Below, piece by piece: positions 1 to 37,989 of a DNA stretch of 37,989 nucleotides. The notes beneath the pieces were generated by a model. That model saw only the letters and a list, made by a program, of their open reading frames with translations. It was not told where the DNA came from and made no database searches. The translations under genes were made by a program, and so were the position numbers. Numbering within the stretch: position 1 is the stretch's first letter; each line of letters begins with the position of its first letter. This DNA comes from a virus, in the IMG/VR virus record IMGVR_UViG_3300048549_000945, positions 1-37,989 of that record, one strand, 5' to 3'.

Positions 1-144
1 GAAATGTATTCTTTAAATCGTCAACTCTTTCGATAAATAGATTCATATCTTCAGTGCTATTCTCATTTCCTGCACCAAAATTACGAGCTAAAGTATCAAC
101 AAATATCATACCAATATCACCTATCTCATCTTGTATTGCATATA
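1..144. repeat. Terminal overlap, left copy
   Basis: Bases 1-144 repeat 37846-37989 with a single difference (C at 127, T at 37972). The repeat lies inside the primase-helicase ORF and joining the ends restores one continuous frame. It is therefore read as an assembly or concatemer overlap, not as biological terminal repeats. Confidence 0.95.
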
Positions 145-1330
145 TATGTTCTATTAGTAGTTCATGATCTGTTTTGTCAAGAAATCTTACTCCTCTGTCT
201 GAAATAAACAAATCAGCATTTTTTGTATCTTGTTCATAATAATGTTCCCAGGCTTTGACACGTCTTGCTATTCCTCTTAAACCTTCGCCTGCAAGATATA
301 CTACAGGAGACTTTGTAGTTATGTGACCATGCCATTCACGGCCCAAAGTAATATTTAATGCCATATCTACAGCAACAAAAGACTTACCGCTTTTAGGTGC
401 ACCATAAATATCCATAACTGAATCTCGTTCACAGACATTTTCTATGACCCATTCTGGTTTTTTAATGTTTTCTACTAAATCGCGCACACGAATCAACGTC
501 AGTGATGATTTCTTAGTATCGCGAGTATACTTATTCACATATTCTAAAAACGTTTGTTTAGTGAAGTCCTGGCGCGTATTAGCATCAAAGAGGTCATCTT
601 TTTCATTAAAATGCTTAGGAATAACCGCAATTTTGACTTTTGAGCCATTTTCTGCTAAATGTTCACTTAATTCTTTTGCTGCTTTTGCTCCTGCTTCGTC
701 ATTGTCAGGCCAAATAATGATTTGTTTACCATATATAGGACTCCAATCACAATTAGACCAACCATTAGTTCCACCATGCCAACAGCAACTTGTCCCATCA
801 TAAAGAGCTTCTGATCCTTTGACTGCTTTTTCGCCTTCATTAATAATAATAGGTTCACTAATATCTCCTTTTGATAAATATATAGGCATTTTGCCTTCAG
901 GCCTTTTGTTGTACCATTGACCATCTTTAAATGTAAAAGGTGCATATTTAGCTTTAATTCTATGACCTTCAGGAAACCTCATAACAACAAACGAGTTAGA
1001 ATACTTGCATATAACTTCAGCTTCTGTTGCAAGTGATCTCATTTGCTCTTGTGTAAAAGATGTATATGATTTTGGCTTTTCTTGTGGTTTTGTATGACTT
1101 GGTTGAAATTGATTTATAACTTCATCAATATTGCTACCAAAATATTCAATCAGCCAAATGACGCCACCGCCATCGTTTTGTTCAAAACTGTAAAATAACC
1201 CCTCTTCTGTATTTAAACACCAACTTCCATGAGTGCCCCATCTAATTTCATTGCTAGAAATTTTAGATGGTTCACCTAGGAAATAATTGCCTATTTGAGG
1301 AGCTAAACTTACAAAGTCTAGCTCTCTCAT
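1..1330 (-). CDS. Primase-helicase, N-terminal part (continues at 37845-37328 across the join)
   Basis: This is the first 443 codons of a 615-residue protein that runs off position 1 and continues at 37845 once the contig is circularised. ATG is at 1330, two bases after the SSB-like stop, with no clear Shine-Dalgarno, so it is probably translationally coupled. Visible parts are a TOPRIM-like primase core, with IIINEGEKA (catalytic-type Glu near residue 165) and IIIWPDNDEAG (acidic motif at 208-211), followed by a RecA/RepA-like helicase ATPase. The Walker A is GAPKSGKS (310-317) and the Walker B-like strand is MIFVDTLAR (about 408-416). Families with this order prime and unwind DNA at the phage fork. 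It is the only replication enzyme recognised here, so the host polymerase is presumably recruited. No zinc-ribbon cysteines are obvious at the N terminus. Confidence 0.85.
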   Translation of the reverse strand, partial: MRELDFVSLAPQIGNYFLGEPSKISSNEIRWGTHGSWCLNTEEGLFYSFEQNDGGGVIWLIEYFGSNIDEVINQFQPSHTKPQEKPKSYTSFTQEQMRSLATEAEVICKYSNSFVVMRFPEGHRIKAKYAPFTFKDGQWYNKRPEGKMPIYLSKGDISEPIIINEGEKAVKGSEALYDGTSCCWHGGTNGWSNCDWSPIYGKQIIIWPDNDEAGAKAAKELSEHLAENGSKVKIAVIPKHFNEKDDLFDANTRQDFTKQTFLEYVNKYTRDTKKSSLTLIRVRDLVENIKKPEWVIENVCERDSVMDIYGAPKSGKSFVAVDMALNITLGREWHGHITTKSPVVYLAGEGLRGIARRVKAWEHYYEQDTKNADLFISDRGVRFLDKTDHELLIEHIYAIQDEIGDIGMIFVDTLARNFGAGNENSTEDMNLFIERVDDLKNTF

Positions 1331-1332
1331 GA

Positions 1333-1920
1333 TTAGAACGGCAAATCGTCTTCAGACTTTGGTGTTAAACCTAATGCTGCATCGACTTTGGCCTCAATAT
1401 CAACACCAGGATTATCATCTCTTGTATCAATATTTTGCACTACAAAATCATCAGGTCTATCAGCCCATTTAACAAAAGCAAATTCTGGAATAGATGTACC
1501 GCCAATTTTGAACTTTTTATCAACTGAACCAGTATATTGCAAATGTGGACACTTATCTGGATTGTTTTTCATGTCATTCCAAAAAGTAGTGCACAGTGCG
1601 TTAAAGCCTTCTCCTTCACCGTAAGATGTTCTACGCCACACTTTTGCACCTTGATTAGGTATATAGATCCAAACACTAAAAGCTCTTCTGTGATCAGCTG
1701 ATGGTTTTTCACATACTACGCCTGGCTTTTCATCCCAAACATAATGATATTGGCCATCATACATACCCCAGCCTGTTTTAATAGTTGCTGTATCTACTAA
1801 AAAGTCCTTAACTTCAATAGTATCTGAACCAATCATCCAACCTTTTGTAGTAGCTGAATGCTTGATAAAAATACCATCACCCATTTCGTCATTGCCTTGA
1901 TTTAGGCCTAAAATATCCAT
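1333..1920 (-). CDS. Probable single-stranded DNA-binding protein
   Basis: This 195-residue protein ends in SEDDLPF, an acidic tail with a terminal Pro-Phe. That matches the tip that bacterial and phage SSBs use to recruit partner proteins. The aromatic-rich body (for example GWGMYDGQYHYVWDEK) suits an OB-fold, but I do not recognise a specific SSB subfamily. A very strong ribosome site (AAGGAGG, 5 nt before ATG) predicts high expression, as expected for a stoichiometric ssDNA coat. The gene sits between recombination nucleases and the primase-helicase in the early operon. The SSB role rests on the tail, size and context. An unrelated protein that mimics the SSB tail is possible. Confidence 0.65.
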   Translation of the reverse strand: MDILGLNQGNDEMGDGIFIKHSATTKGWMIGSDTIEVKDFLVDTATIKTGWGMYDGQYHYVWDEKPGVVCEKPSADHRRAFSVWIYIPNQGAKVWRRTSYGEGEGFNALCTTFWNDMKNNPDKCPHLQYTGSVDKKFKIGGTSIPEFAFVKWADRPDDFVVQNIDTRDDNPGVDIEAKVDAALGLTPKSEDDLPF

Positions 1921-1941
1921 AATACCTCCTTGTAAAAATTG

Positions 1942-2136
1942 TTAATGGATAGTAGGAGATTTAATATTCTCCCATTTTTCTAAAAGTATGTATCTATTTG
2001 TGGACACATAATCTTGGAAACTTAATAATTCTTTTTTGTTCTGAAACCTATGTTCTAAATCCTCAATATATTCTATTGCACAAAAATCTGCGAAATTGTC
2101 TGGTATTTCTAACTGTTCTATGATTGACATATTCAT
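1942..2136 (-). CDS. Hypothetical protein, 64 aa
   Basis: This small acidic protein has no motif I recognise. ATG at 2136 begins directly after the TGA of the upstream nuclease (2139-2137), and it lies 21 nt before the SSB-like gene. It is a co-transcribed member of the early recombination and replication operon. The composition (many Glu, Asp, Tyr, Phe and Ile) is soluble, with no signal peptide or membrane segment. Confidence 0.5.
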   Translation of the reverse strand: MNMSIIEQLEIPDNFADFCAIEYIEDLEHRFQNKKELLSFQDYVSTNRYILLEKWENIKSPTIH

Positions 2137-2559
2137 TCATAATAAATCATTTTGTGTCATATATGTATGTAAAATGTCACAAAAGTGATCCCAATCAACA
2201 ACGCATATTTTGTCAAAATCAGTCCTGTCTAAACCTGGATTAATCATGTAAAGGGGCAGAGCTACTCTTATTGGCCTATTATTAAATTTATAGACCAAAA
2301 GAGGAGTTAGTTCATTAATTTGAGCAGCTCTGCAAACTTGTTTCCACCAATCTGCTTTATACCATCCATCTTTTGTTGCAGCATAGCATTTACACTCTAC
2401 TGCAAACTTAGAAAATTCTATGTCAGCTTGATCTTTTTTCTGATACTGATCAAGATTTCTTTTAAACTCTAATGGATGATTGATTGATTCAAAAAACTCG
2501 GTTAGTTTCTTGCAAATATCACGTTCAAAATTAGCGCCTTTAGTCCTGCTGTTTACCAC
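2137..2559 (-). CDS. PD-(D/E)XK nuclease, Holliday-junction-resolvase-like
   Basis: The core contains KGANFERD (helix with conserved Glu), QADIEF, then FAVECKCYA followed by ADWWKQ. This is the E...D...ExK...Q order of PD-(D/E)XK nucleases similar to archaeal and phage resolvases. I favour GTG at 2559 because AAGGA lies 5 nt upstream. An in-frame ATG at 2583 has no ribosome site and would add eight residues. With the GTG start the protein has 140 residues and overlaps the upstream ribbon-helix-helix gene by 20 nt. In this operon it could cut branched recombination or replication intermediates before packaging. A role in host DNA degradation is an alternative. Confidence 0.7.
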   Translation of the reverse strand: MVNSRTKGANFERDICKKLTEFFESINHPLEFKRNLDQYQKKDQADIEFSKFAVECKCYAATKDGWYKADWWKQVCRAAQINELTPLLVYKFNNRPIRVALPLYMINPGLDRTDFDKICVVDWDHFCDILHTYMTQNDLL

Positions 2560-2683
2560 AATTGTCCTTAATAAGTTTTTCAATAACCCATATCATTTTA
2601 TGGCCATGTTTATTAGCATGCTTTTTTAATAAGTCATGCACATCTTTTTTTATCCAGACAGCTTTTAGTTGTTCACTAGTCAT
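2540..2683 (-). CDS. Small ribbon-helix-helix-like protein, 47 aa
   Basis: ATG at 2683 overlaps the TGA of the exonuclease gene by 4 nt (ATGA) and is preceded by AAGGAG at good spacing. The reading frame is open to TAA at 2540. The sequence has a short strand (KAVWIKKDVH) followed by two amphipathic helices (DLLKKHANKHG and MIWVIEKLIK), the layout of Arc/CopG-type DNA-binding domains. Such proteins usually bind as dimers to palindromic operators. It is a candidate early-gene regulator, perhaps of the duplicated promoter described here. The assignment is from pattern only; the protein is too short for firm family placement. Confidence 0.6.
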   Translation of the reverse strand: MTSEQLKAVWIKKDVHDLLKKHANKHGHKMIWVIEKLIKDNCGKQQD

Positions 2684-3618
2684 TTATTCTCCTTAATTCT
2701 TAATGACTTGCCCCTTGATATTCTTGCATCTTTAGCAGGTACAATTTTCTCAGGTTGAGCTTTATATTTAATTGTTGGCCATTTTATACTAAAACTATCT
2801 ATTACAGCATTTTCTTTACTTTTCATCTCTTCTTTAATTAAAGTTTCTGATTCATCTATCTCAGATGTTAATCTTTTGATTTCTTCTTTGTTGTTTTGTA
2901 TGCGAGCTACATGTTTTAATAAATCTTTTTTAAGCTCCGCAACACCATCTTCTCCGACAGGATAAACTATGTTAGCATCTGCACTTGTAACAGGTGGATA
3001 ATAATCTTTTTCTTTTATGCGTCTATCAAAATCAAGGACCCACTTAGCAAGTTTATTATTAAATTCTTGTTTGCGCTCATATAAGTAAATACGAAAATCA
3101 GTACTTTGCCATAAAACTATAACAGCAGCCCAATTATAATTACCACATTCCATAAGAGCTTTTGCTTGTAATACACCTCGCTCGTCTTCTATATCATCTC
3201 TGCCAAAGTCTCTAGTACACTTACACTCTATAACACCCCATCCATCTAACGTGATCTCTTCTTGTTCAGGTAATAGTAACCAATTATGTGATTTGTGTGT
3301 GAAGCTTAAATTTTCAGCATAACCAAGGCCATCTAACGAGCCCCAAATAGGTAAATCATCATGCTTGATTGGTTCTTCTATATCTACTTCAACAGACTTT
3401 AATCCTAGCATTCTACCTGCTTCTCTTATAAGTTCAGGCTCAAGTACATCACCCATTCTTTGAGTAATTGTTTGTTCCCATTGTTCTGGCTGTTCACCTT
3501 CAGATGCTTTTATTGCTTGATCTAATAGTTCATTTTGTGTTTGCCAATGAGAAACACCAGCAATAACACAAAGTGTGCTACAAGTAGAAATATCGTATGG
3601 AGTTTTTTTACCTACCAT
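2680..3618 (-). CDS. YqaJ/lambda-exonuclease-like recombination nuclease
   Basis: This 312-residue protein has the YqaJ viral recombinase pattern: GDVLEPELI (Glu near 60), WGSLDG (Asp 96), VIECKCT (Glu 131, Lys 133) and a following Gln helix (VLQAKALMECGN, about 149-160). The C-terminal third (about 210-265) is Lys/Glu-rich and probably coiled coil. Enzymes of this family resect dsDNA 5'-to-3' to give 3' tails for an annealing protein. No obvious Beta/RecT/Erf annealase is seen, so the adjacent SSB-like protein or an unrecognised neighbour may supply that function. It overlaps the upstream gene by 7 nt. Confidence 0.8.
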   Translation of the reverse strand: MVGKKTPYDISTCSTLCVIAGVSHWQTQNELLDQAIKASEGEQPEQWEQTITQRMGDVLEPELIREAGRMLGLKSVEVDIEEPIKHDDLPIWGSLDGLGYAENLSFTHKSHNWLLLPEQEEITLDGWGVIECKCTRDFGRDDIEDERGVLQAKALMECGNYNWAAVIVLWQSTDFRIYLYERKQEFNNKLAKWVLDFDRRIKEKDYYPPVTSADANIVYPVGEDGVAELKKDLLKHVARIQNNKEEIKRLTSEIDESETLIKEEMKSKENAVIDSFSIKWPTIKYKAQPEKIVPAKDARISRGKSLRIKENK

Positions 3619-3854
3619 TTTTCACCATGATCCTGTTCATACATCCTTACTAATTCCTCAAAAGTATGTGGCGATTCTGTTTTTTTAATAGATCCATCGT
3701 TATAATGCACTTCTCTTGAATCATCATTATAAGTACACTCGTAATAACCATCACCATAACGTGTTTCAGCGTAATGTTTTTTTATAACTTTTGCCCATTC
3801 TTCAATCTTAAGCTTTAGATCTTGTAATGCTACTATTTTAGTATACTCAGACAT
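3612..3854 (-). CDS. Hypothetical protein, 80 aa
   Basis: This small charged protein has a Lys/Ala helical start (about residues 8-30). A middle segment, rich in Tyr, Asp and Gly (RYGDGYYECTYNDDSREVHY), looks like short beta strands. I do not recognise a family. It is the second gene after the promoter at 4079-4119, overlapping the exonuclease start by 7 nt. Its position fits an early host-takeover or recombination accessory protein. Confidence 0.5.
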   Translation of the reverse strand: MSEYTKIVALQDLKLKIEEWAKVIKKHYAETRYGDGYYECTYNDDSREVHYNDGSIKKTESPHTFEELVRMYEQDHGEKW

Positions 3855-3856
3855 AA

Positions 3857-4039
3857 CTAACTCACTAACTTATTAGGTGCAGTTTCACCTATTGGATATT
3901 CTCTAATATGAGATGTCATGTTACGTTCATAATCTCTTTCTACTCTAGCTACAGCTTCAGCACGTGTACGATAGCGAGCCGTTTTCATAAGCTCGCCATG
4001 TCTTCCCATTTGTGGGACATAAGTGTAAATGTAATACAT
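3857..4039 (-). CDS. Hypothetical protein, 60 aa, first early gene
   Basis: ATG at 4039 is preceded by GAGGAGG, a strong ribosome site, and lies about 40 nt downstream of the promoter at 4079-4119. The protein begins with MYYIYTYVP and has a basic helical middle (RYRTRAEAVARVERDYERN). That arrangement is typical of small phage early proteins, but no family is recognised. Being first in the operon behind a strong promoter suggests early, abundant expression. Confidence 0.5.
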   Translation of the reverse strand: MYYIYTYVPQMGRHGELMKTARYRTRAEAVARVERDYERNMTSHIREYPIGETAPNKLVS

Positions 4040-4078
4040 AATTTTTTCCTCCTCAAAATAAAAATATGATTAATACCG

Positions 4079-4119
4079 TTTTATTAGACCATGTTTTTAT
4101 ATAGAAGTAAACAGTTTTA
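4079..4119 (-). promoter_or_regulatory. Early promoter, copy A
   Basis: Read on the minus strand, this is TTTACT, a 17-nt spacer, then TCTAAT with an extended -10 (TGG directly before TCTAAT). It reads into the 60-aa gene at 4039 and the replication and recombination operon. The same 41-bp element recurs at 32995-33035 with five mismatches, all between the conserved -35 and -10 blocks. The conserved flank TAAAACTGTTTAC may include an operator. Confidence 0.75.
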
Positions 4120-4158
4120 GATATATAAATGATTGTATATAAAAGGTAAAATAGATAT

Positions 4159-4222
4159 GAGGCTGATACCCACTTATATTCTTCTCCCTGGAATTAAGTA
4201 ACCCTCCTTACTTATCAGCCTC
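4159..4222 (-). terminator. Structured intergenic element, probable terminator
   Basis: Perfect 10-bp inverted arms (GAGGCTGATA at 4159-4168, TATCAGCCTC at 4213-4222) enclose 44 nt. A nested 6-bp hairpin (AAGTAA at 4196-4201, TTACTT at 4208-4213) presents GGAGGG in its minus-strand loop. It overlaps the 3' end of the nuclease gene and precedes the early promoter, which suits termination of the late transcript. The downstream tract is U-rich but not a clean run of U, so a small structured RNA is an alternative. Confidence 0.4.
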
Positions 4223-4669
4223 ACCTAACAAAGGTACTACTTTAGGATAACTACTTAAAGCTTGTAATGTTTCATCCAAACTTTCACGTTCAATCCCCTC
4301 TGTAAGGTGTTTGTCATAGAAGACGTAATAGTTCTGATTGGACGAATTGGCTCTGAAAATGATTCTTTTGCTAGGTAAAAAAACAAAAGCATTAATATCA
4401 TAATGGTATTCTTTATGTGAGTCAGCTTTGCTCCTGTGACTCTCACAGGCAAATGTATATTTATTTTGTTGTTCACTTCTATTCCTAGCTTTGACCTGTA
4501 CTTTGTACAATGAATTATTGCCAAATTCAACAATGAGATCAGCAGGATGACCTTCGCAGGTTTTATAACAGAATAAGGCGTGTTCTAAAAGAAAAGATTG
4601 TACAATAGATTCGCCTAGTTGGCCTAATCTTTTTGCTGTGTTTTCTTGTTCGTGTGATTTTTTTGGCAT
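4208..4669 (-). CDS. PD-(D/E)XK endonuclease-like protein
   Basis: The 153-residue protein has RLGQLGESIVQSFLL (conserved Glu on the first helix), then GHPADLIVEF and LYKVQVKARN. This is the D...(Q/E)xK core of the PD-(D/E)XK group that carries VQVK in place of EVK. It resembles small phage and intron-associated endonucleases. It follows the lysozyme with a 46-nt overlap and is the last gene before the structured element. The start is uncertain because no ribosome site precedes ATG 4669. The function could be host DNA breakdown or a free-standing homing-type activity; nothing here separates these. Confidence 0.6.
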   Translation of the reverse strand: MPKKSHEQENTAKRLGQLGESIVQSFLLEHALFCYKTCEGHPADLIVEFGNNSLYKVQVKARNRSEQQNKYTFACESHRSKADSHKEYHYDINAFVFLPSKRIIFRANSSNQNYYVFYDKHLTEGIERESLDETLQALSSYPKVVPLLGEADK

Positions 4670-5100
4670 TTTGTTAATTGGTCAGAGTTAAACAAAGCTC
4701 TTCTACCAACTTGTTCTGCATACTTACTATCTAGTAATTCTTCTGCAGCACATTCCCATTCACCTAGCTCCATATAAGCTCTAGTTTTACGAAAACTCAT
4801 AAATGTATTAATTCCCATATTAAATACTAAATCAATACACACGTATTGCGCATCTAATGGAAAAGATCGCCATATCTCCCATTTTTTATCAAGAGTATTA
4901 ATAACTCTTTGGATATCATTTCGAAGAAGGAATAGCGCTTCTTCTTCTGTGATACCCACCCCATTAGTATCAATGTTACGTCCTACTCCTATAGTAGTAA
5001 AGCCGGCTGGACATAAGTAAGAGTGAAGCACCATTCCCTCAAACTCTATAAGTCTTGTTTGGATTAAATCTCTATCAAAATGTTTATCTTCTTGATGCAT
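4624..5100 (-). CDS. Endolysin, GH24 lysozyme (T4/lambdoid type)
   Basis: This 158-residue muramidase cuts peptidoglycan at the end of infection. The catalytic arrangement is Glu21 (FEGM), then eight residues, Cys30, then five residues, Thr36 (TTIGVGRN). This is the E-8aa-(D/C)-5aa-T triad of phage lysozymes, with Cys in the variable position. A later conserved stretch is LDAQYVCIDLVFNMG. There is no signal peptide or SAR segment at the N terminus, so export depends on the holins upstream. ATG overlaps the holin stop in TAATG, as is usual in lysis cassettes. Confidence 0.9.
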   Translation of the reverse strand: MHQEDKHFDRDLIQTRLIEFEGMVLHSYLCPAGFTTIGVGRNIDTNGVGITEEEALFLLRNDIQRVINTLDKKWEIWRSFPLDAQYVCIDLVFNMGINTFMSFRKTRAYMELGEWECAAEELLDSKYAEQVGRRALFNSDQLTKCQKNHTNKKTQQKD

Positions 5101-5573
5101 TATTTTTGGTCTTTTTTGTTACTAGAACCAAAATAAAAAGATATGACTGCGGTTGCTATACCTGTTAATGAACCAATAATAAGCATTACAATGTCATCAG
5201 ATGCATCATCTATAGGTACAGCAGTTATAAAAAAAATATATCCCATAAAACCAAACATAGAAATTAATCCTAATACTTTAGGCGTCCAGTCACTACTAAA
5301 TTTTTCTCTTGCATCTTGAACATCTTCTGTTTCTAATCTAAAAACATCTACATCCAGTTCTCTCATGCGTACTTCAAAATCAGTTTCTGCTTTTTTTAGC
5401 TCAACCATTTGTTCAGCAGTAATATTATTCATGGCTTGTTCTATAGAATTTTGATTATTAGGAACACCTAAAACTTGACTTAATATTTGTCCTGCTTGAC
5501 CACCTAAAGGTCCTCCAATAGCTGCACCAAGTGTAGGGGCTAATGAACCGAGTATAGATTTTAATTTTTTCAT
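5100..5573 (-). CDS. Holin, 3TM-type
   Basis: Starting at ATG 5573 (overlapping the upstream stop in ATGA) the protein has 157 residues. A longer frame reaches 5645 but would overlap the upstream gene fully. The N-terminal segment is Gly/Ala-rich and hydrophobic (LGAAIGGPLGGQAGQILSQVLG). A charged middle with ARE(K)FSSDWTPK is followed by two clear membrane helices (VLGLISMFGFMGYIFFIT and IVMLIIGSLTGIATAVISFY) and a basic tail. This matches the Holin_3TMs family found in marine and enterobacterial phages. It should form the membrane lesion that releases the endolysin encoded next. Confidence 0.75.
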   Translation of the reverse strand: MKKLKSILGSLAPTLGAAIGGPLGGQAGQILSQVLGVPNNQNSIEQAMNNITAEQMVELKKAETDFEVRMRELDVDVFRLETEDVQDAREKFSSDWTPKVLGLISMFGFMGYIFFITAVPIDDASDDIVMLIIGSLTGIATAVISFYFGSSNKKDQK

Positions 5574-5779
5574 GTGATTGTTATAAGAGTAAGAATAAAC
5601 GCTAGAAAAGTAAGAGATATTGTTGCAATACCTCCTAACATACAATTTCTTATGAAATTAATATCATTGTCAAGCTTTTCTAATTGTTTAAAATTAGTAC
5701 GCCAACGTTCTGCACATTCTGTCTCGTGTCTAACGAGTTCAGTATGTACGGTAGCTGCTGTTGGCTTTGGATTAGACAT
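5570..5779 (-). CDS. XhlA-like membrane lysis protein, 69 aa
   Basis: The N-terminal half is a charged, helical soluble region (HTELVRHETECAERWRTNF, QLEKLDNDINF). The C-terminal half is one strong membrane helix (CMLGGIATISLTFLAFILTLIT). That is the layout of haemolysin XhlA and similar holin accessory proteins. It overlaps the small ORF upstream (TAATG) and the holin downstream (ATGA). It is probably a second holin or an antiholin; the sequence does not say which. Confidence 0.6.
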   Translation of the reverse strand: MSNPKPTAATVHTELVRHETECAERWRTNFKQLEKLDNDINFIRNCMLGGIATISLTFLAFILTLITIT

Positions 5780-5871
5780 TATTTTTTATAAAATGATTTT
5801 ACTTCTTCTTTATGTATATACGCAAAAGCAACAATCATTAAACTATTGATAATAGTAAGTAATTCAAACAT
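5779..5871 (-). CDS. 30-aa hydrophobic peptide in the lysis cassette
   Basis: The ORF is linked to both neighbours by TAATG stop/start overlaps (5873-5869 and 5781-5777). Such a double overlap is unlikely by chance. The peptide is MFELLTIINSLMIVAFAYIH followed by a charged tail ending in Lys-Lys. That is a single membrane-spanning stretch with a basic C terminus inside. It has the size and topology of a minimal holin, antiholin or lysis regulator. I know of no matching family. Confidence 0.55.
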   Translation of the reverse strand: MFELLTIINSLMIVAFAYIHKEEVKSFYKK

Positions 5872-6119
5872 TATTCAGATTCCTCTGGTTGTGTATCTTC
5901 TGGTGTTTCCACTTCTAAGCTACGTTTAAAGTCTTGAACCAAGTAATTTTTGAAACGTGAAAGCTTTGCATGACTTTTTTCAAGCCTTTGTAATTCAGGC
6001 ACAATTTCATTTAGCTCAACTGCAATAGGCAATTGCTCTTCATTTAGATCAGATGCCCTGTAAGGCACATCATCAAATGTGATGATAATTGGTTCTTCTT
6101 TTTTGCTCTCTTCAGTCAT
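5871..6119 (-). CDS. Conserved small phage protein, DUF6447-like
   Basis: The 82-residue acidic protein has IITFDDVPYRASDLNEEQ followed by a coiled-coil-like helix (ELNEIVPELQRLEKSHAKLSR). It resembles small proteins common near the tail-fibre and lysis genes of marine phages (DUF6447-like, from memory). A strong ribosome site, AGGAG, precedes ATG 6119. It sits between the adhesin genes and the lysis genes. Its role is unknown; fibre chaperone is one possibility. Confidence 0.55.
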   Translation of the reverse strand: MTEESKKEEPIIITFDDVPYRASDLNEEQLPIAVELNEIVPELQRLEKSHAKLSRFKNYLVQDFKRSLEVETPEDTQPEESE

Positions 6120-6139
6120 AGTTTTCTCCTAATAAATAA

Positions 6140-6715
6140 TTATGCACTTGGTGGGGTTGGAAACTCGCCCAATGGTCTGACAGGTGGTTCAGCATCATTG
6201 TATTCATACAAGGCTGCTAACTCATCAACTGTGGTACAAGCATCAATTTTGCTTTGCATATCTGCTGCTGTGCTTCTGACATCAGTTCTAAAAGTAGTCC
6301 AATCAGCAGGAATGGCTGTACCAGCTTCCTGTTCTCTGACCACATACCAATCGTTAGGCTGTAATAAACCATAGGCTTGATTAATAATCACTTGATTGTG
6401 ATTCCATTTAAGACCATGAGTTACATCACCAGTATCAGGATCAGTTGTATCGTCTAAGTTTTTAGCTGTAGCTGTACCATAAGATGCAGTTACCAAATCG
6501 TTAGCGAAGTCAAAAGATTGATTGGTGTTAATGTAATAAGATGGATTTTTAAAGTTGCTGTTATCTACAACCACTTCATAAATGCCTATTGCTTCAAGTT
6601 CATCGCTAGACCAAAGCATAAATATATTTTGTGGATAAGATACATCCCCAATGGTTATTGCTTTAGGTCTGGTATAAACCTGAGTTACTTGATTGTTTTC
6701 TACTAATGCCCACAT
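6140..6715 (-). CDS. Tail-fibre-associated protein, 191 aa
   Basis: It starts MWALVENNQVTQVYTRPKAI, a beginning I associate with phage fibre-assembly or fibre-associated proteins in marine phages. The C-terminal half has a helical segment (DWTTFRTDVRSTAADMQSKID) similar to tail-fibre chaperones, and a Pro-rich tail. It is last in the adhesin block, just before the lysis genes. A chaperone for one of the adhesins is likely but not proven. Confidence 0.5.
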   Translation of the reverse strand: MWALVENNQVTQVYTRPKAITIGDVSYPQNIFMLWSSDELEAIGIYEVVVDNSNFKNPSYYINTNQSFDFANDLVTASYGTATAKNLDDTTDPDTGDVTHGLKWNHNQVIINQAYGLLQPNDWYVVREQEAGTAIPADWTTFRTDVRSTAADMQSKIDACTTVDELAALYEYNDAEPPVRPLGEFPTPPSA

Positions 6716-6733
6716 ATTAATTCCTATTATATA

Positions 6734-7807
6734 TTATCTTGCTGTTGTTGGTATACCTGTTGATGTTGTGAATGGATTTTCTGCAAATGCCATATAGATG
6801 ATTGTATTTCCGCTTCCGTTCCATGTTCCATCTGCATAGTCTCGTATTTTGAAGCCATTAGATAAAAAATCTAATGAGTCATAAGATGTTCCCTGTGTTG
6901 CATTGCTTGTATTCGGATTTAATCCGTTGTTGACAACATTGTATGTATTCCTTTTGTTATCCCACATATACCAATTTGTAGTTGCACTTGCATTTTTAAT
7001 CATCACAAAAGCAGGTTTAAATCCAGTATAGACAAACGCACCATTTGTACTTCCATTACCGACATACTTGCCAAACTTACTGTAGCCTTGTTTTTCTGCA
7101 AAGCAGTAAGCTATTTGAGAACTTGAATTTACCCTGCTATTATTTCCCGTTCCAATACTAAAAACAGAAGAAGTAGGAGATGTATCGTTCCACCAAGCAC
7201 TGCTAGTGACTGCTGCAAAGTTTTCATTTAATTGTATATATTGTGTATTGCCCAAACTTTTGTGATACATAGACCAATCTCTATTAGCACTATTCCTTCT
7301 TTTTACCAAAACAACCTGTGGTTCAGCTCCTAGCCCATGCCCTATTGTTTCTGAGGATGTATTATCTGATGAATAAGTAACTATACTAAATCCTGCTGTT
7401 GTATTTGCTTGAACTGTAGAAGTTACTGAGCCATCCGTATTAGAGCTAGTCGTACCACCATTGGCTTTCCACTGCCATGCTACTTTTGTACTTGCGTTTG
7501 AATTGGTAGAGCTAGACTGATAAGGAACTCCAACTGTAAATCCATCAGTGTCAAATGATGCTACATCTCTTGTTGCAAGTGAGGTTCTTTCAGCATCAGA
7601 TGTTTCTACAAAAAAGCCTTTAGTAACTCCTCTATTAGAATCTACAAGCCAATGACTATGAGTTGCATCCCTTGATTTTATCCAAAGCAAATCAGGTTGT
7701 AAATCACTATTACCATCGTTGGTTATAGCATGGTTTGCAGTATTATTACCAGTATATAAAGCAGTCTGAAAATTTGCACTTGGATCGTCTATATTTGTAT
7801 AAGCCAT
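6734..7807 (-). CDS. Tail adhesin, DUF7483-like domain protein
   Basis: This 357-residue beta-rich protein is poor in charged residues and rich in Ser, Thr, Asn and aromatic residues. It contains PDLLWIKSRDATHSHWLVDS, VAWQWKANGG, GHGLGAEPQVVLVKRR and GFKPAFVMIKN. These paired Trp/Lys signatures recur in structural proteins of marine phages (DUF7483, from memory). Two copies of a (G)x(x)PxxVxIK-type strand suggest an internal duplication. It probably forms part of the receptor-binding apparatus, with the two genes upstream. Confidence 0.6.
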   Translation of the reverse strand: MAYTNIDDPSANFQTALYTGNNTANHAITNDGNSDLQPDLLWIKSRDATHSHWLVDSNRGVTKGFFVETSDAERTSLATRDVASFDTDGFTVGVPYQSSSTNSNASTKVAWQWKANGGTTSSNTDGSVTSTVQANTTAGFSIVTYSSDNTSSETIGHGLGAEPQVVLVKRRNSANRDWSMYHKSLGNTQYIQLNENFAAVTSSAWWNDTSPTSSVFSIGTGNNSRVNSSSQIAYCFAEKQGYSKFGKYVGNGSTNGAFVYTGFKPAFVMIKNASATTNWYMWDNKRNTYNVVNNGLNPNTSNATQGTSYDSLDFLSNGFKIRDYADGTWNGSGNTIIYMAFAENPFTTSTGIPTTAR

Positions 7808-7808
7808 T

Positions 7809-9230
7809 TTATCCGTACTCCGCTAAGTTTTTAGTGCATAAGGCGTAGTAGCCTGATGGGGGTGCGTATTCAAAAGTTCCAAAATTATTGGAATCAGAAG
7901 CTGCACTTGAGATTGACATTTCTGTATAACCGCCAAAGTTGTAATGTGCTTCTGTAGAACCATAGCAACTATAAAGTGGATAAACATATTTTGTAACTCC
8001 GTCTACAGAAGAAATATCAATGGTTGTAGTACTTGTTCCAGCTATTGTTATAGCAGTACCATTTCGGTAAAAGGTTGCTTCTTCATCGTCCATGTTTAAT
8101 GCTATTCCAAATACATCAGCATTGTTAGAAGTATAAGCTGTCATATTATGAAGTGTAGTTACAGATGCATCTACTAAATTAATAATTCTAGGATTTGATC
8201 CATCTCTAAAATATAGTTGATTTGAGTAATCATCAGATTGATAGGTTGACCTAACACTAAATTCTGTTGTTAAAATTCCATGTGTACGATGACCAAAAGC
8301 ACCACCATTATTTTCCCATTCCCAATACCACTTACCTTTATTAACAGCCATAGTGCCAACTGCACCTTTCCAAGTAGTGCCACTTACATTATCGGCGGTG
8401 GTTGCACCATTTAGAATTGTTGAAGCTGCATCATTGCCATTATAAATCCAACTAAAGGTTGGGTTGAATGTACAAAAGCTGTTGGTAGGCGTGTCAGTCG
8501 ATTGGTCGGCTGATGTGATGTTTTGAACAGAAAGATTAACACCATTACTTAGTCCATCTGACCTGTCAGCTAAATTTGAAGCATTTTTAAACTCTAAGTA
8601 ATAGCTTTGCCCACCAAATGTTCCATCATATTCTTTTGGAATCCAAATACCACTATCAGAATCGTACTCACCAAAGTCTGAAGCCTGTAATGCTTGGTCA
8701 TCTATAAAAAAGAACTCAGACATATATCCTGAAAAATACAAACCTGCACCACCACCCCCAACTTTAGCAGATTGATTTGTATTAAAGTAAGTATCAGCGT
8801 TTTGTGTTGGATAAGATGCAGAAGAAAAAGATGTTTCTTGTTGACCATTTATCCAAAGCTTCATCCTGTCTGCTGCTGTAGATTGAGTTGTATCTAATTG
8901 AAAAACACAATGATACCAAGCCGAAGAATCTCTAAATAAACGATTAGTTATTATTGTCCAACCACCACTCTCAAAAGCTGTTATGTATAAATCATCAGTG
9001 GGTCTTAAATATATTCTTGCTTGTAGTGATGATTGTTCAAAAGGCATTTGCGCTTGACCTAACTCAGTTCTTTTAAACCAAAAACTTATTGTGAGTTTTT
9101 GTCTATTTCCAGCAGTATAATGTCTATCATCAATATACTGTGAATTATCAGCTTCAAACTTTAAAGAATTATCAATATCATACCCAGTCGATATGCTTCC
9201 TCTGTTTGCTGTACGCTGTAGCGTTTCCAT
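7809..9230 (-). CDS. Tail adhesin with LamG/concanavalin-like and SPRY-like domains
   Basis: From ATG 9230, one base after the upstream stop, the protein has 473 residues. A longer frame starts at 9284 but overlaps its neighbour by 53 nt, and neither start has a good ribosome site. The first half is a laminin-G/concanavalin A-like jelly roll (SLKFEADNSQYID, LTISFWFKR, WYHCVFQLD, MKLWINGQQETS). The second half resembles SPRY/B30.2 domains (KGKWYWEWENNGG, FGIALNMDDEEATFYRNGT). Both folds bind carbohydrate or protein ligands, so host-surface recognition is likely. Confidence 0.7.
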   Translation of the reverse strand: METLQRTANRGSISTGYDIDNSLKFEADNSQYIDDRHYTAGNRQKLTISFWFKRTELGQAQMPFEQSSLQARIYLRPTDDLYITAFESGGWTIITNRLFRDSSAWYHCVFQLDTTQSTAADRMKLWINGQQETSFSSASYPTQNADTYFNTNQSAKVGGGGAGLYFSGYMSEFFFIDDQALQASDFGEYDSDSGIWIPKEYDGTFGGQSYYLEFKNASNLADRSDGLSNGVNLSVQNITSADQSTDTPTNSFCTFNPTFSWIYNGNDAASTILNGATTADNVSGTTWKGAVGTMAVNKGKWYWEWENNGGAFGHRTHGILTTEFSVRSTYQSDDYSNQLYFRDGSNPRIINLVDASVTTLHNMTAYTSNNADVFGIALNMDDEEATFYRNGTAITIAGTSTTTIDISSVDGVTKYVYPLYSCYGSTEAHYNFGGYTEMSISSAASDSNNFGTFEYAPPSGYYALCTKNLAEYG

Positions 9231-9231
9231 A

Positions 9232-9645
9232 TTAGGTTTGTGCCATGTTTTGAACTCTGCCAATTTCCTGCCAGACTGATCCATTGTATCTAAAACTAAA
9301 GATATCAGTCTTGTTAGCTGTAGCAGTTACAGTGGGTGCTGTTGAAGCTGCAAATTCAAAGACTGTGTTCCAAGCTATTGTGTAAGGTGTAGCACCTTGT
9401 GCTATCTCGACAGAAATGATTGCACCTTCTACAGCATTACTTGGTGCTGAGAAAGTCGTATTTTCTGTGGTAACGTGATATGCATTTGCAGCACTCACAG
9501 AATCCCAAGCTACTGCATTAGAGCTCGAGGTGATTGCTACCTGTGCAATCCTAGCTGAACCAGCAACTGATACGCTGCTAGCAAGCTGATCGCTACCTAT
9601 AGCATCATCTGCTATGAGTTCTTGTGTTACTTTTGTGTTTGCCAT
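9232..9645 (-). CDS. Tail fibre component, 137 aa
   Basis: It opens with a fibre-like heptad segment (TKVTQELIADDAIGSDQLASS) that also occurs in the large fibre as AKLADDAVTSAKIADN. This is probably a trimerising shaft-attachment motif. The rest is beta-rich (ITSSSNAVAWDSVSAANAY, FSFRYNGSVWQEIGR) and resembles fibre head or knob domains of marine phages. The shared motif suggests that it docks on, or assembles like, the 1535-residue fibre. Confidence 0.6.
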   Translation of the reverse strand: MANTKVTQELIADDAIGSDQLASSVSVAGSARIAQVAITSSSNAVAWDSVSAANAYHVTTENTTFSAPSNAVEGAIISVEIAQGATPYTIAWNTVFEFAASTAPTVTATANKTDIFSFRYNGSVWQEIGRVQNMAQT

Positions 9646-9657
9646 TTTTTTATTCCT

Positions 9658-10005
9658 CTAATTAATTTCATCCCATTGTTGGTCTGTTTCATTCCAATTA
9701 TACATATTCCCATCATCAGGATATGCTACTGGTGCTTCCCATAGGCAAGTATCTTCATTTAATATCCAAGACTCAAAAGGCTTAGGTGCATAAAAGGCAT
9801 CCCTAGATTTATCATATACATATCCTATAGCTGCATAGTTTTTTCTTAAAGGTGTGCCACCTAATCTGTGTTCCCCTTTGTGTGTGTTATAGCTAGTTTG
9901 AATCCATGTGCCTGCTGAATTATCAACAAAAGTATCAAAAAACTCTCTCTCAGCCACAATTATATCTATAACTTTACCATCTAAAACTTTTGCAAAATGT
10001 GCCAT
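9658..10005 (-). CDS. Conserved marine-phage structural protein, 115 aa
   Basis: It starts MAHFAKVLDGKVIDIIVAE, an opening I recognise from small proteins widespread in cyanophages and pelagiphages near fibre genes. It continues with YDKSRDAFYAPKPFESWILNE and TCLWEAPVAYPDDG. The function is not established. The aromatic/Pro content and the location between the large fibre and other adhesins favour a fibre-tip or fibre-associated role. Confidence 0.65.
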   Translation of the reverse strand: MAHFAKVLDGKVIDIIVAEREFFDTFVDNSAGTWIQTSYNTHKGEHRLGGTPLRKNYAAIGYVYDKSRDAFYAPKPFESWILNEDTCLWEAPVAYPDDGNMYNWNETDQQWDEIN

Positions 10006-10007
10006 GA

Positions 10008-13000
10008 TTACTCCGCATACCTCAAAATTACTATTCCTGAACCACCATTACCACCATCATCATCACGAGAGCCACCACCACCACCGCCAGTATTAACAGT
10101 AGCATTTGATGCATCTCCATCTAATAAAGCAGTTCCATCACTGCCACCACCTGAACCGCCTGAACCACCACTCCCATTGGTGTGTGATCCACCACCGCCA
10201 CCACCGCCAGCGTAATATCCACTATCTCCTGTTGATGTTGCGGTTGCCCAAGTAGCTACAGAATTTGATCCTGTTCCACCATCACCACCTGATACTCCTG
10301 TTCCCCCTGTAGAACCTCCGCCTGCTGCTGTAGCTCCACCGCCACCAGCACCTGCCCAATCTGCACCCCCACTTGTTACATCACCACCATCATTGCCCTG
10401 ACCTGTTGTACCTGAAGCACCTGATGTTGTTCCTCCTCCTATATTTGCAGCCCCACCACCTGAGCCACCTGAGTTTGCTGCTTGTCTTATGCTAAAAGCA
10501 CCACCACCTCCACCGCCTGCTGAAGTAACGCTAAACACAGAAGAATCACCACCATCGCCTGAAGCTGTTGTATCTTTAACGCCACCAGCTCCACCAGCTC
10601 CAACTGTAACTGTGTAACTTCCAGCAGTTGCAATAGCTGATCCAGTTTGATAGCCACCAGCTCCACCACCGCCACCATGACGAGAGCCCCCTCCACCTCC
10701 ACCAGCAACAATTAAATATTCAACAGTTGTTTCTCCTGCGGAAACAGAAAAAGTACCTGAAGTTGTAAAAGTATGATATTTATATCCTCCAGAGCTTACT
10801 TCTGTTCCGCCAGCAGCTACAAACCGAGTCCCTAAATCAATCCAACCACCATTTACATAAGACTCTAGCTTGTTATCTGTTGTATTGTAACGAACCATGC
10901 CATTTGCTGCTGAAGATGGTCTCTGTGCTGTAGTTCCTGAAGGAACTGTTATAGATTCATTGCCACTAAAAGCAGGATTGTCTGCAATCTTAGCTGAGGT
11001 AACTGCATCGTCTGCCAATTTGGCGGTTGTAACTGTTCCATCACCAACCTCATTTATTTGTGTTTGAGTAAACATAATAACTTCAATAGCAACACCATTA
11101 GCAGGGGCTGCATCAAAAGTTAAAGTTGTTCCAGAAACTGTATAAGTTGATTTGTTTTGATAAACACCATTTAAGTGCACCTGAGTGTTATTCTCTGATT
11201 GTGGTGCTGTTGATAGTGTAAAGGCAGTATCTGAACCATCGCCTGTAAATGAATTAAGTATGACGTTACTGCCACTAATATTAGATTTAACATGATGTAC
11301 AACAATGTTTCTGCCATTAGCAGGAGCTGTATCAAAAGTTATGGTAGTTCCTGAAGCAACATAATCAGCTTTGTTTTGGTAAACACCTTCTATAAAAGCT
11401 AATAAATTATCTTCATCGGAAACGCTTGAGCTTAATGTAAATGCAGTTGTAGAACCATCGCCTGTAAAGTTGCTGGTCTCCATTGCTGAAGCACCACCAC
11501 CTGAACCTGCAATAGCACCCCAAGCACCATCAGCATAACCTTCAAATTGTGCATCTTCAGAGTTGTATCTGAACATTCCATTTGCAGGTGAGCCATCTCT
11601 TTGTGCTGTAGTGCCACTTGGAACTTTAATTGATCCTGTGCCATTTAATGTCATGTTGGCAAATGTAGGGCTTGCTGATGTGGCTACTGATTGACCAATA
11701 GAAACCTGACCACTGCTAACTGTAACACCAGTGCCAGCAGTTATTAATGCTTGTACTTCTGCATCAGTTCTCTCGGTAAAGGAAAATACACCAGTTCCAG
11801 AATTGTAAGCTAAATCTCCTGATACGCTAACAGCAGCTCTGCTTCTAGCATCTGTGTAATAAAGATTGCTTGAACCTTCTGAGACATCATCTGTGTCTTT
11901 GGTTGCTAGTCTAGTATCGAATCTAGCATCAGTGTAATAAAGATTAGTGCCTTCAGTTAAATCGCTGGTTGATTTAGAGCTTAGGTCTAAATTAGAACCA
12001 GTTTGCAAATTAACTCTGGCATCTGCTCTTGCATCTGTGTAATAGAGGTTAGTTCCCTCTGATAAATTAGTTGTAGATTTACCAGAAAAAGCAGAGTCAA
12101 ATCTTGCACTTGTGTAATATAAATTGCTTAAACCTTCTGCAATATCATCAGTATCTAAAACCACAGCTCCAGTTTGTGTATTAACGCTGGTTACTGGTGC
12201 TGCTGATGCTGTAAAGCTAATAACACCTGTTGAGCTGTTATAAGCAATATCACCAGATGCAGAGATAGAACTTCTTGCTCTGGCTGTAGTGAAATATTCA
12301 TTAGTGCCTTCTGATAAGTCAGATGTGGATTTAGAGCTTAAATCTAAATTTGCCCCAGTTTGTAGATTAACTCTAGCATCTGCTCTTGCATCTGTGTAAT
12401 AAAGATTAGCTCCTTCAGTTAAATCAGCAGTATCATGATTAGATAGGCTTGAAACTGTACCAGTTACATTGCCCGTAACATTACCTTCAATATTAGCAAC
12501 TAAAGTACCAAGTGAGTTAAGTGTAATATTTCCTGTTGCACTGCCATCGGCTGTAGTAAGACCTAGTGTAAATTTGTCTGCTGACTCATCCCACATAAAG
12601 ATGCCATTATCTTGATTACCCCTGTTAATCAACATACCAGAATCATTTACTGGGCTGCCTGTTAGTCCTGCATTAAGCTGGAACAGATTATCTTCTATAT
12701 CTAAATTTGTAGTATCTAATGAGGTTAGCGTTCCATTAACAGTTAAATTTCCTGCCACTGTTAAGCTATCTGCTATTTGCACATCATCTGGCAAAGTTAA
12801 AGTCACATCAGCAGATTCACTGCCTGAGCCTGTAACTGTAATCTTGTTAGCAGTTCCTGTAATTGTTTGAATATAATTGCCTGTAGTATCTGTGCCTAAA
12901 GCAACGCTGTCAGCTTGTACGCTACCAGCTATAACTCCTAAATTATCTACAAATGTTTTTGTAACTCTCGAATCAATAGCAGAGTTAGCCCTTGCATCTG

Positions 13001-14615
13001 TGTAATATAAATTAGTGTTTTCAGTTAAATCGTTGGTTGTCTTATTGCCAAAAGCAGAATCAAATCTAGCTTGTGTATAGTAAAGGTTAGAGCCTTCTGT
13101 TAAATCATCAGTATCTTTAGTAGCAAGTCTTGTATCAAATCTAGCATCTGTGTAATAAAGATTAGTTCCTTCTGCTAAATTAGTTGTAGACTTGGTTGCA
13201 AGTCTAGTATCAAAATCTGTATTTGCTCTACCTGATGTGTAATATAAATTAGTAGTACCTTCGGTTAAATCATCTGTGTCTTTTGTGGCTAATCTAGTGT
13301 CAAAATCAGAATTAACCCTTGCAGTTGTATAGTAAAGATTTGAGCCTTCTGCCAAATCACCAGTGTCTTTTGTTGCAAGTCTAGTATCAAAATCTGAATT
13401 AACTCTTGCAGTGGTGTAATAAAGATTAGAGCCCTCTGCTAAATCTCCAGTGTCTTTGGTAGCCAATCTAGTATCAAACATAGATTCGCCCCTAGCTGTA
13501 GTCCAGTAGAGGTTAGTGTTCTCTGGAACAATAGAAGTATCTAATGTTGATGTTGTTGATTGGTTAGAGCCATTGCCTATAAATATTTTGCCATTGTCTA
13601 GGTTAGGTGTTGCATTTGATCTGCCAGCACCACCTACTTTAATTGATCCAGCAGAAGCATGGCTTCTAATAACCTTACCTATGTTTTGTATTTGTGAGCT
13701 TTCGCCTGTTGGTGCTGTTGTTGTATAAGCTCCTGCTGTTGTAGATACATATAGAATCTGACCCTCTGAAACTCCAGAAGTATCTAAATTCTCTATTGTT
13801 CCAAAAGTTACAACCTGCAAAGCAGCATTATCATTTGCATTAGATAAAGCCAATCCAAAAGCAGGCATCTTAGATGCATCATCAGCTTTTGCTTGAGCTA
13901 CTGTTGGCACATCTCCAGAAACTCCAGATATATAAACCACATCTCCAGCAGATAAAGCACCATCAGCTTTAGCGTTAAACCTAATACCACCCTCTAAATC
14001 ACCTATAAACTCATTACTTGCTGTAATGGTGTTAAAAGTAACATCACTTGTTACAGCAACAGCCTGACCAATAGCAACAACTGGTGTTGAGCTTTCGCCT
14101 GTTCCACCTGTAATTGTTACGCCAGTGCCACCAGATATGCTCTCAACATAATCGCCAGTGGTGTCAGTTCCAAGAGTAATAGAGTTAATTTGAACAACTG
14201 TAGATATATCTACATTAGCACTACCATCAAAAGAAACTGAACCAACAACATCTCCTGATAGAGATATGGTTCTTGCTGTTTCTAATGTAGTTGCTGTGTC
14301 AGCATTACCTGTTAGGTCTCCAGTAACATTACCTGTAACATTGCCAGTTACATTACCTGTTACATCGCCTGTTAAATTACCTGTAAGCACATTGGATGAG
14401 CTAATGCTTACGCCAAAAGTAATCCAGTCATTATTAGCAGCATTTCTTATTTTTAATACGTTGTTTGCTGTATCTACCCACAACTGATGGGCAAAAGTAG
14501 TTGAAGGCTCGGTAGCCCCTGAATTAACTGTGGCTATAGCTGCAAGAGCATTGTTTAAATCAGCTCTGAAGTCAGCTCCACTTTGATTGGCTAGGTTGTA
14601 ATCGTGTTGTGCCAT
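10008..14615 (-). CDS. Large tail fibre with LYYT repeats and Gly-rich tip
   Basis: The 1535-residue fibre starts MAQHDYNLANQSGADFRADLN, a typical tail-attachment beginning in marine phages. A block of GNVTGNVTGNVTGDLTGN repeats follows near residue 80. Two arrays of a repeat containing EGSNLYYT.AR...FDTRLATKDT occupy about residues 362-551 and 725-928. The region between holds beta-helix-like sequence (QADSVALGTDTTGNYIQT). The C terminus (from about 1268) has a Gly-rich domain (EYLIVAGGGGGGSRHGGGGG). Such domains form polyglycine-II bundles in some phage adhesins, so this is the likely receptor-binding tip. Confidence 0.85.
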   Translation of the reverse strand: MAQHDYNLANQSGADFRADLNNALAAIATVNSGATEPSTTFAHQLWVDTANNVLKIRNAANNDWITFGVSISSSNVLTGNLTGDVTGNVTGNVTGNVTGDLTGNADTATTLETARTISLSGDVVGSVSFDGSANVDISTVVQINSITLGTDTTGDYVESISGGTGVTITGGTGESSTPVVAIGQAVAVTSDVTFNTITASNEFIGDLEGGIRFNAKADGALSAGDVVYISGVSGDVPTVAQAKADDASKMPAFGLALSNANDNAALQVVTFGTIENLDTSGVSEGQILYVSTTAGAYTTTAPTGESSQIQNIGKVIRSHASAGSIKVGGAGRSNATPNLDNGKIFIGNGSNQSTTSTLDTSIVPENTNLYWTTARGESMFDTRLATKDTGDLAEGSNLYYTTARVNSDFDTRLATKDTGDLAEGSNLYYTTARVNSDFDTRLATKDTDDLTEGTTNLYYTSGRANTDFDTRLATKSTTNLAEGTNLYYTDARFDTRLATKDTDDLTEGSNLYYTQARFDSAFGNKTTNDLTENTNLYYTDARANSAIDSRVTKTFVDNLGVIAGSVQADSVALGTDTTGNYIQTITGTANKITVTGSGSESADVTLTLPDDVQIADSLTVAGNLTVNGTLTSLDTTNLDIEDNLFQLNAGLTGSPVNDSGMLINRGNQDNGIFMWDESADKFTLGLTTADGSATGNITLNSLGTLVANIEGNVTGNVTGTVSSLSNHDTADLTEGANLYYTDARADARVNLQTGANLDLSSKSTSDLSEGTNEYFTTARARSSISASGDIAYNSSTGVISFTASAAPVTSVNTQTGAVVLDTDDIAEGLSNLYYTSARFDSAFSGKSTTNLSEGTNLYYTDARADARVNLQTGSNLDLSSKSTSDLTEGTNLYYTDARFDTRLATKDTDDVSEGSSNLYYTDARSRAAVSVSGDLAYNSGTGVFSFTERTDAEVQALITAGTGVTVSSGQVSIGQSVATSASPTFANMTLNGTGSIKVPSGTTAQRDGSPANGMFRYNSEDAQFEGYADGAWGAIAGSGGGASAMETSNFTGDGSTTAFTLSSSVSDEDNLLAFIEGVYQNKADYVASGTTITFDTAPANGRNIVVHHVKSNISGSNVILNSFTGDGSDTAFTLSTAPQSENNTQVHLNGVYQNKSTYTVSGTTLTFDAAPANGVAIEVIMFTQTQINEVGDGTVTTAKLADDAVTSAKIADNPAFSGNESITVPSGTTAQRPSSAANGMVRYNTTDNKLESYVNGGWIDLGTRFVAAGGTEVSSGGYKYHTFTTSGTFSVSAGETTVEYLIVAGGGGGGSRHGGGGGAGGYQTGSAIATAGSYTVTVGAGGAGGVKDTTASGDGGDSSVFSVTSAGGGGGGAFSIRQAANSGGSGGGAANIGGGTTSGASGTTGQGNDGGDVTSGGADWAGAGGGGATAAGGGSTGGTGVSGGDGGTGSNSVATWATATSTGDSGYYAGGGGGGGSHTNGSGGSGGSGGGSDGTALLDGDASNATVNTGGGGGGSRDDDGGNGGSGIVILRYAE
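11830..12440 (-). repeat. Fibre repeat array 2 (LYYT type)
   Basis: This array encodes several degenerate copies of TEGxNLYYTDARADARVNL and related units. The conserved core is NLYYTxAR. The units are less regular than array 1 and are interspersed with non-repeat sequence (SSTGVISFTASAAPV). Confidence 0.75.
12961..13530 (-). repeat. Fibre repeat array 1 (LYYT/DTRLATKDT)
   Basis: About seven tandem copies of a 20-30 residue unit, DLAEGSNLYYTTARVNSDF plus DTRLATKDT. Adjacent copies can be identical in protein but differ at about a dozen synonymous sites. The units probably form repeating turns of a trimeric fibre shaft. Confidence 0.8.
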
Positions 14616-14641
14616 TAATTTACCTCTGTCCTATTGTATAT

Positions 14642-15010
14642 TTAATCTGGTTGAGTTGGAAACACTACATCATCAAAATTTGTAGTTGATTGATAAGAAG
14701 ATGGTAAGTCTCTTAATTCTTGTCTATATGTAGACCATTCTTCTTTTTTTGTATCTGACAAAGGGCTGTCGTTAACTTGAGTCCAATCAGATTCAGTTAA
14801 TAAAGCATCTCTTTTTAATCTCAGTATTTCTAATATGTTGTCTGTTCTTGCAACTGCTTCACCATTAACAACAATGTATTCATTTGCTTGATAAGAGCCT
14901 TCTATAATTCCTTGACCTTCTTGCAAACCAACTTCATTAATCTCTGCAACAGTTGTTGTTGAGTGATCTATCTCGCCAGTTGCTAAACCATAAACAGTAA
15001 AAGTATTCAT
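14642..15010 (-). CDS. Tail-fibre assembly protein, Phage_tail_APC-like
   Basis: The C-terminal half has LRLKRDALLTESDWTQ, DSPLSDTKKEEWSTYRQ and LRDLPS. This is the signature of the phage tail assembly chaperone family often found next to tail fibres (LLxxSDWTQ.....L.......W..YRQ.LRDLP). The N-terminal half is less conserved. It starts overlapping the J-like protein stop and lies directly before the large fibre, which is its probable client. Confidence 0.75.
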   Translation of the reverse strand: MNTFTVYGLATGEIDHSTTTVAEINEVGLQEGQGIIEGSYQANEYIVVNGEAVARTDNILEILRLKRDALLTESDWTQVNDSPLSDTKKEEWSTYRQELRDLPSSYQSTTNFDDVVFPTQPD

Positions 15011-18000
15011 TATCGTGTGTTATCCATCATTACGTTTAAAGATAATTGAGTATGATTGTAGCCACCTGAGAAATATACTCGCCAATAAACAGTAGATTGT
15101 GATGTGCTCAAGGTTGTTATTTGACCTGTGTAAACATAGGTATAACCCCTGTAAGTTCCAGCGTTCCAATAAATATTGGTATTTCCATTTGCATTGACCC
15201 ATGTGGAATTATTTAAAGAGTATTGCACTCTGCCACCACTAACATCACCCAAAACCCCTGAGAAGATTGCCACATATCCTGCATTATTTCTAACATCGGT
15301 AATTGTTACTGGTACAAAAGAAGCATTGCTTCCTGTGTAAGTTCCTGTTCTTTGTACATAAGCTTGACCATCTCGACCAAGATCAAATTTTGTTCCTGCT
15401 GTTAGATGGCTGATAATTTTTGAACTAGTATTTGCAAACTGTTTTACATTTAAAGTATCAACATCAATTTTAGTTCCAGATAAATTAGTGATTCTTGCAT
15501 TATCAATAAAGACTGAGCCACCACTTACAATAAAAGGAGATACACTTGATCCTGCATCATTGTCAATTTTAAATGTATCAGCTAAAAAAGAAACAATACT
15601 TGTTGCTCCTGAGCCAGAAGATGCATTACTGCCCAAAACCATCTGAGCTACTTTGCCATTTGCATTAAGTTTTAACACATAGCCAGCAGAAGCATTACCA
15701 TCTAATGTTGATATGGCTGTAGCGTTTGTTGTAATAGAAGATGTGTTACCACCTACTGTAGAGGTCAAAGATGTTATATCAGCAGCCAAAGCACTATCTG
15801 CATTTGCTCTGGTTGTTTGCTCAGTGCTTATTGCTGATGTGTTGCTATTAACTGTTGATGTAAGACTTGTAATAGCACTTGCATTGGCTGAGGTATCAGT
15901 TGTTAGAGTAACTATATCTCCTTGAGCTGTTGAAATGTTAGAACTATTTGTAGAAACAGTTGAGCTTAGTGAGTTATACAAACTAACTAAAGAAGAGTCT
16001 CTAGCTTTTACCCAGCCATTGTTAGATGCATTTCTTACATAAATCTGATTGTTGTCATCGGTATCTGCCCACAAATCTTGGGTTTGCAATGAATTGCCAT
16101 CATCCCTTGTTGATGGTGCTGATGTTGCTTTTATTAATTGTGTTGAACCAGCTCCACCTGCATCAATAGCAGCAACTAAATCTGATGCTGCTTTAGATAA
16201 AGTAATGGCATCATCTTTAACATCAGCAGTGTCTACAGGTGCTGTGGCAACGCTAAAGGTTAATGTGGCTGGGTCTGACTCAACATTTAGGGTGTTGATT
16301 GAGCTAACACTAGCAACATAATTAGAGCCAACAGGTAAAAAGTTAAGATCACAGAACTCAGTATCAACAATTTTATTTGTAAGCTCGTTGCTTGAGCTGT
16401 CTACTACATTGACTCTATATTGATGATCTGGAAAGTCTGTTGGTTCATTCCAAGATAAAAAAGGTCTATCTGTTGAGCTAGAACTGCTATCTGTAAAAGA
16501 TAATCCTGTTGGTGCTTTTACAGCAAAAGCTGAGGGCAAATTAGATAGCTCTTCTACTGGCTCTTGTGGTGGCACTTCCCATGTATAAACATCAAAGTAT
16601 TCTATTAGGCTAACTGCAACTAAACCATTTGACTGAAGCTCTAAGGCTTCCACCCTGCATACCTTTCCATTAAAACCTAGTCCTGCATAGGTAAGATCAA
16701 CGATGTCTCCCACGTTCAGTTTATACATCTCAGGAGTGCCCAAGAACTGCATTGTGGTCTGATTCCTACTTCTGGTTAAAATAGCCTTTGCCATGTTATA
16801 GGCAATGTAAGGATCAGAAACATAAGGGAACTCTGCCTTAACCTCTAAGACCTCGCCACCATCATCAGAAGTGTAGTTAGGCGATGCATCATGTAAAACT
16901 GTGGCTGTGTCTAGTTCATACTTCTTGTTGGCGTTAAAAAATTCAACAATAACTTTATTTGCCTTCTTGTCTTTATTGCCATAATCAACTGATATACCAG
17001 AATCAGAAATAATGTGATCATCGGTAATACTAAAACTAGATGAACCTGTATCTTCTATTGAGAGCTCATACTTACCATCTATGTAAAGAAAGATACCTCG
17101 CATATTAGCAAGCAACTCTTTAGCATTATCCATAACATTCTTATTAGCATCTAAGTAACCATTGCAATGAAATCTTTTGACCTTTAGTAAAGATGTGCCA
17201 CTTTGAGAAGAGTAAGTAGAGCCAAGAGTATTATTAAAATAAACAGAGTATGCTTCATTGGCATCATAAAATTGTGTTCTTTGTATATCTTTTATTTCTT
17301 CACCATCTAAAACAAGATTACCAGAGCCATCCTCTAAATCTATTAACTCACCGATTTTATTCTGCCACCAAATAGAATTAGCACCAGTTCCAGTGATATT
17401 AATAAAATCATCTCCAGATGTTCCTTCCCATGTAACGCTTTGTGCAGAGCCATTAAAATAGGGCTGATCAACCAAAGTATCACAAACATTAGCAGCAGAG
17501 CTAAAAGTAGACATATTAATTTGTGATTGAGTTAAACCTTTTCCATACTCATCATTGGTTATAAAATCAAGAAAACATAAGGCTGGATTATCTGAGTGCT
17601 CATAGGTAGATACAGTTCCAAATGTTTGATTTGTGTCTCTTGGATCAAAAACTTTTTTTCCTCTAACTTGTACTGTTAACTGTGGCACTCCTTTCCACAT
17701 TCCTTCTTTATCATAACCATAGTGAGCAGCTATGTAGCAAATTCCATCTAGTCTATGTGATGAAGTCCAGTTGGGCATAGATGCAACAAGCATGGGGTCT
17801 GCTGTTTGTGATGCAGCCCCATGATGTAGATTCATAACATATCTATATTTAGCAGTAGGATCAGTTCCAAAAGTACCACCAGCAAGATTTAGACTATCTG
17901 TTCCATTTTGAGAGACTGTATTTAATGATCCTGAGCCAGAAGATATTTTATCTGATCCAATATAACCACCATCTCTAAATCTTTGAGAATCAGTTAATGG

Positions 18001-18348
18001 GTTGCCATCAAGCTCAATTGTTCTGCCCAAAATCTCATCGCACTCGCCAACTGACAAAGCATAAACAACATACATATCTCTAGAATCGTTGTCATTAACA
18101 TCCATGTAAATAATTTGCGCTCCCACCCTTCTTGTTCCGTAGATGACTGGTATTTTTCCACCCATAGAGGTTTTATTCGCCAGTATATCTTGCCCCTTGT
18201 TGAGCATCTGTCTTGCTTGAAGGAATCCTTTAACTCCAACTGCCATAGATACATATGTAAATACTGTAGCAATAGCTTGAAGAGTTTTGCTTGCTTCGTA
18301 AGCAGCATAAACATCAGTAAAAAATTTGACTACTTTATCCCAGACCAC
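15010..18348 (-). CDS. Tail tip / central fibre protein, lambda J-like
   Basis: This 1112-residue protein has an N-terminal helical segment (FFTDVYAAYEASKTLQAIAT). The hub domain follows, with GGKIPVIYGTRRVGAQIIYM, a signature of J-like phage tail proteins. A fibronectin-III-like region comes next (about 600-700; GLSFTDSSSSSTDRPFLSWNEP). A long Ser/Thr heptad coiled shaft follows (about 800-900; LTSTVNSNTSAISTEQTTRA) before a C-terminal beta domain. It should cap the tail tube and make first contact with the host surface. It overlaps the next gene by one base. Confidence 0.85.
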   Translation of the reverse strand: MVWDKVVKFFTDVYAAYEASKTLQAIATVFTYVSMAVGVKGFLQARQMLNKGQDILANKTSMGGKIPVIYGTRRVGAQIIYMDVNDNDSRDMYVVYALSVGECDEILGRTIELDGNPLTDSQRFRDGGYIGSDKISSGSGSLNTVSQNGTDSLNLAGGTFGTDPTAKYRYVMNLHHGAASQTADPMLVASMPNWTSSHRLDGICYIAAHYGYDKEGMWKGVPQLTVQVRGKKVFDPRDTNQTFGTVSTYEHSDNPALCFLDFITNDEYGKGLTQSQINMSTFSSAANVCDTLVDQPYFNGSAQSVTWEGTSGDDFINITGTGANSIWWQNKIGELIDLEDGSGNLVLDGEEIKDIQRTQFYDANEAYSVYFNNTLGSTYSSQSGTSLLKVKRFHCNGYLDANKNVMDNAKELLANMRGIFLYIDGKYELSIEDTGSSSFSITDDHIISDSGISVDYGNKDKKANKVIVEFFNANKKYELDTATVLHDASPNYTSDDGGEVLEVKAEFPYVSDPYIAYNMAKAILTRSRNQTTMQFLGTPEMYKLNVGDIVDLTYAGLGFNGKVCRVEALELQSNGLVAVSLIEYFDVYTWEVPPQEPVEELSNLPSAFAVKAPTGLSFTDSSSSSTDRPFLSWNEPTDFPDHQYRVNVVDSSSNELTNKIVDTEFCDLNFLPVGSNYVASVSSINTLNVESDPATLTFSVATAPVDTADVKDDAITLSKAASDLVAAIDAGGAGSTQLIKATSAPSTRDDGNSLQTQDLWADTDDNNQIYVRNASNNGWVKARDSSLVSLYNSLSSTVSTNSSNISTAQGDIVTLTTDTSANASAITSLTSTVNSNTSAISTEQTTRANADSALAADITSLTSTVGGNTSSITTNATAISTLDGNASAGYVLKLNANGKVAQMVLGSNASSGSGATSIVSFLADTFKIDNDAGSSVSPFIVSGGSVFIDNARITNLSGTKIDVDTLNVKQFANTSSKIISHLTAGTKFDLGRDGQAYVQRTGTYTGSNASFVPVTITDVRNNAGYVAIFSGVLGDVSGGRVQYSLNNSTWVNANGNTNIYWNAGTYRGYTYVYTGQITTLSTSQSTVYWRVYFSGGYNHTQLSLNVMMDNTR

Positions 18349-18897
18349 TTAAGACCCCCACCTGACATCTTTTTTAACCTGACCAGCAAATTCCATACCC
18401 CTATCACCAGCGCTAAATGACTGCTGTGATTCGTCTGAGAAGTGTCTGCCTTTAGTTAGATTCCAATTTGCCCAATGACTTGCCACAGTCATATTTAAAA
18501 TTGACTGATCTAGAGATTCACTTATAGATACATTTCTTATTTGACCTGTGAAAAAATTAATAGCACCAATTATGGTTTCATCTGAATTAAAGTAAGCTAA
18601 ATAAACATCAACTATTTTATCTGTAAACTCACCATCTTGAACCAATGACCTTACTTGATCTGTAATATTAGAAAATCCTAAGTTAATTTCATTAACTTGT
18701 AATTGACCTGTTTCGGTTGTTGAATCAACTGTAAGAAAAGAGCCACCAGCCTCATAATTATTAGAATCGTAAGTTACATCAGAATACCAATCAGTAAGCC
18801 TAATGATTGATGATAGATTTAACTCAACTAGAAAAGCTGTTTTAGTAGCTGTGGATGATACTTGTGTTTGTAAAGCAGCAGATAGACTTCTAGGCAT
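18349..18897 (-). CDS. Tail tip protein, DUF2163/BR0599-like (lambda gpL position)
   Basis: The 182-residue protein has FLVELNLSSIIRLTDWYSDVTYD, then QVNEINLGFSNI and INFFTGQIRNVSIS. This beta-rich pattern is found in DUF2163-type tail proteins of siphoviruses and gene transfer agents. The order (tape measure, M-like, this gene, J-like) matches lambda H-M-L-J with K and I absent. It lacks the cysteine cluster of lambda gpL, so the iron-sulphur site of that protein is missing. Confidence 0.6.
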   Translation of the reverse strand: MPRSLSAALQTQVSSTATKTAFLVELNLSSIIRLTDWYSDVTYDSNNYEAGGSFLTVDSTTETGQLQVNEINLGFSNITDQVRSLVQDGEFTDKIVDVYLAYFNSDETIIGAINFFTGQIRNVSISESLDQSILNMTVASHWANWNLTKGRHFSDESQQSFSAGDRGMEFAGQVKKDVRWGS

Positions 18898-19496
18898 TAG
18901 GTAATAACCTCTCTAACATCAAATGAAATACTGTAAAAACCACTAGCATCAGTTGAATACATGATTTCATTGTTTTCAAGATATACAGTAAAGCTAGGTT
19001 TATTTACAGTAACAGCTTCATTATCTGCAAGAGATGCTACTAAATTTGGAGATATGGTTACTGTTGCTGCTCCACCTGATGCATTAGCATCTTCAGACAC
19101 CATGTACACCTTTGAATGATTGGCAAACTTAATATAATCTCCAGCCTTTAATGCTCCAGTTGTTTGTGAAAAGCCATCAATCGCTATAGTGTTATCACCA
19201 GAAGTATGAGCTCCATTAACAACTATATCTGTTTCTGATTTGCTTGCACCTAAATTGTCTAATGGTGCTTGTATAGTAAAGTCCTCAAAAGAACCTTTTT
19301 GCTTTTGTAAAAATGCAAATATCTCTTGTGCTTTTTCTTGCTGTAAAGGTGGCATTGCCACTGTAAAAGAAAAATATTGTGAGCCTATTTGTCTTACTTG
19401 TTTTTTACCAGATAAAGTCTGGTTTAAAAGCGTTGGTCTATTATCTTTAAAATTTAAAGTTCTAAAGTTGGGGTCTGTTGGAAATTGACCAGACAT
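18897..19496 (-). CDS. Distal tail protein, lambda gpM-like position
   Basis: This 199-residue beta-rich protein contains QIGSQYFSFTVAMPPLQQE, IFAFLQKQKGSFEDFTIQAP, and a C-terminal strand pair ending FYSISFDVREV. The (F)YxxxFxVREV-type ending is common in distal tail/minor tail M proteins. A central insertion (about 85-165) looks like an extra barrel (LKAGDYIKFANHSKVYMVS). It probably links the tube end to the J-like hub. It starts directly after the tape measure stop and overlaps the next gene by one base. Confidence 0.6.
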   Translation of the reverse strand: MSGQFPTDPNFRTLNFKDNRPTLLNQTLSGKKQVRQIGSQYFSFTVAMPPLQQEKAQEIFAFLQKQKGSFEDFTIQAPLDNLGASKSETDIVVNGAHTSGDNTIAIDGFSQTTGALKAGDYIKFANHSKVYMVSEDANASGGAATVTISPNLVASLADNEAVTVNKPSFTVYLENNEIMYSTDASGFYSISFDVREVIT

Positions 19497-21029
19497 TTAT
19501 ACAACCCCCATCTTGCCTTGATTGTTCATGGCATTGTTTATAATTGATGTGATCAATCCTTTTCTTGATGCTAGTAACTGATCAAATCCAGCAGCATCAA
19601 CTGTTGATATATTAAAGTTGACTGTAGCGCCACCCATGCCTTGACCTTTTGTGTGATCTATAACAGTTTCATTTGGATGTAGTATAGCTGGGAATCCACC
19701 CTTACCATCTACACCACCAGCTCTAGCTCCTGAACCGGTATATCCTCCACCTTCAAAACCTAATCCTTCTAAAAATCCTTCAAATCTTCCTGTTATAGGT
19801 GCAATTATCATTTTTTTAATAGCTATTCTTAAAAGCTGCTCTATAACATAATCTGCAAATTGTTTAAATTCTAGTTTACCTGCTTTTAAAGAATCTACAA
19901 TAGAATCTTCAAACTTTTTCATAGAGCTTACTGTTAACTTTTGCAAAGATTTTTCTGTATCTTGTAATTCAGTTACAAAAGCTTGTACTGGTTGAGAAAG
20001 TTTTTTTGCATTTTCTCCTGTTTTTTTCATCTCTTCGTTGACTTCTTTTAATGGTTCAGGTATAGTACTTACACTCTCTCTAATTCCATCAAATTTTGCT
20101 TTAAGAGCATCAATATCTACTATTGCACCATCTAAAATACCAAAAGCATTAAATAGATTTAAAGTTGCGTTGCTAAATGTTGCCATTGCTACAACAACTT
20201 TTTCAAATGCGTTAACCATGTTTACTGCAATAGTTCTTCCTAGTTCCTTAAAACCACCTACAGCTTTTGATGTAGATATTAATAAAGCAGAAAATCTTTC
20301 AACAAGACCTTGTAAAACTGGTAAAAAAGCAGCAACAATATATTTTGTTAATGTGCTTATTTGTTTAAATAAAACATTTGATGTGTCTTTAAAATTTTCA
20401 AAAGCATCAACAGTTTGACTGTCTAATAATAAACCAGCCGCTTCTGCTTCTGTAAAAAATCCTTCTAAACCTTCTGAACCACCTTTTAAAGTATTAACTA
20501 AAGCAGCACCTTCTGAATCAAAGAATTTAAAAGCTAGTCTTAATCTTGTTGATGCATCTTCCGTATTTTGTATTCCATCTGCAACATCAAATAAAACATC
20601 TTTAGTACTTCTAAATGAACCATCTGTATTTTTAAGCTGTATACCTAGTTCTTCTAAAGCAGCTTTTGCTTCACCAGTTCCATTCTGTGCTTCACCAACT
20701 CTCCTGATAAATCTTTGGAGAGCCATATCTAATGTATTCTGAGCTATACCAGTTTGCTCAGCAGCAAACCGCATTTGTTGTAATAACTCTACATTAATCC
20801 CTAACTTATCAGCTGTTTTACCAAGTCTATCTACCGCATCAGTATTGACTTTAACAAAAGCTCCTATTGCTGCCCCTGCAGCAGTAGCAGCAAAACCAAT
20901 ACGTCCAACATTTTTAGCCGCCGCTGTTGATTTTGTTGTTACTTTTGTAAGACCTTTACTTATAGAGTTAAAGGCTTTTTTAGTATTATCAATACCTTGA
21001 AATACTATATCTAATTTATTTTTTGCCAT
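19497..21029 (-). CDS. Tape measure protein
   Basis: At 510 residues it would set a tail of about 75 nm, using the usual 1.5 angstrom per residue. The N-terminal part is Lys/Ala/Thr-rich helix with a hydrophobic stretch (IGFAATAAGAAIGAFV). The middle has DRLGKTADKLGINVELLQQMRFAAEQTG, typical of siphoviral tape measures. The C-terminal part has GGYTGSGARAGG and FPAILHPNETVIDH, a motif found near the ends of many tape measure proteins. Its ATG overlaps the end of the -1 frame of the chaperone gene, the canonical arrangement. Confidence 0.9.
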   Translation of the reverse strand: MAKNKLDIVFQGIDNTKKAFNSISKGLTKVTTKSTAAAKNVGRIGFAATAAGAAIGAFVKVNTDAVDRLGKTADKLGINVELLQQMRFAAEQTGIAQNTLDMALQRFIRRVGEAQNGTGEAKAALEELGIQLKNTDGSFRSTKDVLFDVADGIQNTEDASTRLRLAFKFFDSEGAALVNTLKGGSEGLEGFFTEAEAAGLLLDSQTVDAFENFKDTSNVLFKQISTLTKYIVAAFLPVLQGLVERFSALLISTSKAVGGFKELGRTIAVNMVNAFEKVVVAMATFSNATLNLFNAFGILDGAIVDIDALKAKFDGIRESVSTIPEPLKEVNEEMKKTGENAKKLSQPVQAFVTELQDTEKSLQKLTVSSMKKFEDSIVDSLKAGKLEFKQFADYVIEQLLRIAIKKMIIAPITGRFEGFLEGLGFEGGGYTGSGARAGGVDGKGGFPAILHPNETVIDHTKGQGMGGATVNFNISTVDAAGFDQLLASRKGLITSIINNAMNNQGKMGVV

Positions 21030-21503
21030 TATGTTTCTCTTGTAAAACTTCTAAATAAGCCATCCAACCATTAAACTCGCGGATAGTGATCTCTTGTAAT
21101 TCCGATAAGGTTTTACCAAGTCGATCAGCTAAAGCATATTGAGCAAAGAGCTCACTATCCTCTAGGAGTTTTTTCTTTGATCCTCCACAGAAGGAGAATC
21201 CATTATATCGGTTGCTATCCTTACTAAGACTTCTCGATCAACGTTATGCAAAAGTGACATTTTGTCACTTAATTCAAACATTTTGTCACCATTTTCATCT
21301 AATGCCTTATAAATTAACACATAAGCCATCATAGTTAAATCATCTTCTTTACTCATTTTATAAAGTTTAGATGTTTCTGCTAATGTTAATGGTTTAGCAA
21401 ATATTTTTAACGGTTGACCGTCGTCATCTGCCCATTCGGGCACTTCAATCACTTTTATGTCTTTTGACTCAAAATGATTTTTAGCTCTGTCTATTGGTTT
21501 CAT
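21016..21503 (-). CDS. Tail assembly chaperone gpGT (-1 frameshift product)
   Basis: The gpG frame shifts back one base at A AAA AAC (21174-21168) and reads on to TAA at 21018-21016. That adds 50 residues and gives a 162-residue product. The extension has YALADRLGKTLSELQEITI and EFNGWMAYLEVLQE, which matches the T domain (DUF4035-like) of lambda-type gpGT. In lambda, G and GT in a set ratio wrap the tape measure protein and recruit tube subunits. The extension has no start codon of its own, so it is made only by frameshifting. Confidence 0.9.
21162..21503 (-). CDS. Tail assembly chaperone gpG
   Basis: This is the 113-residue zero-frame product, ending at TAG right after the slippery site. 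It has an acidic, helical body with KIFAKPLTLAETSKLYKM, as in gpG-type chaperones of lambdoid and HK97-like phages. The gene lies between the tail tube and tape measure, the expected place. It overlaps the tube stop by one base (position 21503). Confidence 0.85.
   Translation of the reverse strand: MKPIDRAKNHFESKDIKVIEVPEWADDDGQPLKIFAKPLTLAETSKLYKMSKEDDLTMMAYVLIYKALDENGDKMFELSDKMSLLHNVDREVLVRIATDIMDSPSVEDQRKNS
21168..21174 (-). other. Programmed -1 frameshift slippery heptamer
   Basis: The minus strand reads A AAA AAC in the zero frame of gpG, the canonical X XXY YYZ heptamer. The zero-frame stop TAG follows two codons later. The -1 frame is open for 50 codons and encodes a recognisable T domain. 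Confidence 0.9.
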
Positions 21504-21892
21504 TAAACAGTAGATTCAGTTAATGCTCCGTTCCCTTGAACAGAAATAGATGCTTCTACTAAACCATCAAACGAACCAGTCCTTGTTACACCTGTTACTA
21601 TAGCGCTACCTGAATAATAAGTATCGCCAGATGTATCGCCTTCTGGATAAAAGTTTAATGTTACTTCAGAACCAACATCTAAAGCTCCTTGACCACTTGT
21701 ATCTGTTTCATCCCAAAATACATCAATAGATCCTGAAAACTGAGTCAAAGAAGGCTTATAAGTACGTGCGCTATCGCCCATACTTGTATCTTCAATTGTG
21801 TCAGCACTTTCTTCTATTGAATATGATCTAATTTCAGCTATAGCATTAGAACCGACTTTAACGGTGCCTTCGCTTCCTTTATGAGTCGCCAT
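21503..21892 (-). CDS. Major tail tube protein
   Basis: From ATG 21892 (two codons after an upstream TTG) the protein has 129 residues. The pattern VKVGSNAIAEIRSYSIEES, DTIEDTSMGD and FSGSIDVFWD, followed by strands ending LVEASISVQGNG, is typical of siphoviral tail tube proteins with the type VI Hcp-like fold. The gene is directly upstream of the G/GT chaperones. It overlaps the 52-aa ORF upstream by 14 nt. Hexameric rings should stack to form the tail. Confidence 0.85.
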   Translation of the reverse strand: MATHKGSEGTVKVGSNAIAEIRSYSIEESADTIEDTSMGDSARTYKPSLTQFSGSIDVFWDETDTSGQGALDVGSEVTLNFYPEGDTSGDTYYSGSAIVTGVTRTGSFDGLVEASISVQGNGALTESTV

Positions 21893-22037
21893 TTTCAATT
21901 ACCTCGTCTTTCGACTTTTTAGAAGAAGATTTAATTACTTGGGCTGCTTCTTCTTTCCAACCCTTATTCAATAAAGACCCAACCTTTGAAGGATGAGCGT
22001 CTATAGAAACTTTTCCATCTGGACTAATCATTTTCAT
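21879..22037 (-). CDS. Small conserved head-tail region protein, 52 aa
   Basis: ATG at 22037 follows AGGAGAT; the frame is open to TAA at 21879. The sequence MKMISPDGKVSIDAHPSKV, then LLNKGWKEE and a Lys/Ser tail, matches a class of 45-60 residue proteins next to tail tube genes. These have an M-h-x-P-(D/N)G-x-x start and a GW motif. Their function is not established; an attachment or chaperone role for head-tail assembly is a guess. Confidence 0.7.
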   Translation of the reverse strand: MKMISPDGKVSIDAHPSKVGSLLNKGWKEEAAQVIKSSSKKSKDEVIENGDS

Positions 22038-22046
22038 AATTATCTC

Positions 22047-22493
22047 CTATGCTGCTACATCAGGATTTGATTGAGCGGTACAATATTCAATTATAAAATT
22101 CATTGTACATACAGCAATTGGTTTTTCACCTTCTCCTGTGTAAGTTACTTCAGTAGATTCTAAATACGTATCTTTAGCTAAACCATCTAACGTTGTATCA
22201 GCAGCTAAAGCAGATTCTACTTCCTTGGTTATAGTATCTATAGTATCATCACTATTAGATACACTCTTTACATATGCCTCAACGGCCAATGTTAATTCTC
22301 TATTCATAAGTCTGTTTGTACCAATTACAACAGGCTCAGAATCTTCTGATTTTGTGTAAATTATAATTGCTGGCAAGTTAGCATTTTCTAAAGGATAAAC
22401 CCTAGATTGAAATACATTAGAAGATGTGGTAGTTAAACCAGTAAGCGTTGTACCAACTTTTTCGCGTATCTGTTGTCTAATATGATTTGCCAT
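22047..22493 (-). CDS. Tail terminator protein, gpU-like
   Basis: The 148-residue protein begins ANHIRQQIREKVGTTLTGL, then RVYPLENANLPAIIIYTKSED and LTLAVEAYVKS. This is the pattern of minor tail U-type terminators, with a conserved V(Y)P...LPAI(I)(I)Y segment. Such proteins form the ring that stops tube polymerisation and joins the tail to the head. The position between the FII-like pair and the tail tube fits. Confidence 0.75.
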   Translation of the reverse strand: MANHIRQQIREKVGTTLTGLTTTSSNVFQSRVYPLENANLPAIIIYTKSEDSEPVVIGTNRLMNRELTLAVEAYVKSVSNSDDTIDTITKEVESALAADTTLDGLAKDTYLESTEVTYTGEGEKPIAVCTMNFIIEYCTAQSNPDVAA

Positions 22494-22849
22494 TATTGTT
22501 CTTCTAATATAAGTTTTATGATTCCTGTTCTATCATTTTCTATATTTACTATTTTATAACTTGTTTGAGCCTTTAATACATTTCCATCTAGATCTTTATA
22601 AGCATTAACAACTAAATCATCTTCTGTTGCAACATTTTGTACATCATCAAAATAAACCAAAGCAATAGGTGTATATGATTCTATACTGACTTCTCCGTCA
22701 ATAATATCATTATATTCTTCATCTCTTATGACTTTAATTGTTTTTGATGTTCCACCAGAGGGTGTATATGTTGCTGTGATTGCATGGCCAAAATCACTAT
22801 CAAAATAACCAGCAAAATCTTCGTCAAATTCTATATTCCAATCACTCAT
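22493..22849 (-). CDS. Head-tail joining protein, gpFII-like, copy 2
   Basis: The 118-residue protein has FGHAITATYTPSGG, IDGEVSIESYTPIALVYFDD, DDLVVNAYKD and LKAQTSYKIVNIENDRTGIIKLILEE. The C-terminal pattern (GKV..P.TSYKI.N...D..G...L.L) matches FII-type tail attachment proteins. It shares most of these motifs with the gene just upstream (22846-23247), with which it overlaps in ATGA. The two look like tandem duplicates. Confidence 0.65.
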   Translation of the reverse strand: MSDWNIEFDEDFAGYFDSDFGHAITATYTPSGGTSKTIKVIRDEEYNDIIDGEVSIESYTPIALVYFDDVQNVATEDDLVVNAYKDLDGNVLKAQTSYKIVNIENDRTGIIKLILEEQ

Positions 22850-23247
22850 TCTTCTTCTAATAATAAAGTAACAAAACCTACATTATCTTTTTGAACATTT
22901 ATAATTTTATAACTTGTTTCTGGAGCGATAACTTTTCCAAGTTTTGTTGTTATTGGATTAACTATTAATCTATCTGCGTGTGAAATATAAGGAGCATCTG
23001 TAGATTTGATATATGCTACAGGTTGATATGCGTTAATATCAACAGACCCACCAGGTATACCAAAATATGCTTGATCTAATATAAATTTTATATTTTCAGC
23101 ATTACCTGAATCAATATCATACCAGGTATCTATAAGACCTAATCTATCATCCCATAAAGACTGTTGTACTTCAAAAAAAGTACCCGTAACTCCGTGCCCC
23201 GAGGTAGAAACATATGCATTAAAATCTGCCTGGGACTCTAACGCCAT
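22846..23247 (-). CDS. Head-tail joining protein, gpFII-like, copy 1
   Basis: The 133-residue protein has SGHGVTGTFFEV, GIPGGSVDINAYQPVAYIKSTD, DRLIVNPITT and KVIAPETSYKIINVQKDNVGFVTLLLEE. It aligns along its length with the next gene, especially at GxVxIxxYxPxA, DxLxVN and TSYKIxNxxxDxxG. FII-type proteins sit between portal/connector and tail terminator. Two copies suggest two stacked rings or a specialised second joiner. It starts overlapping the upstream stop by one base. Confidence 0.65.
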   Translation of the reverse strand: MALESQADFNAYVSTSGHGVTGTFFEVQQSLWDDRLGLIDTWYDIDSGNAENIKFILDQAYFGIPGGSVDINAYQPVAYIKSTDAPYISHADRLIVNPITTKLGKVIAPETSYKIINVQKDNVGFVTLLLEEE

Positions 23248-23459
23248 TATTTTTTAGCGGTTCTTTTGCTAACCTTTGGAGCTTCGGATTTTTCTAACCC
23301 TACGCTTCTATCTTTTTTTTCAGATTTTTTTTCAATGTGTACACTAGCCTTATTGTAGCTAATTAAAATATTACCTTCTTGTTGATTTAATTCAACAATA
23401 TCACCAGCATGCACTTTTTTACCGTTTGCTACGGTATCTACTAATATTAAATATTTCAT
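23247..23459 (-). CDS. Hypothetical head protein, 70 aa
   Basis: I favour ATG at 23459 (MKYLILVDTVANGKKVHAGD). A longer frame from ATG 23504 would translate through the strong hairpin at 23471-23490. Neither start has a good ribosome site. The product has a small beta-barrel-like N-terminal half (VHAGDIVELNQQEGNILISY) and a Lys/Ser-rich tail. It follows the capsid gene, where decoration, connector or FI-like proteins are found. I do not recognise a family. Confidence 0.5.
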   Translation of the reverse strand: MKYLILVDTVANGKKVHAGDIVELNQQEGNILISYNKASVHIEKKSEKKDRSVGLEKSEAPKVSKRTAKK

Positions 23460-23470
23460 TTTTTTAAGTA

Positions 23471-23490
23471 TGGGGGCATTACTGCCCCCA
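23471..23490 (-). other. GC-rich intercistronic hairpin after the capsid gene
   Basis: A perfect 8-bp stem (TGGGGGCA / TGCCCCCA) closes a GTAA (GNRA-type) loop on the minus strand, 21 nt after the capsid stop. There is no U tract, so it is unlikely to be a plain terminator. It could protect the 3' end of the capsid message or reduce translation of the next gene. Confidence 0.75.
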
Positions 23491-23511
23491 TTCCAACTTA
23501 GCATCAGTTAC

Positions 23512-24771
23512 TTAGTCTGATGATTTACAGAAGCTAACCGCGTGGCGAACCGCACAATCAACAGTTTGTAAAGCAACAATTCTAATTGTTCCTGATTTTG
23601 AGTTTGAGTAAGGATCAACTAAGATGTCCAAACCACCATACATACCTATTAATAGGTCTGCAAAGTTACCGAAGTAGTAATCACCGGCAGTAACTTGATT
23701 TGATTTAACAACATTATATCCGTTGACATTACCACCTGGCTCAACAATAAATTGAGCTGTGTTAGTAGCTTTTTCAACAGTTTTTAAGTTGCCATAATCA
23801 GCTGGTCTCATAATATAACTTAAAGAACCAAGTAGCGCATTATCATTTGCTACTGCAGATTCCATAGCTACAAGCTCAGCCCATGTTGGGACAGCTGCAG
23901 CAAAAGTTGTTGTGTTAATACCAGATGTGTTGGCAATACCAGTTGGTTGGCCTGAAGATCCTGAACCAGCTAATGCACCAAGGTCAATAGATGTTGCTAT
24001 TGATCTTGTTAAATCATCTCTAATTAGATTTTCAACATCTAATGATGATTGCATAAGCATAAGTCTTGAAGCTTCTGTATGAGCACCAACAGTTTTAGGG
24101 CTCATAGTAACTTGACCTACTGTGAATTCACTTTCAGCAGAATCTCCGCCTTCAGTTGCAATCCATCCTGGGCTTGAAGTACCAGTTTTCTTAGGTATGA
24201 CAACATCGCCTTTAAGTCCTTGTAGCATAGTCGCGCCAGCTCTCATGACTGATGATTCATTTCTAAGAACGTCAATGAAATCTTGACCTCTGAAGTCTTC
24301 AGCGATTAAAGCTGAATCATCTGAAGTGTTAATATCACGTTTCCAGTTTCCTAGAACTTCTGGTGGAAGCATAACACCTTGTGATGTTGTGCCATATCTT
24401 TTAGCAGCCTCAGCTGAACATTCGAATTCGAATGCGGCTTCTTCTTGCGCTCTACGATCAGTTGGATTAGCTAATGCATTAATAGCTTTTACCAAACTAA
24501 ATCTTTTTACTTCCTTAGGAGTCATTCCAATTTCAGGAGTCTCTAAAGGCTGATCGTTAGAAATATTTTCCAACAAAATGCCTCTAAATTCTTCAACAGA
24601 ATTACCTTCGGAAATAGCTTTATCTGCTAGATCTCTTCTGTTGTGTCTTGCAGCTAAATCTAAAATCTCTTTTGAGTTTCTTTTAAATTCTGCTTTTGCT
24701 TCTGCAACAGATTGAGCTCTAACTTCTTCAACGTTAATCTCTTGATTAACTTCGTTTTTTACTTCGCTCAT
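23512..24771 (-). CDS. Major capsid protein (internal start within fusion ORF)
   Basis: ATG at 24771 lies in frame inside the long ORF and is preceded by AAGGA seven bases upstream, an excellent ribosome site. It yields 419 residues: a charged helical N-terminal segment of about 100 residues, like the HK97 delta/scaffold domain (EVRAQSVAEAKAEFKRNSKE), then the HK97-fold shell. Recognisable pieces are GGDSAESEFTVGQVTMSPKT, RDDLTRSIATSIDLGALAGSG and MRPADYGNLKT. The N-terminal piece would be removed by the protease encoded upstream in the same frame. Confidence 0.85.
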   Translation of the reverse strand: MSEVKNEVNQEINVEEVRAQSVAEAKAEFKRNSKEILDLAARHNRRDLADKAISEGNSVEEFRGILLENISNDQPLETPEIGMTPKEVKRFSLVKAINALANPTDRRAQEEAAFEFECSAEAAKRYGTTSQGVMLPPEVLGNWKRDINTSDDSALIAEDFRGQDFIDVLRNESSVMRAGATMLQGLKGDVVIPKKTGTSSPGWIATEGGDSAESEFTVGQVTMSPKTVGAHTEASRLMLMQSSLDVENLIRDDLTRSIATSIDLGALAGSGSSGQPTGIANTSGINTTTFAAAVPTWAELVAMESAVANDNALLGSLSYIMRPADYGNLKTVEKATNTAQFIVEPGGNVNGYNVVKSNQVTAGDYYFGNFADLLIGMYGGLDILVDPYSNSKSGTIRIVALQTVDCAVRHAVSFCKSSD

Positions 24772-26013
24772 TTTTATTTCCTTAAATGATTTTGAACGTC
24801 CAACTCCAACAACTTTAGATTGATCAGCTGGTATAGATACTATGCTTGCTTCCATTGGAGTCCAACTAGCTCTATAATAGCCATCTTTGTCTTTGTCTTT
24901 GTTCAGTTTATTTACTCTATAACCAACAGAAATATTTTGTTTGATTCCGTCGGCTACATCCTGAAAAACTTCACGAGCTAGGTCAGATCTACCAAATCTA
25001 ACTACAGCAACTGTCCTTTTTGCTGTCTCATCAAGTTTATATTCTTCAACAACACCAATCTGCTTAGTCATATCATGATCAAGCAATAATGGTGCTCTAC
25101 CTGAAGACATAAATTCCATATCTATATCTTCAGCATTGTGAGACAAAATTTCCATCCCGAAATTTCTCTCAACTGGCTCTTCGGAGGACACTCCTATACG
25201 AACCCTTCTTTCTTCCTCATCAATTAGACCTTTTCTAAAATCATAAGTTCGATACTCTATTTCAGTATCAATTAATCTTTCTTCATCATCTTCTTGATTT
25301 ACATCCTCATGTTTTTCAAACTCAATAACTACAGAGCTATCGGTTTCAGAAACGCTAAGGATATGTCTATCTTCTTTTAACATAGTTTTCTCCTCAGTAT
25401 TTTCTACTGGATGTACTTCCAATTCATTTGAATTGAAATCGTTTAAACCCCTTATTGGGCTAATTTTGTTTAGAGTACTAAACTTATGACCAACTTGTGT
25501 ATCAGTAGGTTCACCACTTCTATAAACTCTTATTAATGCAGCAGGATCATCTGGAGTACCTGTAATAGAGAAATCTGTACCTGGTACATTAATTTTTCCA
25601 TCTCTTGCTACTTTTGTAATTTTACCTTTAGCTCTTCCACCCGGATTATCCCAGCTTACAAAATCTCCTACACTTAATGCGTTAGGCGCCGCTCTATCTT
25701 CTTCATTTTTCATTTTATTTACCAATTTTCTTGACCAACTATATCCTGCGTCTCCGCCCCATAATGCCCAAGCTATTCTTCCATTAGAAGGATAACCTTT
25801 TTCACCAGGACTAAAACCTTCGGCTTTTTTATCAACTTCATGTCTAGAAAAAAAACTAAACATTCTTTTAATAGTTTCATCTGAAAGATTTTCACCAGCC
25901 ACTATTTGCCTTGCTCTTACGGCACCAACTCTAGTACCACCTCTGCCAAATTCTTCACGCCAGTCTAAGCCCTTTTGAGCTTCTGACTTCATACCTGCAT
26001 TTGGTCTAGCCAT
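23512..26013 (-). CDS. Prohead protease-major capsid fusion polyprotein
   Basis: I choose ATG 26013, giving 833 residues starting MARPNAGMKSEAQKG and overlapping the portal stop by 8 nt; a GTG lies eight codons upstream. The N-terminal domain (LDWREEFGRGGTRVG, MFSFFSRHE, IAWALWGGD) occurs in other phage capsid-protease genes. It is followed by a Tudor-like barrel (LSVGDFVSWDNPGGRAKGKI). Next comes an HK97-type U35 protease with LLLDHD (His near 313), NISVGYR (Ser near 362) and MEASIVSIPAD. The major capsid protein follows from residue 415. No stop separates protease and capsid, but in-frame starts at 25383 and 24771 have strong ribosome sites. Confidence 0.8.
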   Translation of the reverse strand: MARPNAGMKSEAQKGLDWREEFGRGGTRVGAVRARQIVAGENLSDETIKRMFSFFSRHEVDKKAEGFSPGEKGYPSNGRIAWALWGGDAGYSWSRKLVNKMKNEEDRAAPNALSVGDFVSWDNPGGRAKGKITKVARDGKINVPGTDFSITGTPDDPAALIRVYRSGEPTDTQVGHKFSTLNKISPIRGLNDFNSNELEVHPVENTEEKTMLKEDRHILSVSETDSSVVIEFEKHEDVNQEDDEERLIDTEIEYRTYDFRKGLIDEEERRVRIGVSSEEPVERNFGMEILSHNAEDIDMEFMSSGRAPLLLDHDMTKQIGVVEEYKLDETAKRTVAVVRFGRSDLAREVFQDVADGIKQNISVGYRVNKLNKDKDKDGYYRASWTPMEASIVSIPADQSKVVGVGRSKSFKEIKMSEVKNEVNQEINVEEVRAQSVAEAKAEFKRNSKEILDLAARHNRRDLADKAISEGNSVEEFRGILLENISNDQPLETPEIGMTPKEVKRFSLVKAINALANPTDRRAQEEAAFEFECSAEAAKRYGTTSQGVMLPPEVLGNWKRDINTSDDSALIAEDFRGQDFIDVLRNESSVMRAGATMLQGLKGDVVIPKKTGTSSPGWIATEGGDSAESEFTVGQVTMSPKTVGAHTEASRLMLMQSSLDVENLIRDDLTRSIATSIDLGALAGSGSSGQPTGIANTSGINTTTFAAAVPTWAELVAMESAVANDNALLGSLSYIMRPADYGNLKTVEKATNTAQFIVEPGGNVNGYNVVKSNQVTAGDYYFGNFADLLIGMYGGLDILVDPYSNSKSGTIRIVALQTVDCAVRHAVSFCKSSD
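25383..25395 (-). promoter_or_regulatory. Internal ribosome site and start for the protease segment
   Basis: GAGGAG (25395-25390) precedes an in-frame ATG at 25383 by six bases. Translation here would begin at MLKEDRHILSVSE, residue 211 of the fusion, just before the protease domain and without the N-terminal WGGD and Tudor-like domains. This suggests a second nested product. Confidence 0.6.
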
Positions 26014-27496
26014 CTTCTTCTTCGTTTTGACCGCCACTTATAGTAGCTTCTACAGGTAATTTTGAACCAAATGGTTGGAATGCAGTTTTAATACCGTATT
26101 GCTCAGCAAGTTTTGACTCTCTTTCATGTTGTTCAAATAACTCTTCTGGATCTCTACCATATGCTGCTGATATATCTGCATATGTTGTTATACCTGCACT
26201 TAAACCCGCTACATTAGCTTGTTGCTCTTTAAGTGGATCAATCCAAGACCAAGATCTAGGTATAAATGTTATAGAATTATAAAATTTATCAAACTTACTA
26301 ATAGGCAAACTTATCATACCACTTGCAATAGACATATCAAACCACTTATGAAAGATAGGTTTCATAAAATGCTCTATTACAAATTGTTGGTATATTTGAA
26401 ACATTGCTCTATCTTCTAATGCACCATGTCTTATTGAACTGTAATTAATACTTGTTAAATCATTTGTTAAAGCATGGTAAGAAATATTTAAACCAGATGC
26501 AATACTTCTTAAAACTTGTGTTGTAAAGTTTTCGAATGCAGAGTTTGGATGATTTGGATCAAAAGCCTTAAAATCCATTCCAGCAGGAAGCTGCTCGAAA
26601 GTACCTGCACTTGCATTCATTATAGGAGAGAATTCATTCATATAATCTTCACCAACATAACCATCTCCATCTGGCGATGTAAAAAAGCCCATTTTGGATG
26701 CTGACACTCGAGCTGCAACAATCTCTGCTTCTAAATAACCATTAAGCATTTTCAAATTAGGCATAGCAGGAGCTATCATAGTAACTCCTCTTCTTTGTTC
26801 TGGCCTTGTTGGTATATATGCGTGTATAATTTCGCTAGCAGGAATTCTTATATATTTATTTTCGTTATAATAAGCTTGATCATAAGGATGTTCTTTATAA
26901 AGATGATAAGCAATAGCTTTATCATTTTTATCATACTCGATTCCCATTTTAATTTTGTTACCAGTCTTAGGATTTGTATCGTTTAATTTTTCATCTAAAT
27001 GATCTGCTTCTAAAAACTGTAAAGCATAACCAAAAGGATTTGAGTTTGTTTTAATATGCCTTACTAAAACCTCACCATCTCTAGCTAAAGCTTCAATAAA
27101 CATTTTTTGGCAATCTAAAAATGAAAACCTACCATTTAAAGTACAGTTTCCTTTTTGTGACCATTGCTTAAATGCTAATTCAATTTTTTGATTAGCAAGC
27201 ATATCTAAAGAACCGTCGTCATTTCTTGCTTTTGAACTAATTTTAATTCCATGGTGTCCAACAACATTAGAAATCATTAAGTTTAAATATCTATTAACAT
27301 ATGGATCGTTTCTAGCTAAGTCTCTAGCCCTATCTCTTAATATTCTTAAATTGTTTTTTATTTCTGCATCTGCAGATGTGGATGTTGTGTAAAAGTCAGA
27401 AAATAATCTGCCTCCACTTGCAGCAGTATATCCTCTCCTTTTTAGTGATTGTGATTTCTTTGGACTTCTATTAAAAAGATTGTTATACCATGCCAT
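26006..27496 (-). CDS. Portal protein, lambda gpB family
   Basis: The 496-residue portal forms the dodecameric ring through which DNA is packaged and ejected. Family features include the basic start (NNLFNRSPKKSQSLKRRGYT), RARDLARNDPYVNRYLNLM, VVGHHGIKI, the LEADHLD segment and HAYIPTRPEQRRGVT. These are characteristic of the lambda-type portal family. It follows the gpW-like gene by one base and overlaps the protease-capsid gene by 8 nt. The length is normal for the family. Confidence 0.9.
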   Translation of the reverse strand: MAWYNNLFNRSPKKSQSLKRRGYTAASGGRLFSDFYTTSTSADAEIKNNLRILRDRARDLARNDPYVNRYLNLMISNVVGHHGIKISSKARNDDGSLDMLANQKIELAFKQWSQKGNCTLNGRFSFLDCQKMFIEALARDGEVLVRHIKTNSNPFGYALQFLEADHLDEKLNDTNPKTGNKIKMGIEYDKNDKAIAYHLYKEHPYDQAYYNENKYIRIPASEIIHAYIPTRPEQRRGVTMIAPAMPNLKMLNGYLEAEIVAARVSASKMGFFTSPDGDGYVGEDYMNEFSPIMNASAGTFEQLPAGMDFKAFDPNHPNSAFENFTTQVLRSIASGLNISYHALTNDLTSINYSSIRHGALEDRAMFQIYQQFVIEHFMKPIFHKWFDMSIASGMISLPISKFDKFYNSITFIPRSWSWIDPLKEQQANVAGLSAGITTYADISAAYGRDPEELFEQHERESKLAEQYGIKTAFQPFGSKLPVEATISGGQNEEEDG

Positions 27497-27497
27497 A

Positions 27498-28124
27498 TTA
27501 TTTTAAATCTGTTATGTTATCGTAATAAGTTTTTGTTCCAAAACTTACAAGTATTTCGTTTCCTGAAGGTTTTTTATTTCTAACTCTATCTCTTTTAACC
27601 TCTCTTAGATACTCTGCATTATACCTATCTCTAAATTCTAATAACTCATCTATAGTCATTCTAGATAAAGATCTTCCTGCTATTGACATTGAAGATTGAT
27701 CCATGGAAGCTCTATTTTCAATAACAGCCTCAATAGCATCTAGTACTTTTTTTGCATGACTTCTTAAATCAGCTGTAGATGTAGCAAGGTTTTCTACTAA
27801 CTTTGCTCTTCCAAAATCAACTCTTACTCTTTCGCTATCAGAGGTTCTTGTAATATAAGCATCCCATTTATATTCGCTTACAGAATAGTTTGCGGTGACA
27901 GAAGAATCAATCTCTATAAAATAATTATCGTTTGATTCTGTTGCTGTAATAGTAAATGAATTACCGCTGCCACCAGAATCATGGCAAAATTGATATGTTA
28001 GTGAATATAAAGATGGGTCGTATGTGTTTGCAAGATCATCTCTTCTCCAGGCCCATCTATCGCCGACAACTAATGTTTCTGGCTCCTGTTCTGGATAATT
28101 TGATCTATCGAATTTATTGTTCAT
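27498..28124 (-). CDS. Head completion/connector protein with gpW-like C-terminal domain
   Basis: The C-terminal part (about 120-205) resembles gpW-type connectors: SHAKKVLDAIEAVIENRAS, IAGRSLSRMTIDELLEFRD and RYNAEYLREVKRDR. It sits directly before the portal, where lambda has W. The N-terminal 115 residues are an added beta-rich domain (WAWRRDDLANTYDPSLYSLTY, GNSFTITATES), making it three times the length of gpW. The extra domain may bind the portal clip or decorate the neck. The boundary with the island upstream is a 69-nt AT-rich gap. Confidence 0.65.
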   Translation of the reverse strand: MNNKFDRSNYPEQEPETLVVGDRWAWRRDDLANTYDPSLYSLTYQFCHDSGGSGNSFTITATESNDNYFIEIDSSVTANYSVSEYKWDAYITRTSDSERVRVDFGRAKLVENLATSTADLRSHAKKVLDAIEAVIENRASMDQSSMSIAGRSLSRMTIDELLEFRDRYNAEYLREVKRDRVRNKKPSGNEILVSFGTKTYYDNITDLK

Positions 28125-28169
28125 AAATTAAATAAAGTTTTTTTTAATTTTAAAACTATTTTTAACTTA

Positions 28170-28199
28170 TTTATACAACAATTCTTATATTAATTACAA
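28170..28199 (-). promoter_or_regulatory. Possible weak promoter before the head genes
   Basis: The minus strand reads TTGTAA (28199-28194), an 18-nt spacer, then TATAAA (28175-28170) in the AT-rich gap between the island and the gpW-like gene. The match is moderate, and AT-rich sequence gives such matches by chance. Confidence 0.25.
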
Positions 28200-29333
28200 A
28201 TTACCATCAATTAATTTTTGGTAGTCTTTAACGCTTAAATTGTTATTTTCTAATATTTTGTTATCACTGGGGTGATAATTTAAGTTATTAAAAGAATCTA
28301 TTAAACCTAACTCTAGCATTTTTTTCTGTCTACCCATTGGATGATTTTTAATTTTACAACTAGACCATATAGCATCTCTGTCTAAATGATCATAATGAAT
28401 ACCTGGCTTTATATAGTTTTCTACCCATCTTATAAAGTCACAGCATACATCTTCGGCATTATATGGTAGTGAATTGAGATCTTCATATATTTTTATCATA
28501 ATATTGTCTAAATGATCTGCTTTTTTAACATTTTTAGGTTTTTCTGCTAAATAACTTATGCACTCAACAGCATTTGTTCCATAGTAGAATAAAGAGCTTC
28601 TATTTATATATTCAGGAAACCAATCTGCAATATCTGCTAAAAAAGCTGCATATTGGAACCTAAAAGCGTTAAAACCGCGACTTTTGTTCCAATTAAACAT
28701 AAATTCGCCTATTTCTCTAAAATCTCTACGCTCTTTTGTAATAAAATCACATAAATCATATATGAGAATATCAGCATATTCGCATAAGTAATAGTCACCT
28801 GATCTTTTATAACTACTATTTATAGGCTTTTTAGGAAATTGTGGAAACTGGTAACCTACTGAAGTATAGAAAGGTTTATCGTAATTTTTGATTTTTTGCT
28901 TTATATCTTCTATGTTTTCACAAGTGTTTAGGTTAAATAAGATAGTATTATGATAACCAGATGGTATTTTTGCATAATTTATAGCACTTCCTGTTATTCT
29001 GTGAACTAAAAATATGTATAACCATGTTTCTAGACTTAATTTTTTGCCTGACCATTGAGAAATAGCAAATTTACGCTCATCTGAGGCCATATTTGCTTTT
29101 ATTTTTCTTATATATGGATGTTTATCACTAGTATTGTAAAAAATATCATTAATTATTTGTGAAAAACCAGCATATTTACGTTCTACAACATCATAAAGTT
29201 GTACATTTTGCATAAGATCGTCACTTATATTAACGTCAGCATGTTCCCTAATGCCTAAATTACAATTAATTTGTTGTATCGATGCTAAATCATAGTATCG
29301 TTTAAATTCTTCATAATATTCTGTTATTTGCAT
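28194..29333 (-). CDS. aGPT-Pplase-like protein, putative DNA base hypermodification enzyme
   Basis: From ATG 29333 (10-nt overlap with the PLP gene) it has 379 residues. It resembles, by pattern, the alpha-glutamyl/putrescinyl-thymine pyrophosphorylase family, helical DNA-glycosylase-like proteins that replace an activated hydroxymethyl group on a base in phage DNA. The matching segments are LETWLYIFLVHRITGSAIN, the central GFNAFRFQYAAFLADIADW followed by YYGTNAVECISYL, and a C-terminal DVCCDFIRWVENY helix. The C-terminal segment KNHPMGRQKKM is basic. The assignment is from remembered family patterns and could be wrong at the clade level. The context of a dCMP hydroxymethylase strongly favours a modification role. 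Confidence 0.5.
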   Translation of the reverse strand: MQITEYYEEFKRYYDLASIQQINCNLGIREHADVNISDDLMQNVQLYDVVERKYAGFSQIINDIFYNTSDKHPYIRKIKANMASDERKFAISQWSGKKLSLETWLYIFLVHRITGSAINYAKIPSGYHNTILFNLNTCENIEDIKQKIKNYDKPFYTSVGYQFPQFPKKPINSSYKRSGDYYLCEYADILIYDLCDFITKERRDFREIGEFMFNWNKSRGFNAFRFQYAAFLADIADWFPEYINRSSLFYYGTNAVECISYLAEKPKNVKKADHLDNIMIKIYEDLNSLPYNAEDVCCDFIRWVENYIKPGIHYDHLDRDAIWSSCKIKNHPMGRQKKMLELGLIDSFNNLNYHPSDNKILENNNLSVKDYQKLIDGNL

Positions 29334-30196
29334 GGCCAATCCCTATAACTATCAATTTTGTCGTAAATTGTTTTATCTTTCAATGTAGGTTCTTTGCCAA
29401 CATTCCAAAATAATATGTTTTTATTAGTATTCTTAGGTATATAGCGCCAAACTTTAGCATCATAAGTTCCAATGCTAGGAAATGGTGGCATTTCTTCTTG
29501 TTTTACAGGTTTTGTAAATGCTTCTGGTGCAGATATAACTTTTGCTCTTCCAAGTTCACCTTCTTTCATGTTTCTTGATACCGCAATAGCATAAAACTTA
29601 GCATTAGGCCAAGCTATTTGTAGAGATCTACTTAAAACTCCTGTTGATATTGCGGTCCAAACTTCATCAGGTTCAGGTATTTGTGATGCTACTTTTACTA
29701 AAGCTGATGTAACAAGCAAATGTTTTAAACCTAGTGGAATAAAAAAAGCATCATTTTGATCTGCCCAAATCTTTGCAATTCTATTTAAGTTAGGCATTGC
29801 AGCAATTCTGTGGAATTCATAATCACAACCTTGCTCAATGCAACAAGCTTGATGATAACTTATCCGCTTGCTACTAGGCATAAAAAATCTAACTTTCTTA
29901 TTATGTCTTTTTGCAACTTCAAGAATACTTACACCAGCCAAACCAGTTCTAGGTACAACATAAGCAATAGTATCTTGCTTTATTTTGCTCATTAACAAAT
30001 CTGCTCCTCTTACTTTTGTTCCTGTTGTTAGATCATCTCTTATTACGTTAACTCCTTCAAAGTTTTCTATGACTGGTTTAGGATTTGGATCTTGCCAATT
30101 TCTAGATAACCAAAGGTGTATTCTTTTTGCTTTTTCGTAAGAGTAACCTAAAGTATCTTTGTTAATATTATCAATTACGTGGTTATCATGACTCAT
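29324..30196 (-). CDS. PLP-dependent enzyme, fold type II
   Basis: The 290-residue protein has VIRDDLTTGTKVRGADLL, where Lys61 is the expected Schiff-base lysine of the ACC deaminase/D-cysteine desulfhydrase/threonine synthase superfamily. RTGLAGVSILEVAKRHNK, then VRFFMPSSK, matches the substrate and phosphate segments. WTAISTGVLSRSL stands at the usual Gly-rich phosphate loop. It overlaps both neighbours (11 and 10 nt). It might add, eliminate or decarboxylate an amino-acid-derived group on a modified base, or make a small-molecule donor. The substrate cannot be read from the sequence. Confidence 0.7.
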   Translation of the reverse strand: MSHDNHVIDNINKDTLGYSYEKAKRIHLWLSRNWQDPNPKPVIENFEGVNVIRDDLTTGTKVRGADLLMSKIKQDTIAYVVPRTGLAGVSILEVAKRHNKKVRFFMPSSKRISYHQACCIEQGCDYEFHRIAAMPNLNRIAKIWADQNDAFFIPLGLKHLLVTSALVKVASQIPEPDEVWTAISTGVLSRSLQIAWPNAKFYAIAVSRNMKEGELGRAKVISAPEAFTKPVKQEEMPPFPSIGTYDAKVWRYIPKNTNKNILFWNVGKEPTLKDKTIYDKIDSYRDWPCK

Positions 30197-31181
30197 CTAA
30201 TATGTCTCCCCATTGATTTCTTCTGTAATACATAGGAGCAATATGAACACTAGAGTTTTGTTCCATAATTTGCTTAGCATATAATTCTGGATCCATTTCA
30301 TACCAATACTCAGGCGGTTGCACTACGTATTCGTAATTATGTTTCAAATACTCAATCCATCTTTTTGTTAAAATATATCTTTGCTCTCTTGATCCAAAAA
30401 AAGGTGCATCGTTGTAATATCCTGTTTTTGGAATACGTCTTTGTTCGTATTCTACAGGAACAGGAGTAGCTATTTCAACATCTATATTAAATTTATCTGA
30501 TATTTGATGGGCTTTATTAATATATTCGTTAAGCATAGAGTTTATATCATAATTATGTCTTAATATATGATGTCTAATATCTACAGAACCAAAGCATAAC
30601 GTTATTCTTTCTATCTTATCGGTTATTTCTATACTATCCATAAAACTATCAAAATCATACTTAAGTGCTCCATGTAATGTTTTGCCATCCATTCTTAAAA
30701 TCATGTCTTTTTTCTTAGCAAAAGCAATTGAATGAGAGTCGCCTATTGTTATACCTTCGTGGTGATTTAAATCACTATGTTTATATGATGTAATTTTTTT
30801 ACACATAAGCGATATTTTGTTACACCAATCTTGGGTAATAAATTCACATGTACTAGAATTACCTATCCTTTTTATAAACATTTCTCCAAAATCTGGCATA
30901 TCGTGATCTAAAGATATTATTTTTGTACCTTGATCTATACACATCAACAATATATTAAATTTCTTATAAATCTCATTATTTAGACCGCCAAAAAGATTTA
31001 ACGATCCATTAAAGTTGACTCCATGATCTATATAAATAATATTAGCATCTAATAATTCAGCATCGCACTTATGATTGATAGTTGCATCTAGTAGATTCCT
31101 CCAATGACTAGCCCAACCATATACGTGTGATTTTTTACTAACAGGAATATTAGCAAGTGGATTAGTGATATACCTGTTCAT
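30186..31181 (-). CDS. SGNH-hydrolase-like protein with N-terminal extension
   Basis: The 331-residue protein has ITIGDSHSIAF (Ser149 in a GDSH block) and LCFGSVDIRHHILRH (about 196-210). The latter matches the GxxDxRxH block of SGNH-like proteins found in surface-polysaccharide clusters. A late VHIAP (His313) is a candidate catalytic His. The first 130 residues look like a separate alpha/beta domain (ANIIYIDHGVNFNGSLNLFGG). A strong ribosome site (GGAGGAG) precedes ATG 31181. SGNH enzymes are esterases, deacylases or acyl-transfer enzymes. In this island it may act on a modified nucleotide or its donor. Confidence 0.55.
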   Translation of the reverse strand: MNRYITNPLANIPVSKKSHVYGWASHWRNLLDATINHKCDAELLDANIIYIDHGVNFNGSLNLFGGLNNEIYKKFNILLMCIDQGTKIISLDHDMPDFGEMFIKRIGNSSTCEFITQDWCNKISLMCKKITSYKHSDLNHHEGITIGDSHSIAFAKKKDMILRMDGKTLHGALKYDFDSFMDSIEITDKIERITLCFGSVDIRHHILRHNYDINSMLNEYINKAHQISDKFNIDVEIATPVPVEYEQRRIPKTGYYNDAPFFGSREQRYILTKRWIEYLKHNYEYVVQPPEYWYEMDPELYAKQIMEQNSSVHIAPMYYRRNQWGDILDES

Positions 31182-31605
31182 AATTAACTCCTCCTTTTTT
31201 TAATATATCTTTTGTTAAAGCAAAACTATTTATCCATCTTAATTCTGATTCAGGATTGCAAGATGCGTAAACTTCTTTTATTCCAACTTGTACAATACCT
31301 TTTGCACATTCGTGGCATACTCCTAAACCATATACATATAATTTTGCACCCTCTAGTGATAAACCATTATGAGTAGCATGGTAGATACAATTCATTTCTG
31401 CATGAACAACGTATTTATATTTTGTATCTCTATTTTCATATTTTTCAATACTATCGTCAAACCTCCTTGGGAAGCCGTTATAGCCTTGGGAGATAACTTG
31501 GCCTTTATCACCTATTGCTACAGCTCCGACTTTTGTAGACGGATCTTTGCTCCAAGATGATATTGCCTTTGCTAAAGACATATAACGACGATCCCAATTA
31601 TTCAC
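31162..31605 (-). CDS. Deoxycytidylate (dCMP) deaminase
   Basis: I choose GTG 31605, overlapping the hydroxymethylase stop by 8 nt; it gives MNNWDRRYMSLAKAISSWS, the normal start of the family, and 147 residues. Zinc ligands are His68 with catalytic Glu70 (VVHAEMN) and Cys97/Cys100 (VCHEC). SKDPSTKVGAVAI is the conserved N-terminal helix and strand. The enzyme converts dCMP to dUMP, feeding dTMP synthesis and controlling the dCMP pool. Pairing with a dCMP hydroxymethylase is as in T4, where both act on the cytosine pool. Confidence 0.9.
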   Translation of the reverse strand: MNNWDRRYMSLAKAISSWSKDPSTKVGAVAIGDKGQVISQGYNGFPRRFDDSIEKYENRDTKYKYVVHAEMNCIYHATHNGLSLEGAKLYVYGLGVCHECAKGIVQVGIKEVYASCNPESELRWINSFALTKDILKKGGVNYEQVYH

Positions 31606-32257
31606 TTGATTCAACCAAATCAAAATGCTTTTCATATACATGTAAGTTTTGTACTTGCCATATGGGCCAATGAATACCATATCCTAGTTCTTTTTCTAAT
31701 CTTTGTAGAACATAATATTGCCACGCAAAATCATTTTTAAAACCATAAACAGCATCATTAGATCTCATTTGTACAACTGCTTGTAACATTCCATCTCTTA
31801 CATAGTAAGTTACAGCATTAGTACATATAAAATCATTTTTACCATTCTCTTCAAACTCTTGCCAAATAGTAGGTCTTGTATAAATCATAGTAGCTCTTCT
31901 AGAGAATGGATCGTTCTTCAATTCATATAAAACATTATCAAATTGTGATCCATAAATAGCATCGTAAATTAATTTCCCATAGTTAGAGTTGATCTCACCG
32001 TGTTCATTAGCGGTATTTTTCCATGCTTGTGGTATAGGTTCATAATCTAAGTCATTAATATTTGTACTTCTAGATTTATACCAATTAATCTCAGCATCTT
32101 CATACTCTTCATTGTTTTTACCAAAAATAGTTATATCATCCGCATAAAATGAAGCTCCAATTATCTCAATAACATTTTCTCCATTTCTATCTTTAACAAA
32201 CTCCTCTTTTAGCAGTTTTGTACTAAATTGTGCTCTTATATCTTTTACTGTATTCAT
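31598..32257 (-). CDS. dCMP hydroxymethylase, T4 gp42-like
   Basis: The 219-residue protein belongs to the thymidylate synthase fold but matches T4 gp42 closely: IEIIGASFYADD, GEINSNYGKLI, SRRATMIYTRP, DFICTNAV, and MRSNDAVYGFKNDFAWQYYVL. Cys145 is the catalytic nucleophile. Asp176 in KNDFAWQ replaces the Asn that thymidylate synthase uses to select dUMP, the substitution known for dCMP specificity in gp42 (Asp179). It should convert dCMP and methylenetetrahydrofolate to 5-hydroxymethyl-dCMP. No T4-type hmdCMP kinase gene is seen nearby. It is at the centre of the island, with ATGA overlap upstream. Confidence 0.9.
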   Translation of the reverse strand: MNTVKDIRAQFSTKLLKEEFVKDRNGENVIEIIGASFYADDITIFGKNNEEYEDAEINWYKSRSTNINDLDYEPIPQAWKNTANEHGEINSNYGKLIYDAIYGSQFDNVLYELKNDPFSRRATMIYTRPTIWQEFEENGKNDFICTNAVTYYVRDGMLQAVVQMRSNDAVYGFKNDFAWQYYVLQRLEKELGYGIHWPIWQVQNLHVYEKHFDLVESSE

Positions 32258-32583
32258 TTGTTAAATATATCCTTAGTTTTATCTTGACCATCAAACTCTT
32301 TGCGTAAATATGTAACAAAGAATGATGCATAGTTAATAAGATCTTTTGCAGAATCTTCTAATGATTCAAAGTTAGGATCTTTGCCTGATTCTGCAGCTTC
32401 TAATACACTCCACATACGAGTGGTTTTAGTATGTATCATTTCCATGATAGACAACACCCCTCTTGGGTAATAGTCTATTTGCTTGATCCTAGAATTAGGA
32501 TTTTGGTAATCATTGGATTTTTGAATTTGTAAAGCAACACATTCATTGATAACTTTAACTGGTTTAAGAGTTGAAGATTTCAT
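32254..32583 (-). CDS. DUF1599-like protein (nucleotide modification-associated domain 1)
   Basis: The 109-residue all-helical protein has VALQIQKSNDYQNP, IMEMIHTKTTRMWSVLEA, and FESLEDSAKDLINYASFFVTYL. The pattern KxxDY...K..R...E...D...D..NYA matches DUF1599. That family was linked to phage base modification by gene context in published computational surveys. The biochemical role is not known; a nucleotide-binding or NTP-pyrophosphatase-like helical bundle is plausible. It overlaps MazG by 20 nt and the hydroxymethylase by 4 nt. Confidence 0.65.
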   Translation of the reverse strand: MKSSTLKPVKVINECVALQIQKSNDYQNPNSRIKQIDYYPRGVLSIMEMIHTKTTRMWSVLEAAESGKDPNFESLEDSAKDLINYASFFVTYLRKEFDGQDKTKDIFNK

Positions 32584-32968
32584 CTAAGTCTCCTGTATTG
32601 TTTGAATGATCTGGAGCAGTCCAACCTTCTGGTTTAACCAAATCAGGAAGTCCTTCCATTCTATAAGTTCTTTTTTTATTTTCGCCAATAACTTTAGACA
32701 TATTAGCCTTGTATACATCATCCCAAGCCTTATCAATATCTATTCCTAATGTATCTAAAGTTCCAATAGTTACAACCAATATATCGATTAATGCATCTAC
32801 TAACTCATTCGAATCTTTACTTTGATAAGCTTTAACAAGTTCTGTATATTCTTCTTTGATAAAGCCTAATCTAAAATCTAGATAGTGCTTTTTTGTTTGT
32901 ATATCTGCGGATTCAATAAACTTGGTTACACCGTAATGCGCGTGCATAAGTTGTATATCTTCAAACAT
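32564..32968 (-). CDS. MazG-like NTP pyrophosphohydrolase
   Basis: The 134-residue protein has the all-alpha NTP-pyrophosphatase metal motif: IKEEYTEL (Glu39, Glu40, Glu43) and NELVDALIDILVV (Glu55, Asp58, Asp62). AWDDVYKANMSKV follows, typical of MazG/PRA-PH-type phage proteins. A strong AAGGAGG ribosome site lies before ATG 32968, with promoter copy B just upstream. It is first in the modification island. By analogy with the T4 dCTPase it could hydrolyse dCTP to dCMP for the hydroxymethylase and keep unmodified dCTP low. Housecleaning or ppGpp-lowering roles are alternatives. Confidence 0.75.
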   Translation of the reverse strand: MFEDIQLMHAHYGVTKFIESADIQTKKHYLDFRLGFIKEEYTELVKAYQSKDSNELVDALIDILVVTIGTLDTLGIDIDKAWDDVYKANMSKVIGENKKRTYRMEGLPDLVKPEGWTAPDHSNNTGDLDEIFNS

Positions 32969-32994
32969 AATCCCTCCTTAATTGGATTTTAAAA

Positions 32995-33035
32995 TTTTAT
33001 TAGACCATGAAACTATATAAAAGTAAACAGTTTTA
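32995..33035 (-). promoter_or_regulatory. Early promoter, copy B, driving the modification island
   Basis: The minus strand reads TTTACT, 17 nt, TCTAAT with an extended TGG, exactly as at 4079-4119 (36 of 41 bases identical). It begins right after the terminase stop codon and points at the MazG-like gene. It gives the island expression independent of the surrounding late genes. Confidence 0.75.
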
Positions 33036-34844
33036 TTATTTCCATTTATAAATCCAATCGTTTCTAACGGGTCTCTTACCTACATCTTTAACTTTCTCTG
33101 TTTCACTTGTATTATCTTTGATGCTTTGTGCAATCTTTAAATAGTTAGGCTGTAGTATATGTAATGCTGCAAAACCATAAACCATGGTATCTAAGGCTTC
33201 ATTGCGATTATTAATTTTTACCCAAGCAAACTTCTTTCCGCCTTTTGTATACTTGATTATTCTTTTTTCGCTTGTTAGTTGCTTAAAGTATTCTTCGTCA
33301 ACATGTGCAGGGAAGTGTATTGTTTCTTCTTCTGCTTTTAATCTTGTAAATATAACTTCTTTGGCTGAATCAGTTCCTACAGCGTACAAGATATTTCTAT
33401 TTTTGCCAACATAAGATGGTCTATTAATAATAGGTTGATTAGATAAACTAGAACCTTTAATTGGAAAAACTTTGCGGTGTATACGTTTTGATGCGTAGGC
33501 ATACACTTGTTGTGTATGATGACCACCACTATCAACACAAGTACATACTACTTTTAGTTTTTTATTATCATCTCTTCTATATATGTGGTTTAAATAAGCA
33601 TCTAGCTCTAACCATATTGGATTAGAAGATGGATCTCCGTAAATAACTCTATAATCTATAACCCAACACTCATTATTATCTCCCCATCCTAAAACTTGTG
33701 CTTCAAGTCTATCTCCTTGTACGTCAACTCCACAAGTTAATAGTAAAACATTGTTTGGTATGTTTGTAGGATCATAAGTTTCTCTTTTTTGCATTAACTC
33801 ATGATGCTCTATACTTTCACCTGGATCATCAAAAGTTCTTCCTAAAGCTGTATTAACCCAAGTCTTTAGCATCTCGGGTTGTTTTTTAACTTCATAAAAA
33901 TCTATAGCCATTTCTTTCCAAGTTCTCCATGGACTGTAAAGCTCGGATATATGAAAGCCTGCTACTTTTTTTGTTGGTTTAGTTGCTACCCATTCTCCGT
34001 TTAGTAACATCCATTGTTTTTTATTTTCATCGATAGCAGATTCACAGTGAATACAAATATATTGTGCTGTTTCTGGTTTACTTTTTTCCCACACTATTTG
34101 TTCCCATACTAATCTTTGTTTTTCTTTACAGTTTGGGCAAGGTACATGAAAATAACGTTTATCAGATTCTTCAAAAGCAACATCTATTCTAGACATACCT
34201 TTAATAGTAGGGGTAGACGTAATAAATATCTTACGGTTCCAAAAAGTGGTTGTTCTTTTCATTGCAAGACTAATTGGATCTCCTTCTGCTCCGGCTGAAG
34301 CTTCATAACGATCAACCTCATCACAAAGTAATATTCTAATTGGTCTAGAAGCTAAACCAGACGCAGAATTACTACCAACAATATTAATATTACCACCAGG
34401 AAACTTTTTACTTAGAACAGTATTACCACTATCTTTCGATCGTGGATCTTTAACTTTTTTTCTTAAGCTATCGCAATCACGAATCATATTTGCTAGCCTA
34501 TCTTTTGACCATGCCTGTGCCATAGCAAGAGTAGGTTGTAAGACTAAAGTAGGAGAAGGATCTTGATCTATGTAGTAACCAACAATATTATTTAATATTT
34601 CAGTTGCTCCTACTTGTGCAGACTTCATAAATACAATAGTACTTATTCTATGATCATTTACAGCATCCATAATATCTTTTTGATATGGTGCTCTAGATGT
34701 TCTCCATTGACCACTTTCTGCAGCAGATTCAGCTGAAAGAATTCTATTCTTATCAGCCCACTCTGATACGGTTAACTCAGGAGGTGGATTCCAAATCTGG
34801 CTGATCGATTGCAGTAGTTTCTCTATATTCCTGTGGTATAGCAT
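33036..34844 (-). CDS. Terminase large subunit, lambda gpA family
   Basis: This 602-residue packaging motor cuts and translocates concatemeric DNA. ATPase: VFMKSAQVGATE (Walker A-like, about 72-82) and ILLCDEVDRYE (Walker B, Asp175-Glu176). A zinc-ribbon-like pair is seen at CPNC (236-239) and CIHC (264-267). Nuclease acidic residues are in TCGVDVQGDRLEAQ (Asp374) and CVDSGGHHTQQ (Asp438). The family predicts cos packaging, in line with the GC-rich site upstream. It overlaps the small subunit by 68 nt. Its stop abuts early promoter copy B. Confidence 0.92.
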   Translation of the reverse strand: MLYHRNIEKLLQSISQIWNPPPELTVSEWADKNRILSAESAAESGQWRTSRAPYQKDIMDAVNDHRISTIVFMKSAQVGATEILNNIVGYYIDQDPSPTLVLQPTLAMAQAWSKDRLANMIRDCDSLRKKVKDPRSKDSGNTVLSKKFPGGNINIVGSNSASGLASRPIRILLCDEVDRYEASAGAEGDPISLAMKRTTTFWNRKIFITSTPTIKGMSRIDVAFEESDKRYFHVPCPNCKEKQRLVWEQIVWEKSKPETAQYICIHCESAIDENKKQWMLLNGEWVATKPTKKVAGFHISELYSPWRTWKEMAIDFYEVKKQPEMLKTWVNTALGRTFDDPGESIEHHELMQKRETYDPTNIPNNVLLLTCGVDVQGDRLEAQVLGWGDNNECWVIDYRVIYGDPSSNPIWLELDAYLNHIYRRDDNKKLKVVCTCVDSGGHHTQQVYAYASKRIHRKVFPIKGSSLSNQPIINRPSYVGKNRNILYAVGTDSAKEVIFTRLKAEEETIHFPAHVDEEYFKQLTSEKRIIKYTKGGKKFAWVKINNRNEALDTMVYGFAALHILQPNYLKIAQSIKDNTSETEKVKDVGKRPVRNDWIYKWK

Positions 34845-35289
34845 CTTGTGCTAGTTCCTCCAATGCTTCATATATACTTTCCTTTATTATCTTTTCGGCT
34901 TCTTGAAATTCATCACAAGCCACAACCAAATGAGCAACTTTATTGGGCAATGTTAATAATCTTGCTCTGCAGTTTGCAATATAGTTCAACCACGTTTCTT
35001 CTACCATATCTGTAGGTATAAGTTTGCCTTCTAATACTGCAACATCAAGTTGTGCCTTATCTGCTTGTGCTTTTGTTAACCTAGTTTTTTCTTCTGTTAT
35101 ATCACCAGTCCCATCTTTTAAATGAAATCTACCTCTTTTTTGTAAATGCTCGATATATTGTCTTCTAGCATAATCTAATTCTAAAGGACTAGGTCCAGGT
35201 TTAACACTAAATACATCATCTTTTATTAACTTGGCAACGTTTTGCACAGTCATGAATAAATGCTCTGCTACTTCTTTTCTAGTTGCCAT
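34777..35289 (-). CDS. Terminase small subunit, Nu1-like
   Basis: The 170-residue protein has an N-terminal winged-helix region (KEVAEHLFMTVQNVAKLIKDD). A linker with DYARRQYIEHLQKRGR follows, then a coiled middle (EKTRLTKAQADKAQLDVAVLEGKLIP). This is the Nu1 layout of DNA recognition followed by assembly onto the large subunit. It is the first gene after the cos-like site, as nu1 is in lambda. The C-terminal part should contact the large subunit. Confidence 0.85.
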   Translation of the reverse strand: MATRKEVAEHLFMTVQNVAKLIKDDVFSVKPGPSPLELDYARRQYIEHLQKRGRFHLKDGTGDITEEKTRLTKAQADKAQLDVAVLEGKLIPTDMVEETWLNYIANCRARLLTLPNKVAHLVVACDEFQEAEKIIKESIYEALEELAQDAIPQEYRETTAIDQPDLESTS

Positions 35290-35320
35290 TTCTTAAAATT
35301 AAACTCAATATATATGGCAT

Positions 35321-35400
35321 GCGTCTACTTTTTACGCGCGTGCGAATGACCGCCGCGTAACGCTGGGGTAAGGAACCGCAAATAGGCCTCTTGGCGCGCT
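35321..35400. other. cos-like packaging site
   Basis: By direct count these 80 bases are 60% G+C in an otherwise AT-rich genome. They hold no gene and lie just upstream of the terminase small subunit. A 7-bp inverted repeat, TTACGCG (35332-35338) and CGCGTAA (35354-35360), flanks 15 bases, and more GCGC runs follow. Placement, dyad and the gpA/Nu1 terminase pair point to the cohesive-end site. The exact nick positions cannot be read. Confidence 0.6.
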
Positions 35401-35408
35401 CTGATACC

Positions 35409-35654
35409 TTATTTCTCAACAATTTTTTCTCCAATCAGGCTATAACCCGCAGCATCTTTGAAGCTATCTACGTGGCTTGGATTGTTACATGATCTGATAG
35501 CTTTGAATGCAATCATCATTGATACACATTGGTTAGGAGTAACTTGTACACCTAACATTGATGACCAGACACCTGATAGTTGCTGCATAAACGATCTTGG
35601 GTCACCATAATCTTTAGCTCTTTGCTCCAATAATTCTTCTATGTTCTCTGTCAT
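35409..35654 (-). CDS. DUF6378-like protein, 81 aa
   Basis: The helical protein has LLEQRAKDYGDPRSFM, CVSMMIAFKAIRSCNNP, and SHVDSFKDAAGYSLIGEKI. The pattern R.k.YG......m...K..R......D...D.AGY matches a small phage domain (DUF6378) distantly similar to the DUF1599-like gene in the island. It may therefore also act on nucleotides. It is the last gene before the cos-like site and overlaps the upstream nuclease by 4 nt. Confidence 0.65.
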   Translation of the reverse strand: MTENIEELLEQRAKDYGDPRSFMQQLSGVWSSMLGVQVTPNQCVSMMIAFKAIRSCNNPSHVDSFKDAAGYSLIGEKIVEK

Positions 35655-36049
35655 AATGCCTCCTTGTATTTAAGTATATCATTGACAGTTATGAGATATA
35701 CTTTTTTGTTGTATATATTACTAGTAATATAGTTGTTGTCAGTAATGCATTTGTTTATATTGTCAGGAGTAATCCATATATAAATATCATCAGTATAAAT
35801 GCACCAATAATCTGCTTTAGTTCTTAATAGATCTAACTCTTTAATACATACATTACCTGTATCTTTGCATCTTCTATCATACTTGACTTCAACACTTTTA
35901 TATAACTCTGGAATCCAGATGTCATAGTCTGCAAATTGACCCACTATTCTTGTAGATAAAGGATATTTGTTTTGTAATATAGATAAAACCTTTTTTTCAG
36001 CTTTATAACCTATTTGTAGTCTATCTTCAAAATTAATAGGATGGATCAT
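35651..36049 (-). CDS. Small PD-(D/E)XK nuclease-like protein
   Basis: The 132-residue protein has LQIGYKAEKKVLSILQN (helix with Glu), then FADYDIWIPELYKSVEVKYDRRC. This is the D...(E)VK core of PD-(D/E)XK nucleases, followed by a helix and strand (KADYWCIYTDD). It is the fourth such nuclease in the genome and differs from the others in sequence. Its neighbours give no direct clue; cleavage of host DNA or recombination intermediates is possible. Confidence 0.6.
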   Translation of the reverse strand: MIHPINFEDRLQIGYKAEKKVLSILQNKYPLSTRIVGQFADYDIWIPELYKSVEVKYDRRCKDTGNVCIKELDLLRTKADYWCIYTDDIYIWITPDNINKCITDNNYITSNIYNKKVYLITVNDILKYKEAL

Positions 36050-36051
36050 AA

Positions 36052-36636
36052 TTACTTACCTAAAACCTTTCTACTAACTTCTATAAACTTTCTTTTAAGT
36101 ACTCTTTTTGTATTTATTTCAGCTACTTTAAACCAGGGAAATATAACGTCGTACTTTGTAAAATCTTTTAATTTAGCATACAAGCTAAGGCTTTTATTCT
36201 TACCGCTTCCTTTGTGTACCCAAACACCTTTTACATTATTAATTGTATCTAAAAATCTTTTTCCTTTTACAACACCAGTTCTTCTTCCTGGTATATTACC
36301 GTAAGCATTTAAGTCTGTATGACTGGTTGGTACCAAGGTTTTTTCTCTTCTAACGCCACCAAATACTTGTAATGACATAAAACTTACGGCCCAGTCTCTA
36401 AAGCTAATAATTGCAGTAAAATCTCTTCTGTTTGCAAACTTCTTCATGAATATACTATTGACAACTTGTTTAGTTGGCCTATCTAAGTAGATATGCATAG
36501 CTTTTTTTTCTTTTTTAATTATCTCTTTAGCTGTTTCATTAACAGTGTTATATGCTATGTAAGGCAATTCATGCCTTTCGGTGCGTTTCATATTTTTCTT
36601 AAATTCTTTTATATTGCTATCTATTCTTAATTTCAT
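36052..36636 (-). CDS. Minor tail protein Z-like
   Basis: The 194-residue basic protein has ELPYIAYNTVNETAKEIIKK and YLDRPTKQVVNSIFMKKF. ISFRDW and LQVFGGVRREK come next. These match the DRPTxxxxxSxF...A...F(R/K)D...(L)xxQVxGGxRxxK pattern of phage proteins related to lambda gpZ and HK97 gp10, which act at head-tail joining. It lies far from the tail module, between the repeat array and the cos-like site. That places it at the opposite end of the linear genome if the cut is at the cos-like site. Confidence 0.55.
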   Translation of the reverse strand: MKLRIDSNIKEFKKNMKRTERHELPYIAYNTVNETAKEIIKKEKKAMHIYLDRPTKQVVNSIFMKKFANRRDFTAIISFRDWAVSFMSLQVFGGVRREKTLVPTSHTDLNAYGNIPGRRTGVVKGKRFLDTINNVKGVWVHKGSGKNKSLSLYAKLKDFTKYDVIFPWFKVAEINTKRVLKRKFIEVSRKVLGK

Positions 36637-37160
36637 AATTTTTTAAAGTCTTTAATTGTTGCATCAAAATCAACAAATTTTAATTTCATATCATAAGCAT
36701 CTTTATCCATAGTTAACAATAACTCTTTAATACAAAAAAACATTGAATTTTTTTCATTGCCATAATTAGCTACAACGTAAGGTAAATCATCTTCATTTTC
36801 ACATACTATACATTTAATATCTTCGGTAGGATGTTTTACTACCCATACTTTTGGTGCTAATTGACTAAACCTGTAAGCTTTAGCTTCCTTCTCTAATGCA
36901 TCATATGCTCTGATTATCATCTCATATAATCTTATTTTTTCTTTATCACTTACTCTATAAAGCTCATCTTCAAACTTTTCTTCCGCCCTAAAAAACCTTT
37001 GTCTTAATTCTACAGATACAAGTGATAATAATCTTGTTTTATTCCAATTTCTATCAATATGACTAATTTTCCTATGATACGATTGATGAGCTTCATCTAA
37101 AGGTGTTAACTCTTTATATTTAGCTTCAAGTCTTTTAATTTGTTCTTCTTTACTTAACAT
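36633..37160 (-). CDS. Hypothetical protein, 175 aa
   Basis: This charged helical protein has KEEQIKRLEAKYKELTPLDE at the N terminus and a long helical middle (FFRAEEKFEDELYRVSDKE). The C-terminal half is more mixed (VWVVKHPTEDIKCIVCENED). I recognise no family. It is first after the repeat array and strong promoter, with an AGGA ribosome site before ATG 37160. It overlaps the Z-like gene by 4 nt. It may bind DNA or a partner at the array, but nothing in the sequence proves this. Confidence 0.55.
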   Translation of the reverse strand: MLSKEEQIKRLEAKYKELTPLDEAHQSYHRKISHIDRNWNKTRLLSLVSVELRQRFFRAEEKFEDELYRVSDKEKIRLYEMIIRAYDALEKEAKAYRFSQLAPKVWVVKHPTEDIKCIVCENEDDLPYVVANYGNEKNSMFFCIKELLLTMDKDAYDMKLKFVDFDATIKDFKKL

Positions 37161-37331
37161 GGTTATATCCTAAGTTATATTTTACTACATTTCAAGTTGT
37201 CAATTTGGTTATATAGGTTACATATACCTAAAGGTATATGTATGTAACCTAAAATATAACCTAATTTACATGTATACTTCGTCATTTTATATAACCTAAA
37301 TATAACCTCATATAACTAAAATATAACCTAA
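37161..37331. repeat. Phased iteron array with dyad (candidate origin/operator)
   Basis: ATATAACC-type octamers occur on the plus strand at 37254, 37289, 37300, 37310 (ATATAACT variant) and 37321, with ATGTAACC at 37242. Inverted copies occur at 37161, 37207 and 37216. Adjacent spacings are 10-12 bases, about one helical turn. A large dyad (37214-37229 with 37232-37251, one 4-nt insertion) lies within it. The layout resembles replication origins or cooperative regulator sites. Confidence 0.65.
37174..37203 (-). promoter_or_regulatory. Strong sigma70-like promoter
   Basis: The minus strand has a perfect TTGACA (37203-37198), 18-nt spacer and TATAAC (37179-37174). The expected start, about 37167, leaves only about seven bases before ATG 37160, so the transcript may be near-leaderless. 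The upstream flank is the iteron array and dyad, suggesting regulation by a repeat-binding protein. Confidence 0.65.
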
Positions 37332-37989
37332 ATGATTTCATCATATTTTTTTGATTGATAACCAGTTTTAGCTTCCCAATGCACTTTCTTTTCTTCTCTT
37401 AGGCGTTTTAATCTGCCTTTTATAGCATTTTCTTTAATATGAGGCATTGCTCTAACTATATCGCTATGTTTGACCCAAATAGTAACAGGATCTGATTCTG
37501 TACCGTCAGCTATAGATTGTTGTATTTCTGCTATCTTTTCTTCTACTTCTTTTAAAGCATTGCTATCATCAATTACAATATCTGTGCGATCAATTTTAAC
37601 TAAAACACCGCTTGTCATGTCATCTTGACCAGGCAATGCTACTTCTTGAAATTTAAAGTAAATGGGCTTGATATTCTTACCATCTTTTACTAGTGTTTGT
37701 GTAAACTCTAGGCACATATCATCGTCATTATCATCTTTGCGTTTTACTGCATATTCTGCATCTACAGCAGCAGGAAGTACTGATGAACCACGAGCTCTAC
37801 CTGATGAATTGTGACCAGTGTGATGCACAAGTGCAACACAAGTATGAAATGTATTCTTTAAATCGTCAACTCTTTCGATAAATAGATTCATATCTTCAGT
37901 GCTATTCTCATTTCCTGCACCAAAATTACGAGCTAAAGTATCAACAAATATCATACCAATATCACCTATCTTATCTTGTATTGCATATA
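37328..37989 (-). CDS. Primase-helicase, C-terminal part (joins 1-1330)
   Basis: This is the end of the protein that starts at 1330; it is read from the duplicated end. It contains the Walker B-like MIFVDTLARNFGAGNE, then VALVHHTGHNSSGRARGSS (sensor/H4-type His region of RepA-like helicases) and PAAVDAEYAVKR. A linker helix (ALKEVEEKIAEIQQSI) follows. The C-terminal winged-helix-like end is WVKHSDIVRAMP followed by AIKGRLKRLREEKKV. The joined gene is 1,848 nt. The last iteron overlaps its stop. Confidence 0.85.
   Translation of the reverse strand, partial: YAIQDKIGDIGMIFVDTLARNFGAGNENSTEDMNLFIERVDDLKNTFHTCVALVHHTGHNSSGRARGSSVLPAAVDAEYAVKRKDDNDDDMCLEFTQTLVKDGKNIKPIYFKFQEVALPGQDDMTSGVLVKIDRTDIVIDDSNALKEVEEKIAEIQQSIADGTESDPVTIWVKHSDIVRAMPHIKENAIKGRLKRLREEKKVHWEAKTGYQSKKYDEII
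37846..37989. repeat. Terminal overlap, right copy
   Basis: This repeats bases 1-144 with T at 37972 in place of C at 127. On the coding strand the codon is AAG (Lys) here and GAG (Glu) at the left end, changing residue 402 of the primase-helicase. Confidence 0.95.

Follow-up and report, generated by a model that had tools for sequence, protein, structure and literature searches.

In the T4 hydroxymethylcytosine (hmC) system, DNA modification involves the dCMP hydroxymethylase gp42, the dCTPase gp56, a dCMP deaminase, and glucosyltransferases. The nucleotide-pool half of this system is shared by a gene cassette in the viral record IMGVR_UViG_3300048549_000945 of IMG/VR, whose entire stretch of 37,989 nucleotides was analyzed here (the window). 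Unlike the T4 system, however, the cassette encodes an SGNH-type enzyme, a PLP enzyme, and a transferase-like protein, and it gave no match over the cut-off to an α- or β-glucosyltransferase. An earlier note on this DNA, made from the sequence alone, had also reported no glucosyltransferase, and there is none among the named island proteins. Neither PF09198 (19 records) nor PF11440 (10 records including the window) was found over the cut-off, but control genomes were silent with both families as well, and absence is unproven.

Thymidine hypermodification, as in phages M6, PaMx11, ViI, and PhiW-14, has a thymidylate synthase (TS)-like first step in common with the cassette, and the modeled fold of the cassette's helical enzyme is nearest, with a middling Z, to that of the PaMx11 glycinyltransferase. 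In contrast, the cassette is predicted to start from dCMP, with an Asp-type enzyme instead of the dUMP-type Asn TS homologue, and it combines a fold-type II PLP enzyme and an SGNH enzyme without a sequence-level match to the transferase families. To our knowledge, amino-acid chemistry on DNA bases has so far been known on thymine. The PaMx11 modification cluster also contains the P-loop protein gp49, which we take to be its DNA kinase. When frames of 60 aa or more in the loci covered and in the window were searched at E 10, no gp49 homologue was detected, so activation would need another route or an enzyme of the host; the P-loop motifs in window frames lay in a helicase, a terminase-region frame, and a RecE-like frame. 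A ParB-type serine kinase was likewise not found as a partner in 10 records. The resemblance to thymine hypermodification suggested in the earlier note is thus only partial, as it rests on the modeled transferase-like fold and includes neither a gp49 homologue nor a sequence match with the transferase families. Its proposal that the chemistry starts from hmC instead of thymine is supported as regards the dCMP-type hydroxymethylase.

MetaGPA found domains of three kinds, Asp177-type TS, PRA-PH, and dCMP deaminase, together on phage contigs that had been selected by experiment for modified cytosine (PMC8670742). As in the cassette, the 5hmC carbamoyltransferase pathway of uncultured phages places these three functions beside a non-glycosyl hmC-modifying enzyme (PMC8670742); carbamoyltransferase domains (PF02543/PF16861) were not found among the island proteins and scanned neighbours. 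Aeromonas phage 44RR2.8t, which has an Asp-type dCMP hydroxymethylase, encodes ORF233c, with an SGNH-like part and a PF18723-related C-terminal region. It differs from the cassette in being one fused protein with an SSF symporter alongside, and its C-terminal region has no detectable sequence homology to the 381-aa family of the cassette. A published account of the present gene set was not found in the literature searched, although earlier mention of single domains is not excluded.

Our leading reading, held with moderate confidence and without any biochemical or mass-spectrometric datum, is that the locus is a self-contained cytosine hypermodification cassette with an amino acid:DNA-transferase-like step on hmC in DNA.

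A seven-gene island between terminase and portal

The cassette consists of seven overlapping minus-strand ORFs, running from position 32968 to position 28194 of the window and encoding, in this order, proteins of 134, 109, 219, 172, 331, 290, and 381 aa, with TerL on the upstream side and the connector and a lambda-type portal on the downstream side (Table 1). The last protein would have 379 aa if translation starts at the ATG at 29333. The seven-gene island that the earlier note had placed here was confirmed for all ORFs in position, strand, and overlap.

Table 1 Features of the island and its neighbours in the window
Feature	Coordinates	Strand	Length	Basis or position
TerL (GpA)	33036-34844			upstream neighbour of the island
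MazG/PRA-PH-type all-alpha NTP pyrophosphohydrolase (predicted)	32564..32968	-	134 aa	PF01503, E 3.5e-11
Protein weakly resembling DUF1599 (nucleotide modification associated domain 1)	32254..32583	-	109 aa	PF07659, E 0.072, below cut-off
dCMP hydroxymethylase, T4 gp42 type (predicted)	31598..32257	-	219 aa	Asp in KNDFAWQ
dCMP deaminase (predicted)	31162..31680	-	up to 172 aa	PF00383, E 2.4e-19
SGNH-type enzyme (predicted)	30186..31181	-	331 aa	AF2 model and GDSL/SGNH fold match
Fold-type II PLP enzyme (PALP; predicted)	29324..30196	-	290 aa	phrog_7093 threonine dehydratase, E 4e-38
Amino acid:DNA-transferase-like enzyme, HhH-glycosylase-type helical fold (putative)	28194..29339	-	381 aa	AF2 model
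Connector	27498-28124			downstream neighbour of the island
Lambda-type portal	26006-27496			downstream, beyond the connector

In the Roseobacter phages that carry the nearest TerL relatives (50-51% identity), TerL is directly followed by a hypothetical gene at the connector position and then by the portal. Since no island lies between TerL and portal there, the island represents a discrete insertion. A stretch of 144 bp recurs at both ends of the record with 99.3% identity, and a single primase/helicase frame is divided between them, which indicates that the 38-kb record is a complete genome. Purifying selection acts on the island genes, with dN/dS values of 0.03-0.19 against three close relatives and of 0.04-0.14 for the genes aligned in a fourth. 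PADLOC defence families gave no match for four of the island's proteins.

Enzymes of the nucleotide pool

The TS-like 219-aa protein was far closer to T4 gp42 (E 5.9e-58) than to the best thymidylate synthase (E 1.1e-11) and is about 50% identical to dCMP hydroxymethylases of T4-like phages. Alignment of GFRNDYAWQ of gp42 with KNDFAWQ places an Asp at the TS Asn177 specificity position. This Asp was present in 73 of the 74 relatives read; in the 74th, the pattern had matched a different part of the gene. The catalytic Cys pattern was found in 131 of 133 frames. Judged by its sequence, the protein is a dCMP hydroxymethylase of the T4 gp42 type and not of the dUMP type, as the earlier note had proposed from the diagnostic Asp; a plain thymidylate synthase, which that note had named as part of an outcome that would refute it, was rejected on the comparison with gp42.

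The predicted pyrophosphohydrolase also matched phrog_671 (nucleotide pyrophosphohydrolase, E 1.5e-26) and the MazG-like protein DR2231 in the PDB (E 3e-8). It is probably a dCTPase converting dCTP to dCMP, a role inferred from T4 gp56. The deaminase matched phrog_174 (E 1.3e-43) and deoxycytidylate deaminases in the PDB, and its true start probably lies further in than that of the 172-aa frame. The hydroxymethylase type, the deaminase, and the pyrophosphohydrolase are thus established at the level of predicted function, the latter two also as first described. The 109-aa protein matched phrog_18404 (hydrolase, E 1.8e-15) and phrog_1485 (E 7e-11); the likeness to DUF1599 noticed earlier is present but too weak to pass the cut-off.

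The three accessory proteins

PF00291 was matched in 29 of 38 relatives of the PLP enzyme (best E 4.6e-12), while the window's own protein falls below the cut-off; the family profile retrieved cysteine synthases from the PDB (E 3e-4). A candidate PLP lysine, K61, is present in all 38 relatives, and the glycine loop S184-T185-G186 is taken as the phosphate loop. The protein is therefore classified, from these profile matches, as a diverged PALP enzyme.

In the AF2 model of the 331-aa protein (pLDDT 90), residues 132-326 resemble GDSL/SGNH hydrolases with a Z of about 12. Ser149 and His313 are invariant in the family, the GDS(H) and S-x-H patterns occur in 40/40 relatives, and the block V Asp is missing. 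The modeled fold together with the Ser and His assigns the protein to the SGNH superfamily. Its N-terminal third is separate from the SGNH part and perhaps resembles the N-domain of T4 β-glucosyltransferase, a lead only, as PF09198 was matched in nine of 40 family members and below threshold. Homology to that enzyme was not accepted, the matches being sub-threshold and an Asp at window residue 92 being present in only 26/40. An SGNH relative in Stenotrophomonas phage IME13 is located near a UDP-galactopyranose mutase.

The 381-aa protein had no Pfam, PHROG, or PDB family match by sequence. Its AF2 model is all-helical (pLDDT 91.5), and the top PDB matches were 8z2n and 8z2m, the PaMx11 5-PmdU glycinyltransferase (Z 10.1 and 9.0), followed by HhH 8-oxoG DNA glycosylases. 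The match to 8z2n covered 208 residues at 3.9 Å, and its Z is middling for helical models. In BFVD, the best match was A0A6J5L8T5 ('Amino acid:DNA transferase domain', 58% identity), and HMUDK_hel-named models from PhiW-14 and phiRSL1 came next with lower confidence; ADDT- and HMUDK_hel-named models matched with a prob of 0.96-1.00. A Z of about 10 is by itself weak for a helical protein, but because PDB and BFVD point to one superfamily, a transferase-like fold is credible, and the assignment as amino acid:DNA-transferase-like rests on this modeled fold. PF18724 gave no match in ten records including the window, and PF18723 none in the window. Profile alignments (hhalign) of the 381-aa family with a PF18723-type set or PaMx11 gp46 were not significant, and direct homology to either is not supported.

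SGNH and PALP thus rest on fold or profile, and the transferase-like call on a modeled fold with a middling Z. The searches bore out the earlier assignments of the 290- and 331-aa proteins, and that of the 379/381-aa protein by fold only: its description as aGPT-Pplase-like is backed by the transferase-like fold, but no sequence match placed it in the thymine-type transferase families.

Distribution and linkage

Profile scans of IMG/VR recovered the 381-aa family on at least 458 stretches, the PLP enzyme family on at least 570, and the SGNH family on 87, in contigs of 4 kb to 260 kb. Linkage was surveyed in 126 distinct sequence (contig) groups. SGNH, PALP, and the 381-aa gene occurred together in 94 of these, always on one strand and within 4.5 kb in 90, in two main orders; a hydroxymethylase was visible on the surveyed stretch in 64 of the 94. 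Where the 381-aa gene had flanks of at least 4.5 kb in both directions (n=20), PALP, SGNH, and hydroxymethylase were each found in 18 cases, and around PALP (n=18) the 381-aa gene, SGNH, and hydroxymethylase were found in all 18. Eight contigs from assemblies of bacterial and archaeal genomes carry relatives, too. A search for the same gene order, proposed earlier, thus showed the trio in many uncultured phages. The gene set, first thought remarkable for a genome of about 38 kb, is no oddity of one genome; it is widespread and occurs also on contigs of more than 160 kb. By tblastn with two different 381-aa members, no match was obtained in 50,697 phage records, and the DNA base made by the cassette is therefore probably undescribed.

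This linkage bears on the possibility that the phage simply contains 5hmC. The first four genes would suffice for hmC DNA, and SGNH and PALP folds are frequent in surface and amino-acid metabolism, so the remaining three genes could serve another pathway of surface or amino-acid chemistry. The occurrence of PLP-enzyme relatives in phages where no dCMP hydroxymethylase was found likewise counts against our leading reading. However, the three genes are tightly linked with the hydroxymethylase on one strand in many contigs, the fold of the 381-aa protein is DNA-glycosylase/transferase-like, and phage 44RR fuses an SGNH-like part to a PF18723-related region. We consider a plain 5hmC phage improbable.

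A second version of the cassette

In a second version, the SGNH gene is kept, and an inositol-phosphate synthase and a PF18723-type (5-hmdU-kinase-helical-domain) protein replace PALP and the 381-aa protein. PALP and the 381-aa gene are both missing from all thirteen loci that have this combination. Twelve second-version records, several of them short fragments, were searched for an Asp-type hydroxymethylase, and five yielded one. The C-terminal region of the fused 44RR protein is homologous to the PF18723-type protein (BLASTP E 2e-29), and the adjoining SSF symporter is nearest to sodium/glucose cotransporters. From the slot exchange, 44RR, and IME13, it follows that the hydroxymethylase and SGNH are the recurring parts, and that supplier and transferase are exchanged as a pair. 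We infer that the SGNH enzyme provides a common hmC-directed step, that PALP or inositol-phosphate synthase supplies the nucleophile, and that the helical proteins transfer it.

The company kept by SGNH genes elsewhere (inositol-phosphate synthase, a sodium/glucose-type symporter, UDP-galactopyranose mutase) and the weak β-glucosyltransferase likeness of the N-terminal third would also fit a glycan-type decoration, in which SGNH and the 381-aa protein help to couple a sugar or polyol to hmC or to complete it, and the PLP enzyme contributes a minor substituent. Yet the island's named proteins include no glycosyltransferase, the PLP slot takes the place of the polyol slot, and the transferase-like fold points to an amino acid; such a glycan is, in our judgment, unlikely. 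That the PLP enzyme instead works after transfer, by elimination or rearrangement on the DNA-attached amino acid, appears very doubtful, for although in thymidine hypermodification PLP enzymes reportedly work on amino acids that are already linked to DNA, the slot-for-slot exchange with inositol-phosphate synthase suggests a supplier.

Proposed pathway and implications

Hypermodification by an amino acid:DNA-transferase-like step is supported by the gp42-type hydroxymethylase with its Asp and Cys, the transferase fold, the tight gene linkage, the slot exchange, the 44RR fusion, and the domain trio seen by MetaGPA on phage contigs with modified cytosine. Very probably, the cassette replaces cytosine with hmC and then adds a non-glucose group, perhaps an amino acid, although elaboration in virion DNA is inferred. 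In the proposed scheme, the MazG-type pyrophosphohydrolase would lower dCTP and give dCMP, which the hydroxymethylase would convert to 5-hydroxymethyl-dCMP, with the deaminase balancing dCMP against dUMP. After phosphorylation, presumably by host kinases, the nucleotide would enter DNA in cytosine's place. The SGNH enzyme would act on hmC in a step that several such systems may share. Most likely it would equip the hydroxyl with a leaving or acyl group, in the place of the DNA kinase of thymine hypermodification, or else trim the product. The PLP enzyme would produce or remodel the amino acid, and the 381-aa helical enzyme would flip out hmC in DNA and attach a small nucleophile, most likely this amino acid, at the 5-methylene carbon. 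The order of steps, the identity of the amino acid, the SGNH role, and the end product are inferred.

More specifically, the product might be an aminoacylated cytosine formed without a kinase, with SGNH activating hmC, the PLP enzyme supplying the amino acid, and the transferase-like enzyme installing it, the latter pair being exchangeable with the inositol version. We put this forward only tentatively; the SGNH step may not be activation, because SGNH genes also adjoin sugar genes, as in IME13.

Part of the scheme is testable in T4-like Aeromonas phages that are in culture and encode the fused protein with its SGNH-like part. If it is correct, hmC would be elaborated by amino-acid chemistry through a cassette common in uncultured phages. 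This would predict new DNA nucleosides and new escapes from restriction and modification-dependent defences, and it would provide enzymes to write functional groups on hmC.

Completeness of the window genome

The window record, classed as linear, is a complete genome that closes as a circle, since 144 bp are common to its two ends (99.3% identity). The C-terminal end of its hydroxymethylase lies about 20 residues short of that of T4 gp42.

Related gene neighborhoods

In the comparison locus L165, MazG, DUF1599, hydroxymethylase, deaminase, inositol-phosphate synthase, a PF18723-type protein, and SGNH form one row, possibly an inositol version of the cassette. A 401-aa protein weakly matching T4 beta-glucosyltransferase (PF09198, E 0.003) is encoded close to the inositol-type cassette in L014. 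An SGNH-like part and a PF18723-related region are fused into a single 795-aa protein in Aeromonas phage 44RR, and its gene is adjoined by an SSF symporter nearest to sodium/glucose cotransporters.

Erythrobacter phage R6L and Microcystis phage Mae-JY30 encode relatives of the PLP enzyme that carry the annotation 'DNA modification methylase'; in Mae-JY30, two ParB/sulfiredoxin genes adjoin. Neither of the two gave a match for dCMP hydroxymethylase. In Stenotrophomonas phage IME13, UDP-galactopyranose mutase adjoins an SGNH relative, as does a 358-aa phrog_14998 protein, and a sugar-based cassette version is possible there.

Coordinates of the features compared
Source	Positions	Feature
Window	1-144; 37846-37989	Common ends
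Window	31598-32257	Hydroxymethylase
L165	1887-10035	Seven-gene row
L014	8031-9236	401-aa protein
44RR (L016)	9190-13170	SGNH fusion and SSF symporter
Mae-JY30 (L018)	8384-10702	PLP-enzyme relative and ParB/sulfiredoxin genes
R6L (L017)	12001-12687	PLP-enzyme relative
IME13 (L243)	3270-7047	SGNH relative and its neighbors
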